A stretch of 64,000 nucleotides of DNA from Limonium bicolor (Eukaryota; Streptophyta; Magnoliopsida; Caryophyllales; Plumbaginaceae): the NCBI GenBank assembly GCA_023374045.1, contig CM041781.1, positions 144,638,982-144,702,981 of the forward strand. The letters are read 5' to 3'. Positions 1 to 64,000 of the stretch are shown in pieces. Position numbers and translations under genes: made by a program. The notes beneath the pieces were generated by a model, which was not told where the DNA came from, did no database searches, and worked only from the letters and a program-made list of their open reading frames with translations. Every line of letters starts with the position of its first letter. Within the stretch, counting starts at the first letter, position 1.

Positions 1-580
1 AAGTGAGGCTTCCACGAAGTAGAGTCCGGTGGTGATTAACGAATTACCGGCATACTTCATGACCTTGAATGAAGAAAACAGTTTTCTAGAGTAGTTGTAT
101 CAGAAGGATAAGAGGAACCTTAGTCGATTATATGGTGGCATGGGGGACTATATGAAGATAAAGTGGAACCAGATCGCCCGGTTGATGAGTTTCATGACTT
201 ATGGATGGAAACGAAAGTGGAGAAGGTAGACACTTCTCCATCTTCAGTTTGGATTGGATTCGCATCTTCTTTCAGTTTTGACCATCGATAGGTCGGAGAA
301 TCTTCAAACACTTGGACATGAATGTCTGTAGATTGCATGCAGTCAATTGGAATACTAGCCACACATTGTTGATGTGGGGTGCATCATACCTTTTAAAAGA
401 AACTAGATGAAAAACTCTTGGCAATTAAAAAGATTGAGAGATTCCCCCTAAGTATGATTCCCCCTAAGTTTGCATGTTAAGCGACTTTAACAAATGATAG
501 CAATAAGTGATAGTTTTTATGCACAATAAGTGACAGCTTCTATACACAATAAATGACAGCTTTTATGTTATACTATAACC
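1..580 (+). repeat. Left arm of a long palindrome (continues off-window)
   Basis: Positions 1-580 are the reverse complement, with small indels, of 603-747 joined to 14755-15164. The centre lies near 591 (the block ending in TACTATAACC at 580 faces GGTTATAGTA starting at 603, with a 22 nt loop). Position 1 pairs with about 15164. The outer 400 bp of both arms contain a short open stretch (left arm, plus strand, about 46-230) that I could not assign to a family. The inner part carries CTTGGCAATTAAAA and doubled ATTCCCCCTAAGT motifs. Confidence 0.85.
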
Positions 581-602
581 ATAGTAGAAAGTTATCTACT
601 AA

Positions 603-747
603 GGTTATAGTATAACATAAAAGCAGTCACTTATTGTGCATAAAAACTATCACTTATTGCTATCATTTCTTAAAGTCGCTTAACATGCAACTCAGGGGGA
701 ATCATACTTAGGGGGAATCTCTCAATCGTTTTAATTGCCAAGATTTT
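603..747 (-). repeat. Right arm of the palindrome, inner part
   Basis: This is the reverse complement of the left arm from about 580 back to about 417. It ends at 747, where the LTR of LARD-1 begins; the arm resumes at 14755 after that 14 kb insertion. Confidence 0.85.
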
Positions 748-3118
748 TGAAATACCCCAAACCTTGATATGTGGTTTAAATATCAAATTATGGTATGTAA
801 AGGCTAAAAAGTGCCTTAGTAACATCAGTGAACAATTTAAACCTAATAAATACAATAAAATAAAGCATTAAGACACAGTTTGAGCAAAACATGCTCTAAG
901 CTATGAGTGAACTTGGTTAGGACCCAAAGAGCCTACCAAGACTTGATAACATTTAATTATGATTTATTAAGGCTAATAAGTCCTTAAGAAACTTGGTAGA
1001 CAATGAAACCAAACAAAACACAAGGTAATACCTTAAAGTCATATGAGGAAAATGTGCTCTAAGCTTGGTATAAATGTGTAAAAGACTAATGGTCATACCT
1101 ATACCTTATTATATGTTAATGAACATATTAAATCAATTACTAAAGAAAACCAAGCTTGAAAACAAGTTAAAACACAAAATGTGCTTTAAGGAGTCTTAAA
1201 GCACGTTTTTGAAAAAATTGTCTTGTAAATGAGTTTGAATGGCTAAATGACCATCATTACTCTTTAATTAACATGTGTACTATATAGTATCACATTTGGG
1301 TGGCCATATTAGTGGGAAATCAAAATTTCACTTCTATGTGCCTTGTTATAGGTGAATAGTGATTTTTATAACTAGTTTGTAACATATAATGTTATAAGTG
1401 ATTAAGTTGGTCAACAAAGACCAAAACACCCTTCTATTAAAATGGGGGCCGTTTTCTAAGGTGTGACTCACCACATTTGAACAAATAAGTAAGTTAAGTA
1501 ATGACAAAGCAAAAGTACTATTTGCTTTAGCTTAAATATCTCCAAAAGCAATTGTTATCTTCATTCTCTCATTCCTTCCTTCATTTCCCACGATGGCCTT
1601 CTTCTTCCTCCTCTCTCCATCGGTTTCCAACAGCCCACACTCATTCTTCATCTTCTTTCACTTGTAACTTGTGATTCCCTTGGCCAAATCAATTCCAAGA
1701 CCACATTTGTCTTAGTTAGGTCAAGCTCTACACTTCTACCTTTTCAAATCTTCAAGAACTCCATTTTGGTGCCATGAAGATTCACCATTGAAGGAGCTTG
1801 AGCTCACCTTTTCACATATTCATGCTCTCCTTTGCTTCAAGGTAAGGAACTCAAAGAAATCCATGTTTCCTCCATGTTTCATGTTGTCCTAAAAATTCAC
1901 CTCACAATGGTGTATTTATTATCTGTTTGTTTTAGCTTCATTTGATCTTCCAAGGGCTAGGAGGAGTCTCTTATACTTATTCAAGTTCTCTTCCAATTCC
2001 AAGGTAAAACAATTACCTTAATGTTGTAAAAAACAATATGTGTAACTAGGGTTTACAATGGGGAGAAGCATAATGCTTGAATACTCATTCTAGTTTGTAT
2101 AATGTTTAATATGTTGAAAGGGACCAATGCCCTACCGGTTTACAAGGAACCAAGAAAGAATTTGTGAGGAAAAAGAGGTAAACAAACTATCTCAATGTAG
2201 TTTAAATGCCTTAGGAAAATGAGCTTGATTTGCTTGTTAAAACTACCTAAAGAGCAAATGGCAAATGAGCTAGTGACATGTCTCAAGGAGTTTATTAAAG
2301 GAATATGTATTGTTGGGTGTATTTGCAGTGTCAAAGGCATTATTATGTGGGAAATCAGTGTTTAGGTTTATGCAATTTAAGGGCCTAAGAGCCATGCATT
2401 AAGGGCCTAAGTGCCAAGCAATTTAATTTATGCACTATATTGTGATGTAGTGCTTAATGTGTGAAGTTTGGTGTATAAAATGTGTTGATGGATTTTAGGT
2501 GTTTGAGTGAAATAAGGTAAAACCTAAGTGGTTGGATGTGAGTATATATAGAGAAGCTATGGCCAAATTGGGAAATGTGTAAGAAGTTTTAAGTGTTTAA
2601 TGTGAGTGTTGGTGAAACTAGGAAGTGTTAAAAGTGAATGAATGTTTACATGAGAAGAAACATGTGTTAAGGTGATTTGGAGTGATGCAGGATTTAGGTG
2701 TTGTCTTGGAAGTTCTAGGAGTTCTATGGGTGTTTTGTGAATGTATTAAAGTCTTGGAGGAGTTGTTAAAGGTTTAGGTAATGTTGGTGTTCAAGGAATA
2801 AGTGATGTTTAGGTATGATGTGAAAAAGGAGATTTAGTTAGTAAGAAAAAGAAGTTTGAGAGTGATGATAAGGTGTAGAGGATACACCTTGGTATTTTAG
2901 TCATTATAGGTGAAGGCCACCTAGAAATCATAAGGAGAAAACATTGTAAGTGTTAGGAATTTTGTGGAGATATAAGTAAAGGTTTAAGGAATTAGGGAAA
3001 ATAGTTTTGTGTTTAAGAATATCTTAGGGGTGTTTTGAAGTGCCAAATGATGTTAGAACACATTAAGAGCCTTAGGAGAAGTTTTGGTGAAGATTTGCAA
3101 AGTTTGGGTAAGTTTAGG

Positions 3119-3372
3119 AGGCGACCGACCCAGGGGCCGACCCAGTTTGTGGGTCGGTCGAGCCTCTGTAAAATGTTAGGAAAGTGTTCGGTAATGGACC
3201 GACCCAGAAGGTTGGGTCGGACATGGTCGTGCGGTCAAGTTTCAAAGGTGGAAAATGTTCGCACATGGACCGCCCGAATGGTGGGTCGACGTGGGTCGGA
3301 CGGGCATGTTTGTAAGGAAGTAAAAGGGGTCTGTAATGGACCGACCCAGATGTGGGTCGGTCGGTGGGTCGG
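3119..3372 (+). repeat. CpG-rich cluster of short inverted repeats in LARD-1 5' LTR
   Basis: About four units with a core like GGACCGACCCAG facing GGGTCGGTC, separated by AT-rich spacers with repeated GTAATGGACCGACCCAG. It stands out as GC- and CpG-rich in a strongly AT-rich LTR. The 3' LTR copy is at 12588-12848. Confidence 0.85.
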
Positions 3373-4836
3373 TCGGACCAAAAATGTTGTTTAAGGTTAT
3401 GAAATGATATGTGATGAAGGGGATTGGTAGGTAATGATGTTATAAGGATGTTAAGGACATGTTAGGGAGTTTTAATGACACCTAAGTGGGTTAAAGTTGT
3501 ATTAAATGTAAGAGTGAAACAAGTTAAAAATGTTAAGTTATGTAACTAAGTTAACGGGGAAAAATTAAGCATTGACATTAAATGATCAAGCAAACCCCGA
3601 TGTTAATGAAAACACGTGTGATGTTAACAGTTGTTCGAGAATTGCTCGAGGAACATATATGGACAGGATAAGTGGACTCCGGTGACAGGTATGGTTTTTC
3701 TTGCAACCTGCGTCCTACCGGATTACACCGGCTTGTATGCCAATGTGTTTTTCTGTATGTTTGCCACGTTGTAAGATAAAACATGTAATGAGTTTACAGT
3801 AATTCATATATGTGGCGTGTTCACTCCGATACCATTTAACCTCGGCAGTGTTAACCTTAGTTAACTGAGTCTAGGATCACATGAGAGTTCGGTATTCGGA
3901 GCAAACGACCCGTACCATGGGACGTACTAACCACGGCTATGCTGTGTTAATGTGTGATATGTGTATGTGAATGTAGGGCCTCCCTTGTGTGTTCAACCCA
4001 GTTGCAATACTGTATGTGTTGTTATGTGATAGGCTCCATATGGGGTTCTAACTAATATCTAAAGTGAGTATGTACTAACAGTAGTGAGGAATCCGGTTTG
4101 CCGGTCGCAGCGTTGTTTGGGAGGGTATCCTTCCTAGCCTTACCCTTCTCTTTGTTATGGTTGTTTCCCTCACGGGTTATGATCTCCCATTAGCTTACTC
4201 CAAAGCTTACCTATTCTGACTTATGATCGGTTTAGTGGGAACCTGTGTTTGTGTGGTGTGTTAGGGCCTCCAACCCGAACCGCCTTAACTTAAGTTACTC
4301 GTCCAACTATTAGGACGGTAATGAGTGTTGGTGTTATTGTATAACGAGCTTATCATGAGACTGGCAACATTCTCGAGGCTCACCAGTGTGTTTGTGATGT
4401 TTGGGTCGGTTCCTAAGCGAACCATTCCCGTTGTGTTATGTGTTTTGTTGTGATGCAGTATTCATTGCGGTATTATGTTGTACGTAGAAACGTACCAAGT
4501 GTTGTTAAGTGTTGTATGTAGTGTGTGTTATAGGTTGTATAATGTGGAGTGTGTTGTATAATGTGGAGTGTGTGGATCATGGATATGAATCCCAGTTTGT
4601 GATAAGAGGCGTTTAAGGACAACCCGATTTAAGGGTATGTGTCGCCTATTAAGGAAGTAGCTCCATCAGAGGAGGAACACTCTAGGGATGATGAATACCT
4701 TGAGTGACTTATTAAGTAAGGATGTATTATCCGGTTGTTGAGCCCATTGAGGCGAAATGTTAAGTGATTGTGTGTTTATTGTTACATGCATGATTTAAAT
4801 ATAATCAACTGCATGTTAAGACGACAATTAGTTGTG

Positions 4837-4927
4837 CGTGGCCCGGTAGCATGTGGGCTGCGGGATTACCATACCAGCAAAGGTGCTAGCCCTTGGGGCC
4901 ACCCCTTTCTCTTCTTTCCTATTTCAG
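4837..4927 (+). promoter_or_regulatory. Splice-acceptor-like block near LTR 3' end
   Basis: A G/C-rich hairpin-prone stretch (AGCAAAGGTGCT, then CTTGGGGCCACCCC) is followed by a pyrimidine run ending TTTCCTATTTCAG at 4927, 352 bp before the LTR end. Equivalent blocks lie at matching places in the other LTR families. That it is a functional 3' splice site is inference. Confidence 0.5.
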
Positions 4928-5283
4928 GTGCGAAGTGCTGGAAGCCGTTCGAGAGTAGGACGGGTAGTCATTGTACATGGGTAAACTTTTAAGTGTATGT
5001 ATACAGTAGGTGTAGTAAGACCGATATTGTTGTCGGCACCAGTTTATAATACTCGGTATAGTTGATAAGGTGTATGTTATTGTTGTTATTAATGAAAAGG
5101 GACAAGGATGTATAGTTGCTCGGGAATTTAGCCCATCAGACCGGTACATTGTGTATGTATTAGCCTTGTTAGCCACGTGGGTGGCTAACGGCGTGTAACA
5201 CCAGCAAGTTAAGTAATGTGATGAGATTTTTCTTCCGCTGCAGTGTATTGTAAGTATGTTATGTTGGATGGGTGTTACAAAAG

Positions 5284-5308
5284 TGGTATCAGAGCGAAGT
5301 ATCGCTCT
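5284..5308 (+). promoter_or_regulatory. Primer-binding site (initiator tRNA-Met) with overlapping hairpin
   Basis: TGGTATCAGAGC (5284-5295), four bases after the LTR, is the standard complement of the initiator tRNA-Met 3' end. Its last five bases are the start of a perfect hairpin: AGAGCGA, loop AGTA, TCGCTCT (5291-5308). LARD-2 keeps the hairpin with a changed base pair. Confidence 0.9.
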
Positions 5309-6110
5309 GATGACTGAATTACCGAGCTTAGGAAGTATCGAGTTAGGATTTAGTACTTTGGGTTAAGGGTTGAGTGATAGCGTGAGAGATACGCTAGTTA
5401 GGAACTACCAGTGACTACTGGAAACCTACAATATCCTTCCCACCCTCCACCTCCCTGTATATAACTTGGGGAAACAACGCCAGAGAGATGGAAGTCCACT
5501 CTCATACTCGGGAATACCCGATCTGGCTGTTATTATATACCTTTAGGGTACGGAGAACCTGTCATACGGTAGATCCCGGAAACTGGGAATCCCGGAGACG
5601 GTTTCCATCTAAACAGTGTTAACCGCATTTCATAGCAATGAGTGAGGGATCTTGTATATTGGAGAATAGAATTTCCGGCAACATGGGTCGACATGCAGAG
5701 CAGTCGAGTACAACCAGCTTGCAACGCACCAACCGTGCAACAGGCAAGAAGTGGATTAGTAAAACCCGAGACGAGTGTCTACGGGACCACAGTTGATAAG
5801 TAGTACACCAACGGTATACCAACCGACAAAGGAACTACAACGTAGTGCCCAAACAAGAGACAAGTCTCAGTAACCACGACAAATACGTGGAACGGGCTGT
5901 AAGGAGGATACAATACTAGGACAAAAGGGGTCTCCCAGAATGGGAAGCACCCTAGTTAATGATTATCATGTGAAAACAGTGAGAAGTTACCTAGAAGAGT
6001 TATTATCAAGACAGTGAGATCAGTGAGGGCCAACAAGGCCACTGATGACAGTGCGGGTAAAAACAATACCACAACAGGTATGTGTTAAACTGATAGCCAG
6101 TTAGCATGGC

Positions 6111-6130
6111 GCACTTGCCATAGCAAGTGC
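6111..6130 (+). ncRNA. Conserved hairpin in LARD internal domain
   Basis: GCACTTGC, loop CATA, GCAAGTGC: a perfect 8 bp stem. LARD-2 has the same hairpin at 56113-56132 with a G-T wobble in place of one pair, in an otherwise diverged neighbourhood. Confidence 0.55.
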
Positions 6131-6618
6131 TGCTATAATAGGGCTGTTCGGGAAATTTATAACCACTACGAAGTACTTGGAAAAGTACAATAAAGTTAAA
6201 TATGATTGTCATAACCGTGGAAGGGCCTGTTAGCCTGACCTTTGTAATTGTAAGTACACCAGTCAGCAAGAAGCTAGACTTGGTTAAGGTAAGAAGATGT
6301 TGTGAAACTATGAAAATTTTTTTCAACCCAGATTTATTCAAACCCTTTCTTTTCAAAACCAGATTTTCTTTCAAACCAACACTTCTTTCCAACCTTCTTT
6401 TAAACCAAACCAGTAAAACCAAGGACAGTTGACAAGGATACAACAATGGATAAACCTTCCCTCGATTAAGTTCGGGAAGCAGGGAATGAATATTGTCACG
6501 GGACAATATAAGGGAGTTGACAACAGAATACTTCACCTAGGCGTGTGACGGACACTACAAGTGTACCAACTGTGTTGTGGGACGACCGCACTCCGATAGG
6601 AGCATGTGGGCCTGACAG

Positions 6619-6632
6619 ACCTACTTATGGGT
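6619..6632 (+). ncRNA. Covarying hairpin in LARD internal domain
   Basis: ACCTACTTATGGGT folds with five pairs. The LARD-2 counterpart GCTCATTTATGAGT (58486-58499) differs at several stem positions but still pairs: C-G becomes T-A and T-G becomes C-G. Flanks (GGCCTGACA before, TTAGT(T/C)GGGTAAGTAG after) are conserved. Confidence 0.5.
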
Positions 6633-8751
6633 TAGTTGGGTAAGTAGCAATGTATCAAAAAGATACCCCATATATGTATACGAGTAGAGTCCGAAACACG
6701 GGAAGTAGTCGACTCCGTCTACGGTCAGCAGTATAAATCAAACGAGAGCTAAGGATTACAAGGAATAGTTGAAGTTAAAGAATTCAGTTAAGTTAGCAAG
6801 ACTAAAAGGATTAGTGAATTCCTTTCAAGGAAATGTTTAAGAGTCAGGAGGTGCGAAGTGCACTAACTGCAATATAAAGACATCATATATGTCTTAAGGA
6901 TCCTTAGGGATAAACATGTTAGCTGGAATGGTGACCCAGCCTGTACATAGCTAAGCAGATGCCTAATGTGGACACATTAATGTGCAACAAACGGGATGAA
7001 ATTCCCAGAATGAGTACCTACACTACCAGGAAATGTTAATCTTCACAGAAGAAGATAATAACCAGTAAAGAACGCGAAAGGCGTAGCTAATGAAATGTAC
7101 CAATAAGTGTGAGCCAAATGTAATGGCATAACTTAGCAACACCCAGGAGAGATCCTTAAAGGGTGTTTGCATCAGCAATTGTTGCACGAAATAACGTGAC
7201 AGAAACATAAGGGTTGAAACTAACACCCAGTTTAGACATGAGTTGTCAGGAGACGGACTGACAAACCTAAGGGGCATCCCATGAAAGGAAACGTGATGCA
7301 ACGATCTTGTAATATTGTACAGAGAAGTACATGTGTGTGGACAGCCTATAATGAGCCCAGCTCAAGGCAAACAAGGCTCATAAGCCATAAGTAAGACATG
7401 TCACATAAATTCGATTGATGGTAGAAGTTTAGGTTGTATAAGCGAATAGAGTGGTAAACGAACCACTGCATTAAGAGTGGGGATACCTCGCGACATTGTG
7501 ACACCGCAGGAGCGGTAGTTATGTGGATCAAGTTCAAGAAATATGTTAAGGATGGACGACGTTATTATTGAAAAGAGCAGTTAGCTTGATAGCAAGTGTG
7601 TATAAAGTGAAACACCGAGCTGAATAACGCCGGCTTGTGACTCGAATGATCGATGCTCAAGGAGCATTCAGTTGTCATCCAATGAGGGATGAACCGTAAT
7701 GTGAATAATGTAAATTTATGTGTGGAAGCTAATATGATAGTAAATACGATGTGAGTTAGTATTATACAATAAGTACGGTGCGCAACAAGCGACCGTTGTA
7801 TAAATGTTGTCAACGATAATGTAACAGATAAAACCAGTTAAGAGTTAAACTCAGTGGAGATGCAAGATAAGTGATGTTAAACAAACTGAGCAATAAGCCA
7901 GTGGTAGGTATTGTGTGATGAGGAACTCAGTGTGAATTCCATGGCGAATCGCATAAGGGATTTACTGTCGAGAGTTTACGCCTCTGCACTCTGTATGACT
8001 GAGTGTTTTGGTATTGCACTTGTGCAGTAATGAACGAATGAGATAGCTAGGAATTGGAAACATGTTTGATTGTGGACAGATAATGTTATAATGGCCGATG
8101 CATAGGAAATGCAAGGCCGCACCAATAAAGAGTGCTTGTACAAAACCGAATGTGAAAACATGATTAACAGTAAGTGACTACACCAGCACTAACTGTCAAA
8201 TATCGGTATGGAATATACCCCAAATGTTGGAAATAGCTGAGAGAGCACTACACACTAGGTAGTAGCTCAATCTCAACCGACAGTAAGTCGGAAGGGAACA
8301 AGGCAATCATTGTAAAATACATAGTGGTATACACAATAAATTGTTATGAAAATTGTGAACTCACCGAATCCGCTCAGGGTAAAAGATACCGTGCGTCGGT
8401 TGAGAAACCATTGTTACCAAGATGAAGGTGACAATCGGGGATGTAGAATAACAAAAGGGGGAGTAATTAAGCTCTACAGTTATTAAAGTTTCGCAGCAGA
8501 AACTAGTGAACCAGTGATTCAAATGTACAACGTAAATAATGAACATGAGTGAATGGCTAATTATTAACGCCTAAAAGCCTCACAGGCCAGGACCGAAACG
8601 GTTATGAGTTACAACTCCAATGAGAATTCCTGGTTTAGGAACTAAACCGCCAATATGGTTGAGATCCTCTAATCAGAATCAGTTGTGTAATAGACCGCGT
8701 AAGTTAAAACACTTCACGACGGCAGAACATTTAAGCCAATGTTTAGTGACT

Positions 8752-8787
8752 GATTACGTGGGCGTAATCCCTTTTAAGGGGGGTAGA
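8752..8787 (+). promoter_or_regulatory. Internal hairpin plus second polypurine tract in LARD-1
   Basis: GATTACG, loop TGGG, CGTAATC (8752-8769) is followed two bases later by TTTTAAGGGGGGTAGA (8772-8787), the same 16-mer as the terminal polypurine tract at 10181-10196, but 1.4 kb upstream of the 3' LTR. LARD-2 has the same pair at 59384-59419. It may act as a central polypurine tract for plus-strand priming. Confidence 0.6.
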
Positions 8788-9842
8788 GCGCAAACCACTT
8801 AGTGTATATTACCGTACAAGTGTACGTAGTGTATGTGATTTATATTGTGCATAGCACAAAATCATATTATTGTTTTGATGATTGGTGTTGTGTTACGTAA
8901 ACATACACATTCATTCATGGTTTAATTGTGGTAATTGCGCACAGAAGATGCGAATACCATTGTGATAAGTGGTGTGTTTGTTAACAGTTGTGTGTGATAG
9001 TACAAGTGTGGGGAGTAGATAAACTCCCGGGGGAACAAAAGCCCCGACAGTGTATAAATGTAAAACCAGGTGTTGTATTTTGATAAAATACATGTGTACA
9101 TATATATATACTTTCATGAAAGGGTATGAAACCGACATAGAACCTAGTGAGAATAAGATTCCCTAGGCAACAGGATTAAAAGTGAATGGAGGTAACTGAT
9201 AGACGGAGTTCTATCCTTTGGAGATGTTGTGATCATGACTAGAATGATTCAAAAGATAGAAAATTGGAAATGAGTGACTTACTTGATGCTTGAAGATGAA
9301 GTGGGAGGTGGAACTTGATTTGCATGCGATCAAGGGAAGCAGAACACAAATTGGAGTGGAAGGATAGTTCAACACTGATGCTGATCACATCAGGGTTGGA
9401 TGACTCTTGAAACTCCCTATAAGTGGTCACGAATAACCACACTAATAAGAGAAGCAAAGAGCTTAAGTTGGACTTGGAGTTGTATGGTGTTTTCAAAAGA
9501 ATTTTCAATTGGTATTTTCAAACAATCGATTAATATTTTGAATAAAAGATCTTCCTATACTTAATCTAGTAAAGGATATTTTTGTAGTACTTGCTCACGA
9601 GCTGAGGACGCATGAGCCTTTGTCTTCGGACCGGTGACATGAGAAGTACATATGTTGAAAATTGAGTGAATGTTTTGATCTCCCTAAGGAACGGGGACCA
9701 GAAGGTGTCCATCGCGACCGTGTTCTGCGGGATCACAGTGTATATCAAAGATATTTTTGATTGCTATACATGCTCTGACATGTTGTGTGGTATGTGTAAC
9801 GAATGTTGTTTTGACGTGGATTTCCTAAAGTGTATACTATCA

Positions 9843-10083
9843 AGGCCTATGAGTCTAAATGTGTGGTGTTACGTAGACCTATGTGTCTAAGGACTGTTAT
9901 GTTATGGGGACCTATGTGTCCAAATGTTGTGATGTTACCCAAGACCAGTGAGTCCAAGGGGTTGTTATGTATGTGTAAATGTTGTTAGATACCCGGACCA
10001 TAGAGTCCGAGGTTATCATGTGGATATGTTATGTTATGTGTGGATGTGAATGTGTTGCCCGGACCATCAAGTCCGAGGTTGTG
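9843..10083 (+). repeat. Short tandem repeats with paired GGACC...AGTCC motifs
   Basis: About five degenerate units of 50-60 bp read (G)GACC-TATGTGTC/CAGTGAGTCC/CATAGAGTCC followed by TGTTATGT-like spacers. The last two units have the form CCCGGACCATNNAGTCCGAGG. A weaker single copy (GACCTTTGAGTCTTGTGATG) lies at the matching place in the AlkB element near 40808. Confidence 0.7.
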
Positions 10084-10160
10084 ATGTAAAGTGTGTATGG
10101 TTAAGGAAGTTTATTTCCAAGTGATTACTGTGTTCTAATCTAATGACATGTGAAAAGTGT

Positions 10161-10196
10161 GAACTTCGAGGACGAAGTTCTTTTAAGGGGGGTAGA
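10161..10196 (+). promoter_or_regulatory. Hairpin plus terminal polypurine tract of LARD-1
   Basis: GAACTTCG, loop AGGA, CGAAGTTC (10161-10180) abuts TTTTAAGGGGGGTAGA (10181-10196), which abuts the 3' LTR (10198). Same design, with covarying stem bases, in the AlkB element and in the RT-less element. Confidence 0.85.
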
Positions 10197-10197
10197 T

Positions 10198-13100
10198 TGA
10201 AATACCCCAAACCTTGATATGTGGTTTAAATATCAAATTATGGTATGTAAAGGCTAAAAAGTGCCTTAGTAACATCAGTGAACAATTTAAACCATATAAA
10301 TACAATAAAGCATTAAGACACAGTTTGAGCAAAAACATGCTCTAAGCTATGAGTGAACTTGGTTAGGACCCAAAGAGCCTACCAAGACTTGATAACATTT
10401 AATTATGATTTATTAAGGCTAAATAAGTCCTTAAGAAACTTGGTAGACAATGAAACCAAACAAAACACAAGGTAATACCTTAAAGTCAAATGAGCGAAAT
10501 GTGCTCTAAGCTTGGTAAAATGTGTAAAAGACCTAATGGTCATACCTATACCTTATTTATATGTTAATGAACATATTAAATCAATTACTAAAGAAAACCA
10601 AGCTTGAAAACAAGTTAAAACACAAAATGTGCTTTAAGGAGTCTTAAAGCACGTTTTTGAAAAAATTGTCTTGTAAATGAGTTTTGAATGGCTAAATGAC
10701 CATCATTACTCTTTAATTAACATGTTACTATATAGTATCACATTTGGGTGGCCATATTAGTGGGAAATCAAAATTTCACTTCTATGTGCCTTGTTATAGG
10801 TGAATAGTGATTTTTATAACTAGTTTGTAACATATAATGTTATAAGTGATTAAGTTGGTCAACAAAGACCAAAACACCCTTCTATTAAAATGGGGGCCGG
10901 TTTTCTAAGGTGTGACTCACCACATTTGAACAAATAAGTAAGTTAAGTAATGACAAAGCAAAAGTACTATTTGCTTTTAGCTTAAATATCTCCAAAAGCA
11001 ATTGTTATCTTCATTCTCTCATTCCTTCCTTCATTTCCCACGATGGCCTTCTTCTTCCTCCTCTCTCCATCGGTTTCCAACAGCCCACACTCATTCTTCA
11101 TCTTCTTTCACTTGTAACTTGTGATTCCCTTGGCCAAATCAAATTCCAAGACCACATTTGTCTTAGTTAGGTCAAGCTCTACACTTCTACCTTTTCAAAT
11201 CTTCAAGAACTCCATTTTGGTGCCATGAAGATTCACCATTGAAGGAGCTTGAGCTCACCTTTTCACATATTCATGCTCTCCTTTGCTTCAAGGTAAGGAA
11301 ACTCAAAGAAAATCCATGTTTCCTCCATGTTTCATGTTGTCCGAAAATTCACCTCACAATGGTGTATTTATCTTGTTTGTTTTAGCTTCATTTGAATCTT
11401 CCAAGGGCTAGGAGGAGTCCTCTCTTGATACTTATTCAAGTTCTCTTCCAATTCCAAGGTAAAACAATTACCTTAATGTGTTAAAAACAATATGTGTAAC
11501 TAGGGTTTACAATGGGGAGAAGCATAATGCTTGAATACTCATTCTATTGTTTGTATAATGTTTAATAGTTGAAAAGGGACCAAATGCCCTACCGGTTTTA
11601 CAAGGAACCAAGAAAGAATTTGTGAGGAAAAAGAGGTAAACAAACTATCTCAATGTAGTTTAAATGCCTTAGGAAAATGAGCTTGATTTGCTTGTTAAAA
11701 CTACCTAAAGAGCAAATGGCAAATGAGCTAGTGAAATGCTCTCAAGGAGTTTATTAAAGGAATATGTATTGTTGGGTGTATTTGCAGGTCAAAGGCATTA
11801 TTATGTGGGAAATTCAGTGTTTAAGGTTTATGCAATTTAAGGGCCTAAGAGCCATGCATTTAAGGGCCTAAGTGCCAAGCAATTTAAGTTATGATATTGT
11901 GATGTAGTGCTTAATGTGTGAAGTTTGTGTATAAATGTGTTTGATGGATTTAGGTGTTTTGAGTGAAATAAGGTAAAAACCTAAGTGGTTGGATGTGAGT
12001 ATATACTAGAGAAGCTATGGCCAAATTTGGGAAATGTGTAAGAAGTTTTAAGTGTTTAATGTGAGTGTTGGTGAACTAGGAAGTGTTAAAAGTGAATGAA
12101 TGTTTACATGAGAAGAAAACATGTGTTAAGGTGATTTGGAGTGATGCAAGGATTTAGGTGTTGTCTTGGAAGTTCTAGGAGTTCTATGGGTGTTTTGTGA
12201 ATGTATTAAAGTCTTGGAGGAGTTGTTAAAGGTTTAGGTAATGTTGGTGTTCAAGGAATAAGTGATGTTTAGGTATGATGTGAAAAAGGAGATTTAGTTA
12301 GTAAGAAAAGAAGTTTGAGAGATGATGATAAGGTGTAGAGGATACACCTTGGTATTTTAGTCATTATAGGTGAAAGGCCACCTAGAAATCATAAGGAGAA
12401 AACATTGTAAGTGTTAGGAATTTTGTGGAGATATAAGTAAAGGTTTAAGGAATTAGGGAAAATAGTTTTGTGAGTGTTTAAGAATATCTTAGGGGGTGTT
12501 TGAAGTGCCAAATGATGTTAGAACACATTAAGAGGCCTTAGGAGAAGTTTGGTGAAGATTTGACAAAGTTTGGGTAAGTTTAGGAGGCGACCGACCCAGG
12601 GGCCGACCCAGTTTGTGGGTCGGTCGAGCTCTGTAAAATGTTAGGAAAGTGTTCGGTAATGGACCGACCCAGAAGGTTGGGTCGGACATGGGTCGGTCGG
12701 TCAAGTTTCAAAGGTGGAAAAATGTTCGCACATGGACCGACCCAGAATGGTGGGTCGGACGTGGGTCGGACGGGCATGTTTGTAGGAAGTAAAAGGGGTC
12801 TGTAATGGACCGACCCAGATGTGGGTCGGTCGGTGGGTCGGTCGGACCAAAATGTGTTTAAGGTTATGAAATGATATGTGATGAAGGGGATTGGTAGGTA
12901 ATGATGTTATAAGGATGTTAAGGACATGTTAGGGGAGTTTTAATGACACCTAAGTGGGTTAAAAGTTGTATTAAAATGTAAGAGTGAAACAAGTTAAAAT
13001 GTTAAGTTATGTAACTAAGTTAACGGGGAAAAATTAAGCATTGACATTAAATGATCAAGCAAACCCCGATGTTAATGAAAACACGTGTGATGTTAACAGT

Positions 13101-14749
13101 TGTTCGAGAATTGCTCGAGGACATATATGGACAGGATAAGTGGACTCCGGTGACAGGTATGGTTTTCTTGCAACCTGCGTCCTACCGGATTAACCGGCTT
13201 GTATGCCAATGTGTTTTTCTGTATGTTTGCCACGTTGTAAGATAAAACATGTAATGAGTTTACAGTAATTCATATATGTGGCGTGTTCAACTCCGATACC
13301 ATTTAACCTCGGCAGTGTTAACCTTAGTTAACTGAGTCTAGGATCACATGAGAGTTCGGTATTCGGAGCAAACGACCCGTACCATGGGACGTACTAACCC
13401 GGCTATGCGTGTGTTAATTGTGTGTTATGTGTTTGTGAATGTAGGGATCTCCCTTGTGTGTTCAACCCAGTTGCAATACTGTATGTGTTGTTATGTGATA
13501 GGCTCCATAGTGGGGTTCTAACTAATATCTAAAGTGAGTATGTACTAACAGTAGTGAGGAATCCGGTTTGGCCGGTCGGCGTTGTTTGGGAGAGGGTATC
13601 CTTCCTAGCCTTACCCTTCTCTTTGTTATGGTTGTTTCCCTCACGGGTTATGATCTCCCATTAGCTTACTCCAAGCTTACTATTTGACTTATGATCGGTT
13701 TAGTGGGAACCTGTGTTTGTGTGGTGTGTTAGGGCCTCCAAACCCGAACCGCCTTAACTTAAGTTACTCGTCCAACTATTAGGACGGTAATGAGTGTTGG
13801 TGTTATTGTATAACGAGCTTATCATGAGACTGGCAACATTCTCGAGGCTCACCAGTGTGTTTGTGATGTTTGGGTCGGTTCCTAAGCGAACCATTCCCGT
13901 TGTGTTATGTGTTTTGTTGTGATGCAGTATTCATTGCGGTATTATGTTGTGTACGTAGAAACGTACCAAGTGTTGTTAAGTGTTGTAGTAGTGTGTGTAT
14001 AGGTTGTATAATGTGGAGTGTGTGTATAATGTGGAGTGTGTGGATCATGGATATGAATCCCAGTTTGTGATAAGAGGCGTTTAAGGACAACCCGATTTAA
14101 GGGTATGTGTCGCCTATTAAGGAAGTAGCTCCATCAGGAGGAACACTCTAGGGATGATGAATACCTTGAGTGACTTATTAAGTAAGGATGTATTATCCGG
14201 TTGTTGAGCCCATTGAGGCGAAATGTTAAGTGATTGTGTGTTTATTGTTACATGCATGATTTAATATAATCAACTGCATGTTAAGACGACAATTAGTTGT
14301 GCGTGGCCCGGTAGCATGTGGGCTGCGGGATTACCATACCAGCAAAGGTGCTGAGCCCCTTGGGGCCACCCCTTTCTCTTCTTTTCCTATTTCAGGTGCG
14401 AGGTGCTGGAAGCCGTTCGAGAGTAGGACGGGTAGTCATTGTACATGGGTAAACTTTTAAGTGTATGTATACAGTAGGTGTAGTAAGACCGATATTGTTG
14501 TCGGCACCAGTTTATAATACTCGGTATAGTTGATAAGGTGTATGTTATTGTTGTTATTAATGAAAAGGGACAAGGATGTATAGTTGCTCGGGAATTTAGC
14601 CCATCAGACCGGTACATTGTGTATGTATTAGCCTTGTTAGCCACGTGGGTGGCTAACGGCGTGTAACACCAGCAAGTTAAGTAATGTGATGAGATTTTTC
14701 TTCCGCTGCAGTGTATTGTAAGTATGTTAATGTTGGATGGGGTGTTACA
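10198..14749 (+). repeat. 3' LTR of LARD-1
   Basis: Full-length partner of 748-5279. Contains the second copy of the palindrome cluster (12588-12848) and of the acceptor-like block (ends 14395, 354 bp before the LTR end). Ends GGGGTGTTACA at 14749, followed by the resumed palindrome arm. Confidence 0.92.
12588..12848 (+). repeat. CpG-rich inverted-repeat cluster in LARD-1 3' LTR
   Basis: Better preserved copy of the cluster at 3119-3372, with units centred on GGACCGACCCAGA...TGGGTCGG and spacers containing AAAATGTT or CTGTAATGG. Confidence 0.85.
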
Positions 14750-14754
14750 GTTTT

Positions 14755-15164
14755 TCATGTAGTTTCTTTTAAAAGGTATGATGCACCCCACATTAACAAT
14801 GTGTGGCTAGTATTCCAATCGACTGCATACAATCTACAGACATTCATGTCCAAGTGTTTGAAGATTCTCCGACCTATTGATGTTCAAAACTGAAAGAAGA
14901 TGCGAATCCAATCCAAACTGAAGATGGAGAAGTGTCTACCTTCTCCACCTCCGTTTCCATCCATAAGTCATGAAACTCATCAACTGGGCGATCAGGTACC
15001 ACTTTATCTTCATATAGTCCCCCACGCCACCATATAATTGACTAAGTTTCCTCTTATCCTCCTCATACCACTATTCTAGAAAACCGTTTTCTTCATTCAA
15101 GGTTATGAAGTATGCCGGTAATTCGTTAATCACCACCGGACTCTACTTCGTGGAAGCCTCACTT
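14755..15164 (-). repeat. Right arm of the palindrome, outer part (after the LTR insertion)
   Basis: Matches the reverse complement of 1-412 with scattered substitutions and indels. TTTCATGTAGTTTC directly after the 3' LTR faces GAAACTAGATGAAA near 400-414. Together with 603-747 it shows the palindrome existed before LARD-1 inserted. Confidence 0.88.
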
Positions 15165-16989
15165 ATCTATTTATCCAATTTCTTCAACCTCTCTGTTTAT
15201 GAGTTCTCATTCATCCTTTCATCTGTATCTGTCTCTGTCTCTTTTGTACCATGTTTTTCTTCTTCTGTCTCTTTTGTATCAGTAGAAGAATCATCATGAT
15301 CGTCGGTACTTTCATCTTCAACAGACGCAGCAACCGTCTACATCGGCCAAATTCGTCTGACTTTTTATCCGATTTTCTCTGTGATGTTTCAGTGCTGTCC
15401 AGTTCTGATTGTTCGGTCTACTGAAGCTTCTACATCATACATACTAGTAAGAGGTGACTAAAGGAATAAAAAAGAATAGAAGAAATGTCGTGAGGGAAAA
15501 TAAAGTTAGTGGGCCCGTCCGAGTTCAATTTTTTTTATTATAGGTTGATGACGATCGAAGGTCATAGGTGCTAGCCAAAAAATGTAAAGGGCTACTAAAA
15601 TAATAACTACAAGAAATTAAGAAGCTGTAAGTAGTGCTAGAGGTCTCTAATATGGCCAATGGTGGTCATATAGATTTCCAAAACATTAGAGGGTTAATTG
15701 GAATGCCTAGCTTGACCGGATAACAAATCTGAGAAGAATGTGAAGGAACTTATAAGTTTTTGATGTTGGTATTGGTAGAAACGTAGATATACTTCTGGGT
15801 GGATGTTAAGGTAAAAGCAAGATGGGGAAGGGGAATACGTCAGGCAAGCTGTCGTAATGCTATATCTTTGTAACTAATTAATACATCCTATAGTCATCTA
15901 ATATTTGCACCCTAGGTTATAATATAATATAATATATAGCATTAATTAATACACCCAATAATCATCTAACCAAATTAATTTCACCATATATACTATATTT
16001 GTATGCATGCCGAAACACAATATATTACACATTAATTCCCAAGTCCATTAATTGTACAACCAGCAAGTAAAAATCTGCACATAGTACAACAATATGCGCC
16101 CTTGATTAACAACAATCAACACATAGTAAAAACCAGCAAGTCCATTGGTCTGCATGCAAAATTATTCCCAAACACACGTGTGTACACTTTATTTCACGCC
16201 TTTAATCCCAAACAAACAGAGTATATATGTTCCTGATTAATTAACAAGTTTGGTTTGCAACCACACATAGGTTAACAACAAATGCGCGCGCCACAGTTTG
16301 GTTTGCATGCAAAATTATTCCCAAACAATACACACACAATATATTTCACGCCTTAATCCCAAACAAACAGATGCCTTAACCCCAAACAAACAGAGCATGT
16401 ATTTTCCTGATTAAGAAGTTTGGTTTGCAAAAATACCTCATCAGCCCAAGAATAGAGCCGAAAGATCTAGCGCACATGTATGTTGTTCCTTTCGCTAGTT
16501 GGGGTTGTAATCTAGAGGCGCCGTGCGTGCGACAGGGCATGTATGTCCTGTTCAATCGTGCGATTTTGCAAACATTAATTACTAATCGAAAGATTATATA
16601 TATGACAAAAAAGGATAGGCATGCATATATATGTATATATCTGTTCGCAGATTGAGGGCAAAATTACGCGAGAGGCGCCGATATCGATCTACGCATGCAT
16701 GTGGCCTCGCCTGCCTTCATCGCCCCAATGTCGGATGATAGAAGATCGATTATCGGGAGGGAAGAGAAAGAGGCACGGCGGCGGCAAATATTGTGATGTT
16801 TCTGGGTACTGGTTTCGATTGAGAGGAGATAAAACGGAAAGAGCGAGGTTTTTTGCAGAGGGAGAGCAAGGTTTACATGGAGTGAGAGCGAGGTTTATAG
16901 AGAGTGGGTGGGTAGGGGAACAGTCGTGATTAGACTGATGAGAAGATTGAGCGGGAGGGCGAAAACTGTTTATAATTTAGGTAACATAA
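15165..16989 (-). other. CACTA body without recognised domain
   Basis: The minus strand near 15200-15360 reads as an acidic, Asp/Glu/Thr-rich stretch with stops, which could be a decayed protein fragment. The rest is AT-rich with a tandem repeat (16135-16440), then a GC-richer stretch (16660-16930) that could be a decayed promoter or 5' exon of the transposon gene on the minus strand. I recognise no transposase motif. Confidence 0.4.
16135..16440 (+). repeat. Two direct repeats of about 150 bp
   Basis: GCATGCAAAATTATTCCCAA occurs near 16151 and 16303. Each is followed by CACA-rich sequence, TTTCACGCC, CCCAAACAAACAGA, a CCTGATTAA motif and TTTGGTTTGCA. The second copy has an extra CCCAAACAAACAGA. 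Confidence 0.75.
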
Positions 16990-17279
16990 AGAACGCTCCA
17001 CTTAAGAAGCGTTTTTTATGCTACTTACGATCAGCATAAAGAACGCTTCTTAGCAGAAGCGTTCTTTATGTTATCGCGTCCAAAGACTAAAAATGCTTCT
17101 TTTGAGAAGCGTTTTTTATACATATCTCTTATAGAACGCTTCGTAAGCAAGCGTTGTTTTTGTCTTTGGGCGCAATAACATAAACAACGCTTTCTAAGCA
17201 AAGTGTTTATTAAGATGTCCCACCTATTATAAAAAAAACGATTTACAATATAACCGTTTTTAAAGAGGCGTTGTTTATT
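16990..17279 (-). repeat. CACTA subterminal repeat region
   Basis: At least six copies, in both orientations, of AAGAAGCG or AACGCTTCTT, often as CATAAAGAACGCTTCTTAG facing AGCGTTCTTTATG. In known CACTA elements such subterminal motifs bind the transposon's own DNA-binding protein; here that is inferred from position and form. Confidence 0.75.
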
Positions 17280-17297
17280 CTTTTTTTTCTAGCAGTG
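17280..17297 (-). repeat. CACTA terminal inverted repeat (right end)
   Basis: Minus strand CACTGCTAGAAAAAAAAG. The next plus-strand bases (CCTTCACATGTC) are the interrupted LTR of the AlkB element, matching 41894 onward. Confidence 0.85.
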
Positions 17298-17555
17298 CCT
17301 TCACATGTCTGAAAATTTCTACTCATGGGGCTTCATTTGTATGCCTTGTTCTAGCTTGTTTTCTATTCTCCAAGGGCTAGAGGAGGTCCTTATTGATTCA
17401 TATCCAAGCCTACATTCATACTTCAAGGTAAAATACTCATTTAAATACCTTAAAACACATTTTTTAACCTAGGGTTTGCTCCTTAAGGTTAGTGTATTGT
17501 CTAGCACTCATTAGAGTCATTTGATATTGATTAGAACATTGGCAAGGAGAATTTC
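17298..17555 (+). repeat. 5' LTR of the AlkB element, first visible piece
   Basis: Aligns with 41894-42151 of the 3' LTR. Interrupted after GGAGAATTTC by the solo LTR; the uninterrupted site in the 3' LTR reads GAGAATTTGGTTTGTGACC. Confidence 0.88.
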
Positions 17556-17859
17556 TGAAATACCTCGAGTAATTACCACTTTAAATTAGTGAAGTTTAAA
17601 TTAAATTATGTGCAATAATTACCATGAAACATTATGGTATTTTAAATATAGATTCAAACGGATGCTTAATCGCATGTACATATCGGTGCGTAAAACAAAT
17701 ACCACTAGTGCGCCCAATAAATTGTATGAACATCCTATATACCTTGGCCGAATTATAATCGTAAACAAAAACTCATAGGTATACACGTCTCTAAACCGAA
17801 GATGTTATGATTAATAATGCGACGCAAACATGAAAACGTCGATATAGTCACCCGTATAT

Positions 17860-18075
17860 TTATATATATATACATACGTACAACCAACGATATAATATCA
17901 CCACGTTACGTGCATAAGTAATAACGTGACGTAATACAGCAGTCGCGTAAATATATATATATATATATGTATAACTAAAACGCGACAAAATAAAATAGTC
18001 GCACATATATATATAGGTATAATCAACAACGTGACAAGATAAAATACTTACATATATGTATATGTATGTAACAAT
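17860..18075 (+). repeat. AT-rich dinucleotide tracts
   Basis: Runs of TATATATATA and ACATATATGTATATG separated by short CGCGACA/ACGTGAC-containing pieces (GTCGCG, ACGTGAC). No gene seen. Confidence 0.7.
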
Positions 18076-18141
18076 GATAAAATAGGTATGTATATACACT
18101 TATGCAAAGAAAAAAGAGAGAAAAAAAGAAAGATCAAACCT

Positions 18142-18216
18142 ATTCTAGCCGGGATTCGAACCCGGTACCTCTCGTACCCCTCCTGAACGCTTTAACCAGT
18201 TGAGCTATGCTCGAAT
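18142..18216 (-). pseudogene. tRNA-derived sequence (tRNA pseudogene or SINE head)
   Basis: On the minus strand, an A-box-like TAGCTCAACTGG (18196-18207) and a perfect B box GGTTCGAATCC (18152-18162) are 33 nt apart. There is a complete T arm (CCGGG/CCCGG), a usable D stem, and end segments ATTCGAG/CTAGAAT that pair with one mismatch. The anticodon arm does not fold, so it is not a working tRNA. A run of T follows downstream, as after Pol III genes. It could be a decayed tRNA or the head of a SINE. Confidence 0.65.
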
Positions 18217-18249
18217 TCGGTAACAAATACCCACCTAACTAAACTAGTA

Positions 18250-19800
18250 TCGAGACCGATAAAGTAATGGCAGATAAAAAAAAGAGAAGGAAACCTGCCT
18301 CTCCTGGAATTACCGAAAAGACAGGAGATACACTTCAACACCCTCTTCTGATTTTAACTCTTATAATGCAACTGATTCTCTTGGAACTTGGGAGCATTAT
18401 CTACCTAGCTTAATCCTGAAACCATCCCTCTCCTATGACTAGGTAAACTGGTAGTAGTAGCACTCCAAGACAAAGAGAACAAAGAAACAAAAAATGTACA
18501 TGAACCCGACTTGGTAGTGCTGCTGTCGATTTCAGTCAAAGAAAAAAATTTAGGAACCTGGTCTTCAGTCGAGACCACACATGTTGCTGTTTTCCTTGTC
18601 CTAACCTCAGTCAAAGAGACATTCCCCTTGGAACCCCAGCCATATTAAATAAATCTTACATGCCCATACTCCCTTGATACTTGAAGACCATAAACACAAT
18701 CTGTGTGTTTTCTGATTTCGATTGAAACAACCAGAACACAATTCTGGTGCATCAGGAGTAGTGTCCCAATACTCCACCCTTGCTGTCTGATATTGCAAAT
18801 AACTCAATGTCAGTCAAGCCATACTCTAGTGCCAATTTCTAGTACTAGAAAATCAGACAAGAGGGCAGCTGCTCACGTGGGAGTTTGAGCACTCCAAACT
18901 TCCACAAACTCCTCATTGAAACTTCCACCCACCAGCAACTAATTAGTTCTGCATTCAGTCTCCTTTTTGCTCCATTCCTGAATGCACGCCTGCACTATTT
19001 CTCGGCTCTTTCTCTTACAGTTGTTGTTGGTGCCTTGCGTGCAGTAAGCTCTTCTTTCCCATTCTGATTCTTTTGATTTGAACTCCTACTCTTGAATCTT
19101 CCTACCTCTGCAACTGTACCTCAATTTCTTTGTTTCCTCTTCATGTATGTCCGATAATGCTGAAGTGTTGAGCCTCTGAAAGTTCAGAAACAGAACACTA
19201 AGAGAAGGACAACTACTAGAGGTAAATTATGCTCCAGGAAGTTCTTTTCTCCTTCGACTCCTACCAGTCCGAAAATGGACTTCCCTCTCACTCATTTCTT
19301 CGTATCTTATGCATGGATCCATCAAGCAACCACACCGTGAAACAGATCCTCCTTTTTCTCTGGCTTGTGTCTGTCGCAAACTGCCATTCATTTTTCTCCT
19401 CATGTACTACATGAAACTTCCTTGCAGTTTCTCTGGGCCTTGTTGAAAATTCCTTGAGTAAAAGCTGCTCAAACGTTCCTGGAACACATAACCAGAAGGT
19501 GAGCACCTGAAACAATTTTCCCCACCATTTCACCCACTGCTTCTCTGGAGTACCAAGTCTAACTTCTGAGAAATTTCATTCAGTGCTGTCGAGTGACCAA
19601 GGTGCAAAGGGTCTTGCGGTGTGCCAAAGATCAACTAAGGGAAATCAACCAAGCTATCACAGGGGTGAGTTATTTCTAAACTGATACCCTGATCAGAAAC
19701 AAAAAAAATGTCAAGTTCCATCTATTAAGCGTTTCTAATTTAGAAGCCTTATTTCTGTATAACTAAGTCTAGGAGGGTTACTGGAATTTTAGTGGTGGGA
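18250..19800 (+). other. Part of solo LTR; nothing recognised
   Basis: AT-rich with CT-rich stretches near 18950-19150 and 19350-19550. No open frame above 81 codons, no domain, no clear repeat boundary. Confidence 0.5.
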
Positions 19801-19979
19801 TGATGAATCTAACACAAAACTAATACACCCAACTAATCTATAAATACTTGGGGGAAAACCAGAACCTAGCTAGATCGTGAACAGAAAGGAAATCATAGAA
19901 AAGGAAAGAAATATATCAGTTTCCCAGCTTGCAAAGTCTCCTTCTGTTTCAGTATACTAAAATGTCTCAGCGGTTAAGA

Positions 19980-22960
19980 GGACTGTCTAGGCAGTTGCTG
20001 GATTAAGACATAGCTGGAACACTTAATCAAGTAAGTGGGTGCTTTGGGATGAATTGAAAAAAAAAACAAGTTCATGGATTGACAGTAAGGAAAGTAAGAA
20101 AGTTATCAGGTTTTGGAGATTTCAGATTTTTCAGTTTCAGTTTCCAGTTCTAGTTTCAGTATAAACACGTTTCAGAGCATTAATAAAGTTGCTTTTTGGG
20201 TTGTTCTTACGCTTAAAATCATGATAAAACATTAACTAAGTGGGTACAAAGTTGGGAGGAGTTGTAAGTCAGCCTAGAAAAGAAACATAAGTAAACAACA
20301 GAAGAAATGCATGAGTTAGTTATCAGTTTTGAATGTTTGGATTTCTGTTTTCAGTAACAGAATCTGTGCAAGGAAGTTTAGAGGTGCAGACCTGATTCTT
20401 GGAATTGGTTTAAGGTTAGGGCTATGTTAGGATAAATAACTAGCTAGCTAGAAAAACTAGGGGAGATTGGAACCCAAATTTGTAAACAAACTGAATCAAG
20501 GAAGCTCAGCCACATTTTCAGGTTTTACATGTTCATCAGTTTCGTGTTTCAGTTAGTTAGTTCTGAAACCTCTTGTTTCAGTAAATGTTAGTTCAGTAGC
20601 CATAACAATATTGTCTTGAGGGTTAGAACTATACTAAAACTCTTAACTCAGCAGCTAAACACCTGAGGGAAACTGAAATGAGATTGAAAAACAAGAAAGG
20701 AACAGAAGACTAACTACACCAACTATATATTTCCAGTTTCAGCTTTTAGTTTCTAAAATTTTTGTTTCAGTAAAGAGAGAGCCAACAGCAGTAACAATAC
20801 AGTCTTGGGTTTGTCTTGGGAGTTAAAACTGCATTAAGTTTCCAACTGCACAGCTAAACCAATTGAGGGAAAAAAAAACCAGATTAATGAACAATAAGGA
20901 AATAGAAGAAGAAGTAGCAATTTGTTTCTGGTTTCTTTCTTTTCAGTTTCTGAATTCCTTGGTTTCTGTACAAACACGTTTTAGTAGGAGTAACAGTGTT
21001 GTACTGGGTTTGTTTGGGGTTGAAACCCTGAATTAACTCTAAGTTAAGTGACTAGACAATCTAGGGATAAACCAGAAACCAAATTTAGGAGCAGACAGCA
21101 TCAGAGAAACTCAGTCACATTTTCTGTTTTTCATTTTATCAGTTTCTGTATAAAGGAACTACGGTAGAGTTATCAGTGGGTACTAGGTTGTTTTAAGTTT
21201 AAAACTCTTACCTAAACACTTAACTAAGTAAGTAAGTGCTTTGGGATAAGTTGAAAACAAACTTGTGAGCAAACAGAAAAGAAAAAAGAAAGAATGAGGT
21301 GTATCAGTTTTTTTTTTCTATCTTGAGTTTTCTGCGACAATGCAGTTTCGGTATAATGGCTTTTCAGTGGTTTTAACTTACTTCCTTGTGTCTGTTTTGA
21401 ATTTTAAATCGTGATAAAAACACTCAACCAAGTGGTTAAGTCATGGGGGAAAATTAAAAGTCAAATAGATAGACAAAAAGAAAGATACAGGAGACACCAT
21501 GGGTTTGTGTTTTTCAGTTTTTCCAGTTTTCCTAGTATTTGTGTAAAGTGTTTTTCAGTGGGAAAGGTCGTGCTGTTGGAGGTGGGGGTTGTGTTGAGTT
21601 TAAAAGACTGACTACACACCTAGCTAAATAGGCAGACAGATTGGGAGACAGGTTAATAACTAACCAAAAAGAAATCAAAGAGAAGTTGTCAGTTTCAGTT
21701 TTTCCCAGTTTCAGGAATTTTGTTGTTTCATTATAAGCAACATTCAGTAGTAATAACAGTGTTGTCATGGATCTGTTTTTAAGTTAAAACCAATATAACA
21801 CACTTAACTAAGTAGATGGGTACCTTGGGACAGGTGGGAAGACCAATTAACAACTAAACAGAAAGGCTATAGAGGAGATACAAAAAGTAATTATTTTTAG
21901 TTTTCTTGCAGTATATCATTTGCTGTATAATGGGGTTTTCAGGTGTGATCACAGTGTTGCTTCGACTTGACCTTGAGTGAAAAACCTTGCTGGACCATTA
22001 GCTATGAAGCTAAACAATCCGAAGAGAATTGAAAATCAGGATAGGCAACAGAAGAGGAAAATAAAAGTAAAACCAAATCAGATTCTGGTTTATGATGTCA
22101 GTGTTCTGAGTATAGAGTTTTCATGGACATTGTCTAGGTTATTTGGCTTTGTTATCAAATTCAAAAGCTTTATAACACACTCAACCACGTGAGTAAATGG
22201 GTGGGAGAATCTAGAAGTCAAATATGAGAACAAAGAAAAAGGAGACAAATGAGGATATATCAGTTCATATTTCAGTTTTCTGTTATGATTGTTCACTGTA
22301 TAACTGAATTACAGATGTGTTAAAAGTGTTGTGTTTGGTTAATAATCCACCCAAATCGTTGCTAATACACTCAGATAGATTGGGATATTCATGGGGGAGG
22401 TTAGGAGACCGTCAAACAAACATAAAAGACGGAAGGAAGAGGAAGAGGTTATGCATAGGTTTTTGTTTTCTGTTTTTTGATTTTGGTTTCAGATTTTAGT
22501 AGTTGCTGTTTGTGTTATTAAGTACTGAAGTTAGTGAGTGCCTTAGTGGTTTAGTCTTGGGTTTAAAACATGATTAACACCCATATTCAGTGGGGTAAAT
22601 ACTGTGAGAAGGAATTAACTATCGGTTGAACTAACTAGGAACAAGAACCAAGAAGAAATATGTAAGTGTGGCTTCAGATTTCAATAATGTTGCAGCTTCT
22701 GTATAACCGGGTTACAACGGTATTATAAGCGTGATTCTAGTTTAATAATGAACCCAAATAATAGATAATAAATATAGCTGGGTTAGCGAGGAATGTTGAG
22801 AGGGTTAGACATCAATTACTACATTTAAAGTGAACTTGGTTAAGGTATTACATGGGAATTATGTTTCAGATTTAGAACTTTTAGGGTTCTGTATAAATAG
22901 GTTTTAGGGGTATTTTAAAGGATATATTATTATGATAATTGCTAACCTACTTAGCTAAGG
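19980..22960 (+). repeat. Degenerate tandem array of about 195 bp units, about 15 copies
   Basis: A recurrent pattern: CAGTTTCAG-type pyrimidine/CAG run, then CTGTATAA, then AGTAACAGTGTTGT...GGTTTG, then AAGTTAAAAC...CACTTAACTAAGTAAGTGGG, then GGGA and an A-rich part. The GGTTTG-AAAAC landmark recurs near 20200, 20405, 20600, 20790, 20985, 21165, 21370, 21560, 21750, 21945, 22125, 22310, 22520, 22720 and 22905, spacing 180-210 bp. Units are strongly diverged from one another. Confidence 0.8.
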
Positions 22961-24650
22961 TGGGGATACACCTTAGGTGAATTAAGTTCCTCCTTCATTA
23001 CACTTGTAAAATGTTGGTGCTTGGAATACTCTAAAACATTACCTAGAGGGAAGGACTTAGATAACGTGTGAGTTGACAAGGTAAATGTCCTAGGGGTAAG
23101 ATAAACCTAAGGTTACAACTTGGGAAAATTTCTAAGGGTTAATATAAGTTGAACAATCAAAAGTTCACCTAGGGAATAACACCCGGTCTAAATGAGATAA
23201 ACAAGAAAAGTGTCGTCACATGAAATCATTAACTGACACGTTATCTTTAATCAACGTTAGGGTCGTAACGAACGCAAACCGGGAACCCGTGTGTGAGACA
23301 ACACCTGCTTCTGATCCAGGTATGGATATGTGTGGTCCGTATGTTGCCGTGTTACACGGCTTGTGTGGTGTGTGTCGGGTTTGACAATGACCATAAGACT
23401 AAAGCATGAAATTGGATTGCTTGTCGTGACTTGTTTATATGCTTGTTATATATATCATTGTTCCATATTACTTGCGCGCACACAGTAGTTTAGTCCCTTC
23501 TCGTTGATGAAACCTTGAGATGAAACACAACGAATTACGTAAACAAAGCAAGGAGCTATATAAAGGGAACACTCCTCTTAAACTATAGAGGACTTCTAAT
23601 GACACCCACTATGGTGTCGAACTTATAATGGTAATGAATAGTAAAATACGAGTTGGTGGAACACATCTTGGGGTCTTGAGGTGACCCCGCTTTCTCAACG
23701 CATGACGCCGGGGATGAAGGATTAGCTGTGGAGAAGACGTTCTTCAACTTCTGGTGATAAAAGAATTCACAACTAACCCTTAAAGAATCAAGGAAAGATT
23801 GGCACCTACATGATATGGTCACGGGATCTAAACTATATCCCCAGACTTGGTGCAAGGAAAGAGAAAGAAAATACACATTATGGGACAAGAGAAAAGAAAT
23901 GAAAACACACAACACTTGAATGATTCCATAGTGAGGATCATTGGTATAACATACCTATGAACACGTTTTATTATTTACATGATTGGTGTTGCTATACTAG
24001 AAGCTTGTTGTGCTTGGTTGCGTGTTTGATGTTGCTATGTTGCCAGTAAGTTATGCTTGGTTGCTTGTTGCTAATGCCTTGTTACCTTTAAGTGTTATGA
24101 TATCAAGATGTATTATGGTGTGCTTTACTGCCTTATTATAGCATGTAAATTGGACTTAATAATATTCGAACAAGTAGTCGTGTAGCCCTGCAACATACAG
24201 GCTACACATATTCATACTCAGCGTAGTTTGTTGAGTCCTTTACAACCCAATTTTTACAGGTATTGAGCCGGATGATAACGGAGCGTAGGCGGGATGACTA
24301 TCATGGGGGTAGCCTATTTGGGCAAGACTTTTAAGTAGACTGTTTTAATGTACGGGTTGTGACTATGTAGCACTAAACCTTGAATGTACGTTTCGGTTTG
24401 TGTTGTTTAATTAAGTACTTATGCTGTAGACTCTCGGTACTTGGTTGTATTTCATGTTGTACTTGGATTTGGTTAAGATAATTCTAGTCATTTAGACCGT
24501 AACTTGGTGTTGGTGGTGTGATTATGTCAACCACGTGGGTGGTTGGTGTTTGTGACACCCGGATGGAGTTGTGAATCTACTGCATAGACTTCTCGTGATA
24601 TCGTTCAGTGCATTGTTTGTACTGCGGTTGAGTTATTCGGGGGTGTTTCA

Positions 24651-27506
24651 GATTTGGTTGGTGACCGAGATTGTGCAAGGAAAATCCTAAGTAAGAAAGT
24701 TGGTGAAGCTTGTAAAAGAACAAGGTAAATTGCTTACCTTAAGGTGGTTTATTGTTTAAGGGAATGGGACCTAGATATATGATAAGCTTAGCTTAGGGTT
24801 TACATTAGAAAAGGGCTATATATAACCTAGGAGAAACAATGATTATATTTGAGAACTTGTGATTAAAGAGCAAATGGGAAATGAGATAGTTAGACAATAA
24901 AAAAGTGAATTATAAGAGCATTTATATTTCAATGGGAGCCTTGTTGTGTGTATTTGCAGGTCAAAAGCTAATATATATGGAAATTCAGTGGTTAAGCTTT
25001 ATGTCATTTAAGGGCTTAAGTGCCAAGCATTTTAAGTTTATGCACTATATGATGATGTGGTGTAGTCTTGGTGTAGTTGAGTGTTAAGAAAGTGTGGAAG
25101 GAATTTGGGTGTTCAAGGTTGTTAAATGGTAAAAACCAAATGGTTGGATGTAGAAATATGCTAGGGAATCCATGTCAAAATTTGGTGAGAAAACAAGGAG
25201 TTTGAGGTGTATAAATGAAGTTTGATGACCTCGAAGGTACTAGGAGTTCTTAGGGCTTAAATTGGTGAAAGAAAGTGAACTAGTGTGTTCTTGGGTGTTT
25301 AAAGGACTTAGGAGTCGTCTTGAAGGAATTAGAATTCAAATGAGTGAGTTTGGTGCTCTAGGGATATAGTGGGAGTGTGAATAAGTCTTGTGTAAGTTTT
25401 AGTAAACAAAGGATGAATAATGTCTAGTGAGAATCTAAGTGTAAGCTTGAGGAAAATAGAAGGATTTTGAGTAAGGGAGGTGCTATGGAACAATAATTCT
25501 TAAGAGTGGTGGTAAGGTTTGTGAGGTAATATTTTGGTTAGTTTGAGTTGTAGGTATGATATACCACTTAGAAAACTTAAGGAAAATATTACAAGTGATA
25601 AGAGATTATGTGAGAAATTGGGTTATGAGGTTAGAGAAGGAATTAGGCAAGTTTAAGATGTCATTTTGGTATTAGAATATGCCTAAGATCGTGTGTAAAG
25701 ATTGGGTGATTTATGGATGAAGAGAACAAGTGCAAATACACTTCGAAAAATAAAAAGGGCAAAAATCTGTAGCTGGTCCGGGACTTAAGTCCAGGGTAAA
25801 GTCCCGGACCACACTAAAATAAGGGTCGAGAGTTGCTTCAGCACTATGGTCCGACACTTGAGTCTAGTATAAAGTCCCGGACCACCCCATTAAATCCATC
25901 CGAGAGTTAGGCAAAGGCATGGTAGAACATAAGTTGGTCCAAGATCTAAGGTAAGGACCAAGTCCCGGACCACTCTAAAATTGGTGTTTAAGCTTGTAAA
26001 ATGTTAGGAAATGATGGGGAATGTTAGGTATTAATGTTGTAAAGTTATTTAGGACATGTTTAGAGGGTGTAATGTCTACTAAGGGGTTGAAAAAATATAA
26101 TAGATAATGAGGAAAAGAAGCACTTAAGAATTTAAGTTAAAACCATAAGGACTTAGTGGATAACAATGGGTAAATATTGGTGTTTGGGAAGGTTAAGTGA
26201 ATTATGTTTAGTTGAGCTAAATAATAACCTAGAACTGAATGAATCTTTTAGGACTTGTGAATTGGGACTTGGAAGGAGATAAACAGAACAATCACCGACG
26301 GTGAACGATACAGACTTTCTTGTGACGTGCTTGCTACTGAGGTGTCCCCCGGTTGTGTGCTATCTGCTTATTTGTTATAACTAAGACAAGATAAAGCATG
26401 CAACCGGTTTTTATTGTTCTCGTTGTGAATGTGTTTTCTTTATAGTAACCCACGAGACTTGAGATTAGCTACTAACTAAGCTTAGTACTTATTGAGTTAA
26501 GGTGAGGAATTATATAATGGTACCTATTGGTTAATACCCGTTAAGGTTTAACTAACTCATGGTTTGTAAGATTTTCACTAACTGGAACTTAAGGGGGGAG
26601 TGAGGAACCCGAGACTGACTCCGGTCATGCATGCTAAGGAAAGGGGGTCGGTATCTGAATCAGATCTGACTTCTGCTTAAGGACTTGTCTTCGGAATTGT
26701 TGCCTAGGGTCGAATGTCGGCTCAGCTACCTTGGATTTCCAGTCCAAGGTAGGAGGCATTAAGATGGTGCGGTACGATCACCTAAATCCTAAATTATAAG
26801 ATAAGTTGTTTATTCAACCAATGGAGTTAATAGCTCATTGGCTAGGGTTGCTTTTGACCTGACAAAATAAGCATTGAGATAAGTTACAACCATCTCTATT
26901 AAAAGAACGGTTTGTATACTGAGGTTAAGATAAGGATAAGACTGAGGTGAACTAAGATGGATTAAGGATAAGAGGAACTAGAACTTGAGGAGTTAACTTA
27001 CTGACTCACTTAATAAGGGAGCGCCTTAAGTCGTTCATTTGTGTGTGAACTATGTTTCTTCATCTGTGGATTGTTGTCTTATTGCACTTCATATTATGAT
27101 TGTGTTTCTAATCAACTTCCATGCTATCAACAATTAGTCGTCGTAGCCCCTTTAGCTTGGGGGCCACGAGAGGGTCGTACCAGCATTCTTGTTGACCCCC
27201 TCTGGGGGCTGTTTTTATTTTGCAGGTAAGGGTCCCATGAAGAGTCACCCTGAGAGTAGGGGTGGTTACACTTAGGTTGGGCTTTTATTTTGAGTACGGG
27301 TTGCACCTGTGCACCCGTCTGTTGATATTAAGACCTTGGGTAGTTATGTTGTTGCTCGAGAGACTATGAACTCGGTTGGTGGATGTTTTGGATAGTTTGT
27401 ATAATCGTTTTGGATAAGCGTTGTAAAGATTTAAGGTTCGGTATCTTCTATCGATCAGACCGTGGCAAGGTCCCGGTGTCAGTTTATTCCGCTGCGACTT
27501 TTGTGA
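24651..27506 (+). repeat. 5' LTR of the AlkB element, second piece (3' end deleted)
   Basis: Resumes GATTTGGTTGGTGACCGAG, matching 42150 onward, and follows the 3' LTR to TTTGTGA at 27506 (3' LTR counterpart 52750). The last 52 bp of the LTR are missing. Contains the GTCCGGGAC palindrome cluster and an acceptor-like TTTTATTTTGCAG ending 27225 after the hairpin GACCCCCTCTGGGGGCT. Confidence 0.88.
25773..25973 (+). repeat. Inverted-repeat cluster in the AlkB element 5' LTR
   Basis: About three units of GGTCCGGGACTTAAGTCC...AAGTCCCGGACCAC separated by CCGAGAGTT spacers. The 3' LTR copy (43270-43530) has about four. Confidence 0.85.
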
Positions 27507-27685
27507 CCACCGAGTTAGGCTATGAGTTAAGATATAAGTAATGGGTTAAGGGTGTGAGAAGTTAGAGTGAGTAGAGTCAGATGACCACTATTAAGTGTGG
27601 ATCGTCTTTACTGTCAACGGACGTTATAAATCCTTAAACCGAAACTGTTGTGGATATGAACATAATGTGGGTTGTGCTTATTCAG
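27507..27685 (+). other. Leader of the AlkB element with deleted LTR end and primer site
   Basis: The LTR sequence jumps at 27506/27507 straight to ACCGAGTTAGG, which in LARD-2 lies about 60 bp past the LTR (55319). The LTR 3' end, the primer-binding site and its hairpin are therefore gone. Without a primer site this copy cannot be reverse transcribed. Confidence 0.75.
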
Positions 27686-28324
27686 ATGTCAGGAAGGAGA
27701 GGAGGATGAGGCCATGGCCGAGGAGATGATGCTACTGAGATACCGGGAGGGCAGACGATCGCGGAGATCATGGCTGCCGCGTTAGGGCATATGGGCTATC
27801 AGCCTGGTGTGGGTGCGCCACCTCCACCACCACTGCCTCGGGAACCAAATTGGGTGAAGAGCCTTGCAGACCTTCGACCCGCACACTTTAAGGGCGAGAC
27901 TGATCCCGCCAAGCTTGAGGCGTACATCTCCGAGCTGGAGACCGCCTTCGAGACCCTTGACGTCCCTGCTGGGATCAAGGTGTGCCTGGCTGCATTCTAT
28001 CTGAAAGGGGCAGCGGATGATTGGTAGAAGCTGGTGAGGGCCGAACATGTGGCCAGTCCAGAGTTTAGCTGGGAGTAGTACACCGCACTACTACCAGCTA
28101 AGTACTATCCCGCCCATGTCCAGACGAAGAAGCGCTTGCAGTAGGATGCGCTTAAGCAGACGGACAAGATGACGGTAGACGAGTATTACTCAGAGTTTAC
28201 CGCTTTGCTTCGTCTTCTGCCGGGTCTTTGATATTCAGACCAGATATTGGTGGACCGCTTCTACGGCGGGCTTAGCCATCGACTCCGCTATGGCATGGGG
28301 CCGACGAGTTATACTACCTTGCAG

Positions 28325-28404
28325 GTAATGAGAACAATTAAGATATGAGTAGGTGAGTAAGATTTAGACTTTGAAATAAGAGAAACTAATACTTTGGAAA
28401 GTAG
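28325..28404 (+). other. Putative 80 bp intron 1 in gag
   Basis: Starts GTAATGAG after ...ACCTTGCAG and ends GGAAAGTAG before GAGTGCTATCATGCC. AT-rich, with stops in all frames and an ACTAATAC branch-site candidate 13-20 nt from the acceptor. Joining the flanks gives an uninterrupted gag frame from TTLQ into ECYHAAAK. Confidence 0.7.
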
Positions 28405-28657
28405 GAGTGCTATCATGCCGCTGCTAAGGTTGAGATAACCGTCCAGCTAAGGAACGATGAAAATGCCAAGAGAAAGAATGCCGGGAAGAGTACCGAGCAC
28501 CAAGGGCAAGGTGGGTACAAGAAGCAGAAGTACCAACCTCAAGCCCAGAAGAGTCAGAACCAGAAGTGGATGGAAGGAACTGAGAAGGCTACTGAAGAGC
28601 CACTGAAATTGACTTATGCATATGCTGCTAAGCCCCTGCGCTCAATGGTGCCAAAGG

Positions 28658-28738
28658 GTAAGGAAATGAATATTGAGTGAGTTGAGAGACATTTAGCAAA
28701 CCGTTAAGAATATGAGTACTAATATTGTGAATGATCAG
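28658..28738 (+). other. Putative 81 bp intron 2 in gag
   Basis: Starts GTAAGGAAATG after ...CCAAAGG and ends TACTAATATTGTGAATGATCAG-like sequence at 28738, with an ideal TACTAAT about 14 nt before the CAG. AT-rich with stops; joining the flanks continues the frame from SMVPKG into SETRKEAGGG and the zinc knuckle. Confidence 0.75.
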
Positions 28739-29084
28739 GATCTGAGACTAGGAAAGAGGCCGGTGGTGGCTACCAACGACACTACTATTGTAAGTGGTGT
28801 CGCAAGGACCACCCCGGAGTTGACTGTAAGGGAAACAAGGTGGGGTGTATGGGCACCGAGCTTATGAGTGTTTCCGGAACCCCCAGAGCAGAGCCGTTAG
28901 ACCCGAGATGAAAGGCAAGGGCAAGACCGATCAGGGAGCTGGATCTGACGGTCAGAAGAGAGTGCAGCAAGCTGCAGATAAGAACCCACGGGTAGTCCAG
29001 AAGTTGGGACCCACACTACACATGGTGGACCGAGACGATGAGCCTGAACCCTCATCGAGGCCAGGCACCGCTATAAACCTTTAA

Positions 29085-29198
29085 GTGATAAAATTGCCTG
29101 CTTACCGCATTATCATGCATGCTTAGTGAATAATTGAGTTAGATGAGAATAAGATAAGATTAGAACCTTAAGTAAGATATGACCTATTACCACCTTAG
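29085..29198 (+). other. Intron-like spacer between gag and the AlkB-like ORF
   Basis: Begins GTGATAAAAT directly after the gag stop codon and can end at CACCTTAG (29198). AT-rich, no open frame. The composition matches the two gag introns, but no frame argument decides its borders. Confidence 0.4.
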
Positions 29199-29936
29199 GA
29201 AACTTCAACATTTGCTATCCAATACCTTCAACACCTAACCTGGAAGAGACCGACATCAAGACCCGAGACTTTCCAACCGAACAATGTCAGGTTATCTGCC
29301 CAGGTATGATTTTATTAAGGGGATACCTGACACCAAGCACAAATAGCCATCATTAGGAGATGCAGCCAGTTAGGAGTGGGACCGGGAGGTTTCTATACAC
29401 CGCAGTACCCAGGGGGAGCAAGGATTAAGTTAAAGATGATGTGCTTAGGCAAGGATTGGAATCCGTATGCCAAGACTTACCAGACCACGAGAACACAAGA
29501 TGGAGTCTCACCACCGGGGATACCCGAAGAGTTCCATCCAGTTATTACACAAGTCGTGGAGATCGCTCAGCAGTTGCAAGCTGACCCGATTCCAGACATC
29601 CAAGCAGACATCTGCATTGTGAATTTCGACGAGAAAGACGGACGACTCGGACAACACCAGGATAAGGACAAGACAGCGGAGTCTCTCGAAAGAGGGATAC
29701 CCGTAGTGTCTTGGTCCATTGGAGACGATGCAGAATTCTTGTACGGCGAGCAGAAGAGTGCGGACCGTGCTAATAAGTTAATACTTAAGTTAGGGGATGT
29801 ATTAGTAATGAGAGGGGAATCAAGAATGTTGTACCATGGGATTAAAAGAATCAAGCTGAATACAGCACCGTCAGCAGTAATTAATGCGATGCATATGAGA
29901 CCAGGGCGGTTAAACCTAACCTTTAGACAATATTAG
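29199..29936 (+). CDS. AlkB/ALKBH1-like 2-oxoglutarate-Fe(II) dioxygenase domain inside the retrotransposon
   Basis: The main frame is 29376-29936 (GTG start, 186 codons). It shows GPGGFYTPQY, then MMCLGKDWNP typical of plant ALKBH1-type proteins, then LGQHQDKDKT with the HxD metal ligands (H94, D96), YHGIKRI (distal His, H154) and RPGRLNLTFRQ (R178 and R184, the Arg-X5-Arg pair that binds 2-oxoglutarate). In this family such enzymes oxidatively demethylate N-methylated nucleic acid bases. Asn83 is kept, but the residue two after it, usually Tyr, is Asp (codon GAC). The N-terminal part (29199-29335, with PGMILLRGY) is in another frame, one base off. No intron is seen within it, as expected of a captured cDNA. 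It lies between gag and protease, same strand, in its own frame, ending in TAG. It may be a decayed capture or a gene once useful to the element. Confidence 0.87.
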
Positions 29937-29940
29937 CCAT

Positions 29941-30079
29941 GTAATGTTTAAGTGTGATGTAAGGAAGAAGCACATGTTGTAAACAGGATGGTTATGAATA
30001 AAATAATAGTTTTGTTCGTACTAATTGTTTCGACTCTTGTTATACCATCATTACTCATGAAGCTAGTGAATACAATTAG
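29941..30079 (+). other. Intron-like spacer between AlkB-like ORF and protease
   Basis: Starts GTAATGTTTAAG four bases after the AlkB stop (the same GTAATG donor form as gag intron 1), has TACTAAT at 30019-30025 and can end AATACAATTAG at 30079. AT-rich. A hydrophobic reading here (29988 onward) is probably chance. Confidence 0.4.
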
Positions 30080-33036
30080 GTTATGGACCCGGTACGGAAG
30101 GTGTGCTAAGCATACTTACAGAGGCACACGCCGACGCCAGTGGTACTATCCTCACCGGCACATTTCCGATTAATGGGATTGAGGCATCAATTCTCTTTGA
30201 CTCAGGGGCCTCGCATAGCGTTATCTCGGCATCTTTTGCGAGAAGGTTGGGGCTAGACGCTGATGAGCTACCCGATTTCGCGGTTACGCTCCCATCTAAG
30301 GAGAAGGTTCGTTGCACTCACTACTACCGAGGAGCCATTGTCAGTATTAAGGGGGAAGAATTTTCAGTCAGTTTTATTGAGTTCAAGGAGTTTGGATTCG
30401 ATGTTATCTTCGGGATGAACTAGTTGGAGCGGCATAAGGGTCGTATCCTTTGCGCCGAGCATCGACTGCTGCTCTGGAGTCCGTCTGGGGTAACAATATC
30501 ATACCGCTAGAGGCCCAAAGAGCCTTCAACTAAGATCATCTCCACTATAGCAATGTATAAGGAGTTGAGGAGGAAGGAAGAAGTATATCTCTGGTATGTC
30601 CAGGACATAGAGAGGGACCCCGAGTATGACCCCAACTTACCAGTAGTGTCGGAGTTCCCTGATCTCTTTCCACGGGAACTACTCGGCATGCCACCCACTC
30701 GGGAGGTAGAGTTCACCATCGAGCTGCTACCTGGAACCAGACCTATAGCCAAGGCACCATACCGCATGGCTCCGGCAGAAATGAATGAGCTAAAAGAGCA
30801 GTTGAAATATTTGCTAGATAAGGGATTCATTAGACCGAGCGTATCTCCATGGGGAGCACCAGTTCTCTTCGTGAAGAAGAAGGATGGTAGTCTCCACCTC
30901 TGCATCGACTACAGAGAGTTGAACGCAGTGACTGTGAAGAATAAGTACCCACTACCCCGCATTGATGATCTGTTCGATCAGTTGAAGGGGGCATCCGTGT
31001 TTTCCAAGATTGATCTCTGATCCGGGTATCATCAGATAGCCATTAAGGAGGGAGATATTGAGAAGACGGCATTCCGGATACGATACAGCCACTATGAGTT
31101 TACAGTGATGCCGTTCGGTTTGCCGAACGCACCGGTGAAATTTATGGATCTGATGAACCGCTTGTTCCAGGAGCAGATGGACAAGTCGGTTGTGGTATTC
31201 ATCGATGACATTCTGATATATTCAAAATTGAAAGCTGAGCATGAGGAACATTTGAGGAGAGTGTTAGAGATACTGAGGGAGAACCAGCTATATGCTAAGT
31301 TCTCCAAGTGTGAGTTTTGGCTTGACCAGGTCTCTTTCTTGGGTCATGTAATCTCAGATGCTGGGATCTCGGTGGTTCCAGCAAAGATTGATGTCGTGCG
31401 TACCAGGCCTAGACCAAAGACTATTACCGACATTCGGAGCTTTCTTGGTCTGGCAGGCTACTACCGGAGGTTTGTTAAGGATTTCAGTTCGCGAAGCCGA
31501 TGATCAGTCTGTTGAAGAAAGATGCACCGTTCGTATGGACAGCTGATTGTGAGAGTTCGTTCCAGAGTTTGAAGGACTCACTGACCACTGCACCGGTTCT
31601 GACCATTCCAGACGGTACGGAGGGCTTTGAGGTTTATTGTGACGCATCCGGTAGAGGGTTGGGTTGCATGCTCATGAAGCATGGTAATATGGTGGCTTAT
31701 GCCTCACGCCAGCTGAAGAAACATGAGGAGAACTACCCCACTCATGACTTAGAATTGGAAGCAGTGGTGTTCGCCTTGAAGATATGGCGCCACTACTTAT
31801 ATGGGGTTAGTGTGATGATCTACACCGATTATAAGAGCTTGAAATACATATTCACTCAGAAAGAGTTGAATCTTTGACAGAGGAGATGGTTAAAATTTTT
31901 GAAGGACTATGATACTGACCTCCAATACAAAGAAGGGAAGGCCAATGTTGTAGCGGACGCCCTGAGTCATCGAGCACACTCACTCCATTCGCTAGTTTCT
32001 TTCTCCAGCTTGGTTGATGAGGTGTGAGAGGCTCAGAGGACAGATGAGTATATGAGTGAAGTCAAACAGAAGCTGACAGAGGGTACCTTTGAGAGTAAAA
32101 ATACGACTTTCGACTGCATGATGATGATCTGATCAGACTTAAGGGTCGGTTATGCATACCACGAGGCATCACATATTTGAAAGACCGTATACTTAGATAG
32201 TCACACTGTTCTTCAGTTTCCATCCATCCAGGAGCCTCTAAGATGTATAAAGACATGAAGAGATACTTCTGGTGGTCGGGGATGAAGACAGATGTTACCG
32301 AGTTCGTCTTGAGGTGTCTCACATGCTAGAAGGTGAAATTTGAGCACTGACGACCGGGCGGAATGGTACAGTCTATGCCAGTTCCGGAGTGGAAGTTTCA
32401 TGATATCTCCATAGACTTCGTAATCGGACTCCCACCTGCTAGGGGAGGTCTGAACATGATATGGGTGATGGTGGATCGCCTTAGCAAAGTAGCCCGATTC
32501 ATACCGATGAAGGATACTTGGAAGGTAACTAAGTTGGCTGAACAGTTTGAGAAGGAAATTATGAGACATCACGGGATACCGAAGACCATAGTGTCAGATA
32601 GAGATACCAGATTCCTTTCGAGGTACTGGAGAGCTACCAGAGAAGCGTTGGGTACAGAACTGAAGCTGAGTACCGCGTTCCATCCTCAGACAGATGGTCA
32701 GACTGAGCGTACGATTCAGACACTCGAGGACATGCTAAGGGCATGTGCCTTAGACTTCAAGGGCAGTTGGATTGACAAGTTGCATCTGATCAAGTTTTCT
32801 TATAACAATAACTATCATACTTCGATCAAGATGACACCTTTTCAAGCGTTGTACGGTAGACCATGTTGTACACTGCTCGACAGGGATGAGTCGAGTGAGA
32901 CGGTCATCATAGGACTAGAATACTTAGAACATGTTAAGGCTGAATTTCAGCAAATCAGGGAGAATATGAAAGCTGCTCAAGATAGGCAGAAGTCGTATGC
33001 TGATGTTCGATGATGAGACCTGGTTTTCGCAGTGGG
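30070..33036 (+). pseudogene. pol: pol of the AlkB element: protease, reverse transcriptase, RNase H, integrase (5' part)
   Basis: Protease: LFDSGASHSVIS and VIFGMN (30103-30423). RT (30553-31500): [40 protein letters not shown] and the catalytic [11 protein letters not shown], ending [12 protein letters not shown]. RNase H (31500-31980): [33 protein letters not shown] (usual His is Tyr) and VADALS. Integrase (32130-33013): zinc-binding IHPG...CLTC, then DDE core DFVIGLPP, VSDRDTRF and TDGQTERT. Stops at 30421, 31018, 31875, about 32025, about 32329 and 33011 are TAG or TGA, mostly explainable as C-to-T or G-to-A changes. Frameshifts lie near 31495 and 32095. A minus-strand element with GTGGG duplications cuts it after 33036. 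Confidence 0.93.
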
Positions 33037-34540
33037 TGCAAACTGTAGATTTGACCTATAAAAATCTAAGAAATAATCCTAGAAAATAATAAATCAAAAG
33101 ACAGTCGGGTTGCAAATATCCCGGTCAGTGTAGTAGAGGTTGTGAGACCAGGTATCGAACCGTGGGACTATGTGAAAAATAATCTAATCCTAGCAAAGGT
33201 AATAATTCAGGGGGTTTGTTTTTAAACAAATTATAAATAATAAAATTAAGCATAAAAAGTTGACTGATAAAAAGTTTAATTAAGAGAAAGATAATAAAGC
33301 GGGACTCTGGGTTCATGTTATACTCGTTTGATTAATTATGCTAATCTATCGGTTGATTAAGAATAACTAGGCAAATTCATTTTAGAGTCTTAAGGACTAA
33401 ATCCTAGAACCTGAAGACCACGTTTACCAGAACATCCAAGGTCTGATATGGACTCAAGCAAAACACATGTAAACGGCTAAATAAAAAGAAATATATTTTG
33501 CATCTGAAATACTAGACCTCCTCAATCCGATTCAGTTTTTCGACAAACATAACAATTAATACGACCTATCTGTTTATCACGGATCTGATCAAAATAAATT
33601 TTGTAAAGCAATTCACTAAACTCATGAAATTTATTAAAAAGCGAGAGCATAACATCAATTGTATCAAAGTATAATTAACTTAAAACCAGTAGTATATATT
33701 GCATAATTAATACAAACTTATAATAACCATTCCTAGAGTATAAATATTATAGCCTAGCATATTAAATAGATAAACAGAAACATGTGTCGTACAAATCATT
33801 TGTAGTCGACTCCTGGATTTGTTCAGCTATTTGTATACGTCAGACTAGAGGTGGATATGGTGGAATGAAAAGAAAACAAAATGGAGAAGACGTGAGAAGA
33901 GAAATGGGATGGACGTGTGGTTTGTGGTGTATAGATAATGATAGATGATGGTCCATCCTCATTAGGAGAGCAGTAATGGGTTTATATAGCAGAGGAAATG
34001 GGGTAAAAAGGAAGGGGGTGTCGGTGTGAAAAGATAAAATATATTTATCTTTTCACACAATGTCGATCAGCCCTGATTGCTGTAAAAAACGTTGTGTCCG
34101 AACCAGTGTCCGAACTAGTGGTTCAGACGATAATTATTTTGCTTCTAAAATACGGTGCCGACATGCGTCCGTGTCTGGCGTCCGTGTTTTTGTCCCCGGA
34201 CGTGACTATGGACACGGGGCTACGTCCGCCCAAATATCCACGGACGTGACTAATAAAGTGGCGCGCTGTTCTCTTACGGCGTCCACGGTTCTGTCCGCCC
34301 AAATATCCACGGACGTGACACGGTAGTAAGGCTAGCGTGCATGTTGTGTGACTCATTTTAATCCCTGTTTGATATATCCATTTATTAGGCCTTTTTCCTA
34401 CATTTAACACATATAATACATCAGTTTATATCAAAACATAATTATAGGAAAAACGCAACATAAGTGAGAAACATTACTTAAAATGCTGCAAATTATAAGG
34501 TGATTAAACATTAATAAGTGTATATGTTTCGCACTTATCA
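33037..34540 (-). repeat. Tat-like element, LTR at its 3' end
   Basis: Paired with 38664-40205. Contains a cluster of GTCCG/CGGAC inverted motifs at 34086-34320, including CGTCCGCCCAAATATCCACG repeats. Confidence 0.9.
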
Positions 34541-36002
34541 AACTTCCACACACTTAAGCTTTTGCTTGTCCTCAAGTAAATAAGGAGTGTAACTATCTCT
34601 AAGTCGTAGTATAAAACAAGATTAAATAAGTGTAGAAGGGAATTAGGCAAAGTGACAATTGCAAGAATAATTCCGCTCTCAGAAGTAGGTTTTTGCAAAC
34701 AGTGAAAAAGAGCAAATTTATAAAAGCATAGAAAAACTAGATTGCAGAATACAAGTTAGATTAGCCTGGTATTTTCCTCCAATTTCAGCTTTCTAACCCG
34801 GGATGACGAGGGGTGTGAAGTAATGCCTTATTCTGCAATACCTTTCAACACCTCGTACTCATGTTTATAAATAAAAACTGCAATTTATTGCTTTCATTTT
34901 TTTTGAATGCAAAAATGTATATATAAAACAAACATTTTTTTATATTGCAATATTTTTCTGTACCCTAGACTTTTCTCTCTATCCTTGTAGCGGTGCTGGG
35001 TCTTCTATCCCAGATCACGAGACCTTAGGTAGATAGGTGTTAAGGCACCCCAGAGGACTTAATATCCGGATAGACGAGGCCTGTTTTTTTGTTTAGAAAA
35101 ATTTATAAACAGCGGAGTACCTTGTTTTTATCTTTTTCTTTCCTAACTTTCCAATCATTTCTAAAATCCCAAGCTAAGCTAAAATGGTTTTTACAATTAG
35201 CAGATCTATCGTATTTTCAGTGAAAATAGAGTATTTTGATTAAGAATAGTTTTATACAAACTCCTTTAAACAAAATGATTCTCAGTTGTCACTTGGCTTA
35301 ATTTCAAACACTTCTACAATTATTTTATCTCATTTTTTTAATGTTGGCATTTAGAGTAGCAAAAAGCGAGTGTGGCATTAACGAACAACTGGCATATTTT
35401 CAAGGAAAGGTCTCTACTTCCTCACACTTGAGAGGAATAATCTCCTCATTGTTCAAAATAAAATCAAGAAAAGGACCTTTCAAATTATGCCAGACTCATG
35501 AAGGATTAAATATTTAATGAAGAAGCTTTAACGTAAGATAGGTTGAACATTAATATAATAAAGAAGGAATTGAGACTCCCCTGTTATTGTAGATTGAGGA
35601 AGGTGCCCTTCCTCACACTTAAATCTTTGGCAAGGGTGAAACGTTCCTCACACTTAAGGTCACGCAAGTGTCCAAACGGGAAGAAATCAAAATTGCCAGA
35701 ACAAATTAGGTTGCTTTCCATATGTGAGTTCAGCTATATGTTGAATATAGAATTTATTTGGAAAAGAAAAACCTGTATAGCCAGCAGAACTCAAGTGGCA
35801 CATAAATATAAGATGTAGATGGAGTAAGAGAAAAAACATAAATAAAAATGCATTGCATAAAATAAAAGCATTAGAAATATAAAAAGATAGGAGAACTGTT
35901 ACCTCCTGATTACAAAAAGTATGACAAGGTTAAAACAGTACGAGTCTACAATAAGTTAGTGAACAAGAGAGATATATAAAACTAAATAAAACGAAAGAGA
36001 TA
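34541..36002 (-). other. Tat-like element, non-coding 3' part
   Basis: Nothing recognised apart from the purine-rich tract next to the LTR (minus AAGTGTGTGGAAGTT, about 34541-34555). AT-rich with repeated TTCCTCACACTTAA motifs around 35405-35665. Confidence 0.6.
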
Positions 36003-37336
36003 TCACTGCGGTGTCTGTGGTGGCTGCTGCAGTCCCTGGCCTATCTGAGCGAGGAGATGCTGTATGAGCTAAGTCGTCCGATCCTGCTGCTCATTCGTCC
36101 GTGCAAGCTGCTGAGCTGTCTGTGCCTGCAAATCCTCACTCTGGTCTAAGCGCTCAGTCATATGTGTCCAGGCCTCGCGGAGCGCAGCTGCTCAGTCAGA
36201 ATCCTCTGCTACGTCTGCTTAAAACTCTCAAACCGCTGCTGCATCTGAGGGAAGGCCTGAAGCTGAGTCTGTAGCTCTGAAGGGATAGGAGGTATCGGAA
36301 CAGGAGCTGGAGCCTGCATCGTGGTGATCGTCGGCTCGTAGGGCTCAGCTCCCTGTGCTGTGGAGGGTGGCTCGGGATTAGATGAAGGTGTGGCTCCTAT
36401 AGTAGGCCCTGCTGCAGTGGAGGATCCAGTGGAAGACTGGCCAGTGCGACCTCTGAACCAGGTACCGTCATCTAAGCGCATGAAGCCCCAGCGCCTCATA
36501 GTATGCAACGTGACTGGGCGCTCTCCCGTCCGGAGCTCTAATCCATGTGTGACTCCCTCTGGAAGGACAGAGCAAAGGTGGTGCTGAATGAAGAAGGGAA
36601 AAATAGGCGTGATCTTCTTCTTCTTCGTCCGCAGATAGTACACCACCTTATGTAGCTGGCTAAACATGATGTGTGGAATAGAGACGCACTGAGCGGGTGG
36701 AGATGGCGAGAGGAAGTAGTCCAATAAAGCGCAATCCTCATCAGAAGCATCGATCGTGGCATGGGGCCGGATCTGATGACTAAGGATCTCTAAGAGTAGT
36801 CTCTGTAGCAAGGTGGGGAAACTCGTGAAAGAGAGGACATCCTTGTCCTCCTCCCCTCTACGTCGGGTTATCAGACCTACATCCTGGAGCCACCTCGTCT
36901 TTGATCTGCGCAGGTGATCCTCTATAAATCCTCTGATAAGGTCTGGGCTATCCGGAGCCTGCAGTATAGTACAGAAGGACTCTGGTGTGATCTCGACAGG
37001 GAGATGGCAGATGAAAGAAGTAATGCTCTGGTTGCCCGTCTAGGCATTCGCATAGAACTCTCTGACCATGGCTGGAATGAAGAGTCCCTTACCCATCTTT
37101 AGGACCCGTGAAAGTCCAAAACTAGAAAACAGGGTGTCCACCCCTGTCACCTCGATCACTTCAGGCGCTATTCGCCTCTCCATCACAAAATCCTTACCCT
37201 GATCATACCAGGCACGAGCCTCCGCAGAAATAAAACCATCATCCCAAAGAGTCGGCTGGGGAGGAGGTGCAGAAGAGGACGCACCGGGGCAATTGCCCCT
37301 AGTAGCACCAGAGTGTCCACCACGAGTGCGAACCAT
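36003..37336 (-). pseudogene. Putative plant transposon protein (Transposase_32-like), broken
   Basis: Starts ATG at 37336 (MVRTRGGHSG) and runs minus to TGA at 36003. Parts: basic/Gly start; a domain with AWYDQGKDFVMERRI, EVIEVTGVDTL and REFYANA; a second half with LLEILSHQIRPH, KVVYYLRTKKKK and HTMRRWGFMR; a Pro/Thr-rich linker; and a Gln-rich coiled-coil-like tail. This resembles the protein of unknown function that Pfam names 'putative plant transposon protein', common in non-autonomous gypsy elements. One in-frame TAG at 37037-37039 splits an otherwise open frame to 36209; after that the frame shifts and has another TAG. About 440 residues if read through. The family name is from pattern recognition only. 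Confidence 0.65.
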
Positions 37337-38644
37337 ACTAATAAATTTTGAAATTGAAATGTAAATAAATAATGACAGAAAATTAAATTAATATCAAACA
37401 GAGCACTACGATGCAGTGGCATAACAACTTAGAATTTTATTTACATTTCAATTTCAAATTTTTTTTATATATACACGTCCGGGTCTGGGGGGGCCGGACG
37501 CAGACCCGGACAGAGCGAAGAACCCTAAATCGACAACGCGTTTCCAGATTGTTTCAATTTTACCCCAAATTCACACAAATCCAGCCAGAAACTCGCAAAT
37601 CTCACATAATACTTCATGTTTTCGTATTTCAACAACAAATTAACACCAAAATCCACCTAATAACTACCTAATCTACTTCAAATCGACAGAAACTGAATTA
37701 AAAACGCAAAAAAAAATTGAGCCTGTTTCGAGTTTGGGTTTTTGAATTCGAAATTCGGAGAAAGGAGGAAAGGCGGTGAGGAGGAAAGCGCGGTGGTGCT
37801 GTGTTGGTCGCCGGCGTCGGAGCTGCGGTGCTGGCCTTGGTTGCGTGTCGGTGGTGGTGCTGGTTGTGGCGGGCGGTGTCGCTGAAGGAGGAGGGCGTCG
37901 GGTGTTTAAAAGGTAAAAGAAGAATAAAATTTGGGAGTGCAGAGTTTGATATGGGCGCGTCCGCTCTGTGTCCGCACAAATATGGGTAGACGTCTCTCTC
38001 GCGTCCGTGGTTCTGTCCACACAAATAGGGCCGGACGTCTCTAATTGTGACAATTCCATCCGCGGTTTAGTCGTGCCCGCTTTTCTTGCGTCCGGCCTTT
38101 TAAGGTAGGACGTGAGTTCCGTTTTTATTATTTTTTTATTTGATTCGATTTTATAAATTTAGACAAATTAATTATTTAAGCACACATGAAATATAATAAT
38201 AAATGGTAATCTGAAATTAAATAAACTTTAAGAGAAATAGAAATAAATGTAGTTAAATGAAAATAGTAACATAAAATAAAGAAAAAGTATAGAATTAAAT
38301 TGCTGGAATTTAAATGACAGTGGAAATTTAAATGACTGGAAAATAAATAGCAAAATTGAAATGACTGAAATTTAAAGGACAATGGAAATTTAAATGACTG
38401 GAAAATAAATAGCTGAATTTAAATGACAATAAAATAAAGAGCTGAATTTAAATGACAGAAATTAAATGTCAGAAATTAGATGTCAGAAATTAGATGTCAG
38501 AAATTAGATGTCAGAAATTAGATGTCAGAAATTAGATGTTAGAAATTAAATGTTTGAAATTAAACAAACAACAAAATAATATAGACAAAATATTATATTA
38601 TAGCAAGTGAATTATCCGGGGCTTAGGGACTAGAATAAATCAAG
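37337..38644 (-). other. Tat-like element, 5' leader
   Basis: No gene. Holds a CpG-rich block (about 37478-38120: GTCCGGGTCTGG, GGCCGGACG, GCGTCCGTGG) resembling the LTR palindrome cluster, then AT-rich tandem repeats (38300-38560). Confidence 0.65.
38300..38560 (+). repeat. Two short tandem repeat types
   Basis: About 38300-38460: degenerate GAAATTTAAATGACTGGAAA / ATAAATAGC units. About 38460-38545: six or more copies of the 14-mer TCAGAAATTAGATG. Confidence 0.85.
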
Positions 38645-38661
38645 TCCCCGCAACGGCGCCA
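38645..38661 (-). promoter_or_regulatory. Primer-binding site (tRNA-Asp type) of the Tat-like element
   Basis: Minus strand TGGCGCCGTTGCGGGGA, two bases after the LTR end. The usual tRNA-Asp complement has one more C. Confidence 0.8.
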
Positions 38662-38663
38662 AT

Positions 38664-40205
38664 TGCAAACTGTAGATTGACCATAAAAAAGCTAAGAAAT
38701 AATCCTAGAAAATAATAAATCAAAAAGACAGTCGGGTTGCAAAATCCCGGTCGGTGTAGTAAGTAGAGGTTGTGAGACCAGGTATCGAACCGTGGGACTA
38801 TGTGAAAAATAATCTAATCCTGCAAAGGTAATAATTATGGGGGTTTTGTTTTTAACAAATTTAAAAAATAAAAATTAAGCAGAAAAAGTGACAGATAAAA
38901 GTTTAATTAAGAGAAAGATAATAAAGCGGGGACTCTGGGTTCATGTTATACTCGTCTGATTAATTATGGCTAATCTAACCGGTGATTAAGAAATAACTTG
39001 GCAAATTCTTTTAGAGTCTTAAGGATAAATCCTAGAACCTGAAGACCACGTTTACCAGAAACATTCAAGGTCTGATATGGACTCAAGCAAAACACATGTA
39101 AACGGCTAAATAAAAAGAAAATTATATTTGCATCTGAAATACTAGACCTCCTCAATCCGATTCAGTTTTGACAGACATAACAATTAATACGAACCTATCT
39201 GTTTATCATGGATCTGATCAAAATAGATTTCGTAAAGCAATTCACTAAACTCATGAAATTTATTAAAAAGCGATAGCATAACATTAATTGTATCAAAGTA
39301 TAATTAACTTAAAACCAGTAGTATATATTGCATAATTAATACAAACTTATAATAACCATTCCCAGAGTATAAATATTATAGCCTAGCATATTAAATAGAT
39401 AAACAAAAATATGCGTCGTACAAATTATCTATAGTCGACTCCTGGATTTGTTCTGCTATTTGTATACGTCAGACTAGAGGTGGATATGGTGGAATGAAAA
39501 GAAAACAAAATGGAGAAGACGGGAGAAAAGAAATGGGATGGACGTGTGGTTTGTGGTGTATAGATAATGATAAATGATGGTCCATCCTCATTAGGAGAGC
39601 AGTAATGGGTTTATATAGCAGAGGAAATGGGGTAAAAAGGAAGGGGGTCTCGGTGTGAAAAGATAAAATATATTTATCTTTTCACACAATGTCGATCAGC
39701 CCTGATTGCTGTAAAAAACGTTGTGTCCGAACCAGTGTCCGGACCAGTGGTTCGGACGATAATTATTTTGCTTCTAAAATACGGTGCCGACATGCGTCCG
39801 TGTCTAGCGTTTGTGTTTTTGTCCCCGGACGTGACTAGGGACACGGGGTTACGTCCGCCCAAATATCCACGGACGTGACTAATAAAGTGGCGCGCTGTTC
39901 TCTTGTGGTGTCCGCGGTTCCGTCCGCCCAAATATCCACGGACGTCTCTAATCCTGTCCGCCCAAATATCCACGGACGTGACACAGTAGTAAGGCTAGCG
40001 CGTGCATGTCGTGTGACTCATTTTAATCCCTGTTTGATATATCCATTTATTGGGCCTTTTTCCTACATTTAACACATATAATACATCAGTTTATATCAAA
40101 ACATAATTATAGGAAAAACGCAACATAAGTGAGAAACATTACTTAAAATGCTGCAAATTATAAGGTGATTACACCTTAGTAAGTCTATATGTTTCGCACT
40201 TATCA
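38664..40205 (-). repeat. Tat-like element, LTR at its 5' end
   Basis: Partner of 33037-34540, with a third CGTCCGCCCAAATATCCACG unit in its cluster (39722-39985). Differences between the two are largely one-base indels. Confidence 0.9.
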
Positions 40206-40628
40206 GTGGGCGACCGGGTATTTCTACGAGTATCACTGATGAAGGGTGTATTCAGATTTGGGCAGAAGGGCAAATTGAGCCCGAAGTTTGTTGGTCCTTA
40301 TGAGATTACGGATTGGGTGGGCCCAGTCGCTTATAGGTTGGATTTACCTGCTGATCTGGGTAAAGTGCATGATGTTTTTCATGTTTCACAGCCAAAGAAA
40401 TACATGCACCACCCCTCCCATGTGTTAGTGCCTAAGAGGTTGACGTTAGAACCGAATATGAGATCCGTGGAGATTCCTCATAGGATCTTGGATAGTAAGA
40501 CTAGGGACACTCGCCATAAGTCAGTGCGACTAGTGAAGGTTCTCTAGTCTAACCAGGATGTCGAAGAGGCCACGTGGGAATTAGAAGATAAGATGAGATC
40601 GAAGTACCCTTCGTTATTTACTGACTAG
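40206..40628 (+). pseudogene. pol: pol C-terminus of the AlkB element (integrase tail and chromodomain-like end)
   Basis: Continues the integrase interrupted at 33036: VGDRVFLRVS, then [31 protein letters not shown], then an in-frame TAG (40545-40547, a likely TGG in the family's VLW position) and VEEATWELEDKM...YPSLF, ending TAG at 40626-40628. The GPY/F-type module followed by an EATWE end is typical of Tekay/Del chromoviruses. Confidence 0.9.
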
Positions 40629-40936
40629 ATTGTCTATATAGGGTGGGGCATACCCCTTTTTAAAGGGGGTAGAGCATCCTCGCTTTGAGTTAGTAAACGA
40701 ACATGTTAGTCATTTTGTTTGGTTGGTGTAAGATGTGGTTTTATGTAAGTTGTTACACTTGTGGTAAGTTTAAGATATGTGTCATACTTTTGTATGTTAT
40801 GGTGGCAGACCTTTGAGTCTTGTGATGTGTAAATGTGAATATAAGATATGATGTTAAAATTAAGTAAATTGAGTATCGGGAATGATTAAGTACATATGTG
40901 AACTTTGGGGGCAAAGTTCTTTTAAGGGGGGTAGAT
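40629..40936 (+). promoter_or_regulatory. 3' untranslated part with two polypurine tracts
   Basis: An internal tract TTTTAAAGGGGGTAGA (about 40658-40673) follows the short GGGT...ACCC hairpin. The terminal one (40920-40935) follows a perfect hairpin GAACTTTG, loop GGGG, CAAAGTTC (40900-40919) and abuts the 3' LTR. Confidence 0.75.
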
Positions 40937-43900
40937 TGAAATACCACAAACCTATATATGGTGTTTAGATGATAAAATAAGATCTAGGAAGGCTAAATAA
41001 TGCCTTAGAACATTAGGAAACAATTTAAACCAAAGAAAACACAAGGAAACACCATAAGAGCAATTTAGGCAAAAATGTGCTCTAAGCATGGAGTAACTTG
41101 GGTTAGCACCCAAATATCATTCTTAGACCTTAGTAACATCCTAATGGTCATGTTAAATCAATTACCAAAGAAAACCAAGCTCAAAAACAAGTTAAAACAC
41201 AAATTGTGCTTTAAGGACTCTTAAAGCACATTTTTGAAAAATTGTCTTAGAAAGGGGTTTTAAGTGGCTAAATGCCCATGATTAGTCCTTAATCAACTTG
41301 TGTACTACTTAGTATCCCATTAGGAAGTCTAAATCAAAGGGAAATAAAAAATTTCACAAATATGTGCACTAGTTTGTGAATAGTAACCAAATAGTGTCTA
41401 GTTTAGTCTTTAGTCAACTAAGTTTAATTAAATGGTCAAACAAGACCATGACCAGCCTTAATTATAAGGGGGCCAGTGAGTCACCGCATGGATAAGTAAG
41501 TTAGTAAAATAAGAGGGGAAAAGTAACAAGTTATTATTTACTTTTGAAACAAATATCTCATTTATGCTACCTCTCTCCTCCTTTCTTCATTCTCTCTTCT
41601 TCCTCACCGATTTCTTCTGCTCTCTTTCTTCTTCATTCACGTAGAAGACAGCTCCATGCTAGCTCCACCTTCACTTGCTTGCCAAACATTCATCTTAGCT
41701 CCGAAATCAAAACCAAGCACATATTCCTCTTAGTTAGCTCAAGCTCTTTTCCTATCCTTTCAAATCTCCAAGAGCTTCATTTCGTGCCAAGCCAAACCGC
41801 CATTATAGGAGGAAACACAAGCTTGAGGAGTCCATTAGCTTCTCCATTCTATTAAGGTAAAGAATATGTAAGAAAAACTAGGTTTCCACCACTCCTTCAC
41901 ATGTCCGAAAAATTCTAACTCATGGGGCTTCATTTTTATGCCTTGTTCCAGCTTGTTTTCTATTCTCCAAGGGCTAGAGGAGGTCCTTATTGATTCATAT
42001 CCAAGCCTACCTTAAGACTTCAAGGTAAAATACTTATTTAAATACCTTAAAAGACATTTTTTAACCTAGGGTTTGCTCTTTAAGGTTAGTGTATTGTCTA
42101 GCACTCATTAGAGTCATTGGATATTGATTAGAACATTGGCAAGGAGAATTTGGTTTGTGACCGAGATTGTGCAAGGAAAAGCCTAAGTAAGGAAGTTGGT
42201 GAAGCTTGTAAAAGAACAAGGTAAATTGCTTACCTTAAGGTGTTTTATTGTTTAAGGGAATGGGACCTAGATATATGATAATCTTAGCTTAGAGTTTACA
42301 TTAGAAAAGGGATATATATAACCTAGGAGCAACAATGATTATATTTGAGAACTTGTGATTAAAGAGCAAATAGGAAATGAGATAGTTAGACAATAAAAAG
42401 GTGAATTATAAGAGCATTTATATTTCAATGGGAGCCTTGTTGGGTGTATTTGCAGGTCGAAGGCTAATATATGTGGAAATTCAGTGGTTAAGCTTTATGT
42501 CATTTAAGGGCCCAAGTGCCCAGCATTTTAAGTTTATGCACTATATGATGATGTGGTGTAGTCTTGGTGTAGTTGAGTGTTAAGAAAGTGTGGAAGGAAT
42601 TTGGGTGTTCAAGGTTGTTAAATGGTAAAAACCAAGTGGTTGGATGTAGAAATATGCTAGGGAAGCCATCTCAAAATTTGGTGAGAAAACAAGGAGTTTA
42701 AGGTGTATAAATGAAGTTTGATTACCTAGAAGGTACTAGGAGTTCGTAGGGCTATAATTGGTGAAAGAATGTGAACTAGTGTGTTCTTGGGTGTTTAAAG
42801 GACTTAGGAGATGTCTTGAAGGAATTAGAATTCAAATGAGTGAGTTTGGTGCTCTAGGGATATAGTGGGAGTGTGAATAAGTCTTGTGTAAGTTTTAGTA
42901 AACAAAGGATGAATAATGTCTAGTGAGAATCTAAGTGTAAGCTTGAGGAAAATAGAAGGAGTTTGTGTAAGGGAGGTGCTGTGGAACAATAATGCTTAGG
43001 AGTGGTGGTAAGGTTTGTGAGGTAATATTTTGGTTAGTTTGAGTTGTAGGTATGATATACCACTTAGAAAACTTAAGGAAAATATTACAAGTGTAAAGAG
43101 ATTATGTGAGAAATTGGGTTATGAGGTTAGGGAAGGAATTAGGAAAGTTTAAGATGTTATTTTGGTATTAGAATATGCCTAAGATCATGTGTAAAGTTCG
43201 GGTGATTTATGAATGAAGAGAACAAGTGCAAATACACTTAGAAAAATAAAAAGGGCAAAAATCTGAAGGTTGTTCGTGACATAAGTCCAGAGTAAAGTCC
43301 CGTACCACACTAAAATAAGGGCCGAGAGTTGCTTCAGCACTATGGTCCGGGACTTGAGTCTAGTATTAAGTCCTGGACCACCCCATTAAATCTATCCAAG
43401 AGTTAGGCAAAGGCATGGTCCAGGACTTAAGGTCAGTACAAGGACCCGGACCACTGCCAAAAATGACCCGAGAGTTACAACATGAGTTGGTCCGGGACCT
43501 AAGGTAAGGACCAAGTCCCGGACCACTCTAAAAATGGTGTTTAAGCTTGTAAAATGTTAGGAAATGATGGGGAATGTTAGGTATTAATGTTGTAATGTTA
43601 TTTAGGACATGTTTGGAGGGTGTAATGGCTACTTAGGGGATGAAAAATATAATAGATAATGAGGAAACGAAGCACTTAAGAATTTAAGTTAAAACCATAA
43701 GGACTTAGTGGATAACAATGGGTAAATATTGGTGTTTTGGAAGGTTTAGTGAATTATGTTATGTTGAGCTAAATAATAACCTAGAACTGAATGAATGTTT
43801 TAGGACTTGTGAATTGGGACTTGGAAGGAGATAAATAGAACAATCGCCGACGGTGAACGGTACAGTCTTTTTTGTGACCTGCTTGCTAACGACGTGTCCC

Positions 43901-44256
43901 TCGGCTTGTGTGCTATCTGCTTATTTGTTATAACTAAGACAAGGTAACGCATGCAACCAGTTTTTATTGTTCTCATTGTGAATGCATTTTCTTTACACTA
44001 ACCCACGAGACTTGAGATGAGCTACTAACTAAGCTTAGTACATATTGAGTTAAGGTAAGGAATTATATAATGGTACCTGTTGGTTAATACCCGTTAAGGT
44101 TTAACTAACTCATGGTTTGTAAGATTTTCACTAATTGGAACTTAAGGGGGGAGTGAGGAACCCGGGACAGACTCCGGTCATGCATGCTAAGGAAAGGGGT
44201 CGGTATCTGAATCAGATCCGACTTCCGCTTAATGGAGTTAATATCTCATTGGCTAG
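40937..44256 (+). repeat. 3' LTR of the AlkB element, first piece
   Basis: Starts TGAAATACCACAAACC. Contains the intact sites of the CACTA (41894) and solo LTR (about 42150) insertions in its 5' partner, a CT-rich tract (41565-41640), AAGGTAAA donor-like sites, and the palindrome cluster at 43270-43530. Cut at GCTAG (44252-44256) by the RT-less element. Confidence 0.9.
43270..43530 (+). repeat. Inverted-repeat cluster in AlkB element 3' LTR
   Basis: About four GGTCCGGGACTTGAGTC / GTCCCGGACCAC units; one more unit than the 5' copy at 25773-25973. Confidence 0.85.
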
Positions 44257-46474
44257 TGTTATAACCCGTGTAATTGCAACATTAAATTATGTCCGGTTTA
44301 TATAATGATCTAAGATGGATTACATTATTTTTGTCAGTTGGGACGTCGGTGGTATTGTTTTAATAGAAGAGGGTAAGGAAGTCCATCCATTAAAAACAAT
44401 TAAGGTAATTGTTTTATTAAGTAGATAAGTAAAGGAATTATATATTTATTTCCTTTCTTATTCCTAAACCTATCTACATCACGTCAGATTAGTCGTGAAG
44501 AACATCTGAGTGGCAGTTCTCTTCTTCCCCTCTCTTTCTCTTGCTCTCAACTTCTTCCTCTGTTGAAGACTGTGGATGCTACTGTTGCTATCAGATAGAA
44601 TATCTTCGTTGCTGTATTTCTCCTTCCGTTATCAGGTTTGTATTACAAGAATTTGGGACTTCGTTTGTGGTTTTCTTCTCTCGCAGTTTTCTGATTTTCA
44701 AGCCTTTGTGTATGATTAAATCAGAGGGCTTCGCTGCTGTTGGATTGTGGTCTGCGTGATCTGCAGAACGGGTTCAGATTTGTAGGATTCTGCACTCTCG
44801 TTTTAAGGTTTATGTTGTAGTTTTTGGATTTCGATATTCTAGGTTTTCCGTTCTAGTTGCTGATTGTGGAATTGTCGACTTGTGGAGATCAGAAACTGTT
44901 GCGTGTATCTGCTGGTGGATTATTCGGGGCTGCTGTGGACTCTTCAGATCGTTGGATTAATTGCTGATAATTGAGGAAGGTGGTTGCTTGATTCGGTTTG
45001 GAAGTTGAGCTATGGGGTATTGCAAGGATTGTTCTCTGATTTTGTGTGTGTTTCTATTTGCGTTAATTACGTTCTTGGAATGGCTAAAACCGCATGGTCT
45101 TCTGTATTTATGACTGATTTGATGTGTGTTATGAATTGGCGATTCGTGGTGTCGAATTGCGTTTTTTTTCTGCTCTGTTCGTCTTCTGAAATCTGCAGTT
45201 TTCGCACTGTCCGAACTTCCGTCCGAGCTTTGAAGTTCGGACAGTGTGTTTTGCCCTTCTGGTTTTCAAAGTTCGGGGTATGTCCGAACATCGGTCCGAG
45301 CTTCGATGTTCGGACACTCCCCTGGGTTCTCCTCTGATTTATGTTCGACCTGTGTCCGAACTTCGATGTCCGGAACAAGGTCGGACCTTCTGCGTAACTC
45401 TTTCGTAAAACCCGTCCGAACATCAGTCCGAACTTAGATGTTCGGACACTCTGAAATTTCCTGCCTGATTTCAAATCGACTTCTGTCCGAACATTGATGT
45501 CCGGACACAAGTTCGGACATTTGACTATTCTAGTTTCTGAGTCTCGACTTGCGTCCGAACTTCGACGTCCGGACACAAGGTCGGACACTGCTCTGTTTTC
45601 TGCATAACTTCTCCGTCTGAACTCCAATTTGAGTGCCATTTGTGGCGTTGGACTCCTATAAGTCTCTACTACTGTGTTATAAGTGTTTTGGCATGTTTTC
45701 ATGCAAGGTTGCTTCTATTTTTGCAAACCTTCTGTTTTGGGACACTTTACTCTGTTTCTGAACCGTGAATGGCTGGGTCGAGCTATTCCGTGGTATACCA
45801 TGTAGACGTCGTTCTGAGTGTGGGTCATTCCCTTTCTGTTCTATGGGGTTGACGAACCCTTTGGCTCTTTCGAGTCATTTTTGTGTTGCCGAGAGACCTG
45901 TTATGGTCTATGGGTCTTCGACCCTTCTGAGTGTGTGCATTGTACTGTGTCCCTATCTGTTTGTGAACTCTAATTGTTTCTGAATTGGGAACCCTTGTGT
46001 TCTACTATGTTTCTGTTTCTGAAACCTTCAGACTGTTTGGGAATTGTGGATATAATGTTTATCTTCTCCTCCTTCTGATTTCAATCGTTTTGAGCGACCT
46101 TACTGATGACGGTCGCTGCTTACTGGGCATAGTTGTGTGCTCAATCCCCTACTTTTAACATTTTTGCAGATTGATCAGCGAGGGTCATCTTAAGTTTCTG
46201 GAGCTATAGTGTTTAGCTTTTTGTTCGTTTAGACTGTTATTTATGATGATTGTAGCCTACGGGTCTTACACTGTTTTGACTTCTGTTATGACTTGGTTAT
46301 GTATTTGGGAGTTGTGTTAACTTCAGTTGTATTTTGATACTTTGGTTTATACTGTTTATGAAAGCATTGTTTTGGGCCTTGATTCAATTGTTAGCTTTAG
46401 AGCCTTGCGTTAGTAGGTAGTAATACGCGGCGTGTAATGCCCCTCACTCTTAGGCCGTTTTTTGGGGTGTTACA
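44257..46474 (+). repeat. 5' LTR of the RT-less element
   Basis: CT-rich tract near 44518-44565. TTCGGAC/GTCCGAA palindrome cluster at 45199-45590. Acceptor-like ACATTTTTGCAG ending 46169, 305 bp before the LTR end. Confidence 0.92.
45199..45590 (+). repeat. Inverted-repeat cluster in RT-less element 5' LTR
   Basis: Many copies of TGTCCGAACTTCGATG-like arms facing ...GTTCGGACA or GTCCGGACACAAGG. The partner cluster is at 50846-51232. A 211-codon minus-strand open frame over it is a by-product. Confidence 0.85.
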
Positions 46475-46479
46475 TTTAG

Positions 46480-46492
46480 TGGTATCAGATCC
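46480..46492 (+). promoter_or_regulatory. Primer-binding site (initiator tRNA-Met)
   Basis: TGGTATCAGATCC, five bases after the LTR; one mismatch (T for G) to the usual TGGTATCAGAGCC. Confidence 0.8.
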
Positions 46493-46605
46493 AGGTTTGG
46501 CATTCTTTAGGGTCTGTGGCTGTGTTTGCTTGTGTGAGATTCAGTTGTGACTATTGTTTGAAGTCTGAGTCAGCTCTAACAAATTTTGGATTTCTGAATC
46601 TCATA

Positions 46606-47944
46606 ATGCCTCCTCGTAGAACACCAGTGACCCCTCAGGGAGATGTTGCGGATGCAGTGCATCATTTTGTGGCGCAGTTGATGCAGACGATGGCTGCAGT
46701 AGCTGGGGGAGCTGGTGGCGCAGGCCCAGCAGGGGCGAACGTTGTGGGAGGCCGAGTTAGAGCCCTCCAAGAGTTTATGAAGCTGAAGCCGCCTTCCATC
46801 GACGGCTGTGGCAACCCTCAGGAGGCGAGCCACTAGATTACAGAGGTGGAGGATCTGCTGAGAGTGATGAGCTCAGAGGATGACCGGAAGGTCAACTTCA
46901 TCGTTCCTCTTTAAGGGGGAGGCGAAGGAGTGGTGGCGTATGGTGATGGGTAGGCATCCCCAGCCTTGGACCTGGGATCAGTTCTGCTTGGAGTTCAACA
47001 AGCAGTTCTATCCGGATGTCTACAAGGATCAGAAGATTAATGAGTATAACCGGCTGCGTTAGGGGAGAGACATGACGGTTGAGGAGTACGTGCGGAAGTT
47101 TGTGACTCTCTCAAAGTATGCCCCGGAGCCAGATGAGCATAGGAAGGCCCGTAAGTTTGAGAGTGGGCTCAGACCAGACATCAGGTCCGCAGTGACACCC
47201 CTTCGTCACCGGACCTTCAGAGATGTGGCAGATGTCGCTCTACTGGTAGAGGCCGACATCAGGGGCAGACAGGCTGGCAAGGACCACAAGGGGAAGAGGC
47301 GTGCTGGAGAGCCTCGGAAGAAGGAGGTTGCTCATTCTCAGAAGAAGCAGTCCTATGGAGATCGCCGGGGAGCTTCTTCATCTTCGTCAGCTAGGGCGAA
47401 GTGTAGGTCTTGTGGTCACTCCCATTCTGGTAGGGAGTGCTACAAGAAGACTGGTGCCTGCTTTAAGTGCGGGTCGATGGAGCACCGGATTGCTCAGTGC
47501 ACTCAAACATCAGGTAGAGGCTCAGGAGATAGAGGCACCGGTTTAGATTCAGGGGCGAGGTCCGACTAGAAGAAGCCTCAGACTCAGGCCCAGGTTTATG
47601 CAATGGCTGGAGAGCGTGATCGAGCTGGTGATCGCATCATCTCAGGTATCCTCCAGATCCATTCTCAGGACGTGTTTTGTCTGTTTGACTCTGGAGCTAC
47701 GCACTCCTTTATCTACTGTGATTCGTTGGGTAGACTTGAATTGACTACCGTGCCTAATGAAGTAGATTTATGTGTGAGTAGTTCTTTGGGTGGGATTGCT
47801 CCTTGCATTCTTGACTCTGTGTGTAAGGCTTGTCCCATAGTAGTTCGGGACAAGACCTTTTGTGCTGACCTCATCCCAATGCGGATGGCCTGTTTTGATG
47901 TGATCTTGGGCATGGACTGGCTAGCAGAGCTTCCAGGAGATTAA
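46606..47944 (+). pseudogene. gag: gag-protease of the RT-less element
   Basis: Starts ATG 46606 (MPPRRTPVTP). Capsid motifs: FMKLKPPSIDG, FLFKGEAKEWW, FNKQFYPDVYKDQK, MTVEEYVRKFVTLSKYAP, RKFESGLRPDI. Two zinc knuckles: CRSCGHSHSGREC and CFKCGSMEHRIAQC. Protease: CLFDSGATHSFI and VILGMDWLA. Breaks: TAG at 46834-46836, a frameshift near 46900-46910 and TAGs at 47060 and 47567. No intron-like gaps are seen here, unlike gag of the AlkB element. The protease end runs straight into RNase H sequence near 47925. Confidence 0.9.
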
Positions 47945-49904
47945 GAAGAGGCTGACGACCGCACCGATCCGGACCTTGCCTTCTGTGACACAGGGCTTTG
48001 AGGTCTTCTGTGATGCGTCCCACAAGGGACTAGGATGTGTTTTGATGCAGCAGGGTAAGGTAGTGGCTTATGGCTCTCGGCAGCTGAAGCCCTATGAGAA
48101 GAACTACCCTACCCACGATCTGGAGTTGGCAGCTGTGGTTTTTGCGCTTAAGATTTGGAGGCATTACCTGTATGGAGCGTCGTGTAAGGTCTACACGGAC
48201 CACAAGAGTCTCAAGTATTTGTTCACTCAGAAGGAGCTGAACTTGAGACAGAGAAGGTGGTTGGAGCTACTTCATGACTATGATTTGGAGTTCCTTTACC
48301 ATCCTGGTAGAGCGAACGTTGTAGCAGACGCTTTGAGTCGGAGAGGTGCTCCGGGTGTAGCTTGTGCCTTGACAGGAGTTCAGAGGTCCGCCTTAGAGCT
48401 TCAGCGTATGGGCGTTTGGGTAGTCAGACCAGCCAGTGCCAGTATGATAGCAGCGCTTTAGGTTCTGTCTTCGCTGGTCGACAGGATCAGAGTTGGTCAG
48501 GAGTCAGATTCGGCTTTGTGTCGGATCAGAGAGGGACTGTCTTCAGAGTAGAGTTCGGACTTCAGTGTCTCCAATGATGGTTGTCTGCGCTTCAGGGGTC
48601 GAGTGTGTGTGCCGGATGACACAGTTCTGCGTAGAGAGATCCTTCAGGAGGCTCAAGGAGCGCCATATTCAGTTCACCCAGGAGGGGTGAAGATGTATCG
48701 AGATCTCAGAGAGTCGTTCTGGTGGTCTGGGATGAAGCGTGACATCTCTGAGTTTGTTTCGAAGTGCCAGACCTGTCAGCAGGTGAAGGCTGAGCACCAT
48801 AGGCCTGCGGGTTTGCTTCAGCCCCTTCCCATTCCTGAGTGGAAGTGGGAGTGTATGGGGATGGACTTTGTCATAGGGTTACCTAAGACTCCTTCAGGTT
48901 GTGACGCTGTGTGGGTGATAGTTGATGGACTGACTAAGTCTGCCCATTTCTTACCTGTGAAGAAGACTTTCAGCTTGGAGCGTTTGGCTCGTCTGTATCT
49001 AGATGAGATAGTGAGGCTGCATGGTGTGCCTACTACTATAGTTTCTGATTGTGGCCCGCGCTTTGTTTCGAGATTCTGGCGCAGTTTGCATAAGGCCCTG
49101 GGTACGAATTTAGCTTTCAGTTCAGCCTACCATCCTCAGTCGGATGGCCAGACAGAGAGGACTAATCAGGTCCTGGAGGACATGCTTCGCGCATGTGTCC
49201 TAGATTTTAGGGGCAGCTGGGATCAGCATATGACCTTGATTGAGTTCGCCTACAACAACAGCTTTCAGGCGAGCATTGGTATGGCTCCGTTTGAAGCGTT
49301 GTATGGCAGGAGGTGCAAGTCTCCCATCTGTTGGGATGACCTGAAGGAGAGGGTCTTGGTTGGGCCCGAGCTGGTGCAGGGTGCAGTGGAGAAGATCAGG
49401 ATGATTCGGGAGCGTTTGCTTGTTGCTCAGAGTAGACAGAAGTGTTTTGCAGACTAGAGGCGCAGGCCGCTTGAGTTTGATGTTGGTGATCACGTCTATC
49501 TGCAAGTGTTGCCGGTCAGAGGCGTAGTCCGGTTCGGGAAGCATGGGAAGCTTAGCCCAAGGTTCGTTGGACCGTTTGAGATTCTAGAGAGGATTGGCCC
49601 TGTGGCTTATCGTCTAGCTTTGCCTCCATCCTTGTCTGATGTCCACAGTGTTTTCCATGTTTCGATGCTGAGGAAGTACTTGCATGATCCGTCTCATGTG
49701 ATCGACCACAGTCAGCTTCAGTGGAGAGAGGACTTCAGTTATGAGGCGGTGCCTACCCGTATTTTGGCTAGAGACGTTCGTCAGCTCCGTAGTAAGACCA
49801 TGCCTATGGTTAAGGTTCAATGATCTGATCAGTCAGAACGCGAAGCAACTTGGGAGCTCGAAGATGAGCTACGCACCAAGTTTCCCTCCCTTTTCGATCA
49901 GTGA
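47926..49904 (+). pseudogene. pol: RNase H-integrase of the RT-less element (reverse transcriptase deleted)
   Basis: Opens in [12 protein letters not shown], the linker normally found after RT. RNase [43 protein letters not shown]. Integrase: FWWSGMKRDI, CQTCQQVK, MDFVIGLP, VSDCGPRF (usual Arg-Asp replaced by Cys-Gly), SDGQTERT, FEALYGRRCKSP, then [13 protein letters not shown] and the chromodomain-like EATWELEDEL. One frame throughout, with four internal stops (48459, 48549, 49455, 49821), each TAG or TGA and each explained by a single CAG or TGG change. The catalytic D, D and E are present. Ends TGA at 49902. Confidence 0.92.
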
Positions 49905-49912
49905 GGTGAGTC

Positions 49913-49948
49913 AATTTCGAGGACGGAATTCTTTTAAGGGGGAGGTGA
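49913..49948 (+). promoter_or_regulatory. Hairpin plus polypurine tract of the RT-less element
   Basis: AATTTCG, loop AGGA, CGGAATT (49913-49930), then CTTTTAAGGGGGAGGTGA to the LTR at 49949. Confidence 0.8.
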
Positions 49949-52116
49949 TGTTATAACCCGTGTAATTGCAACATTAAATTATGTCTGGTTTATATAATGA
50001 TCTAAAATGGATTACATTACTTTTGTCAGTTGGGACATCGGTGGTATTGTTTTAATAGAAGAGGGCAAGGAAGTCCATCCATTAAAAACAATTAAGGTAA
50101 TTGTTTTATTAAGTAGATAAGTAAAGGAATTATATATTTATTTCCTTTCTTATTCCTAAACCTATCTACATCACGTCAGATTAATCGTGAAGAACATCTG
50201 AGCGGCAGTTCTCTTCTTCCCCTCTCTTTCTCTTGCTCTCAACTTCGTTGCTGCGTGTTTCTCCTTCCGTTATCAGGTTTGTAATGCAAGAATTTGGGAG
50301 TTCATTGGTGGTTTTCTTCTCTCGCAGTTTTCTGATTTTCAAGCCTTTGTGTATGATTAAATCAAAGGGCTTCGCTGCAGTTGGATTGTGGTCTGCGTGA
50401 TCTGCAGAACGGGTTCAAATTTGTAGGATTCTGCACTCTCGTTTTCAGGTTTGTGTTGCAGTTTTTGGATTTCGATATTCTAGGTTTTCCGTTCTAGTTG
50501 CTGATTGTGGAATTGTCGACTTGTGGAGATCAGAAACTGTTGCGTGTATCTGCTGGTGGATTTTTCGGGGCTGCTGTGGACTCTTCAGATCGTTGGATTA
50601 ATTGCTGATAATTGAGGTAGGTGGTTGCTTGATTCGGTTTAGAAGTTCAGCCATGGGGTATTGCAAGGATTGTTCTCTGATTTTGTGTTTGTTTCTATTT
50701 GCGTTAATTGTGTTCTTGGAATGGCTAAAACCCCATGGTCTTCTGTATTTATGACTGATTTGGTGTGTGTTCTGAATTGGCGATTTGTGGTGTCGAATTG
50801 CGTTGTTTTTCTGCTTTGTTCGTCTTCTGAAATCTGCAGTTTTGACACTGTCCGAACTTCCGTTCGAGCTTTGAAGTTCGGACAGCATGTTTTGCCCTTC
50901 TGGATTTCAAAGTTCGGGGTATGTCTGAACATCGGTCCGAGATTCGATGTTCAGACACTCCCCTGGGTTCTTCTCTGATTTAAGTTCGACCTGTGTCCGA
51001 ACTTCAATGTCCGGACACAAGGTCGGACCTTCCGCGTAACTCTTTCGTAAAACCCGTCCAAACATCAGTCCGAACTTAGATGTTCGGACACTCTGAAATT
51101 TCCTGTCTGATTTGAAATCGACTTGTGTCCGAACATTGATGTTCGGACACAAGTTCGGACATTTGACTATTCTGGTTTCTGAGTCTCGACTTGCGTCCGA
51201 ACTTCGACGTCCGGACACAAGGTCGGACACTACTCTGTTTTCTGCATAACTTCTCTGTCTGAACTTCAATTTGACTGCCGTTTGTGGCGTTGGACTCCTC
51301 TAAGCCTCTACTACTGTATTATAAGTGTTTTGGCATGTTTTCATGCAAGGTTGCTTCTGTTTTTGCAAACCTTATGTTTTGGGACACTTTACTCTATTTC
51401 TGAGCCGTGAATGGCTGGGTCGAGCTATTCCGTGGTATACCATGTAGACGTCGTTCTGAGTGTGGGTCATTCCCTTTCTGTTCTGTGTGGTTGACGAACC
51501 CTTTGGCTCTTTCGAGTCATTTCTGCGTTGCCGAGAGACCTATTATGGTCTACGGGTCTTCGACCCTTCTGAGTGTGTGCATTGTACTGTGTCCCTATCT
51601 GTTTGTGAACTCTAATTGTTTCTAAATTGGGAACCCTTGTGTTCCACTCTGTTTCTGTTTCTGAAAGCTTCTGACTGTTTGGGAATTGTGGATATAATGT
51701 TTATCTTCTCCTCCTTCTGATTTCAATCGTTTTGATCGACCTTACTGATGACGGTCGCTGCTTACTGGGCATAGTTGTGTGCTCACTCCCCTACTTTTAA
51801 CATTTTTGCAGATTGATCAGCGAGGGTCATCTTAAGTTTCTGGAGCTATAGCGTTTAGCTTTTTGTTCGTTCAGACTATTATTTATGATGATTGTAGCCT
51901 TCGGGCCTTACACTGTAATGACTTCTGTTCTGACTTGGTTATGTATTTGGGAGTTGTGTTAACTTCAGTTGTATTTTGATACTTTGGTTTATACAGTTTA
52001 TGAAAGCATTGTTTTGGGCCTTGATTCGATTGCTAGCTTTAGAGCCTTGCGTTATTAGGTAGTAATACGCGGCGTGTAATGCCCCTGACTCTTAGGCCGG
52101 TTTTGGGGGTGTTACA
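49949..52116 (+). repeat. 3' LTR of the RT-less element
   Basis: Partner of 44257-46474; differences are mostly substitutions plus one 50-60 bp gap. Palindrome cluster 50846-51232; acceptor-like CATTTTTGCAG ending 51811, 305 bp before the end. Confidence 0.92.
50846..51232 (+). repeat. Inverted-repeat cluster in RT-less element 3' LTR
   Basis: Same GTCCGAAC/GTTCGGAC design as 45199-45590, with a few arms decayed (TTCGAGC for TCCGAGC). Confidence 0.85.
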
Positions 52117-52121
52117 GCTCG

Positions 52122-52802
52122 GGTTGCTTTTGACTCGACAAAATAAGCATTGAGATAAGTTACAACCATCTCTATTTAAAAAAAGGTTTGTATACTGAGG
52201 TTAAGATAAGGATAAGAGGAACTGGAACTTGAGGAGTTTACTTACTGACTCACTTAATAAGATAACGCCTTAAGTCGTTCATTTGTGTGTGAACTATGTT
52301 TCTTCATCTGTGGAATGTTGTTTTTTTGCACTTCATATTATGATTGTGTTTCTAATCAACTTCCATGCTATCAACAATTAGTCGTCATAGCCCCTTTAGC
52401 TTGGGGGCCACGAGAGGGTCGTACCAGCATTCTTGCTGACCCCCTCTGGGGGCTGTTTGTATTTTGCAGGTAAGCGTCCCATGAAAAGTCACCCTGAGAG
52501 CAGGGTTGGTTAGACTTAGGCTGGGCTTTTATTTTGAGTACGGGTTGCGCTTCTGCATCCGTCTATTGATATTAAGACTTTGGGTAGTTATGTTGTTGCT
52601 CGAGAGACTATGAACTCGGTTGGTGGATGTTTTAAATATTTTGTATAATCTTTTTGGATAAGAGTTGTAAATATTTAAGGTTCGGTATCTTCTATCGATC
52701 AGACCGTGGCAAGGTCCCGGTGTCAGTTTATTCTGCTGCAACGTTTGTGATTAAGTTATTAAGTCTGCGATATCTACGATTGGCTTAGGACGGGGTGTTA
52801 CA
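52122..52802 (+). repeat. 3' LTR of the AlkB element, last piece
   Basis: Resumes GGTTGCTTTTGACTCGAC, matching 26846 onward in the 5' LTR. Acceptor-like GTATTTTGCAG ends at 52469, 333 bp before the LTR end (GGGGTGTTACA, 52802). Confidence 0.9.
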
Positions 52803-55258
52803 CTTGTGTAAGTGGGGAAGATGCTACTGGTTGATAAATAAGGTTATAGTTTGGGTGGTAATGAGTGGACTTGGGTGATGGAAGTGAAAATTGTAGGAGA
52901 ATGTTGTAAATTGTCAAGGAAATGACTAGGAATGTATAAGAGGGTATGATCATGAGAATGGTGAGTAAATTGAGAAAAGGAGATGGAAAAGTCTAAGGAG
53001 GGTGTAGTATGGTCAAGGTAAATGAAGAACAAGGTTAGGGTATTAAGAGGATGGAAAGAAATGTATAGGTATGTTCAAGTTTAGGAGTGATGAGTAACAA
53101 ATGGAAATGAGAGAAAATTGTGCAAGGAGATGCAAGATAACCTTGGGAAGTTTAGCAAAGGAAAGATGGATTGTAATAATGCTTGAGGAGAAGTTATATT
53201 GGTGTAAAAGGAATACTTAGGTTAGTGGAAGTCTTAGTCAAAATTTCTAGTTGGAACTGTAAGGAATCAAGTGTTAAGTGTTAAGAATTTTGTAAGAATT
53301 TGAGTAAATTTTTAAGGAGTTTGTTGGATGATTTAAGAGGTGGTTAAGGTGCCCAAAGGATGTTTAATAATGTGGGGAAACATGTGGAATGATTAGGAAA
53401 AGATTGGGGTGAATTTGGAGTGAAATAAGCATTTAAAAACAAGTTTCTGGTTTTGACCTACCTTAGGACCGACCTTGGCAAGGTAGGTCGGGCCCAGAAT
53501 ACCATCCAAGAAGCTTTTGACTTCGACCTACCTTAGGACCGACCTTGGCAAGGTCGGTCGGGCTAAAATTTTGATAACGGGAATGTTTCTGGTTCCGACC
53601 GACCTTGGGACCTACCCTGCAAGGTCGGTCGGCCCTTGTAAGAAACAAAATTCAAATTTTAAGGTTGATAAGAGGTATAGGTGGCATGCCCTTAAGAGGG
53701 TAATGATGATTAGAAAGACAAGGATATAAGGACTTAAGGGATTAAGTTAATTTAAGAATATAAGTGTTTACGGTTAAGTTTATAAGTACTTAAGTGGTAT
53801 TAGGTGGGGAGCAGTAATGGTTAAGTAGGTTAGGTTGATTGGAAAAGTAATTAACAACCTAAAACTGAATGAATGTTTTAGGACATGAGTATGTGGACTC
53901 CGGAGGAGAGTAAGCAACCGAACAACTGACAGTGTACGTTATGGTTTTCTTGTAGCCTGCTTGCTAACAAGGTGTCCCTCGGCTTGTGTGCTATTTGTTT
54001 ATGTGTGCCGACTAAACAAGATTAAGCATGAATCCGGTTTATTGTATTGTTGGGTGTTGTTTGAAACTAACACAACTTACCTCTGAGAACTTATTAACAA
54101 TGTTTAGTAAAGAATTGTGTGAGAATAAGGAACACTCCCAAATATTGTTTTATTAGTAACCGAAAGTGGTTAACTAACAAACATTAAGTTTGAGACTTCT
54201 ACTAACTAGAACTTGGGGGAGTGAGGAATCCGGAATGGTTCGGTCATGCATGTGTTAAGTAGGAGGTTGGTATGCTTATCAGGTCATGACTTCCAAATAT
54301 GACTTGTCTTCGGACTCGTCGCTTAGAGTCGACATATAGACTCGGTCACCTCGATTTCTGTTCAAGGTGGGAGGTATTACTGAGATGATGTGGTGGGATC
54401 TACCGAAATCCCAACTAATTATAACAAATATTGTTTATGTAAATCAATGGAGCTGATAACTCATTGGTTAGGGTTACCTTGACCCGACAAAAAAAAACAA
54501 TGAATTAAGGAACAACCATTCTAATTAAAGAACGGTTGTCTTAGTTGAGATAAGATTTGAGATAAGGTTTGAGATAAAGTACAACCAATTCTAATTAAAG
54601 AACGGTTGGTACATAAGACTGAGGTAAAATAAGGATGGACTGAGATTTAGAGGAATAAAAACTTAAGGAGTTAAATGACTAACTCACTAATTAAGGGAAC
54701 GCTTTTAAGTCGTTCTTTGTGTGTGAACCATGTGTGTTCATATATGGATTGTTGTTTATTGCACATTCTATTATGTTGTGCATCTAATCAATCTCCATGT
54801 TATCGATAATTAGTCGTCGTAGCTCCGTTAGCTTGGGGGCTATAAGAGAATCTTATCAGCAAAGGTGCTGACCCCCTCGGGGGCTACTATTTATTTTACA
54901 GGTGAATAGCAGAAGGCAACCGTCCTGAGAGTAAGATGGGGTAGACGTATTACGGGTTTAAGTGCGACCTACGAGTTGTGCATGTACTCTCGTATGGTAA
55001 ATTGTGTTAGTAAGTTGTATAGGATGTAAGGAGATTGTAAGATTGTTACGTAATTGGTTAAGGCTTGTAAGCACTAATGTTCGGTATATTCGGGTCCATC
55101 AGACCGTAGCTAGATCTTGGAGATTTTAGTATGCCTAGTTGGTCACGTGGGTGACCAACGGCGGTAACACCAAATGTTGTAAGAAATCCGCTGCAAAGTT
55201 AATATAAGTGAATGGAGGTTTATGAGATAAGTATTACTTTATGAATTGGGGTGTTACA
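52803..55258 (+). repeat. LARD-2 5' LTR, 3' portion
   Basis: Begins right after the AlkB element's 3' LTR and ends GGGGTGTTACA at 55258, just before the primer site. Shares with other LTRs in the window GAATGTTTTAGGAC, a GCTTGCTAAC..GGTGTCCCTCGGC stretch, a GAATCCGG..CGGTCATGCATG stretch, and the acceptor-like TTTATTTTACAG (ends 54901, 357 bp from the end) after the hairpin GACCCCCTCGGGGGCT. Confidence 0.85.
53455..53635 (+). repeat. Inverted-repeat cluster in LARD-2 5' LTR
   Basis: Three units about 70 bp apart of GACC(T/G)ACCTTAGGACCGACC facing GGCAAGG(T/C)(A/C)GGTCGG, separated by TTTCTGGTT-type spacers. Confidence 0.85.
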
Positions 55259-55263
55259 AAATG

Positions 55264-55288
55264 TGGTATCAGAGCGTACTTACGCTCT
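55264..55288 (+). promoter_or_regulatory. LARD-2 primer-binding site (initiator tRNA-Met) with overlapping hairpin
   Basis: TGGTATCAGAGC (55264-55275). Hairpin AGAGCGTA, loop CT, TACGCTCT (55271-55288). Confidence 0.9.
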
Positions 55289-58200
55289 GATGACAGGAAT
55301 TACCGAACTTATGAGGCTACCGAGTTAGAACTTGATTTATCGGTTAAAGGTTGAGTGATAGAGCGAGAGGTGCGTTAGTTAGGACTTCCCGGTGTTTACC
55401 CTATCTGGCAGCTAGTTAACAGTAAGCAATACGAGAAACATCTTGTTGTACAATAGTTTACGAGAACTTGAACGTTTTAATTGAAGCGCAATGATGAAAC
55501 AGGTGCTGCCAACGGGATTCTACCAATAAAAGAACGGTAATTAACGGCAACATGGGTCGACATGCTACGCAATCGAGATACCCCGCCATACCAATAATTA
55601 GGAAAGCACTACGAGCGCAATGGAGAGGAAAAAGATAAGCGACATAAGTACCGGACAGTGGTCCAAAAGAGCATAGCAGTGGGATAATACAAAGCATGAG
55701 GATTAAGACTACCGAAAGTTCAAGTTTGAAACGGGCACACCAAACCCCATACAATGAGAAAGGTTACAAACCTGGCCGACATAGCGCAGAGGATGATAAA
55801 AATGCGCACAAACTGTATACCGAAGTAGGACTATGACGTAGTGCCTAAAGGAGAATCATTACTTAGTAACCACGACAAATGTATTGAAACGGGAGCGAGA
55901 ATTAAGACATAAGTAAGTAACGAGGGGTTTCCTCAGAAAGAGGAACACCCTGACAATAACAGTACTGTAAAAAACAACCAGGAAACTACCGAATGGCTAG
56001 TTGTCCAAGATAAGAGAACATCGAAGGAGACTCGAGGACTACCAAAGATATAAAAATTAGGTGGAAGTACCACTACCGATGCGCACTGTACCGGTAGCCC
56101 ATCTTGCATGGCGCACTTGCCATAGTAAGTGCTACCACGGTTAAGCTACACGGAAAGCCATCATGGCGAGATAGTAGAATGCTACAGTCGTAATACACAC
56201 TAATACCGGATTGTAAATCCATAAGAACGAGAGAATGAGAGCATGGAAGGGCCTGACGGCCTGACCATGATGAGATTAGTCGACACACCAGTCAGCAGGG
56301 AGCTGAACTTGGACGGAATACTAAACGATATAAATTTTCGCAGAGGTACAACCTACTACAGTAACAACCGACAGTACGGTAAGAACATCAATCCCGAACC
56401 TCAAAGAGAAATACCTAAGAGATTGCTCAGTGATGCGAGCAAAAAGTATGTAAGTAATAACACACAAGGAATGCATTACGAAATACAATGAAGACAGTCG
56501 ACGAAACGACTTTCAACAAGAATGGGATAAGACTCCTAGGATGACCACTAAGAATACCAGTAACAAACATACTTCATTGAAGATGTTGGTAAACCCCGGA
56601 AACAGGGATAGAGGAAATAAACTTAACGTATAACCAACTAAGGATTAAAACATGTACAATCCCGGCAGAGGGAAGCTTAGAGGAGTACACCATGGAGTGG
56701 CATATCCGAGCAGAACAAAACTCGAAAATGACGGTTAGTATTGTTTGCTTAACTCATTAACACCTAAGTATGACTAATCATCAACGGGTGGTGTAGTCAA
56801 CGAGAGTTGAACGAAGCATTGAGATGGAATCACATGATAACCTAGACAAATATCTAACTTAGACATCGTAAGGCAGATGCCTAATAAGAACCGATCCGTA
56901 ATTGTTAAAAGGTGCAAGTCTATGAAAATGACAGAATTGTCATAGACACTGGTTAATGCCAGATCACCTGAACGAACTTCCATAGCGGGAAGCAGGATGC
57001 AACAACTTGCCATGAGACCCGGTACTACATTAAATATGTATCCTAATGGTGGATAGTGTTCAAAGAACCTGAAACATATGAAGATAGCCTATGGATGAGT
57101 AAGAGTACAGTAGTGAACCGAGCATCAGCTCTCACTCAATGACATTAAGCACTAAGAGCCTACGAGCCAAGGATGTTAACCACATCAGAGCCTAAGGCGC
57201 AGGAAGGGATAGGAGAGCCTATATAAGCCATGAATGAACCATAATTCGTAGATGTGAACGGTTAACAAAACTGTAAGTTAATTGTAGAAGATATTACCGA
57301 ATGGGCACCAATGAGAATATTAAGATAATGTTATCGATAGGGGCGGAGAATGAACCATTCCTTTTAGGGTGAGGATACCTCTCCTTGCTGTGAGGCCATG
57401 AGTGGGAATAAACCCCTCAAAACGGGCTTTCACTTATTAGAGATAGGATACTTTTGTTAGAGAATGGAAGCCGTAAACCTTGAGATTACCTTAGAATGTA
57501 CGAGATACACTTGAGTAATAGGGGAGGCTTCATAGACAGACCTCATATCCAACACCCGGGATTTAAGAATCAGTAATCGTCAGAGATAAACGTTGTGAGT
57601 GCACTATATGGCACGTCATGTGACAAACGCTCAAAAGAGATTGTGATTCAACGGATGACTTCTTTAGTAACCGGTTAAATTACATGGTAAATAACATCAT
57701 AAGGGATGAAAGAACGTGAGAGAGACTGACCTACATACGAAACCAAAATTGAAGTGAAACATCTTCATACTAAGAGAACAATTTTATGACACGGTACGGT
57801 AATTGCCATACACCCGGAATTGGGGAACCCCCAGTGTGTTTATACCAGGAATGGATTGAGTATAAGATAAGATGTTAGAATAAATGAGTAAGTAGTTGCA
57901 CCATCAATGGGCAACATGGTAAGGGCCAACTACCACGGTGGCAGAGGTCAAAAGGACAATACCTATATAAGTGGATTAAGTCATGGTGCGCAGTAAAGTG
58001 ACCATTATGTATAAGCCGTCAAATATTGACACTGAGGCAATTAGATTTATGAGCTAAGACCGACATAAGTAAGGAAATAAGATGGTAGACGAACTGTGCA
58101 TTGATGTCAGTACTCTTGACCTTGCGAGGTAAGATTTCACAATAAGCACATTTTCCATTCTTTAGGGAAATGGAAGTGCGTTCCTAGTAGATCAACATAA

Positions 58201-59383
58201 GAAACAAGATAAGAGGCTCTGGAAAAAGGCCTCAGTTACTAAGAGACCAAATCAGTACGGGATACAGAAAGGAGATAGAGCATACCATACCCAAGATCAT
58301 AGTAAATGGATTTTCCTTGAATAAGTTCAAGAATAACAGTAAGTTTCATTATGGAACGATGAAAGAGGAGATCGACAATAGAATACTTCATAGTTAGAAA
58401 TATCTAAACGTGTGATGAACACTACGAGTTTACTAAAACGAGATGTGGGACGACTACACCCCACAGGGGCTTGCAGGCCTGACAAGCTCATTTATGAGTT
58501 AGTCGGGTAAGTAGTAATGTACCAGTAAGGTACCCCATGCATGTAAACGAGTAGTGTAAGGAACACGGGAAGTAGTCGACTCCGTACCACGGTCAACGAC
58601 GCAAGATTAGACAGGAGCAGCTACTACCACAAACAGTTGAAGAGAAGGAACTCAGTTGAACCAATGACACAAAGGGACCGAAGAACCCATTTAGATAAAA
58701 ATAATTAAGAATTATGAAGTGCGAAGAGCACGGATTATTAAGTATCGACAAAGGACATGTCTTAGGGAATTAAGGATAAAACTGTAAAACGCAATAAGCA
58801 CTAAACAGTAGTTTTAGATTAAGAATCATCCTCAGACCAAAGGTCTGTTGGAAAGAACGATTTAGACACTTAAGAGAACACAAAGGGTGTGAACGTTAGA
58901 TCTCTAGAGAGACTGGATAGACGAGCTACAACTCATTAAGGCCGTGTATATATAAAGATAACACGTGTCCATTGAGGGACCTTTAGTACTAAATTATAAG
59001 CATGTAGGAGAAGGATATACAATACTATAAAGGATAAGAAAGGCAAACTAAGCCTAAGGTTATCAGAGTCGCGCGGCAGAAGCTAGTAGACCGGTACCTT
59101 AAAAGTTTCATATACCTAATGAACGGGAAAGGAAAGATGTACCGCACATCTTCCAGTTAGATGAACATACGACTTGTCGACCGAATGCTTTAGAACCTTT
59201 AAGGCTAAACCCGAGCACATTAGAGAAACTGGTATATATACCGATAAGAATCCTCGATACAGAGACTAAGCCATTAACATGGTCGAGACCCTCTGATCGA
59301 ATCATAAGTGAGATAAATGACATGGAAGAAAGCTTAGTGAGAATTAGACATCTTGAACCTATGTTCAAGGATGATATAATGTT
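55289..59383 (+). other. LARD-2 internal domain, no intact gene
   Basis: Conserved blocks with LARD-1: after the primer site; 56105-56135 (hairpin at 56113-56132); 56243-56310; 58370-58610 (hairpin at 58486-58499). A weak protease-like trace (CCAGGAATGGATTGA, reading PGMD then a stop, near 57827) hints that part derives from pol. The frame at 56243-56491 shares GP..LT and TPVS..L with the LARD-1 frame at 6202, but I cannot name it. Confidence 0.6.
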
Positions 59384-59419
59384 GATTACGTGGGCGTAAT
59401 CCATTTTAAGGGGGGTAGA
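59384..59419 (+). promoter_or_regulatory. LARD-2 internal hairpin plus polypurine tract
   Basis: GATTACG, loop TGGG, CGTAATC (59384-59401), then TTTTAAGGGGGGTAGA (59404-59419), identical to LARD-1 8752-8787 in the stem and tract. No polypurine tract is seen directly before the 3' LTR at 59690. Confidence 0.7.
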
Positions 59420-59689
59420 ACGAAAAACCGCTTAGCGTGTGTTTATGTACTGAGTACGTAAACTATGGTGTGCATAGCACAAAAGAATTTAAGAATTTGT
59501 TTTACATAAACATTTTGAGATTAATTATGGTTTTTTCGCACAGAAGATGCGAATACCATACATATTAAGTACCTATCTTGTTAACTCCGGTGTTAGTACA
59601 AGTTAAGTGAATTAGTGAAGAGGATTAAAGAGACTTAAGGAATATATGAGATATGAGTCGATATGAAGTATGTGTGAGATAAGAATAAG

Positions 59690-61704
59690 TGAAATACCCC
59701 AAACTTAAATATGGTGATTAAATTATTTTAATATGGTATTTAGGAGCCTAATAGTGCCTAAGTAATTTTGGTAAGGAAAATAAATCCAAAAAGAAATAAA
59801 GAAACACTTAAAAAGCGAAAAACGCTATATAAGCGTTAAATAACCATAGGAAACGGAACCAAATAATGTATTAAAACGCTAATAGAGCTTTAGCGCGCGT
59901 TTTTCTAGAAAACCCGAAAACGTGATGTTAAGTGGTCAAACGAACCCGTAAAAACTATAAATCATTAAATAAGAATAATTAACCATTAATGGAAGCTTAA
60001 TAACCAATAAAATTAAAGAAACGAGAAAATTCCAGAAAACAGGCCCGGTTAGTGAATAGTACCGAAACTGGGTAAATTAACGAGCGTTTTCTGTAAAAGA
60101 CGAAAAACACTCCAACCAGTAATATAGGTGGGAGTCGGTTTTTAATGGGTTAATTAACCCCTCCCTCTCTCACACACACAACTAACTAAATAAAGCAAAA
60201 AGCAAAAAAAGTAAAAGGGGTACAAAAGTGAGGGGGGGGGATTCTCTCACCTCACTCTCTCCTTTCTCTTTTCTCTTTCTTCTTCCTCCCTTCCCAGCTG
60301 ATTCTCTCTCCTTCTCCCCTGAAGGCTGGCGATTTTTGAAGCTCTCAACAACCATCCATGGCTTTTCCACTTTACATCCATGCTCTACCTCCATGTGAGC
60401 TCCAAATGTAAAAATAAATACATATTCTTACTCTTCTCATCATCCTCTACACTTCTCTCTTTTCAAAATCTCAAAATGAGAAAGTTCATCTCCATGGGTT
60501 TTGCCCATTTGAAGAGAAAGTGGTACCAAATTAAAGCTTGGAGTCTCCTCTTTCCATTAAGGTAAACATCTCCATAAAAGATTCAAGTTTTCTCCACCTT
60601 CTTTTGGTAGCCGATTTTTGGCCCTTTGTGATGCCTTATTTTTCTCTCTCTTTTGAGCTTCAATTCAACCTTGCAATGGTGGTGAATTCACCTTCTTGAA
60701 CCAAGGGCTAAAACCCCTCCTAAAACACTACAAAGGTAAACCCTAGAAATCTTGCTTTAAACATTTCCATGAATTAGCATTAATCTAAGGGTTAGTATAT
60801 TAATTGTACTTGTTTTGTGTGCTTTGGGTGTGGGAATGGAGTTTGACAACTCCATTCCCCACATAACCGATTTGTGCAAGAAAGAGAGGAAGAGGAGAAT
60901 TGGAAAAGAAATGAAGGAAAAATAAGCTCAAGGTAAGAGCTCCTTCTCAATGCTTAATTTTAATGCATTAGAGTAATGGGAATGGGTAAACGAATAAAAG
61001 AACCGAAACTATTGTATTAGTATTAAGGTTTATGAAGTTTCGAATATTTGGGAACTAGTAGGTGAATTGTAGGCCTTAGAGCCAAGTATATTGTGAAAGA
61101 GTATTAGTATTGTTGTTTGATGGAGTATTGATGTATTGAGAAGGATTTGTGCTTCTTTGATTGCTGGTAGGACCCTTGTAAGGGTGTGGCTAGTTTAGGA
61201 ATGAAATTGGTGAGGAAGTATGTGTGTGAATAAGTAAGAAAAGTAGGTGAACTATGGCAAAATTTTGGTAGGAATTGTGCATTAATGGATGACTTGGTGA
61301 ATCGGAGAACCAAGGTGTGTATTGGTGTTAGTAGAGATATTTAGTAACCATGGGATGGTAGTTGTGGTATGAGGATGTAAGGATGTAAAATCTTTAGCAA
61401 GAAGGGTGGAAATGGATTGGAGAAACTAGAAGAGTTTATGTGCAAGATTTAGTAAAATGAGTGTGAACTTGAAGAGTTGTGGTAATGCATTGTAGGCCTT
61501 GGGAATGGCATTAGGAGATGAAATTATGTATGGAGGAAGAAGGAACTAAAATCTGTAGCAAACAAAACTAGGAACGATTTGTGTAAGTGTTGAAAGGAAA
61601 ATGTGGAGAATTGGTGTGAGAATGAGTATGAAAAGAAGTAAGGAGTTGGTGATGGATTTGAGCATGTTTAGACTCTTAATTAGGTGCTTAAACATGTGGG
61701 ATTA
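59690..61704 (+). repeat. LARD-2 3' LTR, first 2.0 kb
   Basis: Starts TGAAATACCCCAAACTT. AT-rich opening with AAAACGTGA..TTAAG repeated in the next LTR; CT-rich tract 60240-60330; AAGGTAAAC donor-like sites (60560, 60734). Interrupted after GATTA (61700-61704). Confidence 0.75.
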
Positions 61705-64000
61705 TGAAATACCCCGTAATTAAAAACAGTGATTAATTAGGCTAATTATATTTTTAAAGGCTTAATTACACTTAAATAAAATGAGGGAACAAATCCCGAA
61801 GAAAACGGACCTTTAAAATGGGTTAAAAGCATAAACGAACCTTAAAGCACGTTTTTCGAGGAAACCGGGAAAACGTGACTTTAAGCGGGTTAATAGACTC
61901 GTAACAATTTTGGTGAACTAAATAGCCACTAATTAATGTTAGTCAAGCTTTAGAACCAATAAAATTAATTAAACGAGGAAATTCCGGAAAAACGGGTACC
62001 GGTTAGTAAGAACTGTAACAACCGGTAAGTTGTGGGGTGAGAATGCAAATAAAAAAACTTGGTGGTGTCCACTTTGAAAATAAAAATCAGAAAGTGCAGT
62101 GTGTGCAGTGTGTGTGACCGGTGGCAATTGCCCCTCTCACTCCCTTCACTCACTAATACACTACAAGACAAAACAATAAGTAAAAAGCAAAAACAATTCT
62201 CTCCTCACCACTCAGCCCTCTCACGTATTGCCCTCCCCTTCCTTCTCTATTCTCTGATTTTCTCCTCCCATGCGACAGCCATGGAGAATGAAGAAAACCC
62301 ACTTAACTCTCTCCTTCTCTCCTCTCTTTGAGTATCAAACCTTCTCCGAATCCAATTAAAAAATTACACCATTGGAATCCCCTTGCAAGGGAGAACATTT
62401 TCATCCTTTCAAAAATCCAAGAGCTTCACTTTCGATTTTATGGGTGTTCTCCATTTGAAGATTCAAGTCCACCATTAGAAGCACCTTCACCTCCTTATCA
62501 TCTTGAGGTAAAAAGGAAGTTCGAAAATCCATCGTTTCTAGCCCTCATTAGCATTTTAAGAATTTTCAGTTGTTGAATGCTTTCTTCTTCATGCTCCAGC
62601 CGATTTGGCTTCTTATTTGGGCTAGGAATCTTGTTCTCTTGCTAGTCAAGAACTTCATCATCCAATGGAAGGTAATAATCTTTTCTAAACCCTAAAACAT
62701 TGAGATTCTAGGGTTAGATTAAAATGAATGCTAAATGGTATTGTGCATTGATATGGGTTGTAGAACTTGTGTGTGATCCCATTCAAAACCGAGAGAAACA
62801 AAGGAGAAGAAAGAAGAAAAGGAAAGGAAAGAAAGAAAGCTAACAAGACAAGGTAATGCTCTTACCTTGTGTTAGTTTGTGTATTGTATTGTAACAGTTT
62901 TTGAATTGTAAAAAAAATGAGTAATGAATTGAGTATGGAGTAACAAGTATATTGTAGTATAATGGGAATGGTATTGTAACAGTTTTTGGAGTAGTAGAAA
63001 TGAATAATGTATTGAGCATGAGTATTAGTAATGTAGTAATACATTGGAGAAAAGAATGTAACAGTTTTGAAGTTTAAATGATGTTAAAACTTGGGGGAAA
63101 CATATGAGTAGTAAATGTGTATGTGCAGGATTTTATTATTTTGTTTTGTAGTAGTATGAAAGGAGTATAATGTGTTGAGTAAACAGGTTGTGAAATGAGA
63201 ATTATGTGAACTGAATGTTGTGTGGAGAATGTTGAAAATATAGGGGAGGGACTATGTCAAAATTCATCTAGGAATTTGGGACTAAGGTGAAGGATGAGAG
63301 AACATCCTAGGTGATAAACTAGGTGATTTGAGGAGTGTTTGTAGTTGTAACAGATTTTGAAAGAAGTAAGTTGAGGGAATGGAACTAGAGTGTAAAGTAA
63401 TGCATTTTGGATGCTAGGAATAACATTAGTTGAGGGAGTATTGGAGTCTAAGGGTTGAGATGAAAATCTGTAGCATGATAGAGGAAACAAAAATCTGTAG
63501 CATAAGTGAAGAGGAAACTAGTTAAGATAAGTTGAAATGAATTGAGGAAAATGTGTAAGTGAATGTAAGTATTGAGTAGTAAGTTTGGTGGATGAACTAT
63601 GGTGATTTAGAGTGCCTAATAGTGCTAAATATGTGGGGAAAGTTCGGTAATGAGGGGGGGAAGCAATGGGTAAAGAATGCAATGAAAACAAATTTTAAAA
63701 CTGCAGTACTGGGGCCGACCGGACCTGCGACCGGACTTGCAAGGTCGGTCGGCCCAGATTTACAAAGGCGGGGAAAGCTTCTGGAGTCGACCGGACTTGC
63801 GACCGGACTTGCAAGTCCGGTCGGACAGAAAAATTCTGCGTCTGTAACTTACTGGAATCGACCGGACTTGCGACCGGACATGCAAGTCCGGTCGGCCAGA
63901 AAAAAATTTCCGTAATGCAACCTACTGGAATGGACCGGACTTGCGACCGGACGTGCAAGTCCGGTCGGCCAGAAAAATTCCCGTAGGGCAAGCTACTGAC
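61705..64000 (+). mobile_element. Start of another LTR element of a related family (runs off-window)
   Basis: Starts TGAAATACCCCGTAATT and has the same layout as the LARD-2 3' LTR (AAAACGTGAC..TTAAG, CCAATAAAATTAA, CCGGTTAGT near +300, CT-rich tract, AAGGTAA donors) but diverged, so it is a related LTR inserted in it. Whether it is complete or solo cannot be seen. Confidence 0.7.
63709..63985 (+). repeat. Inverted-repeat cluster in the last LTR
   Basis: Four units about 70-75 bp apart with GACCGGACTTGCGACCGGAC facing TGCAAGTCCGGTCGG, spacers like ACTTACTGGAATC. Same topology and spacing as 53455-53635 but a different core. Confidence 0.88.

Follow-up and report, generated by a model that had tools for sequence, protein, structure and literature searches.

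The genome of Limonium bicolor contains a high-copy Ty3/gypsy LTR retrotransposon with an AlkB domain as an alternative exon inside the gag-protease intron, and gag can be spliced either to pol or to this exon. Position, copy number and coding constraint of the domain, the in-phase splice sites, and the joins of gag exon 3 to protease or to AlkB were observed in genomic DNA. This chromovirus has probably captured a plant ALKBH1-type demethylase, which it would express by alternative splicing as a Gag fusion that aids its replication.

Organization of the element

The window, i.e. the whole stretch of DNA that was analysed (64 kb), contains one copy of the element with the following parts, all on the forward strand:

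24660..27498 (+): 5' LTR remnants, three matched pieces, 77-81% to the LTR of an intact copy
27503..27694 (+): leader, LTR to gag, 87% to the leader of copy L013
27686..28324 (+): gag exon 1 (capsid part), with a frameshift and stops in this copy; donor CAG/GTAATG
28325..28404 (+): intron 1, GT..AG in 12 of 13 aligned copies, i.e. all that keep the region
28405..28657 (+): gag exon 2, from the aligned copies
28658..28738 (+): intron 2, from the aligned copies
28739..29064 (+): gag exon 3, including the zinc knuckle, which has a short deletion in this copy; donor GC in the window copy and GT in the 12 others
29065..29198 (+): intron 3 (gag to AlkB); exon 3-AlkB joins read at 7 of 12 places
29199..29936 (+): AlkB (ALKBH1-like) exon with its own stop codon; PF13532; same place in 12 other loci
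29937..30079 (+): AT-rich stretch from the AlkB stop to the protease acceptor, 30.5% GC in L013
30080..33013 (+): pol exon encoding protease, RT, RNase H and the integrase core, with a broken frame and interrupted by a nested insertion
40205..40937 (+): pol end and 3' non-coding part past the nested insertion, 88% to L013
40937..44232 (+): 3' LTR remnants, two pieces, 75% and 81% to the LTR of an intact copy

The intron removed for Gag-Pol spans 29065-30079 and consists of intron 3, the AlkB exon and the AT-rich stretch. Gag exon 1 matched the natural spliced copy L040 at 91% (amino acids) over 27725-28324. In the pol exon, RVP_2, RVT_1 and RT_RNaseH scored above their Pfam cut-offs, and rve reached 28.5 bits, below its cut-off of 32.6. 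Part of the stops that the first-pass annotation had counted in gag belongs to the introns at 28325-28404 and 28658-28738. The nested insertion in pol (33014-40204) has two direct repeats 5.63 kb apart, with 96% identity over 300 bases. Remains of another, distantly related Ty3/gypsy element, comprising the end of gag, RNase H and integrase and lacking most of RT, were located at 46898-49454 (+).

The Ty3/gypsy domain order gag-PR-RT-RH-IN is present in the element family. Five loci were searched for LTRs with 10 kb added on either side; four of them had LTR pairs, each LTR being about 4.1 kb long (3.7 kb matched in C4) and 95.2-97.5% identical to its partner, and none was found in the extended locus C2/L017. 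The LTRs end in TG..CA, the PBS TGGTATCAGAGC, which we take to be a match to initiator tRNA (tRNA-iMet), lies past the LTR in three loci, and a purine tract (aaggggggtag) was found close to the 3' LTR in four. Target-site duplications (TSDs) of 5 bp, all different (GGAGG, ATCTC and ATAAT), were present in three of the four loci, read with the LTR end of C7 and C8 shifted by one or two bases to TG..CA. The complete element measured about 14.6 kb in the C7 copy. A chromodomain (PF00385) was detected at the integrase end of copy L010 with an E-value of 2.4e-5 and 24.6 bits, just under the gathering score of 25.1. The AlkB-bearing element is a Ty3/gypsy LTR retrotransposon of the chromovirus group, and the first placement of AlkB in sense between gag and protease of such an element is right. 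Judged by its C-terminal motif, it may belong to the Tekay (Del) clade.

The AlkB exon

An AlkB-type domain had been called at 29199-29936 (+) from the letters alone, with a profile search named as its check. The Pfam profile search returned PF13532 (2OG-FeII_Oxy_2) with an E-value of 4e-37 and 128.8 bits (cut-off 31.2) as the sole family above cut-off for the open frame 29331-29936 (+; 201 codons); the 250-residue AlkB of copy L010 reached 158 bits against the same profile. The only AlkB match within the 64-kb window was at 29183-29930. Position 29199 directly follows an acceptor AG present in all 13 aligned copies, and 29936 is the final base of the AlkB stop codon. The reading frame had been described as stop-free, which applies to 29331-29936, whereas the first ~45 codons of the window copy lie in another frame, with a frameshift near 29330. 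In the same copy the cofactor-stabilising Tyr is replaced by Asp (NFY to NFD) and GLHQD by GQHQD, unlike the 15 other copies compared; the AlkB of the window copy is therefore damaged.

The nearest solved structure by sequence was 5xeg (E 2.9e-73), and the best E. coli AlkB entry had an E-value of 1.2e-23. An AlphaFold2 model of the L010 domain, built from 38 sequences (mean pLDDT 90.9, pTM 0.89), had its best Foldseek PDB matches to OsALKBH1 (5xoi/5xeg; 50% identity, TM 0.82/0.80 by model length). Residues H159, D161, H219, N148, Y150, R243 and R249 (L010 numbering), which presumably serve in binding iron and 2-oxoglutarate, aligned one to one with rice ALKBH1. Ligand roles in an AlkB-type 2-ODD domain are also given in passages of PMC9289625. 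The HxD motif, the second His and the R-x5-R pair were present in the window ORF as noted at first pass; the three iron ligands (two His, one Asp) and the Arg pair were found in 16 of 16 AlkB copies, window copy included, and the stabilising Tyr in 15. With its 2OG-Fe(II) domain, HxD..H, R-x5-R and ALKBH1-like relatives, the element AlkB is classed by sequence features as ALKBH1-like, unlike the ALKBH5/9/10-like AlkB of the orchid element of 2022.

It appears improbable that the domain is retained for RNA binding or as a structural module, or that its substrates are host nucleic acids only, with catalysis being of no use to particles. Catalytic activity is predicted from sequence, and the orchid AlkB binds RNA besides demethylating it, according to passages of PMC9289625; the retention of the ligands across the copies and their alignment with the rice enzyme argue against a module of this kind.

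Copy number, placement and selection

The genome searched comprised 2.92 Gb with 8 large contigs of 136-540 Mb. A 27-mer of AlkB occurred at 16,569 places (8,322 + 8,247; up to 3 mismatches; reversed control 0) and a 27-mer of the protease at 5,807, so that the AlkB word was 2.9 times commoner; either the protease word decays faster, or there are AlkB-bearing derivatives without this protease. At 70 of 100 listed exact AlkB places, all on C1, the exact protease 27-mer followed 451-519 bp downstream on the same strand. Along C1, AlkB places were also spaced ~10.4 kb apart on one strand at 1430289-1461668 and 49203345-49244943, as expected for head-to-tail arrays with common LTRs.

In the own-genome search, the best 150 of 49,107 candidates were scored, a sample biased toward intact copies; 130 of these 150 (window copy counted) were without internal stop, and a chance ORF was rejected on this count. 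Twelve other loci were picked from matches already listed with a 251-codon open AlkB frame, so that their open frames are no independent count; in 12 of 12, gag pieces precede AlkB and the protease exon follows it, starting at the same acceptor. The first-pass annotation had asked whether copies at other target sites carry AlkB here, a lone AlkB copy among sisters without it meaning a one-off insertion. AlkB was found in the same place in copies with the TSDs GGAGG, ATCTC and ATAAT; these three copies and the 16,569 places exclude a one-off event.

Pairwise dN/dS across copies (Nei-Gojobori, ratio of sums), also proposed at first pass, was 0.120 for AlkB in 16 copies chosen by AlkB likeness. 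The values for the other domains were 0.090 for RT (15 copies), 0.089 for RNase H (11), 0.140 for the gag capsid (15) and 0.213 for protease (15). In seven copies chosen by the splice join, where frame damage is more frequent, AlkB gave 0.179. AlkB is under purifying selection and, by these values, its constraint is about equal to that on the proteins of the element itself.

Relatives of the AlkB domain

The search for AlkB relatives gave 466 sequences. Names among the 120 listed were DNA N(6)-methyladenine demethylase, ALKBH1C/1D-like, abh1 and AlkB-like, and all relatives with telling names among these 120 came from flowering plants. A tree was calculated from 4 element copies and 59 of the 120 listed relatives (63 rows), without ALKBH5/9/10 reference, by a quick method with SH-aLRT support only and midpoint rooting. 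The element copies and four unnamed sequences (P0001-P0004) were split by a branch of 99 from 55 others, 44 of which were from named plants. Of the comparison with host ALKBH1 and viral AlkB proposed earlier, this tree covers the listed relatives, and it placed the element AlkB in a clade of its own with P0001-P0004. In viral contigs searched for AlkB relatives, two stretches fitted a pattern and none was confirmed.

A profile search with the group of element and P0001-P0004 gave no further member as close among the best 120 of 1,664 matches: P0001-P0004 scored 425-367 bits, followed by P0241 with 349 (43% identity) and then by 294. P0241, a 478-aa dioxygenase protein of Artemisia annua, was the named host protein with the highest score against the element profile, in spite of only this identity. 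The AlkB of P0002 (62%) and the pol of P0122 (75%) both came from an ENA contig of 26,561 bases, and P0122 had the highest identity among the listed proteins covering at least 90% of the query. Apparently this is one contig, in which case the pairing of AlkB with this pol would exist in another genome.

Plant LTR elements do carry pieces of host genes. That AlkB is such a passenger fragment in one copy has nevertheless next to no probability, and it was refuted by the copy number, the same position in 12 loci, the dN/dS of 0.12, and the separate clade with four outside sequences, one of them apparently sharing a contig with a related pol.

Splice sites and spliced genomic copies

Splice sites were derived from 13 copies, that of the window and those of the 12 loci, aligned across gag. 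All 12 copies keeping the region of intron 1 have donor 1 GT and acceptor 1 AG, L010 having other sequence there. Intron 2 was missing in L014; the remaining 12 copies had donor GT in 12 and acceptor AG in 10 cases. Donor 3 GT was kept in 12 of 13 copies, the AlkB acceptor AG in 13 of 13 and the protease acceptor AG in 12 of 13. The GC content in L013 was 29-32% in introns and 46-58% in exons. The end of exon 3 is in phase 1, and two codon bases stand at the start of the AlkB exon and of the protease exon alike; donor 3 can thus be joined in frame to either of them.

If spliced RNAs are reverse transcribed at times, exact exon joins are expected in the genome. The exon 3-protease join (23 bases) was found at 12 genomic places, 8 of them exact (control 0). 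Among the 11 assessable gag-protease copies, with L039 left out of the scoring, intron 1 was absent in 7 and intron 2 in 8: L031, L032, L035, L036, L037, L040 and L042 had lost both, L034 was without intron 2 only, and L033, L038 and L041 kept both. These copies are not all independent, as L035 and L036 are neighbours and L031 has its intron-2-less form in common with L014. The latter copy is AlkB-bearing, lacks intron 2 and reads through in frame at 3800-3900, with the exon 2/3 junction of L031; these two may belong to a subfamily descended from a partly spliced copy. The fully spliced copy L040 encodes Gag, zinc knuckle, protease and RT in one frame with a single stop, located in RT, a reading that is independent of the search pattern. 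Its LTR starts about 70 bp from the place predicted for a complete element, which suggests copying by the element's own machinery; the piece examined at its 3' end had no match to the LTR end. On C7, a spliced pair was observed at 199518920 and 199528126, 9.2 kb apart and thus shorter by about the removed introns and AlkB.

The exon 3-AlkB join was found at 12 genomic places as well, against 0 and 1 with the reversed control. Of these places 9 were exact and 2 had one mismatch; the last, with two mismatches, was no better than the lone control match. Seven of the 12 places were read, and all seven had the join and kept the stretch between AlkB and protease. Intron 2 was gone in 3 of 6 assessable gag-AlkB copies and intron 1 was kept in 5 of 5 reaching it, so that a complete Gag(1-2-3)-AlkB frame was present in no copy seen. 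One AlkB-protease join, from a plausible donor past the AlkB stop, was tried and had 0 matches in the genome. In the gag frame, the joins read ..SSR(P/L)G-(Y/H)(G/E)LG in 12 of 12 and ..SRPG-(S/R/N)FNI in 7 of 7 copies; this frame is given by the search patterns and adds no evidence of its own, and L032, L038 and L044 are shifted nearby. Two kinds of join at one donor, 12 and 12, were thus read indirectly, from DNA copies of RNA, and such copies record alternative splicing without any RNA data. The first description of AlkB as lying between gag and protease was correct as to position, but the domain is not simply between them: it is an alternative exon.

Gag-protease copies without AlkB exist, and several related pol proteins of other plants hold gag and pol domains in one protein. 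Both would suit an older, intron-less and AlkB-less sister group into which introns and AlkB were inserted later, an explanation that we regard as very improbable. In a protease-RT tree of 27 rows (15 AlkB-bearing, 12 joined; L017 left out because its protease-RT piece was unalignable), the joined copies required 10 changes, no fewer than with shuffled labels, and 5 of these 10 were forced by well-supported branches. At several points of the tree, joined copies were neighbours of AlkB-bearing ones (L040 with L013, 98/95), and a single clade of joined copies was rejected (p-AU 3.5e-10), and with it an AlkB-less sister clade. The scatter and this rejection point to separate events instead of a single AlkB-less lineage. 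Furthermore, only intron 3 with AlkB is gone from three copies, which still have introns 1 and 2, while seven lack all, and a sister group would leave the gag-AlkB joins at the same donor unexplained.

That AlkB is translated as a cistron of its own, starting at an internal Met in the way suggested for the orchid ORF2, with the gag-AlkB joins being rare accidental splices, is considered unlikely. A conserved Met (codon 42 of 251) makes separate translation possible; it lies at the Pfam domain's edge and is the first Met in 9 of 12 copies. The gag-AlkB joins, moreover, are few. A cistron of this kind, however, does not fit the retention of the AlkB acceptor in all 13 copies and of the donor in 12, the phase of both with gag, the conserved stretch ahead of the Met (FNICYP..), which is present in the relative P0002 too, and the removal of intron 2 in half of the assessable gag-AlkB copies.

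Proposed mechanism

According to the favoured model, a high-copy chromovirus LTR retrotransposon would have taken up a plant ALKBH1-type demethylase, and its single primary RNA would have three fates: unspliced genome, Gag-Pol or Gag-AlkB. Gag-Pol would come from fully spliced RNA, with introns 1 and 2 and the 1-kb AlkB-holding intron removed. Joining of exon 3 to AlkB would give a fusion ended by the stop codon of AlkB itself, and the most likely product, as predicted from the genomic joins, is a Gag-AlkB fusion carrying the demethylase into the particle. Among the points against the fusion are the GC donor and the damaged AlkB of the window copy and the rarity of the joins (12 and 12), although their comparison with 16,569 AlkB places is one between searches with different mismatch limits.

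Gag would bring AlkB into the virus-like particle, where it may demethylate a nucleic acid of the replication cycle, i.e. genomic RNA, primer tRNA or single-stranded cDNA; alternatively, it may act outside the particle on host nucleic acid. Demethylation would help the element to replicate. Protection from methylation-based control, as put forward at first pass, is a putative function of the domain. Passages of the cited papers report that plant ALKBH1 orthologues act on 6mA, particularly in single-stranded DNA (PMC12973404), with action on 6mA also reported for the rice orthologue (PMC7758401), and that ALKBH1 acts on m1A58 of tRNA, on which the stability of initiator tRNA depends (PMC7475180). 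These substrates and the PBS-matched initiator tRNA primer make cDNA and primer tRNA candidates besides m6A of genomic RNA. We suggest, tentatively, that the splice-made Gag fusion could deliver the demethylase to the particle, and that its targets there may be 6mA of single-stranded cDNA or the m1A58 of the initiator tRNA, and not m6A of mRNA. If true, the element would encode an editor of its own primer or cDNA, and the Gag fusion would be the physical route of the enzyme to the replicating nucleic acid.

Comparison with known systems

The element AlkB shares with plant ALKBH1 (OsALKBH1, 5xeg/5xoi) 50% identity over the domain and the aligned ligands; it differs from host ALKBH1 by its separate clade and by the absence of the long N-terminal part of many host proteins. 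AlkB domains occur in some plant RNA viruses, and there as here AlkB is carried by a replicating parasite, a likeness that concerns the kind of carrier. AlkB of plant RNA viruses is also named in passages of PMC9289625.

In BARE1, EVADE and Ogre, splicing tunes Gag against Pol, as stated in passages of PMC3735527, PMC12786077 and PMC6317226. The Limonium element has in common with the short-Gag RNAs of BARE1 and EVADE and with the gag-pol intron of Ogre that alternative splicing near the gag-pol boundary sets the protein made. Splicing in these elements gives Gag alone or joins parts of the polyprotein, whereas in the Limonium element an alternative acceptor would add an enzyme domain to Gag; the passages on BARE1, EVADE and Ogre in the same papers contain no enzyme-adding Gag splicing.

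The first-pass annotation knew of no plant LTR element with this layout. AlkB in a Ty3/gypsy element is in print (PMC9289625), but with a different layout, to judge from its passages; among the open-licence papers listed, passages on AlkB in a plant LTR element were found in this paper only, plus a review citing it (PMC12786077). According to the passages of PMC9289625, 2-ODD domains were present only in LTR elements of two Phalaenopsis species among 121 angiosperm genomes surveyed, and the recombinant orchid AlkB protein had m6A demethylase activity in vitro. As described there, Gypsy_Pa_2799 and its kin resemble the Limonium element in being high-copy Ty3/gypsy elements with an AlkB-superfamily 2-ODD that keeps its cofactor ligands. 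Gypsy_Pa_2799 stands on the Tat/Ogre side, measures 25.5 kb, has a tRNA-Arg PBS and gag-pol in one ORF, and carries an ALKBH5/9/10-like AlkB at the C-terminus of a separate 565-aa ORF2. The Limonium element, in contrast, has a chromodomain, a length of ~14.6 kb, the PBS TGGTATCAGAGC and an ALKBH1-like AlkB exon between gag and protease that is spliced to gag; an ALKBH5/9/10-like AlkB in a separate ORF, which defines the Phalaenopsis family, was not found in it. Lineage, layout and AlkB class being different, this looks like an independent capture. Taken alone, the orchid element might have been seen as a curiosity. The Limonium element, from another Ty3/gypsy lineage and with another AlkB class, is a second case and suggests that plant LTR elements capture demethylases repeatedly and that selection favours such captures, which would argue that adenine methylation of RNA or DNA limits transposons.
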